Shown in pieces: positions 1-64,000 of a stretch of 64,000 nt of DNA. The stretch is from an uncultured Clostridium sp. GTDB taxonomy: Bacteria > Bacillota > Clostridia > TANB77 > CAG-508. The notes under the pieces are model-generated. The model had not been told where the DNA came from. It searched no databases and saw only the letters and a list, made by a program, of their open reading frames with translations. Numbering within the stretch: the first letter of the stretch is position 1; each line of letters starts with the position of its first letter. Made by a program: the position numbers and the translations under genes. Location of the stretch: assembly GCA_930990555.1 (NCBI GenBank), contig CAKNPW010000003.1:1-64000 (forward strand), given 5' to 3'.

Positions 1-23
1 GGTAGCCTTCTAGGCGAAGAGCA

Positions 24-46
24 AACCACCCGTTTTACGGGTGGTT
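24..46. other. GC-rich stem-loop at window edge
   Basis: A perfect 10-bp stem (AACCACCCGT pairing with ACGGGTGGTT) with a 3-nt loop stands out in a very AT-rich context. No T-run follows it, so it is not a classic terminator. Such subterminal hairpins occur at ends of IS200/IS605-type elements, so this may be the right end of one lying off the window. That origin is a guess; only the hairpin is seen. Confidence 0.4.
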
Positions 47-67
47 ATGATTTCTAAATTATTAAAA

Positions 68-96
68 AGGGAAAAAAGGAACGTCCCTAAATCCCT
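68..96 (+). repeat. Short dispersed repeat, copy A (GGAACGTCCC core)
   Basis: This AGGG...GGAACGTCCC...AAATCCCT block recurs almost unchanged at 2603-2632 after the aspartokinase gene. Both copies are intergenic. The arms AGGG/CCCT can pair, so it may be a small mobile palindromic repeat. Confidence 0.5.
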
Positions 97-98
97 AC

Positions 99-127
99 TT
101 GAAAAAAAAGTATACGTATGATAATAT
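99..127 (+). promoter_or_regulatory. Promoter of prfB
   Basis: TTGAAA (99-104), a 17-nt spacer and TAATAT (122-127) form a good housekeeping promoter about 30 nt before the prfB start codon. Confidence 0.65.
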
Positions 128-158
128 TGTGACACAAAGAAAAGATTGGAGTGAAGAT

Positions 159-1257
159 ATGATAGAGCTAGAAGAGAACCAAAAAGAACTTCGAGAATTA
201 GCTGATAAATTAAAAGAAATCGGTGAATCTCTTTGAAGTCGATAAATTAAAATCTAGATTAGCAGACTTAGAAAAAGAAACTTTAAAACAAGAATTTTGG
301 AGCAGTGATAACAGTAAACCTTTGCAAGAAATTAAAATTCTAAAAGACAAGATTAATTCATATACTAAAATAGATACAAGTTTAAATAATTTAATCGATA
401 TGAATAATTTATTAACTCAAGAAGAGGATCAAGAACTTGTAAAAGAATTATTAGAAGATACCAAAAATATAAAAAAAGAAATTGAAAAATTAGAAATAAA
501 AACACTATTGTCGGGCAAATACGATATTAATAATGCAATAGTATCAATGCATCCAGGGGCAGGTGGTACAGAATCACAAGACTGGGTAGAAATGCTATAT
601 AGAATGTATACTAGATGGGCAGAAAAACATAATTTTGTAGTAAAGGAACTTGATTATTTAGAAGGTGATGAAGCTGGAATAAAAAGTGTTACGTTTTTGG
701 TTCAAGGCGAATATGCATATGGTTATTTAAAAGGTGAAATGGGTGTACATAGGTTAATCAGAATTTCACCATTCGATAGCGGAGGAAGAAGACACACATC
801 ATTTGCTTCTGTGGAAGTATTACCAGAAATTGAAGATGATATAGAAGTAGAAGTAAATCCAGACGATTTACGAATAGATACTTATAGAGCATCAGGAGCG
901 GGAGGACAGCATATAAATAAAACATCTTCCGCAGTAAGAATAACCCATTTACCCACAAACACAGTTGTAGCTTGTCAATCAGAACGTTCTCAAATACAAA
1001 ATAGGGAAACAGCAATGAAAATGCTAAAATCTAAATTATTTGATTTAAAAGAAAAAGAAAGACAAAAAAATATATCAGACCTAAAAGGAGAGCAAAAAGA
1101 TATTGCATGGGGAAGTCAAATTAGATCATATATTTTTTGTCCGTATACACTAGTAAAAGATCACAGAACAAATTATGAAGTGGGAAATGTACAAGCTGTT
1201 ATGGATGGTCAAATAGATGATTTTATAGAAGAATATTTAAAAAAATTCAATAGATAA
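159..1257 (+). CDS. prfB: Peptide chain release factor 2 (programmed +1 frameshift)
   Basis: RF2 ends translation at UGA and UAA codons. Translation starts at ATG 159, 7 nt after a GGAG site. A 25-codon first frame runs to CTT-TGA at 231-236; a +1 shift there continues as GAAGTCGAT to 1257. The joined protein is 365 residues, the usual RF2 length. The SPF tripeptide that defines RF2 specificity is present (ISPFDSGG), as is the catalytic GGQ loop (SGAGGQHINK). The zero frame alone would give only a short peptide, and a start after the shift would remove the N-terminal helical domain. RF2 with UGA stops argues against a recoded UGA-Trp genome. Confidence 0.95.
231..236 (+). promoter_or_regulatory. 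RF2 programmed +1 frameshift site
   Basis: CTT followed by the in-frame stop TGA is the conserved slippery site by which RF2 senses its own level. The next base is A, not the common C, and the upstream Shine-Dalgarno-like element is weak (GGTGA) compared with the usual AGGGGG. Confidence 0.9.
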
Positions 1258-1415
1258 AAAATATAAAATTTTTATGATATAATTTGATAAGTTATATAAG
1301 ATAAATATTTGTAACAATTCAAGGTGTTACGAAAAAGTATTTATTTTCATATATTATATAGAAGCGATATTTAATTAAATTCACTTCTTACATTACAAAA
1401 AAGAGGTTGTCAAAT

Positions 1416-2594
1416 ATGGACACAATAGTATTAAAATTTGGAGGGAGTTCAGTATCAGACAATATCAAATTAAATATTGTAGCTGAAAAAATTAAAGATT
1501 TTTACAAGGAAAACAATGTAGTAGTTGTAGTATCTGCTCAAGGAAAAACTACAGATAATCTATTAAGAGAAGCACATGAATTAAGTAATGTACCAAATGA
1601 AAGAGAATTAGATACTTTACTAAGTAGTGGCGAACAAATATCAATGTCTAAATTGAGTATTTTACTTAATAGATTAGGATATCCAGCAATTTCACTTACA
1701 GGATGGCAAGCTGGAATATTTACAAGTGAAACAAACCAATCAGCAGTTGTAGAAAGTATAGATACAACAAGGATAGAAAAAGAATTGGCAGAAAGAAAGA
1801 TTGTTATTATAGCAGGATTCCAAGGTATAAATGAAAAAGGAGATATAACAACATTTGGTAGGGGAGGTTCTGATACCACAGCAGTTGCAGTTGCAGCAGC
1901 ACTAAAAGCGGATAAATGCTATATATTTTCAGATGTTGATGGAGTATATTCTACAGATCCAAACAAAATACAAGACGCAAAGAAAATATCAGAGCTCTCA
2001 TACGAAGAAATGCAAGATATATCAAATGAAGGAGCAAAAGTTTTGCATAATAGATGTGTAGAAATCGGAAAAAGATTTAATATTCCTATAATTACAAAAT
2101 CAACTTTTAATAATAGGCCAGGAAGTGTAATAAATGACAAAATAGAAGACACAAAAGTGAAAAGTATTGTAAAAAATGATAATATAATTTTGGTAACAGC
2201 AAAACAAGAAATATATACACCTAGAATGATTAATCGCATTTATAGAAAGTTATTAGACAACAACATATTTATTAATAATATAATAAATAAAAGTACATCA
2301 AATTTAGAAATTCAGTTTACTATTAAATCGTCAGAATTTAATAAGTTTGAAAATATAATAACAAGTGAATATCCTAAATTAGATTGTTCTTATAAAAATA
2401 TAAGTAAAATATCAATTATAGGATATGGAATAATGAATGATTCAGATATTATAACAAGGACTATGCAAATACTAGATACAAATGCATTAGAAGTGTTAAA
2501 TATTCAAACAAATGAATCAAAAATAAGAATAATATTTAAAGATAAATTAGGTGACAATATATTAGAGCAATTGCATAATGAACTAATTGTTTAA
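1416..2594 (+). CDS. lysC: Aspartate kinase
   Basis: Phosphorylates aspartate, the first step to lysine, threonine, methionine and diaminopimelate. The N-terminal amino acid kinase signature KFGGSSV is at about residues 6-12, and GRGGSDTTAVA is the substrate/nucleotide segment. The last roughly 130 residues look like the paired ACT regulatory domains, so allosteric control by an amino acid is expected. About 392 residues, a normal length for a monofunctional enzyme. ATG at 1416 is chosen because AGAGG lies 9 nt upstream; a TTG nine bases earlier abuts the ribosome site. It is monocistronic, and the leader holds a GTAACA/TGTTAC inverted repeat of unknown role. Confidence 0.93.
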   Translation: MDTIVLKFGGSSVSDNIKLNIVAEKIKDFYKENNVVVVVSAQGKTTDNLLREAHELSNVPNERELDTLLSSGEQISMSKLSILLNRLGYPAISLTGWQAGIFTSETNQSAVVESIDTTRIEKELAERKIVIIAGFQGINEKGDITTFGRGGSDTTAVAVAAALKADKCYIFSDVDGVYSTDPNKIQDAKKISELSYEEMQDISNEGAKVLHNRCVEIGKRFNIPIITKSTFNNRPGSVINDKIEDTKVKSIVKNDNIILVTAKQEIYTPRMINRIYRKLLDNNIFINNIINKSTSNLEIQFTIKSSEFNKFENIITSEYPKLDCSYKNISKISIIGYGIMNDSDIITRTMQILDTNALEVLNIQTNESKIRIIFKDKLGDNILEQLHNELIV

Positions 2595-2602
2595 ATTAAA
2601 AT

Positions 2603-2632
2603 AGGGATTTAAGGAACGTCCCCAAAATCCCT
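2603..2632 (+). repeat. Short dispersed repeat, copy B (GGAACGTCCC core)
   Basis: Second copy of the block at 68-96, with AGGG and CCCT ends around a GGAACGTCCC core. It sits between the lysC stop and a stem-loop. Confidence 0.5.
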
Positions 2633-2642
2633 AACATTACAA

Positions 2643-2674
2643 AAGCTGCTCAAATATGAAAATATGAGCAGCTT
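2643..2674. terminator. Stem-loop after lysC
   Basis: A perfect 10-bp stem (AAGCTGCTCA with TGAGCAGCTT) with a 12-nt loop follows lysC. In the + direction it is followed by A residues rather than T, so termination there is uncertain. Confidence 0.5.
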
Positions 2675-2743
2675 AAAAAATAAACTATGTACTAAAAATT
2701 TAGTTAATAATAAAAATTATCAATAAGTAGAAGGAGGATACAT

Positions 2744-4081
2744 ATGAAAAATATTTCAAAAGACAAATTAAAAAAGTACGAAAGAAATTTTAATCAAATT
2801 GAGAACAAAGCAATTACTAATGCGGTTACGAAAAATGGTTTCTTTAAATCTTGTGAAAACTATGAAGAAATAAGAAATGCAAGATACGAATTTTCTGTAA
2901 ATTTAAAACAAGGAGATATAACAAACCAAAAACAAAGTGGAAGATGTTGGATTTTTGCATCTACAAATTTTCTTAGATATTTTCTAATTAAAAAATTAAA
3001 TATAAATACAATAGAGTTATCTCAAAATTATATAGCTTTTTATGATAAATTAGAAAAATGCAATTATTTTTTAAATAATATAATAGCTACAATAGATAAA
3101 CCAACAACAGATAGACATGTAACATTTTTCTTAGATGCACCTATAAATGATGGTGGACAATGGGATATGTTTTTAAATATTATAAAAAAATACGGAATTG
3201 TGCCAAAAAGTGCGATGCCAGAAACATATAGTTCTTCTAACACTTCAGAGATAAATAAAATATTAAAACGAGTACTTAGAATGTATGCATATGAATTAAG
3301 AACAAGTTATAAAAAGAAAAATTTAGAAGATTTAGAAAATCAAAAACTAGATATGTTGGAAAATATTTATACAATTTTATGTACTGCGTTTGGTAGACCA
3401 CCAGAAAAATTTGATTTTGAATATACTGATAAAAACGACGAATTTCATAGGGATTCTGATATAACACCAACAGAATTTTATGATAAATATATAAAGGATT
3501 TAAAATTAGATGATTACATAAGTATAATAAATGCACCAAATGAAGATAGACCATTTTATAAGAAGTATACAGTAAATTATATTGGTAATGTTGCAGATGG
3601 TAATAGAATTACATATTTAAACTTACCAATAGAAAGATTAAAAGAAATGGCAATTGCTCAGCTTTCAGAAGGAGTTCCAGTATTTTTTGGAAGCGATGTT
3701 GGACAAGAATCGTCAAGAGAGTTAGGAATATTATCTCGTAATTTGTATAATATTAAAGATATAATAAATATTAAAGATACGATGGATAAAGCTACAAAAC
3801 TTGAATATAGGGAAAGTGCCATGACACATGCAATGATGTTTTTAGGTGTAAATTTAGATGAAAATTGGAAAGGTAACCGTTGGAAGGTAGAAAATTCATG
3901 GGGAGATTCTACTGGTAATAAAGGTATTTATCTTTTAACAGATGATTGGTTTAATTCTTATGTATATCAAGTTGTAATTAATAAAAAACATTTGAAACCA
4001 GAAGAATTAGAAGCATATAATGAAAATAAGTATTATATGGAATTAGAACCATGGGATCCAATGGGAACATTAGCGGATTAG
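2744..4081 (+). CDS. pepC: C1 family aminopeptidase (PepC / bleomycin hydrolase type)
   Basis: Cytoplasmic papain-fold cysteine aminopeptidase that trims peptides. The catalytic triad is visible: Cys in KQSGRCWIFAS, His in MTHAMMFLGV and Asn in VENSWGD. The 445-residue length matches PepC, and family members form barrel-shaped hexamers with the active sites inside. A strong GGAGGA site precedes ATG 2744. The reductase-like gene starts within about 10 nt of its stop, so pepC, the trxB-like gene and trxA probably form one operon. Confidence 0.93.
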   Translation: MKNISKDKLKKYERNFNQIENKAITNAVTKNGFFKSCENYEEIRNARYEFSVNLKQGDITNQKQSGRCWIFASTNFLRYFLIKKLNINTIELSQNYIAFYDKLEKCNYFLNNIIATIDKPTTDRHVTFFLDAPINDGGQWDMFLNIIKKYGIVPKSAMPETYSSSNTSEINKILKRVLRMYAYELRTSYKKKNLEDLENQKLDMLENIYTILCTAFGRPPEKFDFEYTDKNDEFHRDSDITPTEFYDKYIKDLKLDDYISIINAPNEDRPFYKKYTVNYIGNVADGNRITYLNLPIERLKEMAIAQLSEGVPVFFGSDVGQESSRELGILSRNLYNIKDIINIKDTMDKATKLEYRESAMTHAMMFLGVNLDENWKGNRWKVENSWGDSTGNKGIYLLTDDWFNSYVYQVVINKKHLKPEELEAYNENKYYMELEPWDPMGTLAD

Positions 4082-4091
4082 GAGAATGTTT

Positions 4092-4955
4092 ATGTATGAT
4101 TGTATAATAATTGGTAAAGGACCAGCAGGAATTTCTACAGCAATTTATATTAGCAGATCTAACTTAAAATGTTTAATAATAGGAAAAGAACAAACAGCAT
4201 TGAAAAAAGCTAAAACTATCGAAAATTATTATGGATTTGAAAAGCCAATATCAGGAGAGGAACTATTTAGAAGAGGAATAAAGCAAGCAGAAGAACAGAA
4301 TATAGAAATCAAAAATGATGAAGTTATAGAAATAGAATATGGCAATGGAACATATATTGTAAAAACAGTAAATAGTGAATATGAAACAAAAACAGTTGTT
4401 CTTGCGACAGGTAAAAGTAGAAAAAGTTCTAGTATAAATGGTGAAAAAGAATTCGAAGGAAAAGGAATAAGCTATTGTGCAATATGTGATGGTTTTTTCT
4501 TTAAAAATAAAAATGTTGCAGTAATTGGTAGCGGAGAATATGCACTTCATGAAGCTGAAGTTTTAAAAAATGTAACAGATAAAGTAAGCATATTTACTAA
4601 TGGTAGTAGGCTTCCAGAAAATAGGTCAATAGAATTACAAAATGTAATAGAGGGAAAAATAGATTCCATAAGAGGAGAAAAAAGAGTAGAAAGTATTGTT
4701 TTAGAAGATAAAAGAAGTATACCTGTTGATGGAATATTTATAGCAGAGGGAATAGCATCTAGTAGTGATTTTGCAAAGAAACTTGGTGTTATATTAAAAA
4801 AGAATAATATTGTAGTAAATGAAAATATGGAAACTAATGTACCTGGTATTTATGCAGCAGGAGACTGTACAGGTGGCTTACTTCAAATATGTAAGGCAAT
4901 ATATGAAGGTGCTAAATGTGGTTTAAGTATTGCTAAAAAATTGAAAAATATATAA
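4092..4955 (+). CDS. Thioredoxin reductase-like flavoprotein
   Basis: FAD/NAD(P)H-dependent disulfide reductase, expected to reduce the thioredoxin encoded just downstream. The N-terminal FAD motif is IIIGKGPAGIS; the redox-active CxxC is CAICDG near residue 130; a second Rossmann motif (VAVIGSGEYAL) follows; the C-terminal FAD segment is GIYAAGDCTGG. About 287 residues, slightly shorter than typical TrxB (310-320), and its usual HRR-type NADPH segment is not obvious, so the electron donor is unsure. ATG 4092 is preferred over 4086 because GGAG lies 7 nt before it. Confidence 0.88.
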   Translation: MYDCIIIGKGPAGISTAIYISRSNLKCLIIGKEQTALKKAKTIENYYGFEKPISGEELFRRGIKQAEEQNIEIKNDEVIEIEYGNGTYIVKTVNSEYETKTVVLATGKSRKSSSINGEKEFEGKGISYCAICDGFFFKNKNVAVIGSGEYALHEAEVLKNVTDKVSIFTNGSRLPENRSIELQNVIEGKIDSIRGEKRVESIVLEDKRSIPVDGIFIAEGIASSSDFAKKLGVILKKNNIVVNENMETNVPGIYAAGDCTGGLLQICKAIYEGAKCGLSIAKKLKNI

Positions 4956-4968
4956 GGAGGTTTTATTT

Positions 4969-5280
4969 ATGAGTAAAGTAATTGAAATATCAGAAGAAAA
5001 TTTTGAGGCAGAGGTTCTACAATCAGAATTACCAGTACTAGTAGACTTTTGGGCTCCATGGTGTGGACCATGTAGAATGATGGGACCTATAATTGATGAA
5101 ATATCAGAAGAAAACTTAGAATTAAAAGTTTGTAAAGTTAATGTAGATGATGCATCAGATTTAGCCAGAAAATACAATATAGAAAGTATTCCTACATTAA
5201 TTTATTTTAAAAATGGAGTAGTAAGGGCTACAATGATTGGGTTAAGAACAAAGCAAGATATAATGAATGAAATATCATAG
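4969..5280 (+). CDS. trxA: Thioredoxin
   Basis: Small disulfide oxidoreductase of 103 residues with the canonical WCGPC active site (FWAPWCGPCRM) and the cis-proline segment SIPTLIYFKNG. It begins 13 nt after the reductase-like gene, with an excellent AAGGAGG site, so the two form a thioredoxin system. A strong bidirectional terminator follows. Confidence 0.96.
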   Translation: MSKVIEISEENFEAEVLQSELPVLVDFWAPWCGPCRMMGPIIDEISEENLELKVCKVNVDDASDLARKYNIESIPTLIYFKNGVVRATMIGLRTKQDIMNEIS

Positions 5281-5287
5281 CAAAAAA

Positions 5288-5323
5288 GAGCTACTAGTTA
5301 ATTTCATTTTGAACTAGTAGCTC
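5288..5323. terminator. Bidirectional terminator between trxA and the convergent unknown operon
   Basis: A perfect 12-bp stem (GAGCTACTAGTT with AACTAGTAGCTC), with T-runs on both sides depending on strand (CTTTT on +, TTTTTT on -). It separates two convergent units. Confidence 0.85.
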
Positions 5324-5337
5324 CTTTTGATAAAGAA

Positions 5338-5634
5338 CTATTTATATAAAGAATAAATATCTAATAAAGTATTTAATTCGCGTGTTGAAGAATATTCTTC
5401 CTCAGAATACCTACATAATAAAGTGACATACAATTTTTCTTTATCATTTAAAAATTTATAACAATTTGTTTTTAAGTCGGCTAAATTACAATATTTATAT
5501 TCTGGATTAAAAATTTTTACTCGTGCTACTAATTTTTGCTTTATCTCGTCTTGAAGAGTATTTATGCAATAGACATAATTTTTTTTCTTAAAATTTTCTT
5601 TTAATTTTTTATTATCTATCAAATCTTTCATCAT
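5338..5634 (-). CDS. Unknown protein, 98 residues
   Basis: I do not recognise this protein. It is lysine-rich, predicted soluble and mostly helical, with three cysteines (KNYVYCIN, EYKYCNLA, TNCYKF) not spaced as a zinc site. It overlaps the end of the larger upstream gene by 23 nt and shares its promoter, so the two are translationally coupled and probably work together. Confidence 0.7.
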   Translation of the reverse strand: MMKDLIDNKKLKENFKKKNYVYCINTLQDEIKQKLVARVKIFNPEYKYCNLADLKTNCYKFLNDKEKLYVTLLCRYSEEEYSSTRELNTLLDIYSLYK

Positions 5635-7426
5635 CTCCTTGACATTGAGGTAATACTTTTATAAACACACCTTCTTTAGTTTTTTCTAGGATAGAATTAG
5701 TAGCTAAATTAATATATGTTTTATGAACTTGTTTGTCTTTAGGTAATTTTTTTAAATGCATTGGCACGCAAGTTTCATCAGATAAGAATCTAAAATGACT
5801 AACAATTTCTTGGCTATATGCATTATTATTTTTAGAGCATTGTTTAATGGTCTTTTTAGTTTTTTTATTCCAAGGAACCATTATATGTGATTTAACTCTT
5901 TTTCCATTTGGCATATTCCAATCATCTGACCCCGCATAAATAGGTACAATAGGACTTTTAAAGTATTCTTTGGCAAAATCAGCAAATATATTTTGTGGAA
6001 GATGAATATTTACAGGGAGTATAGAGTTAATATCTACAGCAAAATCCACAAAATGTTTTACTTCACCATATGTACCATCTTTAGAAATTTTATCTACTAC
6101 AATTCCATAATTTCTTTTTTTACTATCGTTTAATTCTAAAAAACTATATAGTGATAATGCAATACGATTTTTGGAAGACTTTAAACGATGGATAGAATTG
6201 GCAAATTGTGAAAATCTTTTCAGATCTTCTCCAACATCATTTTTAGAAGCAGGAAAACGCTTTGAAAAATATTCTTTATATTCTTTTCCGTATGATTTCC
6301 TTATTTCTTCTTCTAGAGGTATCATAGAATAGTACCTTCTTTCTGAACTATCATCATCTAATACTAATTCACCACTACGAGTTAATTCTTCTATTTTAGT
6401 TTCATTTTCTGTATAATATACTTCTGTTGGGTAGTAAAAAAGCTCCATTTTTGTAAGAACATTTTTTAAATCATCGTTTTCCAATTTAGGAGCCTCAGAA
6501 GCATTTAATAGGAGAGGTTCTAAATTAAATTCTGAAATTGCATACATTGCTCTAGAATATGAATTAGACACATGTAATGCTCTATTAGTATACATTATAT
6601 TTATTCCTAACAAATCGACTGTACTTAAAGTTTTCTGAACTTCTGGAGACAACCCAACCATTATTGTTCTTTTATCTTGTTTTAATTGTGGAAGTCCTAT
6701 TTCTTCGAATTGATTATTGGCGGTTTGTAACCATTCATCTAAATAACCCATTTCATCGAACAATTTAACCAATTCTGAATTAGAGGTTATCAAATCTTCT
6801 CTTATGCTAGATTCAGTGTAATTAAGATATGTCCTTAAATAGGCTGGCATTCCATCAAGTAATAATTCGAACGCATCAAGGTAATGTTTTTTTTGTAATA
6901 GTGGTAAACGTGATAACATTTTTTCAGCCATAGAATATTTTTCTTGTCTAGATTTATCTGTACTTAAAATTCTATCAAAAATAGAGCCATAATTCTTTTT
7001 TATTTCAGCTTCTACTTGAGGATATAAATGTCTCATAAATAACACTAAATTTGTTAAGTTTTCATCAAAACTATTATTGTGCATAAAAAAATCTCTATCC
7101 GAAGACAAGTTATTATTTTCAATATAAGCAGTTATTTCATTATATTTTTTTGGATTTTTTAATAAATATAGACAAGCATTATATGCAGTAACTTGGTTTA
7201 ATGTATGCTCATTATAAAAAGAAACAGTTTTTAATCTGGAATTATATGTATTTAATAAATTATAAATATTAAAATCACTTAAATTAGGATTATTAGCTTT
7301 TTCCCTTTGAACAAATCTATATATTCTATCAATATTAATATTTATTTCTCTATAAGTAAATGGTTTTAGATCATCTACCATTTTCTCAGCTTTATTTATA
7401 GCTGATTTAAAATTCATAAAGTACAT
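5612..7426 (-). CDS. Unknown protein, 604 residues
   Basis: I recognise no family. The first 350 residues are helix-rich and the last 200 more mixed, ending in a charged segment; there is no signal peptide or convincing membrane span. The late region holds Asp/Trp-rich stretches (YAGSDDWNMPNGKRV, SHIMVPWNKKTK) that could be an active site, but I cannot name one. ATG 7426 is supported by AGGAGG 7 nt upstream. It is divergent from mnmA and followed by an overlapping 98-residue gene. Confidence 0.8.
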   Translation of the reverse strand: MYFMNFKSAINKAEKMVDDLKPFTYREININIDRIYRFVQREKANNPNLSDFNIYNLLNTYNSRLKTVSFYNEHTLNQVTAYNACLYLLKNPKKYNEITAYIENNNLSSDRDFFMHNNSFDENLTNLVLFMRHLYPQVEAEIKKNYGSIFDRILSTDKSRQEKYSMAEKMLSRLPLLQKKHYLDAFELLLDGMPAYLRTYLNYTESSIREDLITSNSELVKLFDEMGYLDEWLQTANNQFEEIGLPQLKQDKRTIMVGLSPEVQKTLSTVDLLGINIMYTNRALHVSNSYSRAMYAISEFNLEPLLLNASEAPKLENDDLKNVLTKMELFYYPTEVYYTENETKIEELTRSGELVLDDDSSERRYYSMIPLEEEIRKSYGKEYKEYFSKRFPASKNDVGEDLKRFSQFANSIHRLKSSKNRIALSLYSFLELNDSKKRNYGIVVDKISKDGTYGEVKHFVDFAVDINSILPVNIHLPQNIFADFAKEYFKSPIVPIYAGSDDWNMPNGKRVKSHIMVPWNKKTKKTIKQCSKNNNAYSQEIVSHFRFLSDETCVPMHLKKLPKDKQVHKTYINLATNSILEKTKEGVFIKVLPQCQGDDERFDR

Positions 7427-7455
7427 AAGTAATCCTCCTAACGATTTACATAAAT

Positions 7456-7484
7456 ATTATACTATATTTTAGCTATATAAACAA
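7456..7484 (-). promoter_or_regulatory. Promoter of the 604-residue gene
   Basis: On the minus strand TTGTTT (7484-7479), a 17-nt spacer and TATAAT (7461-7456) precede the ribosome site. It lies back to back with the mnmA promoter. Confidence 0.6.
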
Positions 7485-7489
7485 TAGTT

Positions 7490-7518
7490 TTGCTAAATTA
7501 TGGCATATATGGTAAAAT
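7490..7518 (+). promoter_or_regulatory. Promoter of mnmA
   Basis: TTGCTA (7490-7495), a 17-nt spacer and TAAAAT (7513-7518). It covers an upstream ATG at 7500 and so supports the later mnmA start. Confidence 0.6.
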
Positions 7519-7538
7519 ATGAACATAGGAGAGATGAT

Positions 7539-8588
7539 ATGAAAAAGGGAAGAGTATTATTAGGAATGAGTGGAGGAGTAGATAGTAGTGTATCTGCTTT
7601 ACTATTAAAAAATGAAGGGTATGAGGTTATAGGGGTTACTTTGTCACTTTCTAATCATACAGATGCTACAGATGCTAAAGAGGTATGTGATAAGCTTGGA
7701 ATAGAACATATTTCTATAGATATGCAAGACAGTTTTAAAAAATATGTAATAGATAATTTTATAGATTGTTATACAAACGCACTTACACCTAATCCTTGTA
7801 TAGAATGTAATAGAAAACTAAAATTTGGAGAGATGTATAAAAAGGCTAAAGAACTAAATTGTGATTTTTTAGCAACAGGACATTATGCAAAAATAGAATA
7901 TAATGACAAGTATAATCAATTTGTGTTAGAAAAATGTTTAAATACTAATAAAGATCAATCATATGTGTTATATACTTTACCACAAGAAATACTATCTAAA
8001 GTTTTATTTCCATTAGGTAATTTTAGTACTAAAGATGAAATAAGGCAAATTGCTAAAGAGAATAATTTAGTTAATGTTGCAAATAAACCAGATAGTGAAG
8101 ATATTTGTTTTATTCCTGATGGAAATTATAAAAAGTTCTTAGAAGAAAATTCAAATATAAAGCCTAAACCAGGTAATATAGTTTTAACTGATGGAACTAT
8201 ATTAGGCAAACATACAGGTTTATATAATTATACAATTGGTCAAAGAAAAGGTCTTGGAATATCATATAAAGAACCTTTATTTGTTATAGGATTTAATATG
8301 CTAAAAAATGAAGTAATAGTTGGAACTAAAGAAGAGGTATACAGGGAAGAGTCTATAATAAATAATGTAAATATATTAATAAAAGACATGGTTACAGATA
8401 ATTTAAAAGTTGGAGTAAAAACACGATACAGCCAAAAAGAATCTATGGCAACATTACATATTTTAGAAAATAATAAAATTAAAATTGTATTTAATGAGCC
8501 AGAAAAATCAATAACCCCTGGACAATCTGCAGTATTTTATTTGGATAATATTGTAGTAGGTGGAGGAATTATAGAGCAAGCATTGTAA
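7539..8588 (+). CDS. mnmA: tRNA 2-thiouridylase MnmA
   Basis: Thiolates U34 of Lys, Glu and Gln tRNAs, with sulfur relayed from a cysteine desulfurase. The PP-loop is LLGMSGGVDSSVSAL near the N-terminus; the first catalytic Cys is in NPCIECNRKLKFG, the second in SEDICFIPDG; ATGHYAKI is also typical. About 349 residues, normal for the family. The start is set at 7539, 6 nt after AGGAGA, because the upstream ATG lies within the promoter. No desulfurase gene is nearby. Confidence 0.95.
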   Translation: MKKGRVLLGMSGGVDSSVSALLLKNEGYEVIGVTLSLSNHTDATDAKEVCDKLGIEHISIDMQDSFKKYVIDNFIDCYTNALTPNPCIECNRKLKFGEMYKKAKELNCDFLATGHYAKIEYNDKYNQFVLEKCLNTNKDQSYVLYTLPQEILSKVLFPLGNFSTKDEIRQIAKENNLVNVANKPDSEDICFIPDGNYKKFLEENSNIKPKPGNIVLTDGTILGKHTGLYNYTIGQRKGLGISYKEPLFVIGFNMLKNEVIVGTKEEVYREESIINNVNILIKDMVTDNLKVGVKTRYSQKESMATLHILENNKIKIVFNEPEKSITPGQSAVFYLDNIVVGGGIIEQAL

Positions 8589-8668
8589 TTTTACAGCAAA
8601 ATTGACATAATGATTGAAAATGGAAAATATGTCTTTTGACAGTAAATACAATCTATGGCAACTTTAAG

Positions 8669-8689
8669 CAGACTTTCGGGTCTGTTTTT
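8669..8689 (+). terminator. Terminator after mnmA
   Basis: CAGAC and GTCTG form a short stem followed by TTTTT. The preceding 80 nt contain two GGCAAC words and a weak TTGACA box, but nothing I can name as a riboswitch. Confidence 0.6.
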
Positions 8690-8737
8690 CCAGGCAACTG
8701 AATAGAAATGTGTCTATTTTTTACTTAAACTTTGATA

Positions 8738-8766
8738 TTGTAAAATAATTATTTTTTTGTTATGAT
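8738..8766 (+). promoter_or_regulatory. Promoter of the GNAT-PBP operon
   Basis: TTGTAA (8738-8743), a 17-nt spacer and TATGAT (8761-8766), about 35 nt before the acetyltransferase start. Confidence 0.5.
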
Positions 8767-8805
8767 ATAGGAAACTTATTTAAATATAAGAAAGAAGGGA
8801 TACAT

Positions 8806-9231
8806 ATGATTAAAGAAGCTAAGATAAGAGATTATGACATAATTGCACAAATTGATGAAGACAGTAATATAAATAAACTAGAAAATGAACAATTAAATAA
8901 TATAAGAGAAGCTTTAACAAATTATAGTAAAGTAGTATTTATAGATTACGAAAATGAAATTCCAGTAGCATATGCACAATGTTCGTTACAGGATGAAAAT
9001 ATATCTCCAATTGGATATTTAGAGAAAATAAGTATTAAACGCAATTATCAAAATAAGGGAATTGCTAAAAAATTATTAAATAAATGTGAAGATTGGGCAA
9101 AAGACAGAGGGTGCGGAAAATTTACAGCTAGTTGCAGTATCGATGATGAACAGTCTATGAATTTATACAATTATTCTGGTTTTTCTGAAATAAGTAAAAT
9201 TGCTTATTTTTCTAAGGAGCTTGATATATGA
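8806..9231 (+). CDS. GNAT family N-acetyltransferase
   Basis: Acetyl-CoA-dependent acetyltransferase of 141 residues. The acetyl-CoA loop is seen as YQNKGIAKKLLNKCEDWAKDRG (Q/RxxGxA type), preceded by the strand IGYLEKISIKRN and followed by SMNLYNYSGFSEI, the usual Asn/Tyr motif. The substrate cannot be read from sequence. Its stop overlaps the PBP start by ATGA, so the two are translationally coupled. Confidence 0.88.
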   Translation: MIKEAKIRDYDIIAQIDEDSNINKLENEQLNNIREALTNYSKVVFIDYENEIPVAYAQCSLQDENISPIGYLEKISIKRNYQNKGIAKKLLNKCEDWAKDRGCGKFTASCSIDDEQSMNLYNYSGFSEISKIAYFSKELDI

Positions 9232-11750
9232 AAGGTAAAAGACTAAAAAATCAAGAAGAGGAAGAATTTATTCCAAAGGCATTTAAAAAAGATAAATCAA
9301 TTGATAAAACTGAAGTATCAACTAAAAAGAATCGTAAAAATATAAAATCAAAAAAGAAGGCTAACAAAAAGTTAAAGAAATTTATTTTTATTAGCATATT
9401 AATTGTAATAATTATAATGGGAATTATATTAGCTGTTTCAGCAATCAAATGGCGCAATATAGCAAAGGACATGTTAGTTAACGAGAATTCAGTAGTTGTT
9501 GATGCAGACGGAGATCAAATAGCTAAATTAGGTAGCGAAAGGAAACAGAAGAAGGTCAGTATTTCAGAAATGCCAGCAGATTTAAAAAATGCTTATGTAG
9601 CAATAGAAGATGAAAGATTTTATAAACATCAAGGGGTTGATATAAAAAGAACTGGTTCGGCCATATTAAGTTATATATTCCATTTTGGTAATTCTTCGTA
9701 TGGAGGAAGTACAATTACACAACAGTTAGTAAAAAATATGACTGGTGACAATACGGATAGTATTTTTAGAAAAGTAAAAGAATGGTGGCAAGCATGGAAC
9801 CTAGAATGTATAACTGAAAAAGACGAAATTTTAGAAACTTATCTAAATATAATATATGTCGGTCCTAGTATATATGGGGTAGAAGCAGGAAGTAATTACT
9901 ATTTTAGTAAATCTTGTAAAAATCTAACATTAGAAGAATGTGCTTTTTTAGCAGGAATAAATAATTCGCCAAATTCATACAATCCTTTTGGAGAAAAAGA
10001 TAATTCAGAGAAAATAAAAAATAGAACAAATACAGTATTAGAAAAAATGCTGGAATTAGGATATATTGACGAAGCAGAATATAATGAAGCAACAGCAAAT
10101 GTTGATGCAGGGTTAAAATTTAAGAAAGGTTCTGTAGATTCAAGTGATGGAGTATATTCATATCATACAGATGCATTAATAACTGATGTTACAAATGATA
10201 TTGCAGAAAAATATGACATTTCAAGTGATTTTGCAACAAATTATATTTACATGGCTGGCTTAACAATAACCAGTACGCAAGATGCAAAAATACAAAATCA
10301 AATCGAAACAGAAATGGAAAAAAGCAAATATGTATTACAGTCTAAAACTGGTGGCGATCCTTCACAAGCAGCGATGGTAATAATAGACCACAAAACTGGA
10401 TATGTACTGGGCTGTGTAGGTGGATTAGGAGAAAAAACAAATCCACGTTCATTAAACAGGGCAACGCAAAGTATAAGACAAACTGGATCTGCAATTAAAC
10501 CTATTGCAGTTGTTGGACCAGCTATTCAGAAAAGAATAATAACAGCATCTTCAATATATGATGATACTGAAAAAGATTTTCCAGGTGGATATCATCCTGT
10601 AGATTATAGTAAGGCATTAGGAAAAATAACTGTTAGAAGAGCTATAGAATCCTCACAGAATATTCCATTTGTAGAAATAATGCAAGAATTAAAACCTAGT
10701 GTTTCAATGGATTATCTGGAACGATTAGGAATAACAACTTTAACAGAAGAAGACAATAATTTGTCTTTAGCATTAGGAGGTCTACAAAAAGGAATAAGTC
10801 CATTAGAAATGGCTGCAGCATATGCTGCAATAGCAAATGATGGAGAATATATAGAACCAGTATTTTACCAAAATATAAAAAATCATTTTGGTGAAACTAT
10901 AATAACACCACAGCAAGATAAGAGAAGAGTTTTTTCTAAAGAAACAGCATTTATATTAAAAGATTTACTAACTCAACCAGTAGAAGGAAGTAATGGAACA
11001 GCTACATATTGTAAAATAAATGGAATTGATGTTGCAGCTAAAACAGGTACTACAGATTCTAATTATGATAGATGGCTTTGTGGTTTTACTCCATACTATA
11101 CAGGTGTTACATGGTATGGATATGATCAAAACGAGACGGTTAACTTTAATAAAAGAAATCCTGCTGGTTTAATTTGGGCAAATGTAATGTCAAGAATTCA
11201 TACAGGTTTAAAAACAGCATATTTCGACAAGCCATCTTCTGTTCAAGCTGTTACTGTTTGTACAGAGACAGGGTTAAAAGCAAGAACAGGATGTACTAAT
11301 ACATATACAGAATATTTCTTAAGATTTACTACACCAGATTTATGTAATGAGCATAGTGGAAGTGAAGTAAAATCTTCTAACACAAGTACCGAGAAAAAAG
11401 ATGAAAATTCTACTGTACAAGGGATTAAAAACGATATAGATGCAGAAGAACCCGTAATGAACACAAATGTTATTACGACAGAAGAAAAACCAAGAGAAGA
11501 TACAAATACGAACAGTAATTCTAATAATAATTCTAACAGAGACACAAATACGAATACAAATACTAATAAAGACACTAACGAAAATGCTAACAGAAATACA
11601 AATACTAATATTAATACAAATACAAACACAAATACTAATACAAATCGAAATGAAAATACAAATAGCAATACTAATACGAATGTTAATAATAACCAAAATA
11701 CTAATACTAATACAAATACTAACACAGAGACCAATTCAGCAACAGAATAA
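9228..11750 (+). CDS. Class A penicillin-binding protein (PBP1A type)
   Basis: Bifunctional peptidoglycan glycosyltransferase and transpeptidase. A very basic cytoplasmic N-terminus precedes one membrane span (about residues 51-73). The GT51 domain shows EDERFYKHQGVD and GGSTITQQLVKN; the transpeptidase domain shows SAIK (SxxK, nucleophile Ser), SSQN (SxN) and KTGTT (KTG). After the catalytic domain comes a Cys-containing segment, then roughly 85 residues of almost pure Asn/Thr with acidic and basic interruptions, probably a disordered wall-spanning tail. Length 840. It is coupled to the acetyltransferase by a 4-nt overlap. Confidence 0.95.
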   Translation: MKGKRLKNQEEEEFIPKAFKKDKSIDKTEVSTKKNRKNIKSKKKANKKLKKFIFISILIVIIIMGIILAVSAIKWRNIAKDMLVNENSVVVDADGDQIAKLGSERKQKKVSISEMPADLKNAYVAIEDERFYKHQGVDIKRTGSAILSYIFHFGNSSYGGSTITQQLVKNMTGDNTDSIFRKVKEWWQAWNLECITEKDEILETYLNIIYVGPSIYGVEAGSNYYFSKSCKNLTLEECAFLAGINNSPNSYNPFGEKDNSEKIKNRTNTVLEKMLELGYIDEAEYNEATANVDAGLKFKKGSVDSSDGVYSYHTDALITDVTNDIAEKYDISSDFATNYIYMAGLTITSTQDAKIQNQIETEMEKSKYVLQSKTGGDPSQAAMVIIDHKTGYVLGCVGGLGEKTNPRSLNRATQSIRQTGSAIKPIAVVGPAIQKRIITASSIYDDTEKDFPGGYHPVDYSKALGKITVRRAIESSQNIPFVEIMQELKPSVSMDYLERLGITTLTEEDNNLSLALGGLQKGISPLEMAAAYAAIANDGEYIEPVFYQNIKNHFGETIITPQQDKRRVFSKETAFILKDLLTQPVEGSNGTATYCKINGIDVAAKTGTTDSNYDRWLCGFTPYYTGVTWYGYDQNETVNFNKRNPAGLIWANVMSRIHTGLKTAYFDKPSSVQAVTVCTETGLKARTGCTNTYTEYFLRFTTPDLCNEHSGSEVKSSNTSTEKKDENSTVQGIKNDIDAEEPVMNTNVITTEEKPREDTNTNSNSNNNSNRDTNTNTNTNKDTNENANRNTNTNINTNTNTNTNTNRNENTNSNTNTNVNNNQNTNTNTNTNTETNSATE

Positions 11751-11753
11751 TAA

Positions 11754-11786
11754 AAAAGGGCACATAGAAATATGTGTTCTTTTTTA
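11754..11786 (+). terminator. Terminator after PBP gene
   Basis: GGGCACATA and TATGTGTTC form a stem with a GAAA loop, followed by a run of T. Confidence 0.8.
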
Positions 11787-11807
11787 TTAAAAATTTTAAA
11801 AAAAGTA

Positions 11808-11856
11808 TTGCATAAAAACAAATGTTCTTATATAATCTAAATGCGAACAAACATTC
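11808..11856 (+). promoter_or_regulatory. Promoter with two SOS-like (LexA) boxes
   Basis: TTGCAT (11808-11813), a 17-nt spacer and TATAAT (11831-11836) form a near-perfect promoter. An AAAC-N4-GTTC box fills the spacer (11816-11827) and a GAAC-N4-ATTC box lies just after the -10 (11845-11856). The Gram-positive LexA site is GAAC-N4-GTTC, so each box has one mismatch. Their position is ideal for repression. Confidence 0.5.
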
Positions 11857-11879
11857 TGCAACTACTAAGGAGGTTATCT

Positions 11880-12149
11880 ATGAAAATAAAAAGAGGGTTA
11901 GTTTTATTAATTTTTATATTAATTATTATATTTGCAAAGATAAGTTATTCAAAACAAGAATCAATTTATATTATAAAATATATTTCAAGTGGTGACACAT
12001 TATGGTCAATAGCAAAATATGAAATAGAGAATAATGAATATTATCAAAACAAAAATATAAGATATGTAATAAATGATATTAAATATGTAAATAATTTAAA
12101 AAATTCCAAGTTATCAGTTGGAATGGAAATAAAAATTCCATCATATTAA
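11880..12149 (+). CDS. Small membrane-anchored LysM protein (YneA-like)
   Basis: 89 residues: a short basic N-terminus, one membrane span (about residues 6-24) and one LysM domain (YISSGDTLWSIAKYE to VGMEIKIPSY). This is the architecture of YneA, the SOS-induced division inhibitor of Bacillus, and the SOS-like boxes upstream fit that role. LysM binds peptidoglycan glycan strands. No lexA lies beside it here, so the assignment rests on architecture and promoter. ATG 11880 follows AAGGAGG; an in-frame ATG at 11841 lies inside the operator region and is not used. Confidence 0.75.
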   Translation: MKIKRGLVLLIFILIIIFAKISYSKQESIYIIKYISSGDTLWSIAKYEIENNEYYQNKNIRYVINDIKYVNNLKNSKLSVGMEIKIPSY

Positions 12150-12239
12150 TTTACAACAAAGTTAGACAAAATTTACAACAATTACTTGAAAATATAATAT
12201 TTGAATTATATAATTTAAAAAAAGATTTAGAAAGGAATT

Positions 12240-12284
12240 AATTATAATGTGGTTAACTCATATTTGTATATCCACATCATAATT
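12240..12284. other. Long stem-loop in leader of glucosaminidase gene
   Basis: AATTATAATGTGG pairs with CCACATCATAATT (one mismatch) around a 19-nt loop, just before a gene that has no clear ribosome site. It has no T-tract. It may be a terminator remnant or a translation-control structure. Confidence 0.4.
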
Positions 12285-12296
12285 AAGCATAGTTAA

Positions 12297-13361
12297 ATGA
12301 GGAAAATTTCAGCTAAAAATATTATAAAGAACCTAAAAAAATTACCACCCAAATTTATTATTTTAGTATTAATAATTATCATTTTATTATCTTCAATTAT
12401 AACTGTAATTATTATACAAGCATCAAAACAAAAAGCAGTAGTTTATACAGGAGATAATTTAAACGAAAGCAAATACCCTGGATATAAGAAACTAATAAAT
12501 GAATTAAAGGAAAAACATCCTAATTGGACGTTTACTTTGTTTTATACCAAATTAAATTGGAATTCAGTTATAAAAAATGAGGGACATTCTAATGACAGAA
12601 CAACACCATTAAATTTAATACCAGATTCTAAAAGCTACTCTGGAGAATGGCAATGTGACGAAGACAAGGGTAAAACTTACGATAATGGAAGTTGGTTGTG
12701 TGCTTCTACAAAAGCGATAGCATATAAGATGGATCCTAGAAATATGCTTAATTCAGACGATATATTTCAGCTAAAAGAATTAAATTTTAACAAAGAAGCT
12801 ACTACTAAAGAGGGAATAATGAATAAAACAGAAGATACTTTTTTAGAAGGTGAAAGTCTTGCAGAAGCAATTTTAGAGGCTGGGGAAAAGAATGACATAG
12901 ATCCATATTTTATTGTGGCTAGGTTAATACAAGAACAAGGGAAAAATGGTACTAAACTGTCACGTGGTTATGAATATAATGGACAAACAGTGTATAATCC
13001 ATTTAATATTGCTGCTTCTGGAAATTCACAAACAAGCATTATAAATAATGCAGCAGAGTATGCTTATTCACATGAATGGTTTTCGTTAGAAAAAGCATTA
13101 ATAGAAGGTGTAGCTTTTATTAATACTAAGTATATGAATATAGGCCAAAATACATTATATTTTCAAAAATTTGATGTAATAAAAGGAAATGAACTTTATA
13201 CCAATCAATATATGCAAAATTTATTAGCACCTACATCAGAAAGTAGTATTTTATTAGACCAATATGAAAGTTCTAATACTGTAGATTCAAATTTAAATTT
13301 TATAATACCATTATATGAAAATATGCCAAAAGAAATTTCAGAGGAACCAAAAGATGAATAA
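12297..13361 (+). CDS. Membrane-anchored glucosaminidase-like wall hydrolase (GH73-like)
   Basis: 354 residues. A membrane span at about 18-42 holds an extracellular domain. YPGYKKLINELKEKHPNWTFTLFYTKLNW is the N-terminal signature common in clostridial endo-beta-N-acetylglucosaminidases, followed by DPYFIVARLIQEQGKNG, which carries the likely catalytic Glu, and YNPFNIAAS. It probably cleaves peptidoglycan glycan strands. No recognisable ribosome site precedes ATG 12297, while a strong stem-loop does, so expression may be controlled at that leader. It follows the LysM gene and precedes a phospholipase-like gene. Confidence 0.82.
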   Translation: MRKISAKNIIKNLKKLPPKFIILVLIIIILLSSIITVIIIQASKQKAVVYTGDNLNESKYPGYKKLINELKEKHPNWTFTLFYTKLNWNSVIKNEGHSNDRTTPLNLIPDSKSYSGEWQCDEDKGKTYDNGSWLCASTKAIAYKMDPRNMLNSDDIFQLKELNFNKEATTKEGIMNKTEDTFLEGESLAEAILEAGEKNDIDPYFIVARLIQEQGKNGTKLSRGYEYNGQTVYNPFNIAASGNSQTSIINNAAEYAYSHEWFSLEKALIEGVAFINTKYMNIGQNTLYFQKFDVIKGNELYTNQYMQNLLAPTSESSILLDQYESSNTVDSNLNFIIPLYENMPKEISEEPKDE

Positions 13362-13378
13362 AAAAAGGAGATATAATA

Positions 13379-14011
13379 ATGAGTTCAATAATTAGTCATG
13401 TATATATTTCAAATATACTAAAAGAAAAATATAAACTAGGAGATGAATTTTTGTATGGTGCAATTCTACCAGACATACTACACAAAGCTATAAAAGCTCA
13501 AACTAAAGAAATGACACATTATTTACGCCATGGAATTTTATATGGTTCAGAAGGTAATTATCCAGATATAGAAAGATTTATAATCGAAAATACAGAAATA
13601 TTACCAAAAAGCCAAATGATGCAAGGGTACTTAGCTCATTTAATCGAAGATATGTTATGGTTTAGTATATATATACCTAAAATGGCTACAGAAAAAGATA
13701 AAAAAACCATTATATATAAAAAAGATAATTCAATACATACTGATGATCAATTTAGATCAGATATTTATTCTGATTATCCAATTATAGATAGATATCTCTT
13801 AAAGAAAACAAACCTTAATATAGAAGAATTGCAAAAAGAATTTTTAGCAATATCAGATGATGCAGGGTTAAAAAATACGATTAAGGAAAACTTCAAACTT
13901 TTTGATTTACGCAATGAAAATTTAATTTTAATTTCACTTGATATGTTTGAAGAATATATAAATGCATCATTAGAAAAAGTTAGTTTAGTTTTAAATAAAA
14001 TATATAGATAA
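13379..14011 (+). CDS. Zinc-dependent phospholipase C-like protein
   Basis: 210 residues. Spaced metal-ligand-type residues (ISHVYIS, GAILPDILH, MTHYLRHG, YLAHLIEDMLW) match the family annotated as zinc-dependent phospholipase C-like, an all-helical phosphoesterase fold. No signal peptide is visible, so the protein is probably cytoplasmic and the real substrate is unknown. GGAG lies about 8 nt upstream and it starts 17 nt after the glucosaminidase stop, so the two may be co-transcribed. Confidence 0.65.
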   Translation: MSSIISHVYISNILKEKYKLGDEFLYGAILPDILHKAIKAQTKEMTHYLRHGILYGSEGNYPDIERFIIENTEILPKSQMMQGYLAHLIEDMLWFSIYIPKMATEKDKKTIIYKKDNSIHTDDQFRSDIYSDYPIIDRYLLKKTNLNIEELQKEFLAISDDAGLKNTIKENFKLFDLRNENLILISLDMFEEYINASLEKVSLVLNKIYR

Positions 14012-14078
14012 TAAAACCTCTTAATAAAAAATATTTGGAGTTCATATATAATATTTATAAATAATGGGAGGAGTATAT

Positions 14079-14447
14079 ATGGAAAATGAATATGAAGTCA
14101 TAGCTAATTTAAACGAAGAGACTAAAAAGATTTACGAAAAACATTATAATTCGGCAAAGTATGATTTATTAATAAATTCAGAAGATATGATTTTAGCTAA
14201 AAAGACTAATGCAGATGTTAATAAGGAAAAAGAAGAAATAGTGATTAATGTACTTCAAAGTATGTTAAGAAAATATAAAGGGCAAGGAGTAATTTATATT
14301 AATTTAACAAAAGTATTTAATTCGATATTAAAGAAAATTAATGATATGCCAGATGTTCGTGGCTCTAACAATGCTATAACTTGGCCATTACGACAAGCCA
14401 TAACTAAGGCAATTGTAGAAAAGATAAATAAAAATAGTATTACTTAA
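14079..14447 (+). CDS. Unknown protein, 122 residues, last chromosomal gene before the element
   Basis: I do not recognise this small soluble protein. It looks like alternating helices and strands with the segment YKGQGVIYINLTKVFNSILKK and a Lys-rich end. ATG 14079 is chosen because GGGAGGAG precedes it; the ATG at 14064 overlaps that ribosome site. It is the last + strand gene before about 900 nt without genes and the minus-strand integration module. Confidence 0.75.
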   Translation: MENEYEVIANLNEETKKIYEKHYNSAKYDLLINSEDMILAKKTNADVNKEKEEIVINVLQSMLRKYKGQGVIYINLTKVFNSILKKINDMPDVRGSNNAITWPLRQAITKAIVEKINKNSIT

Positions 14448-14495
14448 TTTTGTCAAAATTTTAAACGATATCTACAAAAAAAGTGCCAAAAAAAC

Positions 14496-14524
14496 GACGC
14501 ACGATAATCGATTCTAAGCCATTT
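14496..14524 (+). repeat. Dispersed repeat R1 (ACGCACGA...ATTCTAAG)
   Basis: First of five intergenic copies of a motif with a GACGCACGA left half and an AATC(A/G)ATTCTAAG right half. The inverted copy R2 at 15229-15257 matches at about 26 of 29 positions. Others are near 32.83, 48.83 and 63.58 kb. Confidence 0.6.
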
Positions 14525-14922
14525 CTATTTTTAAGCCATATAGTTTTATTGTCTATAAAATAAGACAAATATGGAGGAATGGACATTTGGGAGATTTTTG
14601 AAAATTTTTCATACAATTTAATATATAAAAATATATTATAAGAAAAATTATAAATATAAAATTGAAACTACAATAAGTAAAATAATTATAGTAATGAAAT
14701 TATATAAGTAAAATAAAAAAATGTCTTAAAATTGATTTTAATAAGCCATAAAAATATTAATATAACAGTAATAAAAAAGATTATAATAATAATTAATATA
14801 ATATAGATGTAATAAGAAAATAAAGATATATAAATGAATATTAATATGTATAGAACAACTGAAAGTCTTGAAACAACAGAAATGTAGTATTATGGCCAAT
14901 ATATATTTTACTCCTATCTCTT

Positions 14923-14950
14923 ATTGCACAAAACTTTGATTTTGTGCAAT
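14923..14950. other. Perfect stem-loop in the junction region
   Basis: ATTGCACAAAA pairs with TTTTGTGCAAT (11 bp, 6-nt loop), with a T-run about 12 nt later on the + strand. It could be a terminator or a structured recombination or attachment element. Confidence 0.5.
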
Positions 14951-15228
14951 GTTATATATTGCTTTTTTTAAAGGGCTAACCCTTCTTCTCTCCTAAATTT
15001 AATTCCTAATTTACATAGAATCCTAACATTCAATGCAAACAACTTAAATAAATTAATTTAAAAAATTATTAAGTTATTTACTTTATATCATTACAAATTT
15101 TTGTTGTCAAGCTTTTTTAAAATTTTTGTAAAAAAATTTTTTGAGTAATTTTTCTATAATTCTAAAAAGCTTATTTTATGCTATTTTAAGACCTTTTTAA
15201 GATATAAAACTATATTGCTAAAAAATTA

Positions 15229-15257
15229 AAATGCCTTAGAATTGATTCTCGTGCGTC
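15229..15257 (-). repeat. Dispersed repeat R2, inverted relative to R1
   Basis: Reverse-complement copy of R1, with the GACGCACGAGAATC half intact. It lies about 90 nt beyond the end of the recombinase gene, so R1 and R2 enclose about 700 bp in inverted orientation. Confidence 0.6.
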
Positions 15258-15343
15258 ACTTTTTGACAAACTTTTAACAAAATCCATATATTTCAATGCT
15301 TTCAAACTTTTTAACATTTTAGTATTTAATTACAGATAATAAG

Positions 15344-16327
15344 TTATACTATTGGACTATTCCTAATCAATTCTTTTATGTATTTGTTGTTAATATGGGT
15401 ATATATTTCTGTAGTTTCTATATACTCATGTCCTAATACTTTTTGTATTGTTCTTATATCTATATTTCCATATAGATATAGTAAAGTTGCACATGTATGT
15501 CTTAATTTATGAACAGAAAGATTTTTATAATCCAATCCAGCTTGTTTAAAAGCATTTTCTATTATTACTTGTACTGCTCTAATTGATATCCTAGTTTTTC
15601 TTGAACTTAAAAATAATGCTCTTTCAGAGTGCTGTTCGTCTGGAATTATTAATTCAGGGCTAATTCTATTTTTTAGATATTCTTTAATTGCTTTTAAACT
15701 TATTTCATTTAAATATAACACCCTTTCCTCTCTTCCCTTTCCTAATATCGTAATTTTATTTTCATTTATATCATTAATATCAATACTAACTAATTCTGCT
15801 ACTCTTATGCCTAAGTTTAAAAATAAAGTAACAATACAATAATTTCTAAGAAAAAATTTATCATCTTTGTTATTATAAGTATCTGTTAATATTTTTTTAC
15901 TTTCCTCTAGCGATAAATATTTAGGAAGGCTTTTTTCTCTTCTTAAGCATTTTAAATTTTTTGCTGGATTTTCTTTTAATATTTTATTTTTTTCACTAAA
16001 ATAATAAAACAAGTGTCTAATACAACAGATTTTTTTAGATATTGTATTAGATTTATTTATTGTACTTAAATAAGATATGTAATTTTCAATATGTACCTTT
16101 CTTACTTTTTTTAAAATATCTATATCAAGATCAGAAATATCCATATCAGTATTTTCTTTTATTTTAAATTTTACTGCAATATATTTTAAAAAATTTCTTA
16201 AAACAATATTTTCTTCCTTCATTGAAGAGGGAGATCTATTTAGAACTACAATATAGTAATTTAACATTTCATTAAGAAAATCTGGATTTTTATCAAAATT
16301 TATTTTTATTTCTTTACTTCTATACAT
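15344..16327 (-). CDS. Tyrosine recombinase (second of pair)
   Basis: XerC/D-like site-specific recombinase, about 327 residues, normal for phage- and ICE-type integrases with a SAM-like N-terminal domain. Catalytic residues are visible: Arg in NLGIRVAELVS, His and Arg in KLRHTCATLLY, His in LGHEYIETTEIYTH, with the Tyr nucleophile in that last motif. ATG 16327 is preferred because GGAGGGGAGAG precedes it; an upstream TTG at 16342 overlaps the site. It is co-directional and almost contiguous with a small gene and a second recombinase, and probably catalyses excision or integration together with it. Confidence 0.92.
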   Translation of the reverse strand: MYRSKEIKINFDKNPDFLNEMLNYYIVVLNRSPSSMKEENIVLRNFLKYIAVKFKIKENTDMDISDLDIDILKKVRKVHIENYISYLSTINKSNTISKKICCIRHLFYYFSEKNKILKENPAKNLKCLRREKSLPKYLSLEESKKILTDTYNNKDDKFFLRNYCIVTLFLNLGIRVAELVSIDINDINENKITILGKGREERVLYLNEISLKAIKEYLKNRISPELIIPDEQHSERALFLSSRKTRISIRAVQVIIENAFKQAGLDYKNLSVHKLRHTCATLLYLYGNIDIRTIQKVLGHEYIETTEIYTHINNKYIKELIRNSPIV

Positions 16328-16344
16328 ATCTCTCCCCTCCAATC

Positions 16345-16605
16345 TTAAGCTGTTTTTTCTATTATTTTATAATAAGTATCTATTGCTGGATTTTGTATTC
16401 CATCTTTACACTCATTAAGTATTTGATTATATGTATCACGAATTATACTCGTTTGTAGTTCTAATTCTTTATCAATATTAGCATTATTAGAAAAAGAAAA
16501 ATTTTCAAAAGTGTTTAAATAAAATTCTAAGCTTCTTAGAATTAAATCAACTTGACAATCTAGTAATTCTAAAGTATTTCTATGAATCTTATTTTCATTA
16601 TTCAT
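16345..16605 (-). CDS. Small helical protein between the recombinases
   Basis: 86 residues, predicted all-helical, no named family. It is placed like the small third protein of Tn554-type or recombinase-trio elements, which helps two tyrosine recombinases work, but sequence similarity to such proteins is not shown here. Its last residues (IIEKTA) echo the C-terminus of the upstream recombinase (KIEKTA), from a short identical DNA stretch at both gene ends. AAGGAGA precedes the start. Confidence 0.7.
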   Translation of the reverse strand: MNNENKIHRNTLELLDCQVDLILRSLEFYLNTFENFSFSNNANIDKELELQTSIIRDTYNQILNECKDGIQNPAIDTYYKIIEKTA

Positions 16606-16622
16606 TTAAAAATCATCTCCTT

Positions 16623-17606
16623 CTATGCTGTTTTTTCTATCTTTTTTACATTAAAATCACTTAAAGGATTACTGTTCATAGCATTTTCTATTTGTTTATC
16701 TGCAACGTGTGTATAAATTTCAGTTGAGGTTATTCTAGCATGACCTAACATTTCTTTAAGTAAAAGTACATCTTGTTTTACATATATATAAGTTAGTGTA
16801 GCAAATGTATGTCTTAATGTATGAACAGAGAAGTCAAAATCATTTAATCCCATAAGTTCATAAGCTTTTTCTATTATATATTGGATAGTTCGTTTTGCTA
16901 GTCTTTCACCTCGTTCGCTTAAAAATAGTGCATTTGAATCAGTTTCAATTTTATTTCTATATCTTAGATATTCTTCTAATTGTTTTTTACAATTATCATT
17001 ATAATAAGCGTACCTATCTTTTTTTCCTTTTCCTCTTTTTATAAAAAGACAGTTTTCATCTAATATAATATCTTCGATATTTAAATTGTATAATTCAGAA
17101 AGTCTTATTCCTGTAGCTAAAAATAAGCTTATTATCATATTATTTCTAATAGAATTTCTACAATTTTTATTGTCAAAAACAGATTGAATCTTATGTGCAT
17201 TATCTAAACTTAAATATTTCGGCAATTTCGTTGTTCTTGTTATGTCATTGATTCCATAAGTTGGATTTTCTTCTTTTTTCAAGTTTGGGTTTGTTGAAAG
17301 TACCCAATTAAAAAATGAAGATATAGCATTAAGTTTATTTTCTCTTGTATTTGGATTATTTTCTAAATCATAACTTAAATGAACTAAATAAGCTCTAATA
17401 TCTGATGTTTCTATTTGCAAAACGACAAATATTCCAATATTTTTTAATTCAATATCTAAATCTTTATAATCTTTGTAAAATGACAAAAATTCATATACAT
17501 GATCCCTATAAACAGTAATTGTACCACTTGAAAAATTATGAGCTTTTAAGTAACTTAAAAAATATTTTAAAATATCTGGAATATTTTTAATATCTGTATT
17601 TTTCAT
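16623..17606 (-). CDS. Tyrosine recombinase (first of pair)
   Basis: 327-residue XerC/D-like recombinase. Core residues: Arg in ATGIRLSELYNL, His-x-x-Arg in VHTLRHTFATL, His in LGHARITSTEIYTH with the Tyr nucleophile. It differs strongly from its neighbour outside the catalytic core, so this is not a recent duplication. It is the first gene of a three-gene minus-strand operon with about 17-nt gaps. A strong AAAGGAG site precedes ATG 17606. Confidence 0.92.
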   Translation of the reverse strand: MKNTDIKNIPDILKYFLSYLKAHNFSSGTITVYRDHVYEFLSFYKDYKDLDIELKNIGIFVVLQIETSDIRAYLVHLSYDLENNPNTRENKLNAISSFFNWVLSTNPNLKKEENPTYGINDITRTTKLPKYLSLDNAHKIQSVFDNKNCRNSIRNNMIISLFLATGIRLSELYNLNIEDIILDENCLFIKRGKGKKDRYAYYNDNCKKQLEEYLRYRNKIETDSNALFLSERGERLAKRTIQYIIEKAYELMGLNDFDFSVHTLRHTFATLTYIYVKQDVLLLKEMLGHARITSTEIYTHVADKQIENAMNSNPLSDFNVKKIEKTA

Positions 17607-17650
17607 ACAAATTTCACTCCTTTTTTTCTCATATTTTTTTCAAAATTTTA

Positions 17651-17679
17651 TTGACAACTAGGGTTAAATATATTATTAT
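17651..17679 (+). promoter_or_regulatory. Consensus promoter facing away from the recombinase operon
   Basis: TTGACA (17651-17656), a 17-nt spacer and TATTAT (17674-17679) on the + strand, within a gap where all genes point the other way. Confidence 0.6.
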
Positions 17680-17685
17680 AAGTAA

Positions 17686-17774
17686 AGAATAAAGAAATGC
17701 AAATAACTTTAATTCAATATTAAATTGGAAATTATTTAAGGCTTGCACGCAAAAAGAGCCTTAAATATTTTTTT
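17686..17774 (+). ncRNA. Putative small RNA, about 90 nt
   Basis: A near-consensus promoter ends at 17679, and an intrinsic terminator (perfect 10-bp stem ATTTAAGGCT/AGCCTTAAAT, 13-nt loop, then a 7-T run) ends at 17774. The stretch between encodes no more than an 8-codon frame. The T-run exists only for the + strand, so it does not serve the flanking minus-strand genes. It lies between the recombinase operon and the regulator gene. Function unknown. Confidence 0.5.
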
Positions 17775-17791
17775 ACTTCTAAATATCTTTT

Positions 17792-18121
17792 TTATTCACA
17801 GTTTTTTTTTAATATAATAGTCTTATCTTTTTCGTTTAAATGTACTTGAACTTCAGGGCTATTTTCATCTACATTTATCTTACTAAAAAATAGTTTTGGA
17901 ATAGAAATTTTTGGGCTACTTTCCTTAGCAAAATAAACTTTTACATTTCTATCTTTAAGTCTAATTTCGTCAAAATCTTTTTTATAATATTTGTTTAATA
18001 TATATATAATTGAAGTTCTGCCTACATTATATTGTTTTCCAATTTTTTCAGGAGATAAGCCACCTTTATATAGTTCTAAAATATTTGGATATTCAGAAGG
18101 CTCAATTTTTTTCTTTGGCAT
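17792..18121 (-). CDS. Putative DNA-binding regulator (HTH plus AbrB-like C-terminus)
   Basis: 109 residues. The N-terminal half has a resolvase-type helix-turn-helix (LSPEKIGKQYNVGRTSIIYILNKYY). The C-terminal half, ISIPKLFFSKINVDENSPEVQVHL then KTIILKK, has the look of an AbrB/SpoVT swapped-hairpin domain. It may control excision or transfer genes and its own promoter, which contains an inverted repeat in the spacer. ATG 18121 follows GAGGAG; an upstream GTG at 18136 overlaps it. It is the only obvious transcription-factor-like gene near the integration module. Confidence 0.7.
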   Translation of the reverse strand: MPKKKIEPSEYPNILELYKGGLSPEKIGKQYNVGRTSIIYILNKYYKKDFDEIRLKDRNVKVYFAKESSPKISIPKLFFSKINVDENSPEVQVHLNEKDKTIILKKNCE

Positions 18122-18219
18122 ATCTTTTCTCCTCACAATATAATAATATTTTAGTTGCTTAATCTTTTGTATATTTAAATCCTCCTTTCAAATTTAATAT
18201 ATTAAAAGCAACACTTCAT

Positions 18220-18248
18220 ATTATACACGAAAGGTTACCTTTTGTCAA
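18220..18248 (-). promoter_or_regulatory. Consensus promoter with operator for the HTH gene
   Basis: On the minus strand TTGACA (18248-18243), a 17-nt spacer and TATAAT (18225-18220). The spacer holds the inverted repeat AAAGGT-A-ACCTTT, so a repressor there would block the polymerase. The word GACAAAAGGTA recurs at 18335-18368. Confidence 0.75.
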
Positions 18249-18329
18249 TAAAAGATAAGAATATTTTTAATTTCAAAAATAAAATCCTATTAATAAATAG
18301 GAAAAAATGTTTTTTCTTACATCAATTAC

Positions 18330-18368
18330 TACCGTACCTTTTGTCTGCATATTACCGTACCTTTTGTC
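18330..18368 (-). repeat. Two 16-bp direct repeats (GACAAAAGGTACGGTA)
   Basis: Two exact copies at 18330-18345 and 18353-18368, spaced 23 bp apart or about two helix turns. A third partial copy (GACAAAAGGTA) lies in the HTH promoter at 18236-18246. They are probably binding sites for one protein, perhaps the HTH regulator. Confidence 0.6.
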
Positions 18369-18425
18369 CCTATATTGTTTGCGTAACCGTTGTGTTTGTT
18401 GGATTACAAGACATTGAAAAGATAT

Positions 18426-18454
18426 AAAAAGAAGAAGATTTAAATTTCATCTTC
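18426..18454 (-). terminator. Terminator overlapping the end of a tailed gene
   Basis: GAAGAT, part of the acidic-tail coding sequence, pairs with ATCTTC after the stop, followed by TTCTTTTT on the minus strand. The tail DNA thus forms half of the terminator of the leftmost cargo operon. Confidence 0.55.
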
Positions 18455-19369
18455 CTCTTCATCTTCTTGTTGTTCATCAGAATAATAAGCATATTCTTCA
18501 ATTCCAGTTTTTTGATCTAATACAAATCCAGAATAATAGTTGTTTAATTTCATTAAATTATTTAGTGTATTTTCTGCTTCATTTAAATCTGAAACTACAT
18601 TATGTTGAAAAGGTTCACCTTGTTCATAATCTTCTTTTGTTTCGTATATTCCTATTTCATACCTACACTCTTCATCTCTTAATTTGTCTATTCCTTCGCC
18701 ATTTAAATATCTAAGTGCTAAAATTCTATCTTTAAAATCTTCTGTATGTAAATTACCAAATCTATTATCTATCGTTGTATAAATTTCATTTTCTTTCATT
18801 AAAAACTTTCCTAATTCTTCTTTAACGAAAGATTGTTTATTTTCAAACTTTTGATATAAATTATTAAATTCTTCTTTTGTAATTAGTTTTACTTTAAAAT
18901 ACTTATTAAAAAACTCTTGTTGATCTAAACAAAAATTATTATATCCAACATTTCTTATATATTGAAAAATTCTATCTGGACTAACTCCTTTATTTAAATA
19001 AATATTACATAATTTAATGTTATTTTGTTTAAAAGCGTTTAACATATTTATTTCTCTATTTTCTCTATTATCTTTTGCATGATAATCATATCTAATTTCA
19101 TTAATTAGATTACTAAAATTTTCTTTTGATATATTACTAGGTATCATATTTAATATTTGATTTTCTATTTTATTTAATTTTGTTTGTAATTCTTCTTGTT
19201 TAATTTTTGTTTCGTCATAACTTTTAACTTTATCTAATAATGAATTATATATTGTTTTAGTATTATCATATTCTTCTTCTGTAAGATAACTATAACTTTT
19301 CAAAAATTCATTTTTTGATAAGTTTTTAAAATCATTCATTTTTTCTTTATCATCAATAAAATTTTGCAT
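18440..19369 (-). CDS. Cargo protein with acidic C-terminal tail (309 residues)
   Basis: No family recognised. The first 100 residues are charged and helical; the middle holds YTTIDNRFGNLHTEDF, which resembles YIAIDNTYGDFFTKRF in the 223-residue protein four genes upstream, so the two share a domain. The late part (ECRYEIGIYETKEDYEQGE...) resembles small modules of large polyvalent proteins from mobile elements. It ends QEDEEEDEI, one of eighteen such tails in the window. Last gene of a six-gene minus-strand run (22.7 to 18.4 kb). Confidence 0.85.
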   Translation of the reverse strand: MQNFIDDKEKMNDFKNLSKNEFLKSYSYLTEEEYDNTKTIYNSLLDKVKSYDETKIKQEELQTKLNKIENQILNMIPSNISKENFSNLINEIRYDYHAKDNRENREINMLNAFKQNNIKLCNIYLNKGVSPDRIFQYIRNVGYNNFCLDQQEFFNKYFKVKLITKEEFNNLYQKFENKQSFVKEELGKFLMKENEIYTTIDNRFGNLHTEDFKDRILALRYLNGEGIDKLRDEECRYEIGIYETKEDYEQGEPFQHNVVSDLNEAENTLNNLMKLNNYYSGFVLDQKTGIEEYAYYSDEQQEDEEEDEI

Positions 19370-19383
19370 TTATCTTCACCTCT

Positions 19384-19764
19384 TTAAATTTCATCTTCCT
19401 CGCTTTCTTCATTTTCATTAAATTCATTTCTTATATTGTTGATAATATTATTAAATCTATCTTTATTTATTGTGATTTCTCGTAAGCAATCTTGCTTTGA
19501 TATATTATCTATATGTACTGAAATCTCATCTTTTTTATTTTCTCTACTATATTTAAAATGTTCAGTTTCTTTTAAATTAAAATTTTGATTATCATAAATT
19601 TTTATCTTGTGTTCATCATTGAAGAAATCAACCATAAAAAACATTCCTCCATTATGAAACACTAATAAATCTTCTTCACAAACAACATCTTTATCATTTT
19701 CTAAAATGTAATTAATATATTCATAAGCTTTTTTATCATAAAACTTTATGGATTCATTTTTCAA
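19384..19764 (-). CDS. Cargo protein with acidic tail (126 residues)
   Basis: Unknown small protein ending NEESEEDEI. Upstream ATGs at 19785 and 19797 would overlap the previous gene; the TTG at 19764 is preferred because the tail-coding DNA of the upstream gene supplies a GGAGGAGG site about 9 nt before it. Predicted mixed alpha/beta (LLVFHNGGMFFMVDFFNDEHKIKIYD). Start uncertain, reading frame firm. Confidence 0.75.
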   Translation of the reverse strand: MKNESIKFYDKKAYEYINYILENDKDVVCEEDLLVFHNGGMFFMVDFFNDEHKIKIYDNQNFNLKETEHFKYSRENKKDEISVHIDNISKQDCLREITINKDRFNNIINNIRNEFNENEESEEDEI

Positions 19765-19765
19765 T

Positions 19766-20587
19766 TTAAATTTCCTCCTCCTCATCTTCTTCTGCATTAG
19801 GACAATAATCTAAGTAAAACATTATATCTGCTTCTTTCGTTTTAGGATTAAATTCTATGTCATTTATTCTACTATCACTATTCAACATATTAATAAATAG
19901 ATTTTCTTCTTTAGAATTCAATTTAAGCTGTTTTAAATCTATTACATAATTTCCAGACCATGTATCTTTTAGTCCATCAGTAATTACTTTTTCATAAATA
20001 GTTTCTACTTTCTTTTGAGTTTCTTCCATATTATTTGTTTTATATTCATTCATAAGATAACCAACTCCTTTAGAATGTTTTTCATCAAAAAAGTGCCAAA
20101 TCTCTTCAACTGGTGTTCCTTTTTCAAAATCTAAAAACTTACCATCTAAAACAAGTTCTTTATCTTTATTTTCTATAAAAGGAACATCTTCCAGTTCTTC
20201 CCATAATTTTTCATATTTTTGATCTTTTAGTTTTTGAGGTGTCATTTTCACATTACCATTTCCATCTAATACATAACCATCTTTTAATTTGTTATATATA
20301 TCTATTATTCTAATTTTACTTGCATGAATATATATTACGTCATCTTTTCTTTTTTCCTCATGATATTTTTCTCTTACTTGTTCACCATATTCGTTATATG
20401 CTTTTTTATTACTTGCTTCTATCGTATGATTAGAAACACGATATTTTTGCCCATTTAATTCAAAATAGTAACTATCGTTTGATGAACTTGCTATAATGTT
20501 ATTATCATCACAAAATTTGTCTATCTCTTGCATTTTTTTTGCAAATTCTACTTTAGAACTTTTGCTAGGTTTCCATTTATAAGACAT
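19766..20587 (-). CDS. Cargo protein with acidic tail (273 residues)
   Basis: Unknown soluble, charged protein ending PNAEEDEEEEI. The N-terminal part has a strand-rich module (YYFELNGQKYRVSNHTIEAS) reminiscent of LPD-type domains in polyvalent proteins of mobile elements, and the middle is helical with many Lys and Glu. Its end overlaps the ribosome site of the next gene. Confidence 0.82.
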   Translation of the reverse strand: MSYKWKPSKSSKVEFAKKMQEIDKFCDDNNIIASSSNDSYYFELNGQKYRVSNHTIEASNKKAYNEYGEQVREKYHEEKRKDDVIYIHASKIRIIDIYNKLKDGYVLDGNGNVKMTPQKLKDQKYEKLWEELEDVPFIENKDKELVLDGKFLDFEKGTPVEEIWHFFDEKHSKGVGYLMNEYKTNNMEETQKKVETIYEKVITDGLKDTWSGNYVIDLKQLKLNSKEENLFINMLNSDSRINDIEFNPKTKEADIMFYLDYCPNAEEDEEEEI

Positions 20588-20605
20588 TTTAAATCACACT
20601 TCCTT

Positions 20606-21388
20606 TTAAATTTCATCTTCTTCCTCATCTTCTGTTTCTAAATTTTTTTCATAATTATAATTTTCTTTTAGCCATGATTTTATATTATAACCAGATCTTT
20701 CTTCATTAATTGGATTAAAATCGACTTTTACTCCATTAATATATAATCTATCATCTTCATCATTTAAATAGTTAAAAAAGTCATCTTCGTGAATTTCAGA
20801 GTTATTATATTCTACTAATACATCTAAATCGGAAATTTCCTTATTTGTTCCTTTAGTTCTTGATCCGACAAGTTGAATACCAATTATATCAGTATCAATA
20901 TCGGCAAGTTGTAAGGATTCTTTTAAATAAGATTCAATTTTTCTATAAATTTCATCTTCTGTAAGATTTTCTATCATCTCTTTATCTTTGAAACTTAAAA
21001 TATTATTTCTCTTTATTTCTTGGTTATATAAATTATTTTGCTCTTTTGTATTTTCATTTTGCAAATTATTTTTACATACATTTATATAATTGTCTAAAGA
21101 TATATTATCTTTTCTATATTCTTTTAATGCTTCATCTATTAATTCTTGTTTTGTTATAAAATTAATTTTAGTCGCTATATTTAAATTTATATCTTCTGCC
21201 ACTTTAATTTCTGCTCTGATATTTTTTCCCTTTTGATATATTTCATAATCATTACTAACATTATAAGAAAGAGCTACTTTTTGTTTATTTTGTTTTAAAT
21301 CTTCTACTGTTATGTAAAAATAAGTTTCGTTTGTTTCTTCTATTTGATCGTATCTTGGTTCATCAACGATTTTGCCATATAAAATCAT
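20606..21388 (-). CDS. Nucleotidyltransferase-fold cargo protein with acidic tail
   Basis: 260 residues. Near residue 178 lies LVGSRTKGTNKEISDLDVLVEY, a GSxxxG...SDLDV motif of the minimal (MNT/Pol-beta) nucleotidyltransferase fold, with a further Asp in NGVKVDFNPI. The NTase-plus-VDFNPI-plus-SWLKENY pattern is known to me from polyvalent proteins of gut Firmicute phages and ICEs. The N-terminal part is a beta-rich domain (KIVDEPRYDQIEET...). It ends TEDEEEDEI. It could modify RNA, tRNA or protein with nucleotides, a common toxin activity; the substrate is unknown. Its start overlaps the previous stop (TTATGA). Confidence 0.8.
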   Translation of the reverse strand: MILYGKIVDEPRYDQIEETNETYFYITVEDLKQNKQKVALSYNVSNDYEIYQKGKNIRAEIKVAEDINLNIATKINFITKQELIDEALKEYRKDNISLDNYINVCKNNLQNENTKEQNNLYNQEIKRNNILSFKDKEMIENLTEDEIYRKIESYLKESLQLADIDTDIIGIQLVGSRTKGTNKEISDLDVLVEYNNSEIHEDDFFNYLNDEDDRLYINGVKVDFNPINEERSGYNIKSWLKENYNYEKNLETEDEEEDEI

Positions 21389-22032
21389 AACTCATCTTCC
21401 TCTCCATTTTCCTGTTCTTTTTGTAATTCTTCTATTGTTCCATCTAAACAATCACTAAATTCAATTATAGTTTCTACATCAGTATTTTCATTTATTGCTT
21501 CTTCAAGTATGTCATCATATATGTTTTCCAATTTATCATTTGTTATCAAATTAGGATTTATTCCATTTTCTTTTAATTTATCAATTACCTCATTTTCTAA
21601 AGTCTTATATGAATACTTATTTTCTAATTCTTTAATTTCATCTGAAAGTAAATGAATATCATTATTATCTATAAAATCATCATATATATTTTCAAGAACT
21701 TTTATATCTACATCATTAATTTCGTTTGACCAACTCTCATGTTCTAAAATAGCGAATACTAATGTTTTATTATCTACTTCATTAAATGTTTTAGCTAAAC
21801 TTTCTAATTGTTCTTTTAATGGTAATGAATATTTTTCAAATAATCCAACTGCTGGCATAAGTGTTGAAAAACTTGATACTCTGTTCATATCTATTATTTC
21901 ATTACCTTTTATATTGCTTTCTGGTGTTACACAATAATTTTTTTCGTTTTTAAATAAAACAAGAAGATTATTTCTATCAATTACAAGATAATTGTTATTA
22001 CTTTTATCTTGTATAAAATTTATTGTACTCAT
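21385..22032 (-). CDS. Cargo protein with acidic tail (215 residues)
   Basis: Unknown. A short strand-rich N-terminus (NNYLVIDRNNLLVLFKNEKNYCVTP) is followed by acidic helical repeats with two KVLENIYDDFID/DKLENIYDDILE-like segments, suggesting an internal duplication. Ends ENGEEDEL. It is coupled to both neighbours by 4-nt ATGA overlaps, with the tail codons of the upstream gene acting as its ribosome site. Confidence 0.82.
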   Translation of the reverse strand: MSTINFIQDKSNNNYLVIDRNNLLVLFKNEKNYCVTPESNIKGNEIIDMNRVSSFSTLMPAVGLFEKYSLPLKEQLESLAKTFNEVDNKTLVFAILEHESWSNEINDVDIKVLENIYDDFIDNNDIHLLSDEIKELENKYSYKTLENEVIDKLKENGINPNLITNDKLENIYDDILEEAINENTDVETIIEFSDCLDGTIEELQKEQENGEEDEL

Positions 22033-22700
22033 AGTTCATCTTCCTCGCTTTCTTCATCATCTTCAATTTCTACTTTAAAATCTGCTTCTATTGAGTTCTT
22101 TTTTACATTTTGATAAAGTAAGAAATTTATTGCACTATTTTCATCTGGGAATCTTTTTGTAAAAAAATCTCCATAAGTATTGTCTATTGCTATATATTCA
22201 TCACCAGATTTAGCAATAAATAATCCAATTTCTGATTTGTCAAATGGTATATTATTTATAAACTTATCCATTAATTTAGGATATTCAGAAATATCAATTT
22301 TCTTATACATAGATGTATCTTCAAGTATTTCTCTTTTAAAATCTTCTGTTTCCAATTTTAATACTTCTGATATAGGTTTATTCTTGATGATAATATCGTC
22401 ATAATGGCTTAAAGTTAAACAAATAGTAAATCCTGTTTGAAACAATTTCTCTACTCGTTTATTTTTTTGTAATTGTATAGGATTAAAGCTTTTTAAATTA
22501 TTTTGGATATTTAAGAAATATTGCTTTCTAAAGTCAAGATTATCTAAATTTTTACTTATTTCTTTTGTCATCATTGCTTTGAACACAACATCTTTTAGGC
22601 TATTATCTCCTATATTTTCACCAGTTATTGCTGAATATAGAATTTTAAATGATATTATAGTTTGTGATAAATCTATTTTTCTTGTTTCAACATCTGTCAT
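22029..22700 (-). CDS. Cargo protein with acidic tail (223 residues)
   Basis: Unknown. The C-terminal half has YIAIDNTYGDFFTKRFPDENSAINFLLYQ, a module shared in form with the 309-residue cargo protein at 18.4 kb and resembling FISEDNIYGKAKD in the 356-residue protein at 32 kb. Ends DDEESEEDEL. First gene of the leftmost cargo run; a terminator lies just before it and I see no family promoter here, so transcription may depend on read-through from the adhesin gene. Confidence 0.83.
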   Translation of the reverse strand: MTDVETRKIDLSQTIISFKILYSAITGENIGDNSLKDVVFKAMMTKEISKNLDNLDFRKQYFLNIQNNLKSFNPIQLQKNKRVEKLFQTGFTICLTLSHYDDIIIKNKPISEVLKLETEDFKREILEDTSMYKKIDISEYPKLMDKFINNIPFDKSEIGLFIAKSGDEYIAIDNTYGDFFTKRFPDENSAINFLLYQNVKKNSIEADFKVEIEDDEESEEDEL

Positions 22701-22722
22701 TTTTATCCCTCCATATATTTAA

Positions 22723-22755
22723 AAAAGAGCAACTAAATCCAATAGTTGCTCTTTT
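22723..22755. terminator. Terminator between adhesin and cargo run
   Basis: AAAAGAGCAACTA pairs with TAGTTGCTCTTTT, with T-runs for either strand. It follows the adhesin gene on the minus strand. Related AGCAACTA...TAGTTGCT terminators recur at 32.87 and 40.22 kb. Confidence 0.85.
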
Positions 22756-22776
22756 GAAATTTAAATCTAATCTATA

Positions 22777-24879
22777 TTAAAATCCTGTCTTTGGTAATTT
22801 CTTTATGCTTAATTTTGCTGAATAAGAAGTTGTAGTCCAGTCATCATGAGCTTTTAATTCTACTGTATTGTCATGATTAGAAGTATAAGTAGATTCTATT
22901 TTTGTATAGTTAGTCCATGTATCGTTTGCTTTAACTGTAGGTAAAACTTTAGCAAATATAAATGGTTTTTCTACTGCTTCAAATCCAGGTTTAACTGTAC
23001 CAAATTCTAATTTAAAGTCTGTTATATAACTATCTTCTGTTTGAACTGTTGTAAAATCTATAAAGTGATTTTCATCTGTTGTATATGTTCCATCTTCTGA
23101 ATCTGGATTTTTATATTCTTGCCATATTTCAGAATTATTTAGCTTATATAAAACTTTATAGTTTAGTGTTTCATTCCAAGTACCAGTATATAATTTTGTG
23201 ATTCTAATATAGTCTGTTGGAAGTTCATCTGACCAAGTAAAGTTATCTACTGAAACGTTACTATCATTTCTTACAACAGGGAAATCATATCTTATTTCAT
23301 CATTTGGTTGTGCTTGAACAATTCCTTCTTTTTCAATAGTAGTACCAAGTTGTACGGCATTATCTCCAAATGTTAAAGTAACTGGTTCACCTTGTTTTTG
23401 AATAGAGATTACTTGTTCTTTATCATCTAATAAATACCATTCTGGAGCTTTTACTTCTTGAACGTAGTATGTTCCATATCTCATTGTATCTTGAATTTGT
23501 CCGTTTTCATCTGTTGTAACTTTCTTTAACAATACATGATTTTTATCGTAAATATTAAATTCTGCACCTGCTAAAGGTGTTCCGCCTTCTTTTCCAGTTA
23601 TTTCAGATTTGTCATTAGACTGTTTCATAATTGTTACTGGAGCTGTAATCGGACTATCATCTGATTTAACTGTAACTGCTGTTGTATTAGGAGTTACTTC
23701 AAAAGCTTGATCTACTGAATCTAAGTTATATCCTTCTGGAGCTTTTGTTTCTTTTGCTATATACATACCAGCTGTTAAATCAGTTAAAGTAACTTTTCCA
23801 TTCTCTCCAGTTGTTACTGTTTTAACTGGTGTATCTTCTGCGTCATATTTTTGGTTTTCGTTAGTATCTCTAAATATAGTATATTCTGCTCCTTTAACAC
23901 CTGTAGTTGTTCCTCTTTCTGTTTTTATCAATGTTGGAGCATTTATTTTTAATGTTAAATCTGCATTACTATTATAAAGTTCATAAGGATCGCCTGCTAA
24001 GGCATAATCTTGTGTTCCCGCAACAGTTGTATTTCCATATAAAATCGGATACGTTTTACACTTAACATTTTGAAGAACTAATTTTCCATTTATAGTTCCT
24101 GTAATTTCATCTTCTGGAATAGCAACCTTTATAATAGTTTCTCCAGAGAAATTTTTTTGTTCTTCATTGTTTTCATTCATCACTTTAGTACCTACTGGTA
24201 ATCCAGCAATTACTGCGTCATAAGTTCCTCCCATTTCTTGAGGTGATGTTACTTTAAATGTTTGAACATAGTAATTTTTATTATTTAATTTTTCTTTAGT
24301 TAAATCTCCTTCTTTAGTGATGTCAACTCTTGCCTCTGAATATGTTTGACTACCATTATTACCAATATCAGTTAAATTGATTATTGCATTTACTATTTTA
24401 TCTCCTCTAGCATTTGCACCTTTAAAGTTAGTTCTCGGATCTGTTCCATCTAATACGCAATATACTGCTTGTTTTGTAGCTTGAAATGCGTCGCCATCTG
24501 TTTCTACTCCAAGTTCAGAAGCTGATTTATATGGAAATCCATTTATAATTACTCTATAAACTTTTTGATTAGTTACTGCACTTGAAACATTTACAGTATA
24601 ATCTGATGTTTCACCAACTCCAGGTAAATCTTTATTTAAGCAATAAGCTGGATATTCATTGCCGTTATAAGTATAAGTAACATAGTGAGTAATAACTGCT
24701 TTAAATGTACCATCATCAGCTTTATGTAAAAGATTTCTACCTACCTCGCCATTATCATGTAAATCTGCTGACGCAATCATAAAATCAGCATAAACTTTAG
24801 ATATTGGTGAGAATACTCCTGCTATTAAGATTAAAATAGCCAAAATAGCAATAAATTTTTTAGAAATATTTTTTACCAT
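22777..24879 (-). CDS. Thioester/Cna-B surface adhesin ending in LPKTGF
   Basis: 700 residues with a signal peptide (hydrophobic stretch about 10-30). The N-terminal domain has the pattern of a thioester adhesin domain: Cys in NEYPAYCLNKDLPGVG and Gln in ATKQAVYCVLDGTDP, able to form an internal Cys-Gln bond that attaches covalently to targets. Then two Cna-B/SpaA domains (GAEYTIFRD...APEGYNLD and GAEFNIYDK...APEWYLLD) and a C-terminal beta domain. The sortase motif LPKTGF is the very last six residues, with no hydrophobic or charged tail after it. Probably mediates cell contact during mating. Transcribed from a family promoter. Confidence 0.9.
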   Translation of the reverse strand: MVKNISKKFIAILAILILIAGVFSPISKVYADFMIASADLHDNGEVGRNLLHKADDGTFKAVITHYVTYTYNGNEYPAYCLNKDLPGVGETSDYTVNVSSAVTNQKVYRVIINGFPYKSASELGVETDGDAFQATKQAVYCVLDGTDPRTNFKGANARGDKIVNAIINLTDIGNNGSQTYSEARVDITKEGDLTKEKLNNKNYYVQTFKVTSPQEMGGTYDAVIAGLPVGTKVMNENNEEQKNFSGETIIKVAIPEDEITGTINGKLVLQNVKCKTYPILYGNTTVAGTQDYALAGDPYELYNSNADLTLKINAPTLIKTERGTTTGVKGAEYTIFRDTNENQKYDAEDTPVKTVTTGENGKVTLTDLTAGMYIAKETKAPEGYNLDSVDQAFEVTPNTTAVTVKSDDSPITAPVTIMKQSNDKSEITGKEGGTPLAGAEFNIYDKNHVLLKKVTTDENGQIQDTMRYGTYYVQEVKAPEWYLLDDKEQVISIQKQGEPVTLTFGDNAVQLGTTIEKEGIVQAQPNDEIRYDFPVVRNDSNVSVDNFTWSDELPTDYIRITKLYTGTWNETLNYKVLYKLNNSEIWQEYKNPDSEDGTYTTDENHFIDFTTVQTEDSYITDFKLEFGTVKPGFEAVEKPFIFAKVLPTVKANDTWTNYTKIESTYTSNHDNTVELKAHDDWTTTSYSAKLSIKKLPKTGF

Positions 24880-24917
24880 TTCTAAATACCTCCCTTTTCT
24901 TTTTATTTTATAAAAAT

Positions 24918-25006
24918 ATTATAGGAGGGAAAAATCGTAATTTTTCGCAAAAATATTGCAAAAATATTGCAATATTTATTAAAATTTATATCTTTAAATA
25001 TTTAAA
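24918..25006 (-). promoter_or_regulatory. Element-type promoter P1 (adhesin)
   Basis: Palindrome TTTAAATATTTAAA (24993-25006), two-plus copies of the 11-bp repeat (GCAAAAATATT on + at 24947-24973), then 25 bp to TATAAT (24923-24918). No usual -35 box is present (GAAAAA at that place), suggesting activator dependence. One of eight copies. Confidence 0.75.
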
Positions 25007-25049
25007 TAGGAATTTTAAAATAGAAATAAAAGTTATGAAAAAAATAAAA

Positions 25050-25082
25050 CTCTTAAAATAGTTTAAATTACTACTTTAAGAG
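25050..25082 (-). terminator. Terminator after the AbiEii-like gene
   Basis: CTCTTAAA and TTTAAGAG arms around AATAGTTTAAATTACTAC, followed on the minus strand by TTTTATTTTTTT. The loop sequence recurs in terminators near 38.19 and, in part, 54.45 kb. Confidence 0.7.
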
Positions 25083-25128
25083 CTTATTATATTTATATTA
25101 AAAAGAGGGGGTTATTTAGAATAATATT

Positions 25129-25830
25129 TTAAATCTCATCTTCTTCTGTTTCTTCATCTGATTCTGCATTATGTTGTTCAAACTTATCTTCTGTTTCAAT
25201 ATCTGAAAAAAGTCCTAATTTATCAAAAACTTTTATAAAATCATTTGCTAACTTTTCATTATTTATAAGTTCATCTTTTTGATCTTTAACAACAAATTCA
25301 AATTGTTCTAATCCTTTATATTCAAAGGCAACCCTTAAAGAATTTCTTACATCATCTGATAATTTGTTCCAATAGTTATTGCAAATGAAACAAATGTCAT
25401 ATAAATCCCTTATTTTATCTCTCCCTGAGTATGCCATACTTTTCATTAGACATAGTTCATTTATATTATATACTAAAGTATTATTTATTTTTGTATATTC
25501 TGTTTCTTTTATGTTATTTCTTCTATAAGAAACTTCTACCTTTAATTTTTTAAATTCGTTATTATATTGAATCATAAATCGTTTCGTAGTATCTGTATTT
25601 TTTGGAATAGTATATGTATAGCTGTTTTTTTTACAAAAATCTTCAATAATTTTTTCAATATTTCTTTTACTTTTGCTATCTAAATCTATATCTTCTGAAA
25701 ATCTATCCAAGTTATAACATGTCAATAAGGCTGTTCCACCTTTTAAGATGAATTCCTCTGATTTTTTATTTAGAAACTCTAAAAATGAATCGATAACTTT
25801 TCTATGTTCATCTCTCCAATCGTTATACAT
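25129..25830 (-). CDS. AbiEii-like nucleotidyltransferase with acidic tail
   Basis: 233 residues. FILKGGTALLTCYNLDRFSEDIDLD is the signature of the AbiEii/AbiGii nucleotidyltransferase family, toxins of type IV systems that in studied members add nucleotides to tRNA; KVEVSYR supplies the third acidic residue. The body ends near residue 210 and is extended to DEETEEDEI, the shared tail. It overlaps the upstream 137-residue gene by 8 nt. The neighbour does not look like AbiEi, so a conventional antitoxin is not established. It may be a stability toxin or a delivered effector. Confidence 0.85.
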   Translation of the reverse strand: MYNDWRDEHRKVIDSFLEFLNKKSEEFILKGGTALLTCYNLDRFSEDIDLDSKSKRNIEKIIEDFCKKNSYTYTIPKNTDTTKRFMIQYNNEFKKLKVEVSYRRNNIKETEYTKINNTLVYNINELCLMKSMAYSGRDKIRDLYDICFICNNYWNKLSDDVRNSLRVAFEYKGLEQFEFVVKDQKDELINNEKLANDFIKVFDKLGLFSDIETEDKFEQHNAESDEETEEDEI

Positions 25831-26236
25831 ATACCTTAACTCCCTTCTTATATTCTACCCATTTTCCTAAATATTCTTTTGTCATAAATTTATCTATTTT
25901 ATTAAAATGAGGTAAATCACACATTAACATTACTTTATCAAATATTTCTTTATCATATTTATCATTTACAATGTAATCCTTATTCATACCTTGAGCGACA
26001 GTAAAATTTCCTATATACAACAAGTCCAAAATCGCTCTAATATGGTTAGCTACATTGTATTTTCCAGTATGTTCAGGGATAGTTCTATTTTTTTCTATTC
26101 CATAATCTCCAAAAAGAGAATTTTCTGATTCCATGATAGAAGGATTTTTCCAATTTAAACTTGAACAATGCCAATCTCCACAAGTATCTAAATTACAAAG
26201 TAGATTTAGTGCATGTATTAAAGATATATATTTCAT
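25823..26236 (-). CDS. Partner protein of the AbiEii-like gene, unknown
   Basis: 137 residues, no acidic tail. It contains Cys/His-containing segments (NLLCNLDTCGDWHCSSLNW, LMCDLPHF) and NVANHIRAILDLLYIGNF. No winged-helix AbiEi pattern is seen. Its tight overlap with the nucleotidyltransferase (GTATATGTATAA) means linked expression, so it could be the antitoxin or a chaperone. GAGGTGAG precedes ATG. Confidence 0.75.
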   Translation of the reverse strand: MKYISLIHALNLLCNLDTCGDWHCSSLNWKNPSIMESENSLFGDYGIEKNRTIPEHTGKYNVANHIRAILDLLYIGNFTVAQGMNKDYIVNDKYDKEIFDKVMLMCDLPHFNKIDKFMTKEYLGKWVEYKKGVKVYV

Positions 26237-26307
26237 TTTACTCTCACCTCTTTTCCCTTTATATTATAACATAAATTAAGAATTTTATCAATTTATTAAA
26301 CTATATC

Positions 26308-26646
26308 CTATTTTTTATATACTTCTAATTTTGTTTCTAAATCAAATCTATTTTCTTTTTCAAAAATCTTAGTATTTCCAGAACTTAACCCATCTGATTC
26401 TACACTACCTACTAGCTTTAAACCATTATCAGTAACACCGATTAGAATTTGATAAATATCATTTTTTGTGTCTTTCCAAAATAAGTTATTAATAGTAAAA
26501 ATTATTCCATAGCCACTCATTGTTCCTCTTGATATTAAGAAACCTTTAGCCAAAAAGCTTAAATCTTCTTCATTTGCTATTATATTATTATTCTCTCTGG
26601 CATTTTCTATTATTTCATATAATCTATCATTATCTAAATTATTCAT
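26308..26646 (-). CDS. Unknown protein, 112 residues
   Basis: Small mixed alpha/beta protein without an acidic tail. It ends in DLETKLEVYKK, the same ending as the 58-residue protein at 26862-27038, encoded by an identical 28-nt stretch. No family recognised. AAGGTG precedes the ATG. Confidence 0.75.
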   Translation of the reverse strand: MNNLDNDRLYEIIENARENNNIIANEEDLSFLAKGFLISRGTMSGYGIIFTINNLFWKDTKNDIYQILIGVTDNGLKLVGSVESDGLSSGNTKIFEKENRFDLETKLEVYKK

Positions 26647-26652
26647 TTAAAA

Positions 26653-26835
26653 TCACACCTTCTTTTTACTAATAAAAATTGTATATTCCTTTGCATTTAT
26701 AGTAGTTGCAAGCTTTTTTCCTTCTTTTAATGCTTCTATTTCTTTGTCTGTAAGTTCAATATTAAAACTACCATAACATTTTCCAAACTCATTTTCTGCT
26801 TGTTCTATGTTTTCAATTATTTTTAATTCTTCCAT
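26653..26835 (-). CDS. Unknown small protein, 60 residues
   Basis: Compact protein with a basic beta-rich C-terminus (KEYTIFISKKKV); pattern and length recall a small antitoxin- or SpoVG-sized accessory protein, but nothing specific. AAGGAAAG lies upstream. Lies in a run of short untailed genes between 27.7 and 26.3 kb. Confidence 0.65.
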   Translation of the reverse strand: MEELKIIENIEQAENEFGKCYGSFNIELTDKEIEALKEGKKLATTINAKEYTIFISKKKV

Positions 26836-26861
26836 TATGTTTTCACTTTCCTTTTATTATC

Positions 26862-27038
26862 TTATTTCTTATATACTTCTAATTTTGTTTCTAAATTTTT
26901 AATTTGTAGTTCTTGAAATTTTACTATAGATTCAAAAGTATCATTATCTTTAATATCTATATGTAACATTTTCTTATTTAAATCTACAATTTTATTAAAG
27001 TTACTAACAATAATTTGATTTTTAGCATTAATAAGCAT
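26862..27038 (-). CDS. Small helical protein, 58 residues
   Basis: Runs from ATG 27038 to TAA at 26862, with GGTGA about 7 nt upstream. It reads MLINAKNQIIVSNFNKIVDL... and ends NLETKLEVYKK, probably a short strand followed by a coiled coil. It shares its ending with the 112-residue neighbour through a 28-nt direct repeat. Function unknown. Confidence 0.6.
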   Translation of the reverse strand: MLINAKNQIIVSNFNKIVDLNKKMLHIDIKDNDTFESIVKFQELQIKNLETKLEVYKK

Positions 27039-27067
27039 TTAATATCACCTATCCTTTTTATAAATAT

Positions 27068-27214
27068 CTAACATTGGTTTTTGTTTTTTATATCTACTTC
27101 TGAAAGAATGAAATTGCTATGTTTAGCTAAATTAGTTCTTGTAACTGGTTCTTTTTCAAGATTGCTATTATACCAACAAAAGGTAGGTTCGTATTTTTCT
27201 TTTTTCTTTCTCAT
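27068..27214 (-). CDS. Small basic protein, 48 residues
   Basis: Starts at ATG 27214 after a good GGGAGA site and stops at 27068. It begins MRKKKEKYEPTFCWYN and contains FILSEVDIKNKN, so it is basic with a hydrophobic middle. The ribosome site and position in the run support it as real. No family recognised. Confidence 0.5.
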   Translation of the reverse strand: MRKKKEKYEPTFCWYNSNLEKEPVTRTNLAKHSNFILSEVDIKNKNQC

Positions 27215-27235
27215 AGTTATTCTCCCTATATGTAT

Positions 27236-27742
27236 TTAGTAATTACAAAATATTAATTTATTTTCATTAAAATCAAATGTTTTATTAATATAATTTAATT
27301 CTATTAAATTGTAATCTATTAATTCAGAATCTATTAAGTGTATTGAATTTTCATTCTGATTTAATATATTATGTTCCCATTCAAAAGCCCTTTGTTTTAT
27401 ATTATTTTTAATTTTATCTATTTCATTATTTTCTAATAAATTATTATAATAACTTGCTTCTTGCATACTTTCTAATATTAGAAATTTCTTCAAATCTAAC
27501 TTAGTTACTTCTCTTGTATTATATTCTTTCATTAAAGAGCTTTTTAATATTCTATGACAATTATTTAAAAAGAAATTATCTGTTTCAGCATAACTACCAA
27601 ATTCAAATATCATTTTAAATTTTCTTGGTATTTCAAATAAATCTTCTACTTTATAAAATTTTAAAATTTCTTTTTCATTATAATCTTTAATAATATTATA
27701 TTCCTTTTTTGAAATAGATTTTAAATAACTCCTGTTACTCAT
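27236..27742 (-). CDS. Unknown protein, 168 residues
   Basis: Soluble, helix-rich, Asn/Glu/Lys-rich protein without an acidic tail or recognised domain. It starts after GGAG (9 nt) and is the first gene after a hairpin that follows the surface-protein gene at 27.83 kb. Confidence 0.75.
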   Translation of the reverse strand: MSNRSYLKSISKKEYNIIKDYNEKEILKFYKVEDLFEIPRKFKMIFEFGSYAETDNFFLNNCHRILKSSLMKEYNTREVTKLDLKKFLILESMQEASYYNNLLENNEIDKIKNNIKQRAFEWEHNILNQNENSIHLIDSELIDYNLIELNYINKTFDFNENKLIFCNY

Positions 27743-27768
27743 TTGTTTAAATCTCCTTATTCTAATAA

Positions 27769-27800
27769 AGAGGGATTATTATATTTCAAATAAGCCCTCT
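27769..27800 (-). terminator. Terminator after the Ser-rich surface protein gene
   Basis: AGAGGG...TTATT pairs with AATAATCCCTCT across the spacer, followed by a short T-run on the minus strand. Confidence 0.5.
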
Positions 27801-27829
27801 CATTATCCCTCTCATTATAATTGATTTTA

Positions 27830-28921
27830 TTAAGAAATCCAAATATACATTGCTACATCAAATGGAGTACTTGTTGGATTTCCGTTTGCCGTAGACATAT
27901 ATAAATCTTCTACATATACATATACTGTACCTACAGCACCTCCACTTACAGGAGCTTTTGCATTTCTTTCACTAAATGTTGAATAGTGAGAATTAGAAGG
28001 TCTGCTACTAGCATGTACTACTGTTGCATATTGACTAAATCCATTACTTTCTAATTCTTCCTTAATCCAAGCTATTGCTTGATTTTCTTTATCAGTTCTA
28101 TGAACTTGTTTATATATTGTTAACGGTGGATATTGACCTTGATTACTGCTACTTGAACCTGATGAACTACTACTTCCACTTGAACTACTTCCTCCAGAAC
28201 TTGATGATGAGCTTCCTCCACTTGGCTTACTTGAACTAGATCCTGAAGAACTACTTCCAGTATTTCCAGATGGTTTTGTACTTGAACTAGAACCTCCAGA
28301 TGGTTTACTTGTACTTCCACTAGATGTTGAACCTTGATTACTATCTGTAGATTGTGCTGGTGTTTCTGGTTGTTGTTCAGCTACAGTTGTATCTGGTGTT
28401 GTATTATTTTCTACTTTAACATTATTTTTTTGTTCTTCTTGAGGTTTGCTTGCAATAGTTATTAAATCATTATCGTTAGTTTTTAAGTTTACTCCACCAT
28501 TTCCGATTGTTCCAGTAGAATAATTTTTACCTGCTGTTTTTTCTGCGAATTTAGGATCGTTTTTTGCTATTACTTCAACTGTTCCGTCATCATTTTTAAT
28601 TACTGCTACTTCTGTTCCATCTGCTAACCCATTCGTGTCAGTTTGCAATGTTATATCTTGTTCTTGTTCTTCACTTGCTTCATCAATAGTAGTGTTACCT
28701 ATTATATTTTCTTCATTAGATACTTCTTCTGTTTTTCTATTAAAAGAAATTATAATCACAGCAACTATTATTAATATAACAAATATAATTCCTATACTAG
28801 AACTTATTGTAATAGCTTTATGTTTCTTACACATATTTAAGAACTTATTTAATTTACTTTCTGGTTTTACTCTTTTAATAAAATCAATAGGTTCTTTTTC
28901 AGATTTTTTTTCTTTCTTCAT
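27830..28921 (-). CDS. Membrane-anchored surface protein with Ser/Gly-rich linker
   Basis: About 363 residues. A basic cytoplasmic N-terminus, one membrane span (near 35-60), an Asn/Thr/Glu-rich stalk, roughly 90 residues of Ser/Gly/Pro/Lys linker, and a C-terminal globular domain of about 95 residues (AIAWIKEELESNGFSQYATVVHASS...). The terminal domain is not one I recognise. Topology suggests an extracellular domain reaching through the wall, likely for the mating channel or cell contact. ATG 28921 follows AAGGGGGA; an upstream TTG is less likely. Confidence 0.8.
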   Translation of the reverse strand: MKKEKKSEKEPIDFIKRVKPESKLNKFLNMCKKHKAITISSSIGIIFVILIIVAVIIISFNRKTEEVSNEENIIGNTTIDEASEEQEQDITLQTDTNGLADGTEVAVIKNDDGTVEVIAKNDPKFAEKTAGKNYSTGTIGNGGVNLKTNDNDLITIASKPQEEQKNNVKVENNTTPDTTVAEQQPETPAQSTDSNQGSTSSGSTSKPSGGSSSSTKPSGNTGSSSSGSSSSKPSGGSSSSSSGGSSSSGSSSSSGSSSSNQGQYPPLTIYKQVHRTDKENQAIAWIKEELESNGFSQYATVVHASSRPSNSHYSTFSERNAKAPVSGGAVGTVYVYVEDLYMSTANGNPTSTPFDVAMYIWIS

Positions 28922-29000
28922 TTTCAATTCCCCCTTAATATCATATTTATTTTATTAATTATATTATAGCATATCGTACGCACGAAGTCAAGAATTTTTT

Positions 29001-29198
29001 TCATTTTTTTAAATAATTTTCTATATTTTTTATTATAAAGTCGCTCATATCAGTATAATTATTATCTTTTTCTATCTTTTCTTTAAATTTATTTTTTAAA
29101 TTTTTATCAATTCTAATAAACATTCTATCATATTGTTCTTTTTTCTTATTTTCGTAATCTCTATTCCATTTTTTTCTTAATTCTGGGTTTTCTGGCAT
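29001..29198 (-). CDS. Small ribbon-helix-helix-like DNA-binding protein
   Basis: 65 residues, strongly basic. FIRIDKNLKNKFKEKIEK followed by DMSDFIIKNIENYLKK fits a ribbon-helix-helix (CopG/Arc/MobC) fold: one strand and two helices. It could repress the element's promoters or act at oriT; neither is shown. A GGGGGAG site precedes the ATG. Confidence 0.7.
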   Translation of the reverse strand: MPENPELRKKWNRDYENKKKEQYDRMFIRIDKNLKNKFKEKIEKDNNYTDMSDFIIKNIENYLKK

Positions 29199-29293
29199 TT
29201 AATCATCTCCCCCTATTATTAAACTTATATTCTTTTTTATTATAGCACAAAAATTAGAATAAATCCTATTTCCTGAATAAATTTATAAAAAAA

Positions 29294-29319
29294 GAATCAA
29301 GAAAATAAATTCTCGATTC
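29294..29319 (-). terminator. Terminator after spoVG-like gene
   Basis: GAATCAAGAA pairs with TTCTCGATTC (one mismatch), and the minus strand continues with TTTTTTT. Confidence 0.7.
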
Positions 29320-29424
29320 CTTTGCACAACATTCTTACAAATTTGTTACTTTTTTCATATTTATTGACACTAAAGAAAAAATTATAATATATAAAAAATA
29401 CATTATTATTATAGTATAGAAATT

Positions 29425-29682
29425 TTATTTTTTCAACATTTTATTATATTTTTTTAATATTTCTTTTTGTATATATTCTCTTGTCCTAGAATTTATTGGG
29501 TGTGCAATATCTAAAAATTTTTCTTTATATCTTTTATTTGGAAAAGCAATTAAAAGTTTATTATTTGATACTTCAACAATTCTAATTCCTGTTATTTCAA
29601 GTTCATTGTCAAGAACCAGATCTACAGTAGCTTTTACTTTACTTCCAGTATTTAAAGTTACGTTTACGTCTGTAACTTGCAT
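29425..29682 (-). CDS. spoVG: SpoVG family protein
   Basis: 85 residues matching SpoVG: MQVTDVNVTL start, DNELEITGIRIVEVSNNKLLIAFPNKRY, and the hallmark DIAHPINSRTREYIQKEIL. SpoVG proteins bind DNA and RNA and act as broad regulators in Firmicutes. A copy inside a conjugative element may regulate element genes. Its ribosome site lies in the end of the upstream acidic gene. A second protein with two SpoVG-like regions lies at 38.3 kb. Confidence 0.92.
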   Translation of the reverse strand: MQVTDVNVTLNTGSKVKATVDLVLDNELEITGIRIVEVSNNKLLIAFPNKRYKEKFLDIAHPINSRTREYIQKEILKKYNKMLKK

Positions 29683-29684
29683 AT

Positions 29685-29939
29685 TTAATCCTCACTTTCT
29701 TCGTCATCACTTAATAAATCAAATACATCTTCTTTTTTATTATCTTTTGGTTTAAAAGATTCTTTTACATTTGCTACTGCATTTTCAATAGCTCCAAATA
29801 TTTTATCTACATCTTTTTGAGTATAAGAATAACTAGTAGTATTTGCAAGAGGTTTTAAATTATTTACTTTATGTAATATATCTCCTACTCTCCTATTTGC
29901 AATTTCAATAAATTTACTTCTTTTTTGTTCATTTTCCAT
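29685..29939 (-). CDS. Small element protein with acidic end (84 residues)
   Basis: Helical protein (RRVGDILHKVNNLKPLANTTSYSYTQKDVDKIFGAIENAV), a type often found in Firmicute conjugative elements next to transfer genes. It ends LLSDDEESED: acidic, but without the final hydrophobic residue of the shared tail, so I count it only as a relative. First gene under promoter P2 and coupled to spoVG. Confidence 0.8.
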   Translation of the reverse strand: MENEQKRSKFIEIANRRVGDILHKVNNLKPLANTTSYSYTQKDVDKIFGAIENAVANVKESFKPKDNKKEDVFDLLSDDEESED

Positions 29940-29978
29940 AACTAAATCTCTCCTTTACTTTTTTATTTTAATAATAAA

Positions 29979-30068
29979 ATTATATAGATAAAAAAACGTA
30001 GTTTTTGATAAAAATATTTCAAAAATATTGCATTGTTTTATTTAATTAAAATGTTTTAAATATTTAAA
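29979..30068 (-). promoter_or_regulatory. Element-type promoter P2
   Basis: Palindrome TTTAAATATTTAAA at 30055-30068, two 11-bp repeats (TGCAATATTTT then TGAAATATTTT on minus), 25 bp, then TATAAT (29984-29979). Heads the 84-residue protein and spoVG. Confidence 0.75.
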
Positions 30069-30076
30069 AAGAAATT

Positions 30077-30349
30077 TTAATTGTTTTTAAATAAAGTATC
30101 ATTCAATTTTAAAGTATAATATTTAATGTTATTTTCATATTGATATATTGAAATAGAAATATTTTTATTATTCATTTTTATTTCATATATTTTACATTTA
30201 AGATCATTTTTTCTTATTATCCCAATAAGTTTAGCTCTTTTATATATTCTTTTAGAGAGTTCTAAATTTGTTTCTTTATCATAATTAAAATTTAAGATTT
30301 CAGAAAGTTTTAATAGAAATTTTTCATAATCATTTGTTTTGAAAATCAT
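30077..30349 (-). CDS. Unknown protein, 90 residues
   Basis: Small, basic, without acidic tail: helical start, then strands (KIYEIKMNNKNISISIYQYENN). Its ATG overlaps the stop of the upstream tailed gene, whose tail codons GAGGAAGATGAA form its ribosome site. No family recognised. Confidence 0.75.
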   Translation of the reverse strand: MIFKTNDYEKFLLKLSEILNFNYDKETNLELSKRIYKRAKLIGIIRKNDLKCKIYEIKMNNKNISISIYQYENNIKYYTLKLNDTLFKNN

Positions 30350-31338
30350 AATTCATCTTCCTCTGTTTCTTCACTTTCCTCATTAGAAATTATGTACGAT
30401 TTTATATTTGCAATAGAATTTAGTTCATAATCATTTAAATCTTTTATTGCATAATTAAATTCTTCGACATTATTAGTATTTCTAATAATATTTATGTCAT
30501 ATAGTTTTTTTGATAAATCACTTATTTTATTATCTATTTCTTTAACTCCTGTACCATAAGTTATACTTTCTAATTCATCTAAGTTTTTAAGTGTTTTTAA
30601 ATCAGATGGTAAATTTAGATTTATATTTTCATTATAAATATTACTATAATCTTCATTTATATTTTTTTCTAATACATCTAATCTATAGAATAATTTATCT
30701 TTAGGAGAAATAACTATTTGATTTACAATATTTTTTAAATTTTTTGATTCAATATTTAATACTTCTTTACCATAAGATAAACCCTGTAAATCTCCTAATT
30801 TTAAATTATTTGGATTAATATTAGAGTTTGTTTTTTTCAATGAATTACATGTTTTTTCTGTTAATGATAATTCTATATAATTATGCCCAAAATATAGAAA
30901 CGATCCACAACTAGGTTCGATTTTAGCTTTTTCACAATCATTAAATAATATATTTACAGAATTTTTATTTTGTAAAAAACTATTAATTTCAATTAAAGTT
31001 GAAACGAATTTAGGAGCTATATTATCTTGCAATTCTAATTTTATTAAAGTTGCTTTTATTTCATTATTAAATCTTCCATTTTTATAAAAATCTTCTAAAT
31101 TTAAAATGACTTGTGTGTAAGGATCTAATTTTATTCCATCTACTATTATTTTATTATCTTCTACATCTATATAAGAATCGTAAGTATGTCTTAAAGAAAA
31201 TTTAGAATTTTTATCTACTGAAAGTATTTCACTTAAAGAAATATCTTTGTATAACTTATAACGTGAATATGATTCTGTTCTATAAATTTGTCTAGCTTTA
31301 TCATTTATAAATCTATTTACAGCATTTTTTATTTCCAT
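30346..31338 (-). CDS. Tailed cargo protein (330 residues), probably the 3' part of a frameshifted gene
   Basis: Unknown; Asn/Lys/Ile-rich, with LYFGHNYIELSLTE and two long helical segments. Ends EESEETEEDEL. No ribosome site precedes ATG 31338, and the same frame stays open back to 31515 with protein-like sequence (ERLFNYFYLDGKEDTLYVSS), overlapping a truncated frame that starts at 31718. The intact gene was probably about 457 residues, like other tailed proteins. Confidence 0.75.
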   Translation of the reverse strand: MEIKNAVNRFINDKARQIYRTESYSRYKLYKDISLSEILSVDKNSKFSLRHTYDSYIDVEDNKIIVDGIKLDPYTQVILNLEDFYKNGRFNNEIKATLIKLELQDNIAPKFVSTLIEINSFLQNKNSVNILFNDCEKAKIEPSCGSFLYFGHNYIELSLTEKTCNSLKKTNSNINPNNLKLGDLQGLSYGKEVLNIESKNLKNIVNQIVISPKDKLFYRLDVLEKNINEDYSNIYNENINLNLPSDLKTLKNLDELESITYGTGVKEIDNKISDLSKKLYDINIIRNTNNVEEFNYAIKDLNDYELNSIANIKSYIISNEESEETEEDEL

Positions 31339-31472
31339 ATTATAGTCAAGAACAAGAAAATTCTTTGATAATTTTCTTTCTAAGTCAAATTCTGAATAAT
31401 TATTATATTTAAAATCATTTATTTTATCAAAATTATCTCTTGAACTTACATAAAGGGTATCTTCTTTTCCAT

Positions 31473-31718
31473 CTAAATAGAAATAATTAAATAATCGTTC
31501 ATCAATGTTAAGATATTATTAGAAGCTTTTTGAATATTCATAAATAGTTTTTCTTTTTCATAAATACTTTTGGCTTTGTTGAAATCTGTTCCCATATATA
31601 TTGACATTCCTAAATCTTTATTTTGAATTTCCACAGAATATAAAGTTTCTCTGGATAAATATTTAACTAAAAAAATATCTTTGCTTTTATCAACAATGTA
31701 AGGTAAATTATTGTTCAC
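31473..31718 (-). pseudogene. 5' fragment of the frameshifted tailed gene
   Basis: 81 codons from GTG 31718 (ribosome site within the GAGGAGGAAGAG tail DNA of the upstream gene) to a stop at 31473. The protein (YIVDKSKDIFLVKYLSRETLYSVEIQNKDLG...) loses coherence after about residue 67, where the -1 frame continues sensibly into the 330-residue gene. The shift must lie between 31473 and 31515. No slippery heptamer is seen, so I read it as a mutation or sequencing error. Confidence 0.6.
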
Positions 31719-31719
31719 T

Positions 31720-32790
31720 TTAAAACTCTTCCTCCTCTTCACTTTCTTTTGATTTTTCCTGTTCGATACTATCAAGTAATTGTGCTTTATTAAATACTTC
31801 ATTAGAATTTCTTGTTACATAAAATTGTTCATCGCCTAATCCTAAAATATATAATTTTATTTCATTAATTTCTAAAGAATTTATAGTTTCTTTTTTATCC
31901 AAATTCTTTGTATTTTCATCAATCTTATCTCTTGCTTCTTTACTATTTATTCCTACATTACAATCACCTAAAATTCTATTTAATAAGTCTTTATAAGTAG
32001 TACATGGATAATTTCTATTATGACTTTTCATACATTCAAATTCTGTTTTTGCAATAGCTGATATTTCTGCTATGTTATCTAATTCGCCTTCTGTAATTAG
32101 GTTATCATTTAGAGCTTCACTAATTACATCTTGTCTTGCAATAGATTCAATATCATCTGTAATTGCTACATAACAACTAGAATTATCTTTTAGATCTATT
32201 CTAAAGTAATGTTCTTCATCTTTTCTATTTACAATATGAAATTCTTCCTTTTCCATAGTTTTATTTATTTCATCTTGTGCTTCTTTTGCAAGTGAGATTA
32301 ATTCGTATAGCTCTTCTTCTGTATCTAAAATATGGAATTGTCCGTCCATTGGTTGAATACCCATTACAACATATTTTTCTTTTGTATTTTTTAATTCTTC
32401 AATAGTTTCTTTTAACATATTTTCAAAATTTTCTTTTTCTTCTTCATCTTCTTCATTAAAATATTCAGCAGAATGAGCAAATTCATTTTCAAAATAATCA
32501 ATTATATCTTTTGCTTTTCCATATATGTTATCTTCACTAATAAAGACATCTCCAAATCTACTATCAAATCTAAATGCTTTCATTATTTTATCTTCATCAA
32601 TATTTGCCATGTTTAAAAAATGATTAAAACATTCTTCTTTTATAGTTTCACTATTTTTTTTCATCTCATCTATAAATTTTAAAAATCCTTCTTCCTCATC
32701 TTTAGAACTAAAACTTTTTAGTCTATTCTTGGTATAAGCTTCATATTTATTTATAAATTCATAATATCTATTTAAATCTTTTTTATTCAT
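31720..32790 (-). CDS. Cargo protein with acidic tail (356 residues)
   Basis: Unknown. Helical N-terminal 120 residues with FRFDSRFGDVFISEDNIYGKAKD (a module seen in other cargo proteins), an acidic middle, then a beta-rich module (EKYVVMGIQPMDGQFHILDTEEELYELI) and further helices. Ends KESEEEEEF, a Phe-ending variant of the shared tail. First gene downstream of repeat R3. Confidence 0.83.
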   Translation of the reverse strand: MNKKDLNRYYEFINKYEAYTKNRLKSFSSKDEEEGFLKFIDEMKKNSETIKEECFNHFLNMANIDEDKIMKAFRFDSRFGDVFISEDNIYGKAKDIIDYFENEFAHSAEYFNEEDEEEKENFENMLKETIEELKNTKEKYVVMGIQPMDGQFHILDTEEELYELISLAKEAQDEINKTMEKEEFHIVNRKDEEHYFRIDLKDNSSCYVAITDDIESIARQDVISEALNDNLITEGELDNIAEISAIAKTEFECMKSHNRNYPCTTYKDLLNRILGDCNVGINSKEARDKIDENTKNLDKKETINSLEINEIKLYILGLGDEQFYVTRNSNEVFNKAQLLDSIEQEKSKESEEEEEF

Positions 32791-32828
32791 TTTAATTTCC
32801 CCCTTACAACTTATATTAATTATTATTT

Positions 32829-32857
32829 TAAATTGCTTAGATTTGATTCTCGTGCGT
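32829..32857 (-). repeat. Dispersed repeat R3
   Basis: Minus-strand copy with ACGCACGAGAATCAAATCTAAGC, close to R1 and R2. It lies between a terminator and the start of the 356-residue tailed gene. Confidence 0.55.
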
Positions 32858-32870
32858 TATTTTTTCAAAA

Positions 32871-32900
32871 AAAGCAACTACATTATTCAATAGTTGCTTT
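32871..32900 (-). terminator. Terminator after the 97-residue gene
   Basis: AAAGCAACTA pairs with TAGTTGCTTT; T-run on the minus strand. Same arm sequence as the terminators at 22.7 and 40.2 kb. Confidence 0.75.
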
Positions 32901-32909
32901 CATCTATAA

Positions 32910-33203
32910 TTATTCAATTCTAACTTCAATATTTTCTAATTTGTCTATTATCTCTTTATTTTTTATCTCTACAATATTTTTAAATTCATCTTTAGAAATA
33001 TTTAAGTAGGCTAAAATTTCTTTTAGTATTTTATTAATACAAATATTTTTAGTTAAAGGAACTGGTAATGGAGAAAATTTTATTTTACCATTATAAAATC
33101 TTGTGAAATTATTGTCATATAATTCTAAGTCATAAAATTTATTATTAGCATTTTTCCAAAATTTTATATAAGTGTCTTTTATCTTATAATAATATTTTTT
33201 CAT
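32910..33203 (-). CDS. Unknown protein, 97 residues
   Basis: Basic small protein starting KKYYYKIKDTYIKFWKNANNKFYDLELYDN, so strand-rich first half and helical second half. No acidic tail and no recognised family. AAAGGAGAG precedes the ATG. Last gene of the 38-33 kb transfer operon before a terminator. Confidence 0.75.
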   Translation of the reverse strand: MKKYYYKIKDTYIKFWKNANNKFYDLELYDNNFTRFYNGKIKFSPLPVPLTKNICINKILKEILAYLNISKDEFKNIVEIKNKEIIDKLENIEVRIE

Positions 33204-33223
33204 TTGCTTTTCTCTCCTTTCCT

Positions 33224-33547
33224 CTATACTTCTAATTCATCATCAGTAAAATTTTCTGAATATTTATCTAAATATGTTAAACTGAAAATTCTTGTTGCTT
33301 GGATATATTCATTTGGTGAAAATCTATCTATCATTTGTTTCTTATAATCATTTAGTCCTTTTGAATTATTTTCGTAATAAACCCTAGCAAGTTTATATTC
33401 TAATACAAGTGGATTAAATTTAGCTTCTTCTGTTAGTTCTTTTTCTGTTTCTGGAGTAGCTAAATTGTTTGCGTCAATATAAAAATAGTGCAATAACTCG
33501 ACTAGATTCATAAAATTATTATCTTTCTTTTCATCTGGATAATCCAT
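33224..33547 (-). CDS. Unknown helical protein, 107 residues
   Basis: Predicted all-helical and acidic, ending FTDDELEV, which only faintly recalls the shared tail and is not counted among the eighteen. ATG 33547 is preferred (GAGGTGA 8 nt before); a GTG at 33559 is less likely. No family recognised. Confidence 0.72.
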   Translation of the reverse strand: MDYPDEKKDNNFMNLVELLHYFYIDANNLATPETEKELTEEAKFNPLVLEYKLARVYYENNSKGLNDYKKQMIDRFSPNEYIQATRIFSLTYLDKYSENFTDDELEV

Positions 33548-33569
33548 AATTACATTCACCTCTAATCAA

Positions 33570-34697
33570 TTAAATTTTAAATTCAATATCCTTATTTACA
33601 ATTCTTATTTTCTTAGAAACATTAGTTAGTTTAATTTCTAAATCTTTTCCAGAAATCTTATTGTAAAGAGAATCTTTTAAAGAAACTTTATATAAGTTTG
33701 ATGATGAATTAATATAAATCACACCATTTGAAACTTTACTATTACTACTTGATAGAGATGATAAATTTATTTTTGGATTATTGGTATTAATATGAACTTT
33801 CTTTACTAATTCATAATTTCCATTAGAATTTTTACTATAAATTGTAGCATTTCTTGATAAGAAATATAGTAAAATTATTAATAATACAATTCCTGCACCA
33901 GATAAAGTTATAATTATTGGTGTATAATTTGTTTTTTCCTCTACAGGTGCTTCAACAGGAATCTCTTTTTTATATGTTGCTGTATAAATATAATCTGGAT
34001 TTTCTTTTTCTACTGTTCCAGTATAAGTTATTGTTACATTATATTGTTTTGGGTTAGAAAACACTCCTACTGTTTGGTAGTGCATAGTTCCACTATATGT
34101 TACTGGTACTTGACTTCCATCTATATTTTGAACACTATCTGGCTTCCAATCAACATTAATTAAAGTCCAGTTTCTTCCATTTCTAGTTATATTTTTTGAT
34201 ATATTATTTAAATCATTTTTAGAATAGCCTGAAAAAGGTATATTTAATGATAATAATCTTTCATAAGTTCCTGTATCTACTTCTTGAATTTCCATATTGC
34301 TATAATTTAAAGTACCAATATATCCATCTTTATCATAACTTAAAGTATTTCCTGCTTGATTTAAAATTGCTTGCTCATCATTAGTATTTAGGTTATTAAG
34401 TGTTTTTGTATCATTTACTTCTTTAGTGTTTGTATCACTTTTAGTTGATGTTACATCTTGAAAAGTATAGATATTTCCTTCTTCATCTTGATATGTTTTA
34501 TTATTGTCAGAGTTTATAAAAGTTTTAAAATTAATTTCGTCATTTGATTCTACATAAAAGTTTCTTTTTAAAATATCTCCATTAATCTCTGATTTACTTT
34601 CTGTAAATGCAAAACTAATATTATTTAATGCAATAATTCCTAAACTTGCTATTGTTAGTCCTGTAACTATTGCTAAACCTTTAAATGTTTTCTTCAT
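33570..34697 (-). CDS. Exported single-span membrane protein, transfer operon
   Basis: 375 residues: signal peptide (about 8-30), extracellular domain with repeated Asn/Thr-rich and beta segments, one membrane span (about 262-284) and a C-terminal domain of about 90 residues facing the cytoplasm. No named family. Position downstream of VirB4, the M23 peptidase and small membrane proteins suggests a structural part of the mating channel or an envelope tether. Confidence 0.8.
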   Translation of the reverse strand: MKKTFKGLAIVTGLTIASLGIIALNNISFAFTESKSEINGDILKRNFYVESNDEINFKTFINSDNNKTYQDEEGNIYTFQDVTSTKSDTNTKEVNDTKTLNNLNTNDEQAILNQAGNTLSYDKDGYIGTLNYSNMEIQEVDTGTYERLLSLNIPFSGYSKNDLNNISKNITRNGRNWTLINVDWKPDSVQNIDGSQVPVTYSGTMHYQTVGVFSNPKQYNVTITYTGTVEKENPDYIYTATYKKEIPVEAPVEEKTNYTPIIITLSGAGIVLLIILLYFLSRNATIYSKNSNGNYELVKKVHINTNNPKINLSSLSSSNSKVSNGVIYINSSSNLYKVSLKDSLYNKISGKDLEIKLTNVSKKIRIVNKDIEFKI

Positions 34698-34729
34698 TTT
34701 CTTATTTTCTCTCCCTTCATTTTTTATTT

Positions 34730-35011
34730 TTAAAATATTATGCTTTTTACTAAAATATAAATAATTCCAATTATTCCACCAAGTGATACTGCTATTACAT
34801 CAATAGAAGTTATAACTGTTATAAAACCAATTAATTTTAGAAGTATTAAAAATATAAAGCCAAAAATTGTATTAAATAATAATCCTAATATAATATTTCT
34901 ATTTCCTCCTAGAATCCATACAATAATCATTAGTAAAATCAAAGGAATAATTGCTTCTAATATTTTAAATTTTAAAATCACATTAAAAATAATTGTTAAA
35001 ATTTCTAACAT
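34730..35011 (-). CDS. Small polytopic membrane protein (93 residues)
   Basis: Almost entirely hydrophobic, with about three membrane spans (ILEAIIPLILLMIIVWILG, FNTIFGFIFLILLKLIGFI, VIAVSLGGIIGIIYILV). Probably a channel accessory protein of the type IV system. Preceded by AGAAGGAG; 1 nt separates it from the upstream gene. Confidence 0.8.
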   Translation of the reverse strand: MLEILTIIFNVILKFKILEAIIPLILLMIIVWILGGNRNIILGLLFNTIFGFIFLILLKLIGFITVITSIDVIAVSLGGIIGIIYILVKSIIF

Positions 35012-35012
35012 A

Positions 35013-35477
35013 TTAATCTCCTTCTACTTTGTTATAAACTTTTATATTTGTTTGTTCTCCATTTATAGTCAAATATGAATAATCGCCATTTTGGTCAGCT
35101 TCATTTATGCTTGAAGTTGTATTATCAACTTGATTATTATTAGTTGTTTCTTCCTCACCAACATTTAATTTAAAATCTTCTTGATAAGGAATTGAGCCAT
35201 TTTCTATTGCTTCAAATGTTTCCATATATTTAGAATATACAGTAGGATTTAATAGAGGTTTCATATTTTCTATTTCTTTTTTAGTAAACCCATTTATTTT
35301 AACATCTTGCATATTTGTTTCATTTCCATTTAAATCTGTAACTGCATTTGTATTTAATTCTGTATTTGTTTGCTCTTTATTATTCAGAAAGATATTTACA
35401 AATACTGCAACAATAATAACTAAAGCTAATACTATACATAATAAAATTACTTCTTTCTTTAAATCTTTTTTATCCAA
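35013..35477 (-). CDS. Single-span envelope protein (154 residues)
   Basis: A basic start, one membrane span (about 10-30) and an extracellular Asn/Thr-rich domain (LNTNAVTDLNGNETNMQDVKINGFTKKE...). Starts at TTG 35477, supported by GGAGG 8 nt upstream, a non-ATG start. The function is unknown; the setting suggests a type IV secretion accessory role. Confidence 0.75.
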   Translation of the reverse strand: MDKKDLKKEVILLCIVLALVIIVAVFVNIFLNNKEQTNTELNTNAVTDLNGNETNMQDVKINGFTKKEIENMKPLLNPTVYSKYMETFEAIENGSIPYQEDFKLNVGEEETTNNNQVDNTTSSINEADQNGDYSYLTINGEQTNIKVYNKVEGD

Positions 35478-35493
35478 TTTAAAATCCTCCTTT

Positions 35494-36207
35494 CTATCTA
35501 TTTTTTATTCCACCGTTATATAGCTCTGCAATAGGATCATGAAGTGATGAAGTATTAAACGCATTTTGTGGGTATCTTACCTCAAAATGACAATGAATAC
35601 CAAATGCGTTACCTGTTTGACCAATTATTCCTAATACTTGCCCTTGTTGAACTTCTTGACCAGTAGATACTTTTAAAGAACCTGCTGTCATGTGTGCATA
35701 CAAGGTATAGAATTTAAGTCCATTATAATTATGTTCTATTACAACATGATTTCCATAGCTTCCTGCATTTATTGCCTGCACTACTTTTCCAGGATATACT
35801 GCAACTATATTAGTACCAGGATTACCAAACATATCAGTTCCTGTATGATAACCTAAGCTCCATGCTGAACCTTTTTTACCAAATCCTGAACCTATACCTG
35901 TTAGCTTTTGAACAGGAGAACAAAATGTATGGTCGCTTCCTATCCAACTTAAGCCATCTTGATTTATTATTTCTCCAGGTTGTGAAGAACCTGAATTTTC
36001 TGAATAATCTCCTTGTATAGGATTTCCGTTTTCATCATAATAGTTGTTATTATTTTTATTGTTGTTCGTATTTACAGCACCAATCATAAGTATTACAAAG
36101 AATATTAAAAAGAAAACGCAAAATATAATAAAAATAATTAATTTTATTTTAGAACCAGCAAAGCTAAATAACGTGCTAAATACATCAGTATTCTTGTTTT
36201 CTTCCAT
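35494..36207 (-). CDS. M23 family peptidoglycan endopeptidase of the transfer system
   Basis: About 237 residues. One membrane span near 20-45, then an extracellular LytM/M23 domain: HTGTDMFG supplies His and Asp zinc ligands, and IHCHFEVR the HxH. It should cut peptide cross-links to open the wall for the conjugation channel, the part played by VirB1-like hydrolases in Gram-positive systems. ATG 36207 lies 1 nt after the VirB4 stop and uses the GGTGGTGG run as ribosome site. Confidence 0.9.
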   Translation of the reverse strand: MEENKNTDVFSTLFSFAGSKIKLIIFIIFCVFFLIFFVILMIGAVNTNNNKNNNNYYDENGNPIQGDYSENSGSSQPGEIINQDGLSWIGSDHTFCSPVQKLTGIGSGFGKKGSAWSLGYHTGTDMFGNPGTNIVAVYPGKVVQAINAGSYGNHVVIEHNYNGLKFYTLYAHMTAGSLKVSTGQEVQQGQVLGIIGQTGNAFGIHCHFEVRYPQNAFNTSSLHDPIAELYNGGIKNR

Positions 36208-36208
36208 A

Positions 36209-38038
36209 TTATCTACCACCACCAACTAAATAAGGCATTTCAAATTCTAATGGCTTAACATTTATTAATTGATGTCCTGAACCTACGAAGAATAAGCCAC
36301 GTCCTTTTTCTTTTTGGCTTAAAATTGCTTTTTCTTCTGTATTCAAATTATATAAGTTAACAACTTCTTCTAGGTCTTTTCCATCAATACCAAAGAAAAA
36401 CTTGTAAGTACTGTTATCAAGTAGAGCTTGTCCGTACTGTTTTACTTCTGGAGCTAAAAAATCTACTAAACTTTGTGTAATTGTAACTAATCCTGATTCA
36501 TATTTTCTCGCTCTCTTACAAAAGTTACGCATGAATTCGATTGATTGTGGTACTTTTTTGTCTATAAGCAAGTATGCTTCATCACAAAAAACTAAATCTC
36601 TTTCTCTTCTATCTTTAAAAGCTTGATCTTGACAATAACGTAAAATGTTAAAATATTGACATCTTTTTACGTTTTCAGAAGCTCCTTGTAAACTATAAAC
36701 ATCTAAGCAAATAAAATCAGAATCGAATTGTATTGTTGTATGTCCGTTAAATATTTCGCTGTTATTTCCTATTGCCATTTGCCTTAAAACTGCTCTTAAT
36801 TCTTCATATTCTTTTTGATGATTACTTTTGCCTTTTACTTTTTCTTCAAGTAAACTATATAAATCTTGCATAATTGGAAATTGAATAGTTTTAAAATTTG
36901 AAATATCTGTATCGTAATTTATTCCAAAACTTTTATAAAGTTCTTCCAAAGTTTCATTAAGTAAACTCATTTCAAGTGATGTAATTTCTGGATAATATAA
37001 TTTAAAAAAGGTAGTTAAGAAGTCTAAGTGTAAAGCTAATGCTGATTTTGTTGTATTGTATTCACTATCTTCTTCCTCATCTTCAAAGCCAGCTGTAGGA
37101 ACTGGATTTATTTGAAGTGGATTTATTCTTCCAACAAATTCTCCTTCTCCACCACTACAATCAATCCATTTTCCCCCTAACAATTTGCAAATTGGTCTAT
37201 ATTCTGATTCTGGATCTATTATCCATATTTTTGTTCCATTTAAGTACTCATTTAGCATAATCTTTTTTGCTAAGAAGGATTTACCAGAGCCAGAAGAACC
37301 TTCAATTATAATGTTTGAATTTGTCCTATCATTTCCTTTAAAGAAAAATGAAGGAGCTACCATTCTACCATTTTCATCTACTCCTATATAGTAACCTTCT
37401 GCGTCAATTAGTCCTGAACCTGAAAAAGGTAATCCTGAAAATAAAGCATTTAAGCTCATAGTTTTATTAGAAATATCTGTTATTTCTTTATAAGATGTAT
37501 CGTATGGAGCTGATTGTTTTAAAGCTTCTTTTTGTAAATATGCTGGAACTCTTGCTTTTAATCCCATACCAGCAACTCTGTTTTTTATCAATTTTACGTT
37601 GTTCTGAAAATCTTGGTCTGTTTCACCATTAGTTTTAAAGATAATTGAAAGATTAATGTACGGAATATTATCTACAGTAATATCTTTAATAATCCTTTCA
37701 GCTGAAGCTATCTTAAATTCGCACATTTGCCTTGTAGCTTCATTTTGTGTTGAGTTTAAAGTGTTTCTTAATGCTGTAATACCTTTTGAAACACCATCTA
37801 CATAAGCCTGAACATCTTCGATTGGTGTAACAGTTAAAGATACAGTAGTATTTGGAATATCTTTTAAATTACTTAACCAACCTAAATTTACAGTAGAAGG
37901 ATAACCAGCAACATATTGAAGTTTAGATGTGATTTCACCTAATTGTACTTTATTGTATTTAAGAACTATCCCTTGTGGAGTAATTAAATTTAGCAAGTCA
38001 TTATTTATTGGTATTTGCTCTATTTCTACTTTTTTCAC
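36209..38038 (-). CDS. virB4: VirB4-family conjugation ATPase
   Basis: About 609 residues; energises the type IV secretion channel. Walker A is GSSGSGKS (near residue 250), Walker B is DLVFCDEAYLLI, and the front part (APYDTSYKEIT...GSGLIDAEGYYIG) is typical of Gram-positive VirB4/TrsE. The ORF starts at the middle of the usual N-terminal domain; the missing front part is a separate gene at 44.1 kb. GTG 38038 is chosen because GGGAGGG lies before it, whereas ATG 38056 has no ribosome site. Driven by promoter P3. Confidence 0.92.
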   Translation of the reverse strand: MKKVEIEQIPINNDLLNLITPQGIVLKYNKVQLGEITSKLQYVAGYPSTVNLGWLSNLKDIPNTTVSLTVTPIEDVQAYVDGVSKGITALRNTLNSTQNEATRQMCEFKIASAERIIKDITVDNIPYINLSIIFKTNGETDQDFQNNVKLIKNRVAGMGLKARVPAYLQKEALKQSAPYDTSYKEITDISNKTMSLNALFSGLPFSGSGLIDAEGYYIGVDENGRMVAPSFFFKGNDRTNSNIIIEGSSGSGKSFLAKKIMLNEYLNGTKIWIIDPESEYRPICKLLGGKWIDCSGGEGEFVGRINPLQINPVPTAGFEDEEEDSEYNTTKSALALHLDFLTTFFKLYYPEITSLEMSLLNETLEELYKSFGINYDTDISNFKTIQFPIMQDLYSLLEEKVKGKSNHQKEYEELRAVLRQMAIGNNSEIFNGHTTIQFDSDFICLDVYSLQGASENVKRCQYFNILRYCQDQAFKDRRERDLVFCDEAYLLIDKKVPQSIEFMRNFCKRARKYESGLVTITQSLVDFLAPEVKQYGQALLDNSTYKFFFGIDGKDLEEVVNLYNLNTEEKAILSQKEKGRGLFFVGSGHQLINVKPLEFEMPYLVGGGR

Positions 38039-38075
38039 CTTTTTATTCCCTCCCATTTTTTATTTTTATAAAAAA

Positions 38076-38163
38076 ATTATAGAGGGAAAAAAATCTTATT
38101 TTTGTTAAAAAAATTGCATAAATATTGCATTTGCTATTAAAATTTGTATTTTAAATATTTAAA
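38076..38163 (-). promoter_or_regulatory. Element-type promoter P3 (VirB4 operon)
   Basis: Palindrome at 38150-38163, two 11-12-bp repeats (TGCAATATTTA then TGCAATTTTTT on minus), 25 bp, then TATAAT (38081-38076). Heads virB4, the M23 peptidase and four further genes. Confidence 0.75.
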
Positions 38164-38179
38164 AGGGTTTTAAAGGAAA

Positions 38180-38220
38180 AAAGCTTTTAAAATAGTTTAA
38201 TTACTACTTTAAAAGCTTTT
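38180..38220 (-). terminator. Terminator after the SpoVG-domain protein gene
   Basis: AAAGCTTTTAAA pairs with TTTAAAAGCTTT around ATAGTTTAATTACTAC, almost the same loop as at 25.05 kb. T-run on the minus strand. Confidence 0.7.
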
Positions 38221-38263
38221 ATATATCTATATTAAAAAGAGAGGGTTATTTAGAATAATATAT

Positions 38264-39589
38264 TTAAATTTCATCTTCTTCTGTTTCTTCATTATTTTCT
38301 TCTTGTTCTTTAGTTTCTTTATTATATTCTGAAACTAAATTATCTTTTATTTTTTCTCTTAAATCTTTATCAAGATATATTAACGGTTTGTACTCTTGTT
38401 CAATTTTTTTCTCTGGAACAGAAATTGACTGAAATTCATTGCCTTCTTTAGAAATACCTTCATTTAGTCGAACATTATTTAATGCTAATACACCACCTAC
38501 TAAAACTCTACCAGTTGCCTTAATATAAGGGTTATTTTCAAAAGATAATGGTCTAATATAAGATTTTACATAATCTTTATCATAGTCAATATTTGTCTTA
38601 TGTTCTATAACTGTTTTGCCATATTCATTAGTTTCATTTGATGTTAAAGCCTCTAATAAAGCTTTTCTTATTTCTGGTATTAAATTATCTTTTTTACTAT
38701 TTAAACTTACACTTTTTATATATTTCATATTTCCTTCTTTATCCTGGTATTTATCAATATTAGGCATATCAAAAGCTACAATTTTTCCTTCTTTTGTTGG
38801 AATTTCTTTTACTGCAACATCTTTTATTGTAACTCCTGCTAGTGTTATATCAGCAAATCCTTTTAAATTTGAATCTTCTTTATTTATTTTCCTTAATTCT
38901 ACCTTTATATTTAATTTATCCATATTAGTTTCCTCCCTTTCATCTATTTGTAAATCATTTGAAATTAGATATTCTTTATTTGCACCAACTAAAAGTCCTA
39001 AATCTGTTATATTTTCTTTATCAATTCCTATATTATGATTTTTACAAAAATCGTATAATTCATTTAAATTTTTTATTGTATGTAATTCTTCTATATCTTT
39101 TATTTTAAAATCTGTATTAAAAGCTAAACCTTTTAAATCAATATTTAATTCACTATCTATGTCATTATTATTATCTAATAAAACATAGCTGTCTGGATAA
39201 GTTTGAATATTATTCTCTAAAGTACATTTAATTATTTTATTGTATTTGTTACTACTTTTTTCTTCTTGAATTGGATTTATTTCAGATACTTCTACTTCTC
39301 TATTTTTAAAGTAATTTTCCAAAAAAGCAAATGCTTCATCTTCACTTTTAAAAATACCAGATATATAATCTTCTCCATTTCCACCATTTAATTCATATAA
39401 TAAAGTACCATTTAAAGATAATTTGTACGTAGGTTCAAAAAATTCGTGAATTGGCTCATATACAAATCCTATAATACTTATTACATCTCCATTATTTGTT
39501 AGGTATTTTTCATCTCCACTTGTATAACTCCATGCACTAGCTTTTACATCTTCTATAATCTTCATTAAATTTTCTTTATTTACTATCAT
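38264..39589 (-). CDS. Tailed cargo protein with two SpoVG-like regions (441 residues)
   Basis: The N-terminal 200 residues form small beta/helix modules (FKSEDEAFAFLENYF; DLGLLVGANKEYLIS). From about 225, LNIKVELRKINKEDSNLKGFADITLAGVTIKDVAVKE resembles SpoVG, and after about 350, IKATGRVLVGGVLALNNVRL...LDKDLREKIKDNLVSEYN looks like a second SpoVG-type unit. Ends NEETEEDEI. This links nucleic-acid-binding domains with the shared tail. Its stop begins a cassette repeated near 25.1 and 54.5 kb. Confidence 0.82.
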   Translation of the reverse strand: MIVNKENLMKIIEDVKASAWSYTSGDEKYLTNNGDVISIIGFVYEPIHEFFEPTYKLSLNGTLLYELNGGNGEDYISGIFKSEDEAFAFLENYFKNREVEVSEINPIQEEKSSNKYNKIIKCTLENNIQTYPDSYVLLDNNNDIDSELNIDLKGLAFNTDFKIKDIEELHTIKNLNELYDFCKNHNIGIDKENITDLGLLVGANKEYLISNDLQIDEREETNMDKLNIKVELRKINKEDSNLKGFADITLAGVTIKDVAVKEIPTKEGKIVAFDMPNIDKYQDKEGNMKYIKSVSLNSKKDNLIPEIRKALLEALTSNETNEYGKTVIEHKTNIDYDKDYVKSYIRPLSFENNPYIKATGRVLVGGVLALNNVRLNEGISKEGNEFQSISVPEKKIEQEYKPLIYLDKDLREKIKDNLVSEYNKETKEQEENNEETEEDEI

Positions 39590-39727
39590 AAATTTTCTCC
39601 TTCTTTAATTCATATTGTGTAAATGTTAAATCTAATAATTCTTTCGTTATAACATTATTATTAATTTTTTTCCATAATTTTTAATTCTTTTTATATATTA
39701 AAATAGTTTTAAATATTTAAAGTTATT

Positions 39728-40180
39728 TTAAATTTCCTCCTCTTCGCTCTCTTCTGCTTCTAATATCTCTTTTTCTGCTAATATTAAGCCTGTTCTTAAA
39801 TTTTTATTTTCTTCAATATCTTTATTACTTAATCCTAAACTCATTAATGTATCTGTAATATCATTTGTATAGCTATACTCGTGATTGTTTAACTCATATA
39901 GAAACATATTTTTTATAAACTTATCTCCTACTTTATCTTTGGCAATTTCAGTCCAAAATTCTTTATTATGTTTTTTTTGCATTTCTTTATAAGCTTCTAC
40001 ATCTGTTTTTTTCATGAAGCCACCTGCTCCTATACTTACAATTTTATCTGTATCATTTTCATTTAATCCTAATTCTTTCATTCCTTGTTTAAATTGTTCA
40101 TCTGTAAAAGCAAATTTTATTGGAATTTTCTTTAGTTCTTCTTCTTGTCTTTTTTTCATTTCTTGATATGTTTCAAACAT
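39728..40180 (-). CDS. Cargo protein with acidic tail (150 residues)
   Basis: Helical, charged protein (TDEQFKQGMKELGLNENDTDKIVSIGAGGFMKK...DTLMSLGLSNKDIEENK) of unknown family, ending EAEESEEEEI. It sits between the giant adhesin and the SpoVG-domain gene; a lone TTTAAATATTTAAA palindrome lies near its 3' end. Confidence 0.82.
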   Translation of the reverse strand: MFETYQEMKKRQEEELKKIPIKFAFTDEQFKQGMKELGLNENDTDKIVSIGAGGFMKKTDVEAYKEMQKKHNKEFWTEIAKDKVGDKFIKNMFLYELNNHEYSYTNDITDTLMSLGLSNKDIEENKNLRTGLILAEKEILEAEESEEEEI

Positions 40181-40214
40181 ATATTTTTCGCCTCTTTCTT
40201 TATAAGTTTTAAAA

Positions 40215-40249
40215 AAGCAACTATTTTTATTTTCAATAGTTGCCTTTTA
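40215..40249 (-). terminator. Terminator after the giant adhesin gene
   Basis: GCAACTAT and ATAGTTGC arms flanked by A and T runs, giving a T-run on the minus strand. Confidence 0.75.
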
Positions 40250-40265
40250 TTAATAATTATTTATT

Positions 40266-43200
40266 TTAGAATCCTGTTTTTGGTAATACTTCCATTGTTG
40301 TTACAGGTTTATCAATTTTTAATTCTGCTATATCTAAAGTTGTTGTGGAATCAGCTTTAACTTCAAATGTAATATCTTTAGATAATTTATATCCTTCTGG
40401 AGCTTTTGTTTCTTTCAATAAGTAAATTCCTGTTCTTAATCCAGTTATATTTATCTTTCCGTTCTCATCTGTTGTATATTTACCAATTAGCTTATTTTCC
40501 GTTAGGTTTGTTAGTTCAAATTCTGCTCCTTGTAATGCTTTTTCTTCTTCTGAATCGTGCTTATATATGTCTACGTTACCTTTTTCATGTTCATTAGTAA
40601 TATTTACCGTCTTAACTTCTTTATCCTCTGTAAATTGAACCTCGTAAGTTTTATTGCTTAAATAGTAATTATCAGCTGTTTCTATCTCTTTTATAGTATA
40701 GACATTATCTATTGGAAGTTTTTTACTTGTTGCTATTCCCTCTTTATCTGTGATTACTGTATCAACTAAGTTTTGGTCTTTATCATATATTTCAAACTTA
40801 ACTCCTTCAAGTTTAATATTTTTGTCATCTAAATCTGTTTTATTGATTACAATAGTTCCTTTTTGTTTTTCATCTTCCACATTTAAAATAGTAGTTTCAT
40901 TGTTCTTTACTTCAAAATCAATACTATCAGATTTATTATAAAATTCTGGAGCTTCAATTTCCCTTAATTGATATTTACCAGTCCTTAAGTTTTCTATATT
41001 AATTTCACCATTTTCATTTGTTGTAACTGTATTTACAACCTTATCAAATTCATAAGAATAAATATCAAATTTTGCATTTGGTAAAACTAATTCTGGACTA
41101 TCTTTATCTACTTTTGTAATTTTAACATTACCTTTCTCGTGTTCGTTTCCAATTCCTAATGTTTGTATTTCTTTATCTTCATTAAATTTGACTTCTTGTG
41201 TTTCATTATTTAATATATAATTTTCTTTAGTTTCAACTTCTTTTACTGTATAAATATTGTCTATTGGAAGTTCTTTACTAATTGCTGTTCCGTCTTTATC
41301 TGTTACTACTGTATCAACTAAGTTTTGGTCTTTATCATATATTTCAAACTTAACTCCTTCAAGCATTATTTCTGGAATTTCTTCTGTATCTGCATTTCTG
41401 TTCATGTGTAATGGATAGTCTTGGTCAAATTTATAAATTTGTATTTGACCTTTTTTCTTTTCATTTTCTACTGTTAATTTTAGTGTTTGATTCCATGCTA
41501 GAACAAAAGGTGTTTCTTCATTATTTAATCTATAATTATCTAGTGTTTTTACTTCTTTTAAGATATACCTATCATAAGCTGGAAGTCTATGGCTTATTGC
41601 AATTCCGTTCTCATCTGTTGTCATTGTATCAATTTTAGTTCCATCTTCTTTGTAAATTTCAAATGTAACTCCTTCAAGTTTTGTATCTGGATTATCTAAA
41701 TCCACTTTTGTAACTTGTAACTGTCCTTTTTTTCTTTCATTTTCAAAGGTTAAATCTTTTATTTGATCTTCTTCTAATTCTATAGTTTTAGGTGTTTCAT
41801 TTAATTCGTATAAAATTCCAGTTTCGATTTCTTTTACTGAATAAGGGTTATACATTAATGGGAGTTTTGAACTAGTAGCTTCACCGTTTTCATCTGTTGT
41901 TAATGTATCTACTAATTTTCCATTTTTATCATAAACATTAAATTTAACACCTTGTAATTTAATTTTGTTGTTATCCAAATCAACCTTAATAACTTTTACT
42001 TGTCCTTTTTTCTTTTCGTTTTCTACTACTACATCAGTAGTTTCTTTATCTTTTACTTCAAAATCAACTGGCTCTGCTAATTTATAAAATTCATTTGTTT
42101 TTGTTTCTCTTAATTGATATTTGCCTGTCCTTAAATTTTCTATGCTGATTTCACCATTTACATCTGTTGTAGCATGACCTATAACAGTATCAAATTCATA
42201 AGAATAAACATCAAATTCTACTGCACCTAATTTTGTATCATGGTCATCTTTATCTACTTTTGTAATTTTAGCATTTCCTTTTTTATGCTCATTTGTTATA
42301 TTTAATATTTGTTGATCTCCATCAACATTATTAAATGTAACTTCATAAGTTTCAGTATTTAAATAATAATTATCTAATGTTTCAACTTCCTTTACTGTAT
42401 AAGTTGTATCAACAGGTAATCTCATACTTATAGCTTTGCCATTTTCATCTGTTGTTATTGTTTGTACTTTATTTCCACTATCATCATATATTTCAAACTT
42501 AACTCCTTCAAGCATTATTTTGTCTGGAAGATTACTAGTATCTTCTACATAAGAAGTAGGTGTTGAAGTAAAATCTTGATCATACTTATATATTACTATT
42601 TGTCCTTTTTTCTTTTCATTTTCTATAGTATATTCTGATACAGGTTTTTCTTGCTCCCAAAAAACTTCTACATCTGTATCTGGTGCTAAAGTATACCACT
42701 TGTTTGTTTCTTTTTCTTTTAATGTATAAGTACCTGTTCTTATATTAGGTATTGTTATTTCACCATTTTCATCAGTTCTAACGGTATCTATAACTTTATC
42801 AAATTCTTGTGAGTATACATCAAATAAAACATGTCCCATTTGAATTTTATGGTTATCTTTATCAATTTTATTTATTTTTAAAGTACCCTTTTTATGTTCA
42901 TTTGTTAAATTCATTGTTGCATTTTGGTTATAAATTAGGCTTTGTTGTTGTTCTTGATTGTTTGGAACATAATTATCATTAGTTCTTGTTTCTTTTACTG
43001 TATAATTACCTGCATATAAATCTGAAAATGTTACTTTTCCATTATCATCTGTAGTTTTAGTTTGTAAAACTTGACCATCTTTTAACAATTGAAATTCTGT
43101 ATCTGTAATTCCTCCACCAGTTTCAGAATCTGTTTTGTTTATTGTAATAGATGAAACATTTCCTTTAAATTGCTCAGTTGCATTTGAATTAGCAATTTCA

Positions 43201-44093
43201 TAAGGATCTCCAGTTAAAGCATAATTTTGCCACTCTTCATTTGGTGTTGCACCAAATAGTATTGGGGTAGTTTTACATCTTGCATTTTGTACTACTACTA
43301 TTCCATTTACATCTGTTGTAATTGATAATTCTGGTATAGAAATTTTTATAGTTTGTGTACCATTAAAACTATATTGTTCGCCATTATTCAAATTAAATAC
43401 TTTTGTTCCTGCTGGGAAATTTGCTATAGCTACATCAAAACTTGCAAGCTCTACTGGTGAACTAACATTATAATTTTGTGAATAATAATTTATTCCTCCA
43501 ATATTATCTTTGTATAAATCACCTGTTTTATTAATATCAACTCTTGCTTCTTGATAAGTTTGACTACCATTTTTTCCTATATTTACTAGGTTTATTATAG
43601 CTTGCTTAATTGCTTCTCCTTCAGAATCTGCACCTTTATAGTAAGAATATGGGTCTGTTCCATATAATATACAATATACTGCTTGCTTTGTTGCAACAAA
43701 GGCGTCTTGTTCGTTCCAAACTCCCATATCTTGTGGAGTTTTATAAGGATAACTATTAGTAATTACTCTCCATATTTGTTGGTCATTAACTGCACCAGTA
43801 ACATTTACAGTATATGCAGGAACTGTACCGACTCCGTGTCTATCTTTATTTAAACAAAAAGCAGGATATTCAACTCCATCTTTTGAATAAACAACAAAAT
43901 CTGTAACTATATAATACCAAGCATTTTTATTACTATTCCAGTATTGTAAATGTCTTCCACAATCGCCTTTATCGTATATATATGCAGAATCTACTGAAAA
44001 ACTTGCATTGGAAAATGAAGGCAATACTATTTGAAATAGCATAAAAAATATTATTAATAATACAGTAGTATTTTTAAATAGTTTTTTACTCAT
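40266..44093 (-). CDS. Giant thioester/Cna-B adhesin ending in LPKTGF (1275 residues)
   Basis: Signal peptide at about 10-30, then an N-terminal thioester-type domain (YPAFCLNKDRHGVGT with Cys, ATKQAVYCILYGTDP with Gln) related to that of the 700-residue adhesin, then about ten Cna-B/SpaA repeats, each starting near K(G)xxxIxKxDxD and containing a LxGVxFxIYD-like segment. Such repeats fold with intramolecular isopeptide bonds, making a stiff stalk. Like its paralogue it ends exactly at LPKTGF without a transmembrane anchor. Likely recipient-cell or surface attachment factor of the element. AAAGGAGG precedes ATG. Confidence 0.92.
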   Translation of the reverse strand: MSKKLFKNTTVLLIIFFMLFQIVLPSFSNASFSVDSAYIYDKGDCGRHLQYWNSNKNAWYYIVTDFVVYSKDGVEYPAFCLNKDRHGVGTVPAYTVNVTGAVNDQQIWRVITNSYPYKTPQDMGVWNEQDAFVATKQAVYCILYGTDPYSYYKGADSEGEAIKQAIINLVNIGKNGSQTYQEARVDINKTGDLYKDNIGGINYYSQNYNVSSPVELASFDVAIANFPAGTKVFNLNNGEQYSFNGTQTIKISIPELSITTDVNGIVVVQNARCKTTPILFGATPNEEWQNYALTGDPYEIANSNATEQFKGNVSSITINKTDSETGGGITDTEFQLLKDGQVLQTKTTDDNGKVTFSDLYAGNYTVKETRTNDNYVPNNQEQQQSLIYNQNATMNLTNEHKKGTLKINKIDKDNHKIQMGHVLFDVYSQEFDKVIDTVRTDENGEITIPNIRTGTYTLKEKETNKWYTLAPDTDVEVFWEQEKPVSEYTIENEKKKGQIVIYKYDQDFTSTPTSYVEDTSNLPDKIMLEGVKFEIYDDSGNKVQTITTDENGKAISMRLPVDTTYTVKEVETLDNYYLNTETYEVTFNNVDGDQQILNITNEHKKGNAKITKVDKDDHDTKLGAVEFDVYSYEFDTVIGHATTDVNGEISIENLRTGKYQLRETKTNEFYKLAEPVDFEVKDKETTDVVVENEKKKGQVKVIKVDLDNNKIKLQGVKFNVYDKNGKLVDTLTTDENGEATSSKLPLMYNPYSVKEIETGILYELNETPKTIELEEDQIKDLTFENERKKGQLQVTKVDLDNPDTKLEGVTFEIYKEDGTKIDTMTTDENGIAISHRLPAYDRYILKEVKTLDNYRLNNEETPFVLAWNQTLKLTVENEKKKGQIQIYKFDQDYPLHMNRNADTEEIPEIMLEGVKFEIYDKDQNLVDTVVTDKDGTAISKELPIDNIYTVKEVETKENYILNNETQEVKFNEDKEIQTLGIGNEHEKGNVKITKVDKDSPELVLPNAKFDIYSYEFDKVVNTVTTNENGEINIENLRTGKYQLREIEAPEFYNKSDSIDFEVKNNETTILNVEDEKQKGTIVINKTDLDDKNIKLEGVKFEIYDKDQNLVDTVITDKEGIATSKKLPIDNVYTIKEIETADNYYLSNKTYEVQFTEDKEVKTVNITNEHEKGNVDIYKHDSEEEKALQGAEFELTNLTENKLIGKYTTDENGKINITGLRTGIYLLKETKAPEGYKLSKDITFEVKADSTTTLDIAELKIDKPVTTMEVLPKTGF

Positions 44094-44109
44094 TTTTTTG
44101 TTCCTCCTT

Positions 44110-44733
44110 TTATTTTACTTGAACTATATTATCCATATAGTTTTGATCTTCTAAATATGCTGTAACTGGATTAGTAAAGCCATTTATAACTTGTATTATT
44201 TGCTTATCATTTAGTATTTCTGTTTTATATGTTGCATTTGATAAGTTTCTTTTCATTTCATTTAGTCTTTTATCGATTTCTACTGCTGAATGATCATCTA
44301 GTTTTGCTTCCCAAATTATTAAATAAATTTCTGATTCTTGTGCTTTTCCTGTTGCCGATAACATGCCAAATGATTTCATTCTTTGATTTAAAAGATAAAA
44401 CTTGGTAGAATTTGCTTCATTATCCATAAGCATTGCCTGATAATCTTGGTTTCTTTGTAAATCTACAGGTCGATTTGCAAAATACAACTTAAATGGCTTT
44501 AGTTCTGTAGCCATATTTGATGTTAGAACTCTTGCATGTGCTTTTCTTTCATCTTGGCTCATGAGGTTACAATTTTTAGGATATATTCTTAATATTCCTA
44601 AAATTTTATTATCTATTGTATAAATCTTTCCATCTTGCACAGTTCTAATATTTAAAAAAGTATTTGCTGATATTTCTTCTTTTTGCTCTGATTTATTTTT
44701 ATTAGAATGACCAAATAACTTGAAATTCCCCAT
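44110..44733 (-). CDS. VirB4 N-terminal-domain protein (split VirB4)
   Basis: 207 residues. TIDNKILGILRIYPKNCNLMSQDERKAHARVLTSNMATELKPFKLYFANRPVDL is the pattern of the first part of VirB4/TrsE ATPases (CagE/TrbE/VirB N-terminal domain), but the protein has no ATPase motifs. The ATPase gene 6 kb downstream starts where this domain would stop, so the two probably assemble into one VirB4. Driven by promoter P4 and followed by the giant adhesin. Confidence 0.72.
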   Translation of the reverse strand: MGNFKLFGHSNKNKSEQKEEISANTFLNIRTVQDGKIYTIDNKILGILRIYPKNCNLMSQDERKAHARVLTSNMATELKPFKLYFANRPVDLQRNQDYQAMLMDNEANSTKFYLLNQRMKSFGMLSATGKAQESEIYLIIWEAKLDDHSAVEIDKRLNEMKRNLSNATYKTEILNDKQIIQVINGFTNPVTAYLEDQNYMDNIVQVK

Positions 44734-44768
44734 TTTTCTCCTCCTATCTCAATAAAATTTATATTGAT

Positions 44769-44857
44769 ATTATAGAAGTAAAAAAACGTATTTTTTGATA
44801 AAAATATTGCAAAAATATTGCATTTGTTATTAAATTTTATACTTTTAAATATTTAAA
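44769..44857 (-). promoter_or_regulatory. Element-type promoter P4
   Basis: Palindrome at 44844-44857, two TGCAATATTTT repeats, 25 bp, then TATAAT (44774-44769), about 35 nt before the VirB4 N-domain gene. Confidence 0.75.
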
Positions 44858-45000
44858 CAAAATTTTAAAGACAAAAAAATAAAGCCTCTAAGGACTTTAA
44901 TTTTCTAAGAAGTGTTACTTCTATATAAAAATACATGTAATAAAATAACTAATGAAATATAATATTAATAAATACCATACTTTATTTATTTAGTCAAGAA

Positions 45001-45354
45001 TTATTTTGAAATATTTTGTAGGTAAATTTTATTGTCTTTATAAGATTCCCTATAATATTTACTTGAATCAAAAGATTTAGGTACAAAAATTTTTCTTGTC
45101 TTAGCTGTAATTAGTTTTTTTACAATAAAACTATCAAAATCTTCACTATCTAATAATTTATAGTAATATTTTGCTATATTATCTTTATGTAGTTTTCTGC
45201 ATGTATTATAAATTGAGGTAGAAAATCCGTATGTTCCCTCATAATTCGTTAATTCTTTAAAATCTTTTGGAGAAAGTTTAAAAAGTAATTGTATTTCTTT
45301 TGAAAGTTTTTTATAAAAGGATTTATTTAGTTGATATATATATTTATTTTCCAT
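45001..45354 (-). CDS. Unknown protein, 117 residues
   Basis: Basic protein with helices and short strands (LIQLLFKLSPKDFKELTNYEGTYGFSTSIYNTCRKL-like region), no tail, no family recognised. Preceded by GGGAGTG. It stands alone between a terminator and promoter P4; a lone palindrome TTTAAATATTTAAA occurs about 100 nt upstream without the direct repeats. Confidence 0.72.
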   Translation of the reverse strand: MENKYIYQLNKSFYKKLSKEIQLLFKLSPKDFKELTNYEGTYGFSTSIYNTCRKLHKDNIAKYYYKLLDSEDFDSFIVKKLITAKTRKIFVPKSFDSSKYYRESYKDNKIYLQNISK

Positions 45355-45528
45355 CTGTTACACTCCCCTATTTTTATAGCACCAGATACAATATACAACA
45401 AATTTAAAAAATAATCAATTAAAGATTTTATTAAATCCTATTTAAAACACTTTAAATATTTAAAACAATTAATTTTAAAATACTTATTCTTCAATAATTA
45501 CAAGCTTTAAAATGTTTTAAATATTTTA

Positions 45529-45559
45529 AAAAAGTCTTACTTCTAAAGCAAGACTTTTT
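45529..45559 (-). terminator. Terminator after prgI
   Basis: AAAAAGTCTT pairs with AAGACTTTTT; a T-run follows on either strand. Confidence 0.75.
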
Positions 45560-45580
45560 ATATATTTTGTTTATGATATT

Positions 45581-45901
45581 TTAAAAATCTTTTGTACGAA
45601 CATATTTAAATACTTTTTGACTTTTTATAAATATAATTACATTTTTTATTGTTTGTGCAATACTTCCTCCATTTTTATCTTTTATAACACTTGCAAAAGT
45701 TCCACCAGAGCAAATAGCAAAAATAAGTAAAGCAACTACATAATTATTACAAATTTTATAAATTAGCATTGCTAATAATAATCCAATACCTGCCCCTATT
45801 GCTGTATAAATTATTTCTGGTATTCCTATGCCATCAAAAATTTCCATTCGTGTTTTTACATTACCAGGTATTTGCACTTTATAATTCATATTTTCTTCCA
45901 T
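45581..45901 (-). CDS. PrgI family type IV secretion membrane protein
   Basis: 106 residues. YKVQIPGNVKTRMEIFDGIGIPEIIYTAIGAGIGLLL is the PrgI start: a short cytoplasmic strand then two membrane spans (about 28-46 and 52-68) and a basic C-terminus (SQKVFKYVRTKDF). VirB3-like position in Gram-positive systems, next to VirB4. GAGGTAGGT precedes the ATG. Confidence 0.85.
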   Translation of the reverse strand: MEENMNYKVQIPGNVKTRMEIFDGIGIPEIIYTAIGAGIGLLLAMLIYKICNNYVVALLIFAICSGGTFASVIKDKNGGSIAQTIKNVIIFIKSQKVFKYVRTKDF

Positions 45902-45925
45902 ATATATTACCTACCTCTTATATTA

Positions 45926-46663
45926 TTATTTATTTGGATCTGTATCGTTATAAGCACCCTTAGAAGTAGATGGCGTTTCTAAAATATTTCCGTTTTTATC
46001 AGTAATAACTGTAAAAGCCAAATCTGTTAATTGATTATAATCATAGCCAGCTAGAATATTTTCCCAAGATTCTTTAGAACCATCTATCTCATCTGCTTGC
46101 GATACTGGAAAGATAAAATATTTCGACTTACCATCTAAATCTCCTAAATCATCACTAGATTTATAAACATAATATAATTTCTGGCTTGACCAGCCTTTTG
46201 TAGCTCCCTGTGAATCATTAAAATCTCTATAAATATCAACTTTCATTTTTATTTTATGGAAAAAAGTTCCTTCTTTTATTTCATGATCCACATCAGTTCT
46301 TACCAGCTTTTGACCATTGTAGTTAATAATTTGTCGATTCTGTAAATCTTTTGATGTATCTCTTATATTAGAATCTGCTTTTCCTATTGCTATTGCATGT
46401 TCTCCAAAATCTCCTATATTTGCTTCACTTGTTCCTATATAAGAATTTACTATAAGTCTAGTTACTGTAGTAACTGAAAAAATTAGTATAAATGCAACAA
46501 TCCCATTTTTAATTCTTCTTAAATAAAGTTTTGCGTCAGATTCATCTCCAGTAATTATTTTGATTATTGCTAGTACTATCATTCCAACACAAGCAATTCC
46601 TGCAATCCACCCCATCACATTTACTATATTATAAATAATTGTTGTACTAGAATCACCAAACAT
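45926..46663 (-). CDS. VirB2/TrbC-like membrane protein with extra domain (245 residues)
   Basis: Two N-terminal membrane spans (GWIAGIACVGMIVLAIIKIIT and IVAFILIFSVTTVTRLIVNS) separated by a basic loop (DAKLYLRRIKNG), the layout of VirB2-like pilin subunits. It resembles the 122-residue protein at 51.2 kb, whose loop reads DAMRYKKSIIR. After the spans comes an extra 150-residue soluble domain (RDFNDSQGATKGWSSQKLYYVYK...), absent from ordinary pilins. Probably a channel component. Confidence 0.75.
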   Translation of the reverse strand: MFGDSSTTIIYNIVNVMGWIAGIACVGMIVLAIIKIITGDESDAKLYLRRIKNGIVAFILIFSVTTVTRLIVNSYIGTSEANIGDFGEHAIAIGKADSNIRDTSKDLQNRQIINYNGQKLVRTDVDHEIKEGTFFHKIKMKVDIYRDFNDSQGATKGWSSQKLYYVYKSSDDLGDLDGKSKYFIFPVSQADEIDGSKESWENILAGYDYNQLTDLAFTVITDKNGNILETPSTSKGAYNDTDPNK

Positions 46664-46682
46664 TTACTTGTTTTCACCTACC

Positions 46683-46952
46683 TTATATTGATTCTTCCTC
46701 ATTTTCTTCTTGTTCATTATTTATATTTTTTTCTTTTTTGTATTCCTTAATAAATTCATTTGCCCTTTTTAAAAAGTCATCTGTTTCTTTTAAGTCTATT
46801 GCTCTTTCTTTTTCTTCTTCATCTTCAATTTCTTCTATATCTTCCTCTGACAAAACATATTCATCAAAATTTTCACAATAATATCCTAAATATGTATCTG
46901 CTATATTTAATAATTTAGTCATAATATTTACTATCATTTCTTCTTCACTCAT
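46683..46952 (-). CDS. Small acidic cargo protein with tail (89 residues)
   Basis: Strongly acidic helical protein ending EENEEESI, a Ser-containing variant of the shared tail. Its start overlaps the stop of the 355-residue tailed gene, whose tail codons form the ribosome site. Function unknown; could be an adaptor for the larger protein. Confidence 0.8.
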   Translation of the reverse strand: MSEEEMIVNIMTKLLNIADTYLGYYCENFDEYVLSEEDIEEIEDEEEKERAIDLKETDDFLKRANEFIKEYKKEKNINNEQEENEEESI

Positions 46953-48016
46953 AATTCATCTTCCTCGCTTTCCTCTTGTTCATTTACCATATTAATTATT
47001 TTGTTTTTAAATTCATCTATATAAGTATTTTTCATAAAAGATCTGAAACTTTGATAATCGCCAATATCTTCTCTATTATCTAAATAAATACCAAAATCTT
47101 TTCCATCATCTAAAATTATTGTAAAATCAACTTTGTCATAAGTATGAAATTCTTCCCCATATTTTTTAGAATCTGCTTCATTTCTATGTTTTACTTCTAA
47201 AATTGCTAAATTACTTTTACTTTCCATCTCTTTAAAATTTAGAACATCATCTTTTTTTAGTTCTCTACTTTCAGAATAATTGATTAGGAATTTTACTGAA
47301 TCTTTTTTGTTTTCTATTTTATCAATGTTTTCTACAATTTTTTTGTACTTGTAAATTTCTCTATATAACTCAAAAGTAGATGTTTTTTCATTTGGAAGAG
47401 CTTTTAAATATTTATCCAAATATTTAGATGGTATTTTATCTAATATTTCTTCTTTATAGTTAGTTGTTACTCTTAATCTTTGTCCTTGTTCCCATCTATT
47501 TGAAATTCTTTTATATAAAGATTCATCTGTTTTTTCTGAAATATTATATTTATTAAGTAAATTTATCATTGTAGATGAAGAATTAATATAAGCAACTCCA
47601 ACACCTTCATTTGCTTCATTAAATGCAATATCTCCTAACACTTTATATTTCATATAATCTGTAAATTCATCTTGATTACTTAAAACTGGTTTATCAAAAT
47701 TAGTTTCAAAATCTTTAACATATTTATCAACAAAACTTAAAAACTCGACATTTGTATTAAACTCTATCTTTCCCATTGCGTAATCTTCAAGATCAATTCC
47801 TTTGCTATCAAGCCATAATAAATATCTATCATTATCTGCATATCTTATAGGTTTTATTACTTTATCTTGCTCTCTGTCATAAATTTCTAAAATATCTCTT
47901 TTACTTTCTGGTAGTCTTGCCATATAAAGATAAGCTGTTTGAAAATCTAAAGAAGAATTGCCATATTTATTAGCAATAGGAATATATTCTTTTGTTTTTT
48001 TATTTCTAATTATCAC
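46949..48016 (-). CDS. Cargo protein with acidic tail (355 residues)
   Basis: Unknown. The N-terminus (MIIRNKKTKEYIPIANKYGNSSLDFQTAYLYMARLPESKRDILEI) is a beta-rich module with a cousin in other tailed proteins (cf. FISEDNIYGK). The rest is helical with FTIILDDGKDFGIYLDNREDIGDY near the end. Ends EQEESEEDEL. Starts at GTG 48016, overlapping the TGA of the previous gene. Middle gene of a three-gene tailed run. Confidence 0.82.
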   Translation of the reverse strand: MIIRNKKTKEYIPIANKYGNSSLDFQTAYLYMARLPESKRDILEIYDREQDKVIKPIRYADNDRYLLWLDSKGIDLEDYAMGKIEFNTNVEFLSFVDKYVKDFETNFDKPVLSNQDEFTDYMKYKVLGDIAFNEANEGVGVAYINSSSTMINLLNKYNISEKTDESLYKRISNRWEQGQRLRVTTNYKEEILDKIPSKYLDKYLKALPNEKTSTFELYREIYKYKKIVENIDKIENKKDSVKFLINYSESRELKKDDVLNFKEMESKSNLAILEVKHRNEADSKKYGEEFHTYDKVDFTIILDDGKDFGIYLDNREDIGDYQSFRSFMKNTYIDEFKNKIINMVNEQEESEEDEL

Positions 48017-48810
48017 AATTCATCTTCCTCACTTTCTTCGTTTTTTTCTATACTTTTTTGTAATGTAAACATACTATCATTATTAAAATAAACAGTTTCT
48101 TCGTATTCTCCAGTATCTATTAAATTTTGTTTCCATTGCTCAAATGGTATTTTTTTCTTTAAGTCATCTAAATCTTCATTTAGCTCTGAATCTATTTTTA
48201 AATCTTCTTCCCAAGTCTTTCGTAGCTCTTCATTTGTAAAGATTAAATTAGAGGGAGTATAAATAAGTCCTTTTTCGACATCAATTATATTAAATATTTC
48301 ATCATTTATTTTATCTTTATCTTCTTGCTTCATTATTGCATTTTGATTAACAATATGAATCATTTGAGCTTTCATGCTTTCTAAACTTCCTACATCTTCA
48401 AAATGACATGTACTATAACCTGATTCAAACATTATATTTGCTAATTTTTTAGAATATATATTCCCTACATCTTCTAAAGTAATGTTAATATCACTTTTAT
48501 CACTATATTTTTTTATCCAATTTCTCGTTTCAGCTAAATCATCTTTATAGATATTTACATATCTTTTAAAGTCAGAATTTTCTTCTTGTTCAATTAAATT
48601 AAATAAGATTATGTTTTTGATTTCTGGTGTAATATCTTTATTTTCTTCTGTAATTTCCCATTTATAAGATGTAATTTGCATATCGTAATTATGTTTTTCA
48701 GCTGTAATTATACAGGGCTTATTATTTATATTTATTTTTAAATTATAAACAGTTATATCATTGTAGCCACCAACTAAAGTTTTTTCTAACAACTTTACAA
48801 TATCCTTCAT
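48013..48810 (-). CDS. Cargo protein with acidic tail (265 residues)
   Basis: Unknown soluble protein: a beta-rich start (YNLKININNKPCIITAEKHNYDMQITSYKWEIT), then helices, then the segment KGLIYTPSNLIFTNEELRKTW. Ends NEESEEDEL. AAGGAGA precedes the ATG. Repeat R4 lies just upstream. Confidence 0.82.
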   Translation of the reverse strand: MKDIVKLLEKTLVGGYNDITVYNLKININNKPCIITAEKHNYDMQITSYKWEITEENKDITPEIKNIILFNLIEQEENSDFKRYVNIYKDDLAETRNWIKKYSDKSDINITLEDVGNIYSKKLANIMFESGYSTCHFEDVGSLESMKAQMIHIVNQNAIMKQEDKDKINDEIFNIIDVEKGLIYTPSNLIFTNEELRKTWEEDLKIDSELNEDLDDLKKKIPFEQWKQNLIDTGEYEETVYFNNDSMFTLQKSIEKNEESEEDEL

Positions 48811-48830
48811 ATTATCTTCTCCTTAATAAA

Positions 48831-48860
48831 TTTCGTTTGAAAATCGAATCTAAGCTATTT
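48831..48860 (+). repeat. Dispersed repeat R4 (right half only)
   Basis: AAATCGAATCTAAGCTATTT matches the right half of R1/R2; the GACGCACGA half is missing. Same orientation as R1. Confidence 0.4.
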
Positions 48861-48873
48861 TAAATAGTAAATT

Positions 48874-49494
48874 TTATAGCTCATCTTCTTCTGTTTCTTC
48901 ATTGTCATTATTTGTACTTAAATTTTTTTCATTATTTTTAAGAAAAGTTTCATTGAAGTTTGGAAGATGTTTTATGTTGTTATATGCAATTTGCATATTT
49001 GTATTTTCGATTTCTTCTTCTTCTTTTGGGTTTAAATTTTCTCTATAAAACTTAATATTATTTTGTAAATTTTTAATATATTTTTTACAACTCTTAATTA
49101 CATTTTCTTTTTTAGTAGTATCTTTTAAATTAATCATTAAGCTATTCATAACATTATACATACACTTTTTATCATAAATGCAAGATATGACATTCAAGCC
49201 ATAATATTGCTGGTGTTTGACTATTTCATTTAATACATTTGGAACACTCATACCTCTTGCGTTCATTTGGTCAAATTCTGGGTGAACATAATCATACCAA
49301 AATTTTTCAAATAATCCATTTTGAACAGCCCATGTTCGTTCTTCTTTTACATTAAAGTCGTGTTTTGACTTTAATATATGAAATAAATCAACTTGCTTTT
49401 TTAATGTTACTATTTTTCCATTTTTGTCTATTACATTTAATTCAAATTTTTTATTATTGTCAAAAAATTTCTTATCTAATACAATAGCTGACAT
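48874..49494 (-). CDS. Cargo protein with acidic tail (206 residues)
   Basis: Unknown soluble helical protein with a basic middle (IYDKKCMYNVMNSLMINLKDTTKKENVIKSCKKYIK). Ends NDNEETEEDEL. TAGGAGG precedes the ATG. It lies immediately downstream of the VirB6-like gene, so cargo and channel genes share transcripts. Confidence 0.82.
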   Translation of the reverse strand: MSAIVLDKKFFDNNKKFELNVIDKNGKIVTLKKQVDLFHILKSKHDFNVKEERTWAVQNGLFEKFWYDYVHPEFDQMNARGMSVPNVLNEIVKHQQYYGLNVISCIYDKKCMYNVMNSLMINLKDTTKKENVIKSCKKYIKNLQNNIKFYRENLNPKEEEEIENTNMQIAYNNIKHLPNFNETFLKNNEKNLSTNNDNEETEEDEL

Positions 49495-49514
49495 TTTTGC
49501 CTCCTAAATTTATA

Positions 49515-50387
49515 TTAATGTTTCTTCATCATACTAGCAACTATACCTACATTATGTACTATTTTTCCAGCTCTACCATCAGTTCCACCATAAGTAATTA
49601 GGAATTGTGATAAAATTCCAGGTGTTTTTAAAGCCATAGTTGATGTTGCTAACGCTAAAATAATATGGGTACTAAGTAAAAATGTTATGGATAATCTTAA
49701 CAATGTAAGTTGTACTATTACAGTAAATGCAACTTTGATAAATTGTTGTATATATCCTTTAAATACTCCTCCATCTGCATTTAATAATCCTACACAAGCA
49801 AATGGTATTCCTAATCTTAAAATTAATACTTCGATACCTCTACTTAAATTTTGGAAATATACCAAAACGTATTGAATTGCAATAATAACATAGAAAATCA
49901 TTCCCATAGAGTTTAATAAAGCATTTACCCAATCTTTTTGAGTATTGAATAAATCTGCAAGACCACTTGTATCTCCAAATGCTGAATTTGTTATAGATTG
50001 ATATAATGAGTTCATTATATTTACAAAAGTTTCATATAAAAATCCAAAAGATACCATAATAATTAGTGCTTTTACAAATCCTAAAAGTACTTGAAAAGGT
50101 GAATTATCTGGATCTCCATTGCTCCATGCAAAATACGTTTCTACCATTTTTTTAACAAAAAGCATTATAAGTATAGAAATTGCGAAAATGTATATCGCAT
50201 GATAGAGATTTACTATATTAAATGTGTTCCTATTTACCATATCATAGAAGTTTGTTTCAACTGCAAAAGCGTCATAGAAGAAATTATTTAATAAAGTTGT
50301 TACAAAATTTAAGCACATTTGCACTACATAGGACATCAAATTATTTGAAAGTGAAAGTACTGAACTTGTTAGCATTGAACCTGACAT
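49515..50387 (-). CDS. VirB6/TrbL-like polytopic channel protein
   Basis: 290 residues with about six membrane spans (e.g. LYHAIYIFAISILIMLFVK, VLLGFVKALIIMVSFGFLYE, LNSMGMIFYVIIAIQYVLVYF, FIKVAFTVIVQLTLLRLSI). Matches the layout of TrbL/VirB6, the inner-membrane core of type IV channels. AAGGAGGAAG precedes the ATG. It follows the 248-residue single-span protein and the VirB2-like gene. Confidence 0.82.
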   Translation of the reverse strand: MSGSMLTSSVLSLSNNLMSYVVQMCLNFVTTLLNNFFYDAFAVETNFYDMVNRNTFNIVNLYHAIYIFAISILIMLFVKKMVETYFAWSNGDPDNSPFQVLLGFVKALIIMVSFGFLYETFVNIMNSLYQSITNSAFGDTSGLADLFNTQKDWVNALLNSMGMIFYVIIAIQYVLVYFQNLSRGIEVLILRLGIPFACVGLLNADGGVFKGYIQQFIKVAFTVIVQLTLLRLSITFLLSTHIILALATSTMALKTPGILSQFLITYGGTDGRAGKIVHNVGIVASMMKKH

Positions 50388-50405
50388 TCATCTTCCTCCT
50401 TTGTC

Positions 50406-51152
50406 TTATTTTATAAACATTGTATCTATTAATTCTAATCCACCTTCTTCTTCCTCATCTTCTTCTGTTTCGGAGGATTTAGTTGTTTTTTCTAAAACTG
50501 TAGTTTTTTTGTTTTCTTCTTCCTTTTGTTTTATTTTAGAAACAGTTGATACACTTTTATCTAATAATTTACCAAAATTTGAACTAACTTCTTTTCTTAA
50601 ATCTTTATTTTCTCTTATTTTTAAATAAGTATCAGATGATTTTAATAAATCCTCTAATTTCTCCACACTAACTACTTTTCCTACCTTACTTTGCACATTT
50701 TTAAAAGATTGATTTATATCAGTAAAATTTTCATTTTTTATTGCTTTTTCTACTCTATCTGTAAATTCATTTTTTATATGTCTTTCTTGTAATAAATCAT
50801 AAATAAGCATAATCATAATACCAGGTATTCCAGCAACCCCACCACAAACAGCATATCTTTTTAGTTCGGCAAAAATACTTTTTGAATCTTCAAATCCTAT
50901 TTTTAATTCTTTGGATAAATCTCCAACTAATTCGTTTTCTTTTTCATTAAATAATTTTTCCTGTTCTTTATGAAGTTCTTCTAGTTCTGGTGTTTTTTCT
51001 ATTTTTTTACCTTTAGCAATATTTGTAATATCATCATCATTTATTTTATCTTGTATTTCTTTGGGTAATTTTGAATAAGCTTCTTTTAAAAAATTTATTC
51101 TATTTTTTTCAGTATCTTTTATATAAGTTTGTAATTTATCATCAAAATTCAT
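50406..51152 (-). CDS. Coiled-coil membrane protein with internal acidic stretch (248 residues)
   Basis: Helical and charged, with one membrane span near residue 100-120 (VCGGVAGIPGIMIMLIYDLL). Near the end it has SETEEDEEEE but then continues GGLELIDTMFIK, so it is not a tail protein by my definition, though related in composition. In the VirB6 operon; likely a channel-associated or scaffold protein. Confidence 0.78.
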   Translation of the reverse strand: MNFDDKLQTYIKDTEKNRINFLKEAYSKLPKEIQDKINDDDITNIAKGKKIEKTPELEELHKEQEKLFNEKENELVGDLSKELKIGFEDSKSIFAELKRYAVCGGVAGIPGIMIMLIYDLLQERHIKNEFTDRVEKAIKNENFTDINQSFKNVQSKVGKVVSVEKLEDLLKSSDTYLKIRENKDLRKEVSSNFGKLLDKSVSTVSKIKQKEEENKKTTVLEKTTKSSETEEDEEEEGGLELIDTMFIK

Positions 51153-51165
51153 TTTTTCTTACCTC

Positions 51166-51534
51166 CTAAGCAAAATATCTTGATATTAAATTAATTATTG
51201 TAACTGCTAACACACCAACTACGATACAAATTAATACCCTTATGATAGATTTTTTATATCTCATAGCGTCTTGCTCTTCTCCAGTTTGTATTCTTATAAC
51301 ATAATAGACAATAAAGCATGCTCCTACAACAGGCAATACCCATTGCAATGTTCCTGTTACATCATTTACTAACTTATAAACTCCTTGTCCGATTTTTGAA
51401 TTTCTTATTTCTCCACCATCACCTGGCTCTGGTACAACTTCTGCAAATACTTTATTATGTAAAGATATTAAAGCTAAACTTACAATAGAAGCTATTTTAC
51501 TAAATTTTTTCTTAAATGTAGTTTTCTTTTTCAA
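51166..51534 (-). CDS. VirB2/TrbC-like small membrane protein (122 residues)
   Basis: Signal-like N-terminus, then two membrane spans (LQWVLPVVGACFIVYYVIR and VLICIVVGVLAVTIINLIS) around a basic loop, the layout of VirB2-like conjugative pilin subunits. Starts at TTG 51534, with GGGAGGG about 8 nt upstream. First gene of the P5 operon and paralogous in layout to the 245-residue protein at 46 kb. Confidence 0.8.
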   Translation of the reverse strand: MKKKTTFKKKFSKIASIVSLALISLHNKVFAEVVPEPGDGGEIRNSKIGQGVYKLVNDVTGTLQWVLPVVGACFIVYYVIRIQTGEEQDAMRYKKSIIRVLICIVVGVLAVTIINLISRYFA

Positions 51535-51571
51535 TTTCTTTTCCCTCCCATTTTTTATTTTTTATAAAAAA

Positions 51572-51660
51572 ATTATAGAAGGAAAATTTGCTTATTTTTG
51601 TTAAAAAAATTGCAAATATATTGCATTTAATATTAAAATTTATAACTTTAAATATTTAAA
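51572..51660 (-). promoter_or_regulatory. Element-type promoter P5
   Basis: Palindrome at 51647-51660, two repeats (TGCAATATATT then TGCAATTTTTT on minus), 25 bp, then TATAAT (51577-51572). Heads the VirB2-like/VirB6-like/cargo operon. Confidence 0.75.
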
Positions 51661-51689
51661 TAGAGATTTTAAAATATATTGATATAAAA

Positions 51690-51725
51690 AAAGTAAAACT
51701 CCTTTCATTTAAGAGTTCTACTTTT
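51690..51725 (-). terminator. Terminator after virD4
   Basis: AAAGTAAAACTC pairs imperfectly with GAGTTCTACTTT; T-run on both sides. Confidence 0.6.
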
Positions 51726-51730
51726 GTTTT

Positions 51731-54301
51731 TTAATTAAAACTACTATTGATTAATTGTCTTTTCCAGTTTAGTTCTTTTTCTCTTCTTTTGTTTTCTTCT
51801 TCTTTTTCCTTTTCTTTTTTCATTTTTTTATCAATATCCCATAAAAGAGCTTGTGATACACTTCTTTCTGGTCTTTCATCTTCTCTAATTTGTCTAATTT
51901 TTGTATTCCATGCTGGATCTCCTAAACCTAATACTTTATTAAAATACCATTTTGATAAATCTGGAGCATAGGTCATGCAAGGATTTATTCCAGACACCAT
52001 AGTAAGCAAATATGGTCTTTGTATTCTTAATACTTCATCTGGAGTAAGTAATTCTCTTTTACTTAAATTATGTGATTTAGATTCATTTACTGCTCCACCA
52101 CTAGAAGAATTGCTTTCACTCCAAGTGGAAGTTGTATATGTTCCCAATTTTTCACTAATTTTCTTTGCTGTATCAGCATTAGAAGTTTTAAGGTATGTCC
52201 AAACATGACAGTTATCTAAAATGTTTGGTGCTACTTTATCTCCGTATTTATCGTTTAATTGTGAAAATGATTGCAAGAATAAATTAAAACGTATTCCTCT
52301 ACCACCACCAACAGTTAAGAAGCCACCGAAGTTATTTATCGCACTAAAGTTACCAAACTCATCAAGTATAAAGTTTACTCTATTATTTAATCTTCCACCT
52401 TGTGCGTCGGCAACTTCACATAGTTTTGTATAGCATTGATTAACAAATAATGAACATAGTCCATAAAATGTTGTTTTTTCATCTGGAAGTATCATATATA
52501 AAGCTGTTTTTTGGGAATTGAATTTAGTAACATCAATATCGCTTGTAGCCAACATATCTGCAATATATGGATCTGTGAAAATTGAAAGTGTTGCTAAAGC
52601 TGATGTAAAGAAAGAACCTCTTGTCTTAGAAGGTGCAATTTTTGCACTTTGGAATTGAGTAACTGCTGGGTGGTCTTGTGGCAATTTATCTAAAAATGTA
52701 TCAATTAACATTGTTTTATCAGATTGCTCAACACACATTCTTGCAATAAATTCATATACATTTCTTAAATTTTGAAGTTCTGGGTGTGGCTCTAATTCTA
52801 ATAAATTTTTCCAATTTGATACTATTTCTAAAATTCCATCAGAATCATCTTCATTTAGTTCTTTAAATTTTTCTTGCAAATTTTCATAATTTTCATTAAT
52901 AGATTTATTTAATTCATTATTAAAATCTTTAGCTGTAAGTAGAAAATCTAAACTTTCAGAATTAGTATTGTTTTCAATTATATAATTTAATATCTTTTCT
53001 TTTGCATTTTTAAAATATTCATTTTTTAAATTCTTTCTTTCTTCTTTAGATAATCTATAATAGTCTTTTTTGTAATCTTCATACTTTCTTTTTCTAAATT
53101 CTTCAATCGTATCTGCTTCTATTTCTTCCCCATATTCATTTTTCTTCTTTGATTCTGGAGAATTTAAATATTTTTGATAATCTTCACAAATTTTTTCTTT
53201 AAATAAAGTCCAGATTTTTTGGTCATTTACTCTATCTGAATTTTCCATTACAACTGCCATAATCCCACATTTTTCAACTGCTTGCTCTCCATTATACCAA
53301 ATAGCTTCTTGATTACCTTTCTCACCTACTAATGATTTAACAATATCAGAACAATAAGAAACTGCTTTTGGAATATCGTTTTTATCAATCATATCAATAA
53401 CAGGTTGTAAGAAGTTATACTTAGAACTTTTTAGAGGATTTTTAAAATCTAATGTTACAACATTATATCCTAATTCTCTTAGCATACCAGATGTATATTC
53501 AAATAATTCTCCTTTCGGATCTGATAAAATCATACTTTCACCAGCTAAGCCTGTATTTGCGATTGTTTCTAAAACTAAATTTCTTGTTTTACCTGAACGT
53601 GTTGCTCCAACGGTTAAAGAGTGCATATCATCTCCAATAAAGTAAATATCTTCTACTTTTCTAGTTTTTATAAACGGAAATTGTTTTACAAAATTTATAA
53701 CAGTTCTATCCTTTTTCCCTACTGCGAGTCCACCTTTTTTGAATATTTTAGTTTCAAAATCTGGCTTTTTAGGTTCTAAATTTTCAGAAGAAAGTTTTGG
53801 AACAGGCTTTCCCTCATCAATTTCTTTCATTAATTTTTCTTCATCTTTTCTTTGAGTTTCGGACATTTTCATAAGTTTATGAATTGTGGGATTTTCAGGA
53901 TCGAATGTATTTTTATACAATTCTTTTTGATTATCTATCTGTTTCTTGGTAAGCCACCATGATGAACCAAATTGTGTTTGATTTTTTACTGGATATGGTA
54001 TTTTTATATCTGGTGTTACTTCATATAATTTAGATTTATAATCATTTAGTTTAAATAGCTTAAATGCCGTAGACAAGATTAAAATCATAAATGCAAGTAA
54101 GATAATTATAAACATTTGGATTCCATCTTGATTTTCAAATATCGTTTTAAACATATTGCCAATATTAAAATTCAATAATTTTAGCGGTGTTCTTAGAAAT
54201 ATTTCCATCAGACAATATGCAATTATAACTGATAAAACAGAAGCAAGTATAGTAGAAATAATAATCATTGTAAGTTTAGTTCTAAATTTTTTGTTTCCCA
54301 T
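51731..54301 (-). CDS. virD4: VirD4/TraG type IV coupling protein with large insertion
   Basis: 856 residues. Two N-terminal membrane spans (about 11-35, 62-83), Walker A GATRSGKT (232-239), SDPKGELFEYT, and Walker B FILDEFGNFSAI (about 644-654). It feeds relaxase-DNA and protein substrates to the channel. Between about 375 and 505, in the region of the all-alpha substrate-recognition domain, lies a Lys/Glu-rich helical insertion of roughly 130 residues, so the protein is longer than usual (about 600). ATG 54301 follows AAGGAGG; an upstream ATG lies in the promoter. Confidence 0.93.
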   Translation of the reverse strand: MGNKKFRTKLTMIIISTILASVLSVIIAYCLMEIFLRTPLKLLNFNIGNMFKTIFENQDGIQMFIIILLAFMILILSTAFKLFKLNDYKSKLYEVTPDIKIPYPVKNQTQFGSSWWLTKKQIDNQKELYKNTFDPENPTIHKLMKMSETQRKDEEKLMKEIDEGKPVPKLSSENLEPKKPDFETKIFKKGGLAVGKKDRTVINFVKQFPFIKTRKVEDIYFIGDDMHSLTVGATRSGKTRNLVLETIANTGLAGESMILSDPKGELFEYTSGMLRELGYNVVTLDFKNPLKSSKYNFLQPVIDMIDKNDIPKAVSYCSDIVKSLVGEKGNQEAIWYNGEQAVEKCGIMAVVMENSDRVNDQKIWTLFKEKICEDYQKYLNSPESKKKNEYGEEIEADTIEEFRKRKYEDYKKDYYRLSKEERKNLKNEYFKNAKEKILNYIIENNTNSESLDFLLTAKDFNNELNKSINENYENLQEKFKELNEDDSDGILEIVSNWKNLLELEPHPELQNLRNVYEFIARMCVEQSDKTMLIDTFLDKLPQDHPAVTQFQSAKIAPSKTRGSFFTSALATLSIFTDPYIADMLATSDIDVTKFNSQKTALYMILPDEKTTFYGLCSLFVNQCYTKLCEVADAQGGRLNNRVNFILDEFGNFSAINNFGGFLTVGGGRGIRFNLFLQSFSQLNDKYGDKVAPNILDNCHVWTYLKTSNADTAKKISEKLGTYTTSTWSESNSSSGGAVNESKSHNLSKRELLTPDEVLRIQRPYLLTMVSGINPCMTYAPDLSKWYFNKVLGLGDPAWNTKIRQIREDERPERSVSQALLWDIDKKMKKEKEKEEENKRREKELNWKRQLINSSFN

Positions 54302-54325
54302 TTTCTCTTTTCCTCCTTGACATAA

Positions 54326-54414
54326 ATGGTAAAACAAAAAATAAGTACTTTTTTACGAAAAAATTGCAAAAATATTGCAATTTTCATTAAAATATATACC
54401 TTTAAATATTTAAA
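54326..54414 (-). promoter_or_regulatory. Element-type promoter P6 (virD4)
   Basis: Palindrome at 54401-54414, two repeats (TGCAATATTTT then TGCAATTTTTT on minus) and 25 bp to TACCAT (54331-54326), the weakest -10 of the set. Confidence 0.65.
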
Positions 54415-54443
54415 AGAAAATTTGAATTACAAAAAAATAAAGC

Positions 54444-54473
54444 CATTAAAATAGCTTAACTACTATTTTAATG
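54444..54473 (-). terminator. Terminator after the type III toxin gene
   Basis: CATTAAAATAG pairs with CTATTTTAATG; followed on the minus strand by TTTATTTTTTT. Part of the intergenic cassette also present near 25.1 and 38.2 kb. Confidence 0.8.
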
Positions 54474-54512
54474 ACTTATCTATATAAAAAGGGAATATTT
54501 AGAATAATAACT

Positions 54513-55280
54513 TTAAACTTCATCTTCATTTGATTCTTCGTCAGAGTTTTCTTCTACATTAAACAATTCGTCTGTTTTTAATATTATGTCTGTTTTTATT
54601 TTAGTAATATCATCACTAGAATTTAAAATATTAGTATATTCTGATAATATATTGGAATCTTTTATGTATTGTAGGTATAAAGATATATCTTCTTTATTAA
54701 TTGCATTACTAATAATGTTTTTAAATTCATCTATAAATGTAAGTTTTTTATTGTTAAATATATCTTCAATTTCAAGTTGTTTTAAAATTTCATCTTTCAT
54801 AATTCCTTTCAATTTTAATACATCTGGAAATACCATACTTTTAATACCTTTGTTTACTAAAGATAATACTGTATTAGCTTTTAGGTTTATCTCTTTTTTT
54901 GTTTTATCATCTATTGAAACTAAAGCATTTTTTCTAAGAAAAGTATCAATAATATATTTATCAATTACAGGAAACATGTTTTGTATTAAAAATACATTTT
55001 CTTTTCCAGAAATTTTACCAAAAACGATAGTATCAACTTTTGGCTTTTTTATTCCTTTATTCTTTTGTTTTTGTATTTTATGATTATATATTTTTTTATA
55101 TTTTTCAACTCTACTAGAAATAGGAACAAACCAAAAGATTCTATTATTATTACTATCTTTGAAACAATAATAAGCTGGTCTTTTTGTTCCACTTTCTTTA
55201 TTTTGTAACAATTCTTTATCTTGTACTCTATCAAAATATAAATCTGAAATGAAATAAAAATATCCTTGTTGTATATTCAT
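54513..55280 (-). CDS. Type III toxin (CptN/ToxN-like endoribonuclease) with tailed extension
   Basis: 255 residues. The first 165 match ToxN/CptN-type RNases: GYFYFISDLYFDRV, TKRPAYYCFKDSNNNRIFWFVPISSRVEKYKKI, VDTIVFGKISGKENVFLIQNMFPVIDKYI. These cleave RNA and are held inactive by a repeat RNA antitoxin, which is present directly upstream. Typical members are about 165-180 residues; here an extra 85-residue helical extension ends DEESNEDEV, a Val-ending version of the shared tail. AGGAGG precedes ATG 55280. Roles may include stabilisation of the element, anti-phage defence or delivery to the recipient. Confidence 0.82.
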   Translation of the reverse strand: MNIQQGYFYFISDLYFDRVQDKELLQNKESGTKRPAYYCFKDSNNNRIFWFVPISSRVEKYKKIYNHKIQKQKNKGIKKPKVDTIVFGKISGKENVFLIQNMFPVIDKYIIDTFLRKNALVSIDDKTKKEINLKANTVLSLVNKGIKSMVFPDVLKLKGIMKDEILKQLEIEDIFNNKKLTFIDEFKNIISNAINKEDISLYLQYIKDSNILSEYTNILNSSDDITKIKTDIILKTDELFNVEENSDEESNEDEV

Positions 55281-55301
55281 TATTTCCTCCTAAATTAATT
55301 A

Positions 55302-55448
55302 AGGAGATTCTGGTCTAAAAAGAATCTCCTAAAAAACTATTTATTCACTAGCCCATTTATCAGTCGCAAGCATAGGTTGCGACATACCATTTATTCACTA
55401 GCCCATTTATTAGTCGCAAGCATAGGTTGCGACAGACCATTTATTACT
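55302..55448 (-). ncRNA. Type III antitoxin RNA (two 50-nt repeats) with terminator
   Basis: On the minus strand, two tandem 50-nt repeats (55440-55391 and 55390-55341) differ at only 2 positions, with a short lead-in of a third. Each holds a perfect 7-bp stem (GTCGCAA/TTGCGAC) that could form the pseudoknot typical of ToxI/CptI. Then comes a terminator hairpin (AGGAGATTC/GAATCTCCT, 55330-55302), then the toxin: the standard ToxIN order, in which limited read-through expresses the toxin. The toxin itself should cut the precursor into repeat units. Confidence 0.82.
55341..55440 (-). repeat. Tandem 50-nt repeats of the antitoxin RNA
   Basis: Two copies, 55341-55390 and 55391-55440, identical except for C/T and T/G changes. 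Too few and lacking spacers, so not CRISPR. Confidence 0.9.
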
Positions 55449-55454
55449 ATATTT

Positions 55455-55483
55455 AATATAGCACAAATCCATTTAAAAATCAA
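55455..55483 (-). promoter_or_regulatory. Promoter of the type III toxin-antitoxin locus
   Basis: Minus strand TTGATT (55483-55478), a 17-nt spacer and TATATT (55460-55455), with the RNA repeats starting just after. It is unlike the element-type promoters and likely constitutive. Confidence 0.7.
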
Positions 55484-55543
55484 TAGATTTACTATTATTT
55501 TATGCAATTTTTTTAAAATTAGTCATTAAAATATTTTAAATAT

Positions 55544-55816
55544 TTAGAGGTCATTTTCATCTTCATTTTCTAATTCATTTTTTAAATCTTCAAATACTTC
55601 ATCTGAATTTCTATATAAATCATCAACTGATGTTTCAAGCCATCTAATACAATAATCTGGAGTATAACTTTCATTAAATTGAGCATTTAACTGTTCTCGA
55701 ATTTGACTAGGAATAGAGTTCCATGTATTTTTTAAGGTTTCAATTTGTATTCGCATTTTTTCATAAGTATCTTCTAACTTATTTTTCATTTTTTCATCTA
55801 AATTAATATTACTCAT
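55544..55816 (-). CDS. Small cargo protein with acidic tail (90 residues)
   Basis: Helical protein of unknown family (MRIQIETLKNTWNSIPSQIREQLNAQFNESYTPDYCIRWLE) ending ELENEDENDL, the loosest of the eighteen tails. Its ATG overlaps the end of the 160-residue tailed gene and uses its tail DNA as ribosome site. Located directly before the toxin locus. Confidence 0.8.
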   Translation of the reverse strand: MSNINLDEKMKNKLEDTYEKMRIQIETLKNTWNSIPSQIREQLNAQFNESYTPDYCIRWLETSVDDLYRNSDEVFEDLKNELENEDENDL

Positions 55817-56295
55817 ATTTCATCTTCCTCCTCATTATCTTTTGAATCACTTTTTTGTAAATCAAAAAAATAATTAAATTTTGCATTTGCAACTTCTTCA
55901 TTTGATAGAGTTTCTTTTCCAATTACTTTTTCTTCTTTATTTAAAGAATCTGTTAAATATTTAAAAGTATGTTTTGCTTCGATATTACTTAAAGAAATTA
56001 CTTTTTTATTATTTAAATCACATAAAAATCCATCTACTTTATTTAAAGTATTTCCAATAAAAGTTGTCTTGAAAAAATATTCTTGCAATTTATTTATTAA
56101 TGCTATTTGATATATTTTGAAAGTTTTTGTTTCCTGCAAAATATTTATATCATTTAATTGTTCTTTCAACTCTTCTTTTAATTCCAAACTTAAATTATGT
56201 TTTTTAAAGAAATTATCAATAACAAATTCCTCTTTGTTTTTTAATGAATTAACAAAAGATTTAGCAACAATCATATTTTCTTTAATACTATCCAT
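55813..56295 (-). CDS. Cargo protein with acidic tail (160 residues)
   Basis: Helical protein (MIVAKSFVNSLKNKEEFVIDNFFKKHNLSLELKEELKEQL...) of unknown family ending DNEEEDEI. Weak ribosome site (GAAGG). Co-directional with the membrane and sortase genes upstream, so probably part of the 58-55.5 kb transcript under P7. Confidence 0.8.
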   Translation of the reverse strand: MDSIKENMIVAKSFVNSLKNKEEFVIDNFFKKHNLSLELKEELKEQLNDINILQETKTFKIYQIALINKLQEYFFKTTFIGNTLNKVDGFLCDLNNKKVISLSNIEAKHTFKYLTDSLNKEEKVIGKETLSNEEVANAKFNYFFDLQKSDSKDNEEEDEI

Positions 56296-56316
56296 ATATA
56301 GAAATACCTTCTTAAT

Positions 56317-57081
56317 TTACATTTGTAACTGGTCTATGTAATTCATTAAACTTCTCATCTTCAATTTTCCTTCTTCTGTTACCAAACCTGTAGTAATTTG
56401 TTTTGCTTCTTCATAATCTCTTATATCTTTAATTGCATTTGTATAAGTTTCTTGTACTTCTTTATTTGATGGATCTCCATTTCTTAAAGTGTTAAATAGA
56501 TTAGTAAAATAATTTAAAAGCTCTCCTTTTTGCATTTTAGCAAGTTTTGAATCTATTTTTTTATTTTCTTCTTTTTCAAATAATAAGTTTACTAAATCCT
56601 CTTCACTATTACTTGTTTTATCTTTTTCAATTTCTATATTTTCATTTTCCTGTACTTTTTTCTTTCTTCTTGCTTTTTTAGGTTTTTCTTCTATTATTGT
56701 TTCTTCTTTTAATTGTTGTTCTTTAATAGTTTCCAAATTGCTAATTTCATTTAGTAATTTTTGAATTTGTTCTTCTTGTTGTTTTATTACTTCATCTTTT
56801 TCGTTTATCTGTTTTTTAAAATTTGTATATTCAGTTTGATAATTTAAATTATTATCTTTAATTCTTGCTAAAAGTCCTTCTCTTTCATTTTTAATATATT
56901 TGTATATGTAATTTAACTTATCTGAATTTGCATTGGTAGTATTTGTATCTTCATTTAAACTATTTTCATATTCTTCTTCATCTTCTTCATAAAACTCATT
57001 TAATTCATTTCTTTGTTTTAAAACTTTAACTATTAAAATTATATTTATAATTACTGATAAAATTAATAAAATTTTAACCAT
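56317..57081 (-). CDS. Membrane-anchored coiled-coil protein (254 residues)
   Basis: One N-terminal membrane span (ILLILSVIINIILIVKVL), an acidic stretch, a long coiled coil (EKDEVIKQQEEQIQKLLNEISNLETIKEQQ), a very basic patch (KPKKARRKKK) and a C-terminal helical domain. The basic patch may bind DNA or acidic peptides. No family recognised. Between sortase and cargo genes. Confidence 0.78.
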   Translation of the reverse strand: MVKILLILSVIINIILIVKVLKQRNELNEFYEEDEEEYENSLNEDTNTTNANSDKLNYIYKYIKNEREGLLARIKDNNLNYQTEYTNFKKQINEKDEVIKQQEEQIQKLLNEISNLETIKEQQLKEETIIEEKPKKARRKKKVQENENIEIEKDKTSNSEEDLVNLLFEKEENKKIDSKLAKMQKGELLNYFTNLFNTLRNGDPSNKEVQETYTNAIKDIRDYEEAKQITTGLVTEEGKLKMRSLMNYIDQLQM

Positions 57082-57538
57082 TTATATTTACTCCTCTCTT
57101 CATATTTATAACATTTATGAAAAATTTATTATCTAATTTTTCTCTTAAATATTGAGTTAATTTAACACCTTTAATTATAAATTCTGTAGAAGTACAAAAT
57201 TTATCTACATTAATCTTTTCGTATTTATCATTTAAATTATTAAAATAATATATTGTATCTTCTATTTTCCCAATATATAATCTTTCTTCTTTATCTTGAA
57301 AAAAAACATCTCCTTTATTATCAATTATTACTTTTTCTGGATTCACATTAAAAAATTTATTGTCTACACAAATACATAAATCTTTCCATAAATTTTTATA
57401 TGTAAATGTATCTAATAAGTTAATTTCATTCTTAGAAAGATATTCTTTTCCTTCTAAAGCTTCTTTTTCTTCTTCTTTATTTTCAAAATTTTCTAAGAGT
57501 TTTTGAAATATATCTTTCAATTTTTCCTTTAAATTCAT
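57074..57538 (-). CDS. Unknown protein, 154 residues
   Basis: Helical start (LKDIFQKLLENFENKEEEKEALEGKEYL) then beta strands (KVIIDNKGDVFFQDKEERLYIGKIEDTIYYF); no membrane span, no tail. It overlaps the coiled-coil gene by 8 nt and the sortase gene by 4 nt, so all three are coupled. Function unknown. Confidence 0.75.
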   Translation of the reverse strand: MNLKEKLKDIFQKLLENFENKEEEKEALEGKEYLSKNEINLLDTFTYKNLWKDLCICVDNKFFNVNPEKVIIDNKGDVFFQDKEERLYIGKIEDTIYYFNNLNDKYEKINVDKFCTSTEFIIKGVKLTQYLREKLDNKFFINVINMKRGVNING

Positions 57539-58158
57539 TCTGTTATTTCATCTCCTACAACACATAATCTAAGATTTCCTTTATTTTTAACGCAAGTTAT
57601 TAATGTAATTTTATTTTCAGGAGTATTTTCAATTACATATACATCTTTATCTTTAATTGTTTTTACTTCTGATACCTTATATTTTTTAGTTTGATATTTA
57701 GTTTGATATGTAATTTCATCACCTTGTCTTACTTTATCTAAATTTTCAAAATAATTTTTTTCATATCCTCTATTATGACCAGCAATAGCAACATTTCCTT
57801 CAAGATAGGCTGAATCTGTAAAATGTCCTAAATAGTTATTTAATGTATCCATATCCGTACCTTCTTTAACTGGAGCATTTGTAAGTGAAATAGAAGGAAT
57901 TGTTAAATATGCAATTACTCCCTGTTCTTCTTCTTGATTATCATCTGCTGTATTTGTTATACTCATTGTATTAGTATCAATAATAGATTCATCTTTATCT
58001 TTATTGTTAAAACAATTTACTAATAAAACACTCATAATAGTAATAGCTATGATTATTAATAAAATAGATATTGAAACAATGATTTTCTTCTTCTTTGATA
58101 ATTTTCCTTTTTCATTTTTCTCTTTCTCTTTTTTCTCTTTCTCTTTTTTCTTAAACAA
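57535..58158 (-). CDS. Sortase
   Basis: 207 residues: basic N-terminus, membrane span (about 26-48) and extracellular catalytic domain. Catalytic residues: His128 in AIAGHNRG, Cys189 in ITLITCV, Arg197 in NLRLCVVG. Transpeptidase that joins LPxTG-type proteins to the wall or to pilins; the obvious substrates are the two LPKTGF adhesins of the element. Subclass not certain. TTG start 58158 is supported by GGAGG 9 nt upstream. First gene of the P7 transcript. Confidence 0.88.
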   Translation of the reverse strand: MFKKKEKEKKEKEKNEKGKLSKKKKIIVSISILLIIIAITIMSVLLVNCFNNKDKDESIIDTNTMSITNTADDNQEEEQGVIAYLTIPSISLTNAPVKEGTDMDTLNNYLGHFTDSAYLEGNVAIAGHNRGYEKNYFENLDKVRQGDEITYQTKYQTKKYKVSEVKTIKDKDVYVIENTPENKITLITCVKNKGNLRLCVVGDEITE

Positions 58159-58198
58159 TTACAAAAACCTCCTTTTCTTTCTTAATTACAATAAAAAA

Positions 58199-58252
58199 AT
58201 TATAGTATAAAAAGTTAGTAATTTTTGGTAAAAATATTTCAAAAATATTGCA
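58199..58252 (-). promoter_or_regulatory. Element-type promoter P7 (sortase operon)
   Basis: Two repeats (TGCAATATTTT then TGAAATATTTT on minus), 25 bp, then TATAAT (58204-58199). The palindrome is missing: its place is taken by the 3' end of the upstream gene, showing the palindrome is not essential to the core. Confidence 0.7.
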
Positions 58253-58257
58253 TTATT

Positions 58258-58533
58258 TTATTTAAAAATATGTATATTGTTTAGAAAGATTTCTCTTGTA
58301 TTTTCATTAATTAATACTGTGATACCTATAGTTACAAGAACTCCAATTAAAATAAAGAATATTATTTTAATTAAAGTTTTAATTAATCTAGTAAAGAACT
58401 TTAAAATCTTTTCAATTTTTGATTGTTTATTAATAATAATTTTTTCGTTGTTATTTAAGTTTAGATTTTTCTTTACTGCTTCAACCTCTTTTTTTATTTT
58501 TAATTTTTCTGCTACACTTTGTTTTTCTTTCAT
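58258..58533 (-). CDS. Small coiled-coil membrane protein (91 residues)
   Basis: A Lys/Glu-rich helical front half and one long membrane span (LIKTLIKIIFFILIGVLVTIGITVLI), so a C-terminally anchored protein. Overlaps the end of the ATPase gene by ATGA. Could anchor the TadZ-like ATPase at the membrane. No family recognised. Confidence 0.78.
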   Translation of the reverse strand: MKEKQSVAEKLKIKKEVEAVKKNLNLNNNEKIIINKQSKIEKILKFFTRLIKTLIKIIFFILIGVLVTIGITVLINENTREIFLNNIHIFK

Positions 58534-59720
58534 TTTTTATCACCCTTTTTTCCAAATAAATTAAATTTAAATTTTTTCTTTTTTTCTTTTATTTCTGTAT
58601 TTTGTAAATAAGGTGTAAATAATTTTTCAAATATATTGGTATTACTGTTTAATTTAAATGGATTAGGAGTATTATCAATAAAGAAAGTTTTATTACTCCA
58701 TTCTTCGCCAATACTTTCTTTGAAATTTTGTCTTTCTTCTAACTCTGTAAAATTAATTAAAAGAAATGTATTTACATCTTGGTTGAGTACCATCAAGGCA
58801 TTTATTAAATTGTCTGTTTCCCATGATTTTGAACCAGAAACCAAGATTTTTAAATCAGATTTTACAAAAGAATTTTTCTCAATTTCAGTCATTTCATTAT
58901 AATTTCCGTAATCATATACATAAAAGTCAAACTGTGTTGCTTGTATTCTTGCTAGTGTTTCAGAATTTGGCTTTTGATAATAGTTTATTCTGTTAATAGT
59001 AATCTTTCCTTCTTCTTCATTTACTGCTGATTCTTTATAGTTTTCTAAACTTTTTATTGAATTATGATTATTATTTTCGATATAGCAAGCTGTAGTATTA
59101 GGTATTTGATTCAACCAATTTACTAAGTTTATTGCTACAGTAGTTGCTCCTAAATGCCTTTCGGTACTTGCTATACCGATAGATATATTTGTTTTTACTT
59201 TAATAAAGTTATTTTTTATTACTTTTGTATTTTGATTTATATTTATTGTGGCTTCATCTACTCTAAAAGCCATTGTGTCAGAATAAGTCATACCTCCAGT
59301 TATGGCTTTCTTTAATAAGCTTTTTGCTAAATTATCATCTCCTGGTGTGATACAATTATATATTCCAAGTTTAATAATGTCAGAAATTAATACATTTCCT
59401 TTCTTGACTCCTTGATCAACTACAATTATTTTACAAGTTTCTTTTTGAAGAAGTAATTTTAGCATACTTAATATTTCATCATCTTTAGAAGAGCCTTTAA
59501 AAGCTTTAAGAACAATTACAAAATAATCTATACCATTTAAATTCTGTAATGTTCCAGAAAAGAAATTCGTAACATTATAAATATTGATAAAACGTTGAGA
59601 TAAAATAATCTTTTTTTCGTTCATTACTTCTTCTAGCCAATTTTCCTGTTCGGAAGATACATAAATATATTTTTCCCTTTTTTCAATTATTGCTTGACCA
59701 TGTTCATCACGTTCAATCAT
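58530..59720 (-). CDS. TadZ/CpaE-like ATPase-fold protein
   Basis: 396 residues. The N-terminal 140 residues look like a degenerate receiver domain, followed by a ParA/MinD-type domain starting SIGIASTERHLGATTVAINLVNWL: a deviant Walker A in which the signature lysines are replaced (ERHLGATT). FYVYDYGNY is the Walker A' region and DLKILVSGSKSW follows. TadZ/CpaE proteins localise secretion or pilus machines to poles. Here it may place the mating apparatus. The missing lysine suggests weak or no ATP hydrolysis. AAAGGAG precedes the ATG. Confidence 0.75.
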   Translation of the reverse strand: MIERDEHGQAIIEKREKYIYVSSEQENWLEEVMNEKKIILSQRFINIYNVTNFFSGTLQNLNGIDYFVIVLKAFKGSSKDDEILSMLKLLLQKETCKIIVVDQGVKKGNVLISDIIKLGIYNCITPGDDNLAKSLLKKAITGGMTYSDTMAFRVDEATININQNTKVIKNNFIKVKTNISIGIASTERHLGATTVAINLVNWLNQIPNTTACYIENNNHNSIKSLENYKESAVNEEEGKITINRINYYQKPNSETLARIQATQFDFYVYDYGNYNEMTEIEKNSFVKSDLKILVSGSKSWETDNLINALMVLNQDVNTFLLINFTELEERQNFKESIGEEWSNKTFFIDNTPNPFKLNSNTNIFEKLFTPYLQNTEIKEKKKKFKFNLFGKKGDKK

Positions 59721-59743
59721 TTTAAATCTGCTCCTTTCTTAAC

Positions 59744-61456
59744 TTATCTATCAAATCCCCAGTCAAAACCAGATGAATTACGCATTTTTTTAATCCATTC
59801 TCTTTTAGCTTCTTTTGACATATTTTTAAAACTTTCTTTAAGTCTTTCATTTCTTGCTCGATTTACAGTATTTTCTTCATCTAACGTAGAAAATACTGAT
59901 TTAATTAAATTCTTCATTTCATTTCTTTTTTCATAATCTATCTGACTTTGTTTCCTATTTATTTCATATTCTGCTTTTTTATTTTCATATTCTTCTTGCC
60001 TTTTTTTCCAATTTTCTTCTTTTACTTCACTTTTAGTATTTTTTATAAATTGTAAAATTTGATTTCCTATCTTAGAATACATAGTATCTTTAGCTCTTTG
60101 TTTTACTCTTTCATAATCAGTAGAATTTTCTATATCTGCTAAATATTTACTTGCTTCTATCTCGGAATTAATATATTCATAAAACATTTCTTTACATTCC
60201 ATTGAAGTATTTAAAATTAATTTAGAAATATCATCTATTGCCTGCTTTACTTCTGGTGTTTGATATTGATATTTAAATCCTTTTTCAAAATTATTTGTAA
60301 TATTTTTTAAATTTTGAAGTTTAGATGATATTATTTCAAAATTTTCTTCTTTAAATTTATAATCTAAAATCCTTTCTGGTATTTCTTCTGGCATAACTTC
60401 TTTTAAAAGATTACTAATTTTTAAATCCTCTTCTGTTTTTGTTTTTATTATTTTTTCAAGTTCATAACTATTTTTTGCAATACCTATTTCTTTAAAATCT
60501 TTTAAAAATGAAGCTGTATCAGATAGAGTATTTTCCTTATATAAAATTCCTTTTTTTCCATTGTTTTTAAATTCTAATTTATCTTTATACCATTTCTTTA
60601 TGTTATTAAATTTTCTTGTTTCATACCATTTTCTAACCTTTTTTATCTCTGTAAAATTATTTGGATTCTCTTTATCGTATAAATATATTTTTTGTCCTAT
60701 TTTTAAATTTTGGGTTAAATCTTTAATAAAATTTTCTTCTTTTGATGTGTCTACTACGTTTAATTCAAGATTTTTTATATTTAAGCTTTCTGTTAAATTT
60801 CTTTTATATCTTTCTAATTCATCTTTTGCTAAAATTGATATTTCTTTTTTTGAAACATTTTTTATGTTGTATAATTCTTGTAATTTATTAGAAAATATTT
60901 CTTTAGCAAATTCTTTCCTAATATTTTTATAATTTATAAATGGCTTTTTAGTTGTATTCTCATAATCTTTATTATTCCAAAAATCAATATGAACATGAGG
61001 GTGTCCTTCTTTTGCATGAAAAGAAGCCACAAACTCAAAATTTTCTATTGGAATTTCTGGTTTGACAGATTTTCTTATTTCTTCTATTTTATGTTCAACA
61101 AGTTCTTTAAATTTTTCTCTAGTATTATATTGTTGCTCTAATGCGTCATCACCCTCTAAACTTATAATTGTTTTGAAAACATCACCATCATTTTTTGTAA
61201 TCTCCCCTACTCTTTTTCTAATATCACTTAAAGACATTTTTTCGACATCAAGAGGAATACCTTTTTTATCATATATAGTTCCAAATAGTGCATGTTCACT
61301 ATATTCATTTTTAACAGCTTCTGCTTTTGTAGCAATGTAATCAATATGACATCTATCAATATGTGCTTGTAATCTATTATCTTTTGCTTGGTTAGTTCGC
61401 TTACTGTATATTTCTTGTTTATTAATCCATTTGAATACAACTGGAGCATTATTCAT
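59744..61456 (-). CDS. Relaxase, MobP3/MOBP-like
   Basis: About 570 residues. Nicks and binds the DNA at oriT and pilots it into the recipient. The metal site is HAKEGHPHVHIDFW (HxHxH at about 152-156), and the region around FVASF and FINYKNIRKEFAKEIF fits MobP-type relaxases of Firmicutes; the catalytic Tyr in the N-terminal part is probably Tyr17 or Tyr40. The C-terminal 300 residues are helical. ATG 61456 overlaps the stop of the upstream zinc-ribbon gene. A candidate oriT with an RP4-like nic is 700 nt upstream. Confidence 0.9.
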   Translation of the reverse strand: MNNAPVVFKWINKQEIYSKRTNQAKDNRLQAHIDRCHIDYIATKAEAVKNEYSEHALFGTIYDKKGIPLDVEKMSLSDIRKRVGEITKNDGDVFKTIISLEGDDALEQQYNTREKFKELVEHKIEEIRKSVKPEIPIENFEFVASFHAKEGHPHVHIDFWNNKDYENTTKKPFINYKNIRKEFAKEIFSNKLQELYNIKNVSKKEISILAKDELERYKRNLTESLNIKNLELNVVDTSKEENFIKDLTQNLKIGQKIYLYDKENPNNFTEIKKVRKWYETRKFNNIKKWYKDKLEFKNNGKKGILYKENTLSDTASFLKDFKEIGIAKNSYELEKIIKTKTEEDLKISNLLKEVMPEEIPERILDYKFKEENFEIISSKLQNLKNITNNFEKGFKYQYQTPEVKQAIDDISKLILNTSMECKEMFYEYINSEIEASKYLADIENSTDYERVKQRAKDTMYSKIGNQILQFIKNTKSEVKEENWKKRQEEYENKKAEYEINRKQSQIDYEKRNEMKNLIKSVFSTLDEENTVNRARNERLKESFKNMSKEAKREWIKKMRNSSGFDWGFDR

Positions 61457-61625
61457 TTGCAACACTTCTTTCTAATTTTTCGCCATTTAAATTTATAACT
61501 TTTATCTTGCCTTGTGCGATATATGTATCTAAACATATATCACAGTAGTTTTTATTATCTTTTTTATCATAAAAATATACATTAAGTGGATCTATCTTAT
61601 CTCCACAAAAACTACAAAATTTCAT
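61449..61625 (-). CDS. Zinc-ribbon microprotein (58 residues)
   Basis: From ATG 61625 to TAA 61449. CSFCGDK near the start and YCDICLDTYI form two CxxC pairs for a single zinc; the rest is basic (QGKIKVINLNGEKLERSV). It lies between the MobC-like and relaxase genes, overlaps the relaxase start and follows the previous gene by 4 nt, so it is an intact member of the mobilisation operon and may be part of the relaxosome. Confidence 0.72.
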   Translation of the reverse strand: MKFCSFCGDKIDPLNVYFYDKKDNKNYCDICLDTYIAQGKIKVINLNGEKLERSVANE

Positions 61626-61629
61626 ATTA

Positions 61630-62103
61630 CTAAATTTCTCCTTTATCCAAATTTGCTAATTTTTCAAAATCAGTTTTTATGTCATAATTTTTAATTGCTT
61701 TATAACCTATTGCGTTTGCTTCCTTAATTGCATTTCTCATAAATTCTTTTTCATCATCAGAATTGAATAAAACTGACAAAATTTTTGCTTGTAAGTAAGA
61801 GTTAGATAAATTGTTTTTTAGTCCTTTTACTTCTAATGCAATTTGTCTTTCAAATTTACTATTCAATTCTTGTCTTATTACATTTCTTAAAATTTCCGTA
61901 ATCATAGTAATATTATCTTTATTTGCTTGCACACTAAAATATTCTTTGAGAATATTGTTCATTGTTTCTGAAAAAGATGTATATTGTTTTTCGGATTGAT
62001 AATTTATTAATGTTTTATTTAATTTATCTGAAACGTAAAAAGTTTTTTGTGTTGCTTTAGCTTTTTTATATTTTGTTACTTTTTGTTCCTTTTTCTCTTC
62101 CAT
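61630..62103 (-). CDS. MobC-like relaxosome accessory protein (157 residues)
   Basis: A basic N-terminus, TQKTFYVSDKLNKTLINYQ followed by SFSETMNNILKEYF, fits a ribbon-helix-helix DNA-binding domain, then a long helical tail region. Together with its place directly after the presumed oriT and before the relaxase, this suggests a relaxosome accessory protein that opens or bends oriT DNA. ATG 62103 follows GGGAGG; extending to 62160 would run into the oriT. Confidence 0.75.
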   Translation of the reverse strand: MEEKKEQKVTKYKKAKATQKTFYVSDKLNKTLINYQSEKQYTSFSETMNNILKEYFSVQANKDNITMITEILRNVIRQELNSKFERQIALEVKGLKNNLSNSYLQAKILSVLFNSDDEKEFMRNAIKEANAIGYKAIKNYDIKTDFEKLANLDKGEI

Positions 62104-62129
62104 TACATTTTTACCTCCCAATTTTTCTA

Positions 62130-62270
62130 TATTTAAGTAGTGAACGCAGGATAAACGCACCGTGCCGTGCGTAGAAACAGCTAGAAGGGCAAGCCTTCTA
62201 CTATAATGTAAATCTCAAAAAAGCACATTGTTTCTACTGCTCAAAATGTTTACAAGGGAACATTTTGTAT
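62130..62270 (-). other. Probable origin of transfer (oriT)
   Basis: On the minus strand an inverted repeat ACGCAC-6-GTGCGT (62172-62155) is followed after TT by ATCCTG-C, the nic consensus of RP4-type (MOBP) oriTs; predicted nicking lies between 62147 and 62146. Further stem-loops (GAAGG/CCTTC near 62187-62199; AAAATGTT/AACATTTT near 62245-62268) surround it. It sits directly upstream of the accessory protein and relaxase genes. The relaxase type and the motif agree. Confidence 0.72.
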
Positions 62271-62273
62271 TAG

Positions 62274-63413
62274 TTATTTTTGTAATAAATTCAAAAATTT
62301 TTCTAATTCTTCATCAGTTTTAAATTTAAAAGATACTGTTTTACTTTTTGGTCTTGCTTGAATTTTTAGATTCTCACCAAAAATATTTTGGCATTTTTGT
62401 TCTATTTCCATATAAATTGGTGGTAATTTTTCATTTTCTTCCTCTGGTTTTACTTCTTCTTCAACTTTAGTTGAAGGTGTATCATTTTCTATTAGTTCTA
62501 ATGCTTTTTGATATTGTTTTTCTGGATCTTTTATTGATAATAATGTTTTACAATGTTTATAGGTAAGCTTTTTTTCTTTAAGTAAATCTAAAACTCTGCT
62601 ATCTAAATCCAAAATTCTTAAAATATTCGTTACTGTACTTCTTGCTTTTCCCAATTTTTCTGCTAATTCTTCTTGAGTTAATTCGTATTTACTCATAACA
62701 TTATTTAATGCAATAGCTTTTTCTATTGGATTTAGATCTTTTCTTTGAAAATTTTCTATTAAAGATATAAAATCTAAATCTTCTTCCCCATTATTTATTA
62801 CCTGACATTTAATTTTATCCCAATTTAGTGTTTTGCAAGCCCTCCATCTTCTCTCTCCAGCAATTATCATGTAATGATTTTCTTCTGTTTTTGTTACTAT
62901 AATAGGACTAAGTAATCCATAATGTTTAATTGATTTTGCTAATTCATTTATTTCAGTTTCATTAAATTCTTTTCTTGCTTGTTCTTGATTTGGATATATA
63001 CTGTTAATATCAATTTCTTCAAAATTATTATTTTCTTCCGAATGTTTACCTATAAACATTTCCTCCATATTGCCTTTTTCTTCTGTATTGATAGATTCTT
63101 CTTCAATTATTTCATTTTCAAAAGGCAATTCCTCTCTATTCTCTTCTACTAAATTTTCATAATTTTTATCTTGAATGTTTGTTTTTTGATTACCTTCTTT
63201 ACTTTTTCCTTCAAATAATTTGTCAATATCTTCAACAAATAAAACTCTTGAATCTACCTTTTTTAAAACTTCATTATAACTTAATCCTTCATCAACAAAT
63301 TTTTTAGCTTCGTCCATTGCAATTTGTAATCTTTGAAGATTATTTCTTATCAATGGAATAAAAGTTCCTCTAGGATTATTTTTTATTGGTGTTCCATTTT
63401 TTATGTTTTCCAT
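62274..63413 (-). CDS. parB: ParB/Spo0J-like partition protein
   Basis: About 379 residues. The ParB N-terminal domain (IDINSIYPNQEQARKEF, KSIKHYGLLSPIIV, IIAGERRWRACKTLNW) is complete, including the CTP-binding GERRW-type motif, and is followed by an HTH (ELTQEELAEKLGKARSTVTNILRIL). A long N-terminal extension and an acidic linker are unusual. No ParA is visible unless the TadZ-like protein serves. In elements it can act as regulator or stability factor. ATG 63413 follows GGAGGA. Confidence 0.9.
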   Translation of the reverse strand: MENIKNGTPIKNNPRGTFIPLIRNNLQRLQIAMDEAKKFVDEGLSYNEVLKKVDSRVLFVEDIDKLFEGKSKEGNQKTNIQDKNYENLVEENREELPFENEIIEEESINTEEKGNMEEMFIGKHSEENNNFEEIDINSIYPNQEQARKEFNETEINELAKSIKHYGLLSPIIVTKTEENHYMIIAGERRWRACKTLNWDKIKCQVINNGEEDLDFISLIENFQRKDLNPIEKAIALNNVMSKYELTQEELAEKLGKARSTVTNILRILDLDSRVLDLLKEKKLTYKHCKTLLSIKDPEKQYQKALELIENDTPSTKVEEEVKPEEENEKLPPIYMEIEQKCQNIFGENLKIQARPKSKTVSFKFKTDEELEKFLNLLQK

Positions 63414-63448
63414 ACTAATCATTCCTCCTTGTTTTTTTATTTATAAAA

Positions 63449-63505
63449 ATTATAAAAGGAAAAAAGCGTAATTTTCGTTAAAAATATTTCAAAAATATTG
63501 CATTT
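63449..63505 (-). promoter_or_regulatory. Element-type promoter P8 (parB)
   Basis: Two repeats (TGCAATATTTT then TGAAATATTTT on minus) and 25 bp to TATAAT (63454-63449); no full palindrome. Heads the parB-mobilisation operon. Confidence 0.7.
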
Positions 63506-63577
63506 TATATTTAAATTTTTTTTTTAATATGAAAATTATCTTTATTGAATTTTCAAAAAAAGAAATGAAAAATGGCT

Positions 63578-63604
63578 TTTGAAAATTAATTCTAAGCCAT
63601 TTTT
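63578..63604 (+). repeat. Dispersed repeat R5 (right half)
   Basis: TTAATTCTAAGCCATTTTT preceded by TTTTGAAAA, matching the right half of R1. Intergenic, upstream of promoter P8. Confidence 0.4.
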
Positions 63605-63721
63605 AAAAAATAGTTGATGAATTATATTACTAGATTATTAATTTAAAAAAGAATTTAATCTTATTAGAATTATAGTGTTTACCTATAAACATTATAAATT
63701 TTTTAAAAAATAAGCACAAAA

Positions 63722-63747
63722 AAAGACAAAAATTATTTTTTGTCTTT
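63722..63747 (-). terminator. Terminator upstream of parB
   Basis: AAAGACAAAAA pairs with TTTTTGTCTTT; T-run on the minus strand. Confidence 0.7.
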
Positions 63748-63837
63748 AAAATTTTATATTTTTTTAGATATATATTCTACAATATCTAAAAGTTTATTTT
63801 TCTTTTTATAATCTAAAAAATGAATAATTTAACATAT

Positions 63838-63877
63838 AAAAAGAAGATTTAAAATATTAGTATAAATCTTCTTTTTT
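63838..63877 (-). terminator. Terminator after the topoisomerase gene
   Basis: AAGAAGATTTA pairs with TAAATCTTCTT, with T-runs for both strands; 40 nt beyond the stop of the partial gene at the edge. Confidence 0.75.
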
Positions 63878-63883
63878 TAAAAT

Positions 63884-64000
63884 TTAAAATTTAAATTCAA
63901 TTTTATTTTTGTTTAGAGAAAGTTTACATGCGAACTTTTTTCCATTTTTAGAAATAAATCCATCTATCTTCTTTGTTTCTCCATTTTTTAGTAATTCTTT
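63884..64000 (-). CDS. DNA topoisomerase (type IA, TopB-like), C-terminal end only
   Basis: Only the last 38 residues are in the window, running to a stop at 63884. ELLKNGETKKIDGFISKNGKKFACKLSLNKNKIEFKF matches the C-terminal end seen in topoisomerase III-like enzymes (G.T..I.GF.SK.GKKF.A.L...). Such enzymes are common in conjugative elements, where they may unlink replication intermediates. Identification rests on a short motif. Confidence 0.6.
   Translation of the reverse strand, partial: KELLKNGETKKIDGFISKNGKKFACKLSLNKNKIEFKF

Follow-up and report, generated by a model that had tools for sequence, protein, structure and literature searches.

The window, the whole stretch of 64 000 nucleotides that was analysed, lies in a 95-kb contig from a genome of 2 Mb, and its conjugation genes belong to an integrative and conjugative element (ICE). 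The site considered here lies between the gene for a ParB-family protein and a small accessory gene; the relaxase gene comes next, followed by genes for VirD4, a pilin-like protein of the T4SS, TrbL, VirB4 and other conjugation proteins. Asparaginyl-tRNA synthetase-like and rho genes are found from approximately 75 kb, and no direct-repeat att sites were found in a weak test that scanned each flank separately. The conjugative element also contains genes for SpaH-like LPXTG pilins and for a sortase (window 40266–44093, 22777–24879 and 57535–58158), which possibly play a role in cell contact. The features to which we refer below are as follows.

15344..17606, minus strand: two tyrosine recombinases (15344–16342 and 16623–17606), probable integrases, on the left side of the element
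36209..38056, minus strand: VirB4-type conjugation ATPase (below the curated cut-off, E 1e-115)
49515..50387, minus strand: TrbL-like mating channel protein
51731..54337, minus strand: VirD4-type coupling protein (CD1115 family)
59744..61465, minus strand: relaxase, MobL/MobP3-like, with conserved Y37 and H144..H151xH153
61630..62103, minus strand: accessory relaxosome protein, probable ribbon-helix-helix, with homologues at the equivalent place in relatives
62146..62152, minus strand: predicted nic, ATCCTG|C, kept as [A/T]TCCTG|C in relatives
62147/62146, minus strand: predicted nick, placed by analogy with RP4-type sites, between G (3' OH) and C (5' end of the strand that is transferred)
62155..62172, minus strand: hairpin 2, the putative relaxase recognition hairpin, ACGCAC / loop GGCACG / GTGCGT, arms covarying
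62182..62200, minus strand: hairpin 1, TAGAAGG / loop CTTGC / CCTTCTA, with a compensatory change in the second copy
62171..62237, minus strand: possible outer pairing around hairpin 1, of GTAGAAACA (62229–62237) with TGTTTCTAC (62171–62179)
62242..62267, minus strand: palindrome CAAAATGTTCCCTTGTAAACATTTTG, also present at the second oriT
62274..63422, minus strand: ParB-family protein, between the two oriT copies and at the equivalent place in relatives
63884..64000, minus strand: topB (topoisomerase), 3' part (full gene G000:C3:63884–66001)

The relaxase and its accessory protein

The preliminary description placed the site beside a 'MobC-like' gene and a MobP-type relaxase gene, which is right in kind, although both family labels are inexact. 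The relaxase passes the cut-off of Pfam MobL (PF18555), with 32.3 bits against 28.5 (one relative reaches 37.7), but scores 108.8 bits against NCBIfam MobP3 (NF041499), below the cut-off of 150, as do the relatives at 131.8–148.1; the low MobP3 score counts against the reading of the site as an oriT of this kind, and the MobP-type label is approximate. Its score for the classical Relaxase family (PF03432) is also below cut-off. In 12 relatives Y37, H144 and H151 are invariant and H153 is nearly so, giving the catalytic tyrosine and three histidines of a relaxase linked to a MOBP oriT of the ATCCTG|Y type. The relaxase profile had no sequence match in the PDB; in an AlphaFold2 model of the protein (mean pLDDT 79), residues 1–194 align with 18 relaxase structures, including TrwC, MobA, TraI, NES and MobM, at Z values of 7.3–9.0, compared with 5.8 for the next unrelated fold, and the predicted fold thus matches that of the conjugative relaxases.

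The label 'MobC-like' fails for the accessory protein, which gave no match to Pfam MobC even at E 1; its homologue in G137 instead matches RHH_3 with an E of 4e-4, slightly below the curated cut-off, and it is probably a ribbon-helix-helix protein. The listed GTG start at 62160 would make the gene cross the nic, while the ATG at 62103 fits the homologues.

The candidate origin and its conservation in relatives

Read directly, the minus strand from 62172 to 62146 is ACGCAC GGCACG GTGCGT TT ATCCTG|C, exactly the repeat, spacing and nic that had been claimed, and the longer stretch is TAGAAGGCTTGCCCTTCTA GCTGTTTCT ACGCAC GGCACG GTGCGT TT ATCCTG|CGTTC. The window contains the composite hairpin and nic pattern once, and none of 100 dinucleotide shuffles contains it. 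By itself the heptamer ATCCTGY is about as frequent as chance predicts, with 11 occurrences in the window against 8.1 expected, and the signal is therefore carried by the hairpin and its context. A descriptor consisting of two hairpins and [A/T]TCCTGC has one match in the window and one in 100 shuffled windows combined, and the 141-nt region, folded as single-stranded DNA, has a z of −3.8.

The extent first given for the site, 62141–62173, contains the motif, but the predicted functional unit is larger, approximately 62146–62267, with the second hairpin and the palindrome. The possible outer pairing is retained in the second copy as TAAAAA/TTTTTA, on a comparison of two copies of one element. 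The palindrome, ATGTTCCCTTnnAAACATTTT, is present in the 95-kb contig at the two oriT copies only, and several relatives have another palindrome at the equivalent place, in both copies; it is probably a binding site for the ParB-like or the accessory protein of the element.

Relatives of the relaxase, at 26–46% identity, are present in the same GTDB family, and upstream of their accessory and relaxase genes lies a unit of hairpin 1 (with a CTTG loop), 8–10 nt, hairpin 2 and [A/T]TCCTG|C. In a more distant group with relaxases of 411–416 amino acids the loops are CCACG or CTACG and the nic is TTCCTG|C. The distance from hairpin 2 to the nic is one base longer in the present element than in most relatives, which we count against the reading as an oriT. 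The predicted nick at 62147/62146, an assignment by analogy, agrees with the family alignment. The description of the site as 'RP4-type' holds for its nic but not family-wide, where the nic is [A/T]TCCTG|C or, in one subgroup, TTCTTG|C; this MobP3-like subgroup (L105:10788, L106:8786 and L107:8186) keeps the two-hairpin layout, with TTCTTG|C replacing TCCTG|C.

The sequences of the hairpin arms vary among elements with their complementarity retained. In a chimera control, hairpins with their own arms gave 7.0 (hairpin 1) and 7.6 (hairpin 2), compared with 2.3 and 1.6 when arms were swapped between elements; because swapped arms lose the pairing that own arms keep, the arms covary. The inverted repeat directly 5' of ATCCTG|Y that characterizes MOBP origins of this type is thus present, conserved and covarying. 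A covariance model (R2), trained on seven other copies with this element excluded, recovered the window site with 34.7 bits (E 3.5e-6) and the second copy with 36.1 bits; an earlier model, R1, had been dropped when its automatic alignment missed hairpin 2. The named relatives found by pattern search were mostly metagenome-assembled genomes of uncultured gut Clostridia. Searches with the relaxase found no relatives in viral contigs or in named genome contigs and two weak relatives in plasmids, and the oriT DNA had no match in plasmid records.

An intergenic, hairpin-rich stretch upstream of genes could also be an RNA or transcription signal, such as a terminator or leader. We consider this highly improbable: there is no Rfam match and no T-run after hairpin 2, the most conserved part is the single-stranded TCCTGC 3' of the hairpin, the two copies face away from the genes between them, and copies occur in unrelated gene contexts. 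The position and layout that diverged relatives share, the covarying arms, the detection by a model from which the element was held out and the intact relaxase with its predicted fold all support the reading as an oriT; judged from these sequence and model data, the site is with high probability a real oriT, one of two outward-facing copies.

The outward-facing pair and copies without a relaxase

The second copy, found with R2 and a scan, and absent from the preliminary description, is inverted and lies at approximately G000:C3:66015–66136 on the plus strand, about 4 kb from the first, 2 kb past the edge of the window and just upstream of topB, with its nick predicted after 66135. Between the two copies lie parB and topB, and both predicted nicks point outward, on opposite strands. 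Palindrome, hairpin 1, hairpin 2 and nic are common to the two, the DNA outside is unrelated, and hairpin 1 shows a compensatory difference, TAGAAGG/CCTTCTA in copy 1 and TAGAGGG/CCCTCTA in copy 2. In sequence, a single element with one relaxase carries two oriT copies.

A divergent pair around parB, with or without topB, was also found in G275, G367, G137, G199, G020, G175, G182, G281 and G264. The predicted nics face outward in all 10 pairs from relaxase-bearing elements, at spacings of 1.5–5.7 kb; G182 and G281 are near-identical, which leaves about nine independent elements. Core identity is 74–100% within a pair (mean 91.5) and 70% on average between elements. Counted against the generality of the arrangement are a single copy in G009 and G199:C39 and a topB-side copy only in G375, and the pair is thus not universal. 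Short-read contigs often stop at these repeats: G181:C15 ends, and G341:C145 starts, right at the oriT unit, which suggests unresolved identical copies and makes the pair counts lower bounds. In another locus (L076:7510–8726), with no relaxase detected, a divergent pair surrounds a truncated ParB fragment, and would be what is left of such a paired arrangement or a derivative of it that lacks a relaxase.

The predicted nicks, which face outward on opposite strands in all 10 pairs, with ParB and often topB between them, would also suit a model in which the excised circle is replicated bidirectionally by strand displacement from two origins and transfer uses one copy; relaxase-dependent replication of an excised ICE is known in ICEclc (PMC6561031). 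Against this, topB was not found near the pair in G020, G175, G182, G281 and G264, and we think this model unlikely.

Copies of the oriT extend well beyond the elements that encode a relaxase. In first-look searches, R2 sites were detected in 119 of 390 family genomes and the relaxase profile, at the cut-off used, in 22, so that hitchhiking elements lacking a relaxase can be counted. No relaxase of this family was detectable around the high-scoring copies in L076 and L078–L094, several of these stretches stopping at contig ends. Such orphan copies (L078, L080, L082, L085, L086, L089 and L091–L094) are often beside large serine recombinases, a proximity seen in many genomes, and one neighbourhood includes a ParB-HTH protein. 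They are probably small mobilizable or integrative elements that would use the relaxase of an ICE in trans.

In a comparison of flanks among 98 oriT copies across loci, the long upstream homology of orphan pairs usually stops 5–8 nt past the nick, and the downstream homology begins at the other edge of the core. A reading of the nic as the physical end of the orphans, as in Helitron or IS91-like elements, was rejected, since the conserved oriT core itself ends 5–8 nt past the nick and the best-studied orphan group has no matching terminus at its other end. We read the pattern, from sequence comparison, as flanking DNA exchanged at the oriT, which is not proof of transposition and could reflect relaxase-mediated or homologous recombination.

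The orphans also bear on whether the relaxase-side copy might be the only working oriT, the topB-side copy, alike in sequence, having a second-strand, replication or regulatory role. The flanks of the two copies differ here, and the two oriTs of ICEclc differ in role, replication of the excised form having depended on oriT1 only (PMC6561031). In 10 elements, however, the second copy retains hairpins, loop and nic and shows compensatory changes, and in L082 and L091 the oriT adjoins a ParB-like gene and points away from it, the topB/parB-side orientation that is expected if a topB-side copy works alone. A non-transfer role for that copy therefore seems rather doubtful to us.

Proposed transfer and comparison with known systems

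Taken together, we regard it as very probable that the site is oriT1 of an ICE, cut by the relaxase, transferred through the element's own VirD4/VirB4-type channel and paired with an inverted oriT. Sequence, layout, conservation, covariation, divergent pairing and the fold prediction come directly from the present analysis, and from them we infer nicking, strand transfer, use of both copies and any role in replication. The relaxase and the small ribbon-helix-helix-like protein would recognize the hairpin beside the nic on the minus strand; the relaxase would cut ATCCTG|C at 62147/62146 and remain on the 5' end via its tyrosine, and the cut strand would enter the recipient through the element-encoded secretion channel, accessory and relaxase genes first. 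The second oriT, about 4 kb off beyond parB and topB, would be nicked the opposite way and take the element's other half in first, so that the parB–topB block would enter last from either oriT. Transfer could probably start from either copy, and the excised circle may also be replicated by strand displacement from a nick at one or both. A more specialized proposal, which we put forward only speculatively and think improbable, is that the pair is a dedicated dual-initiation device: one relaxase would nick opposite strands at the two flanks of the parB–topB block, the excised element would unwind outward both ways for bidirectional replication or delivery of both strands, and the block, with ParB bound to it, would serve as an anchor. 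In NAH7, partition proteins can act at conjugation regions (PMC12421886).

The MOBP origins of the RP4/R64 type share the hairpin 5' of the nic, ATCCTG|C and the position upstream of mobilization genes; they differ in that the nic of the present family may also be TTCCTG|C or TTCTTG|C, in its extra conserved hairpin with a CTTG loop, and in its relaxase, which scores as MobL/MobP3 and not as classical Relaxase. The MOBL system of pLS20 likewise has a Pfam MobL relaxase and a Firmicutes host, but its nic, GAATCGGGGGCCGG|, lies beside another inverted repeat (PMC5313138), and this difference in nic sequence counts against a pLS20-type oriT here. The distant MobP3 plasmid pEYLC1.2 of Exiguobacterium acetylicum shares the layout, with two hairpins and then TTATCCTGCC upstream of CopG-mobP3, although one copy was found and its nic strand is opposite to the relaxase gene. 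This plasmid (L225, NZ_CP082335.1) is listed as non-mobilizable by MOB-suite despite its MobP3 relaxase, VirD4 and oriT-like unit.

Paired origins are already known from IncX plasmids and ICEclc. The IncX plasmids R6K, R485 and pOLA52 have two oriTs within long inverted repeats, in 2012 called unique to IncX (PMC3402527), and IncX plasmids carry topB (PMC5955891); two inverted oriTs served by one relaxase, with topB on the same backbone, are thus common to both systems. The present pair differs in belonging to a Clostridia ICE, as copies of about 120 bp that flank parB/topB, one of them beside the relaxase genes, and in not being plasmid replication origins. ICEclc of Pseudomonas, an ICE whose two oriTs are both used for transfer by one relaxase (PMC5714925, PMC3395598), is of another host phylum, and we liken it by arrangement rather than by layout or sequence. 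The strongest new part of our results is not the single site, a candidate oriT for a large group of ICEs that has hardly been studied and belongs to uncultured gut Clostridia, but the conserved outward pair and the abundance of orphans; the pair offers a way to ask why some conjugative elements, R6K and ICEclc among them, retain two origins.
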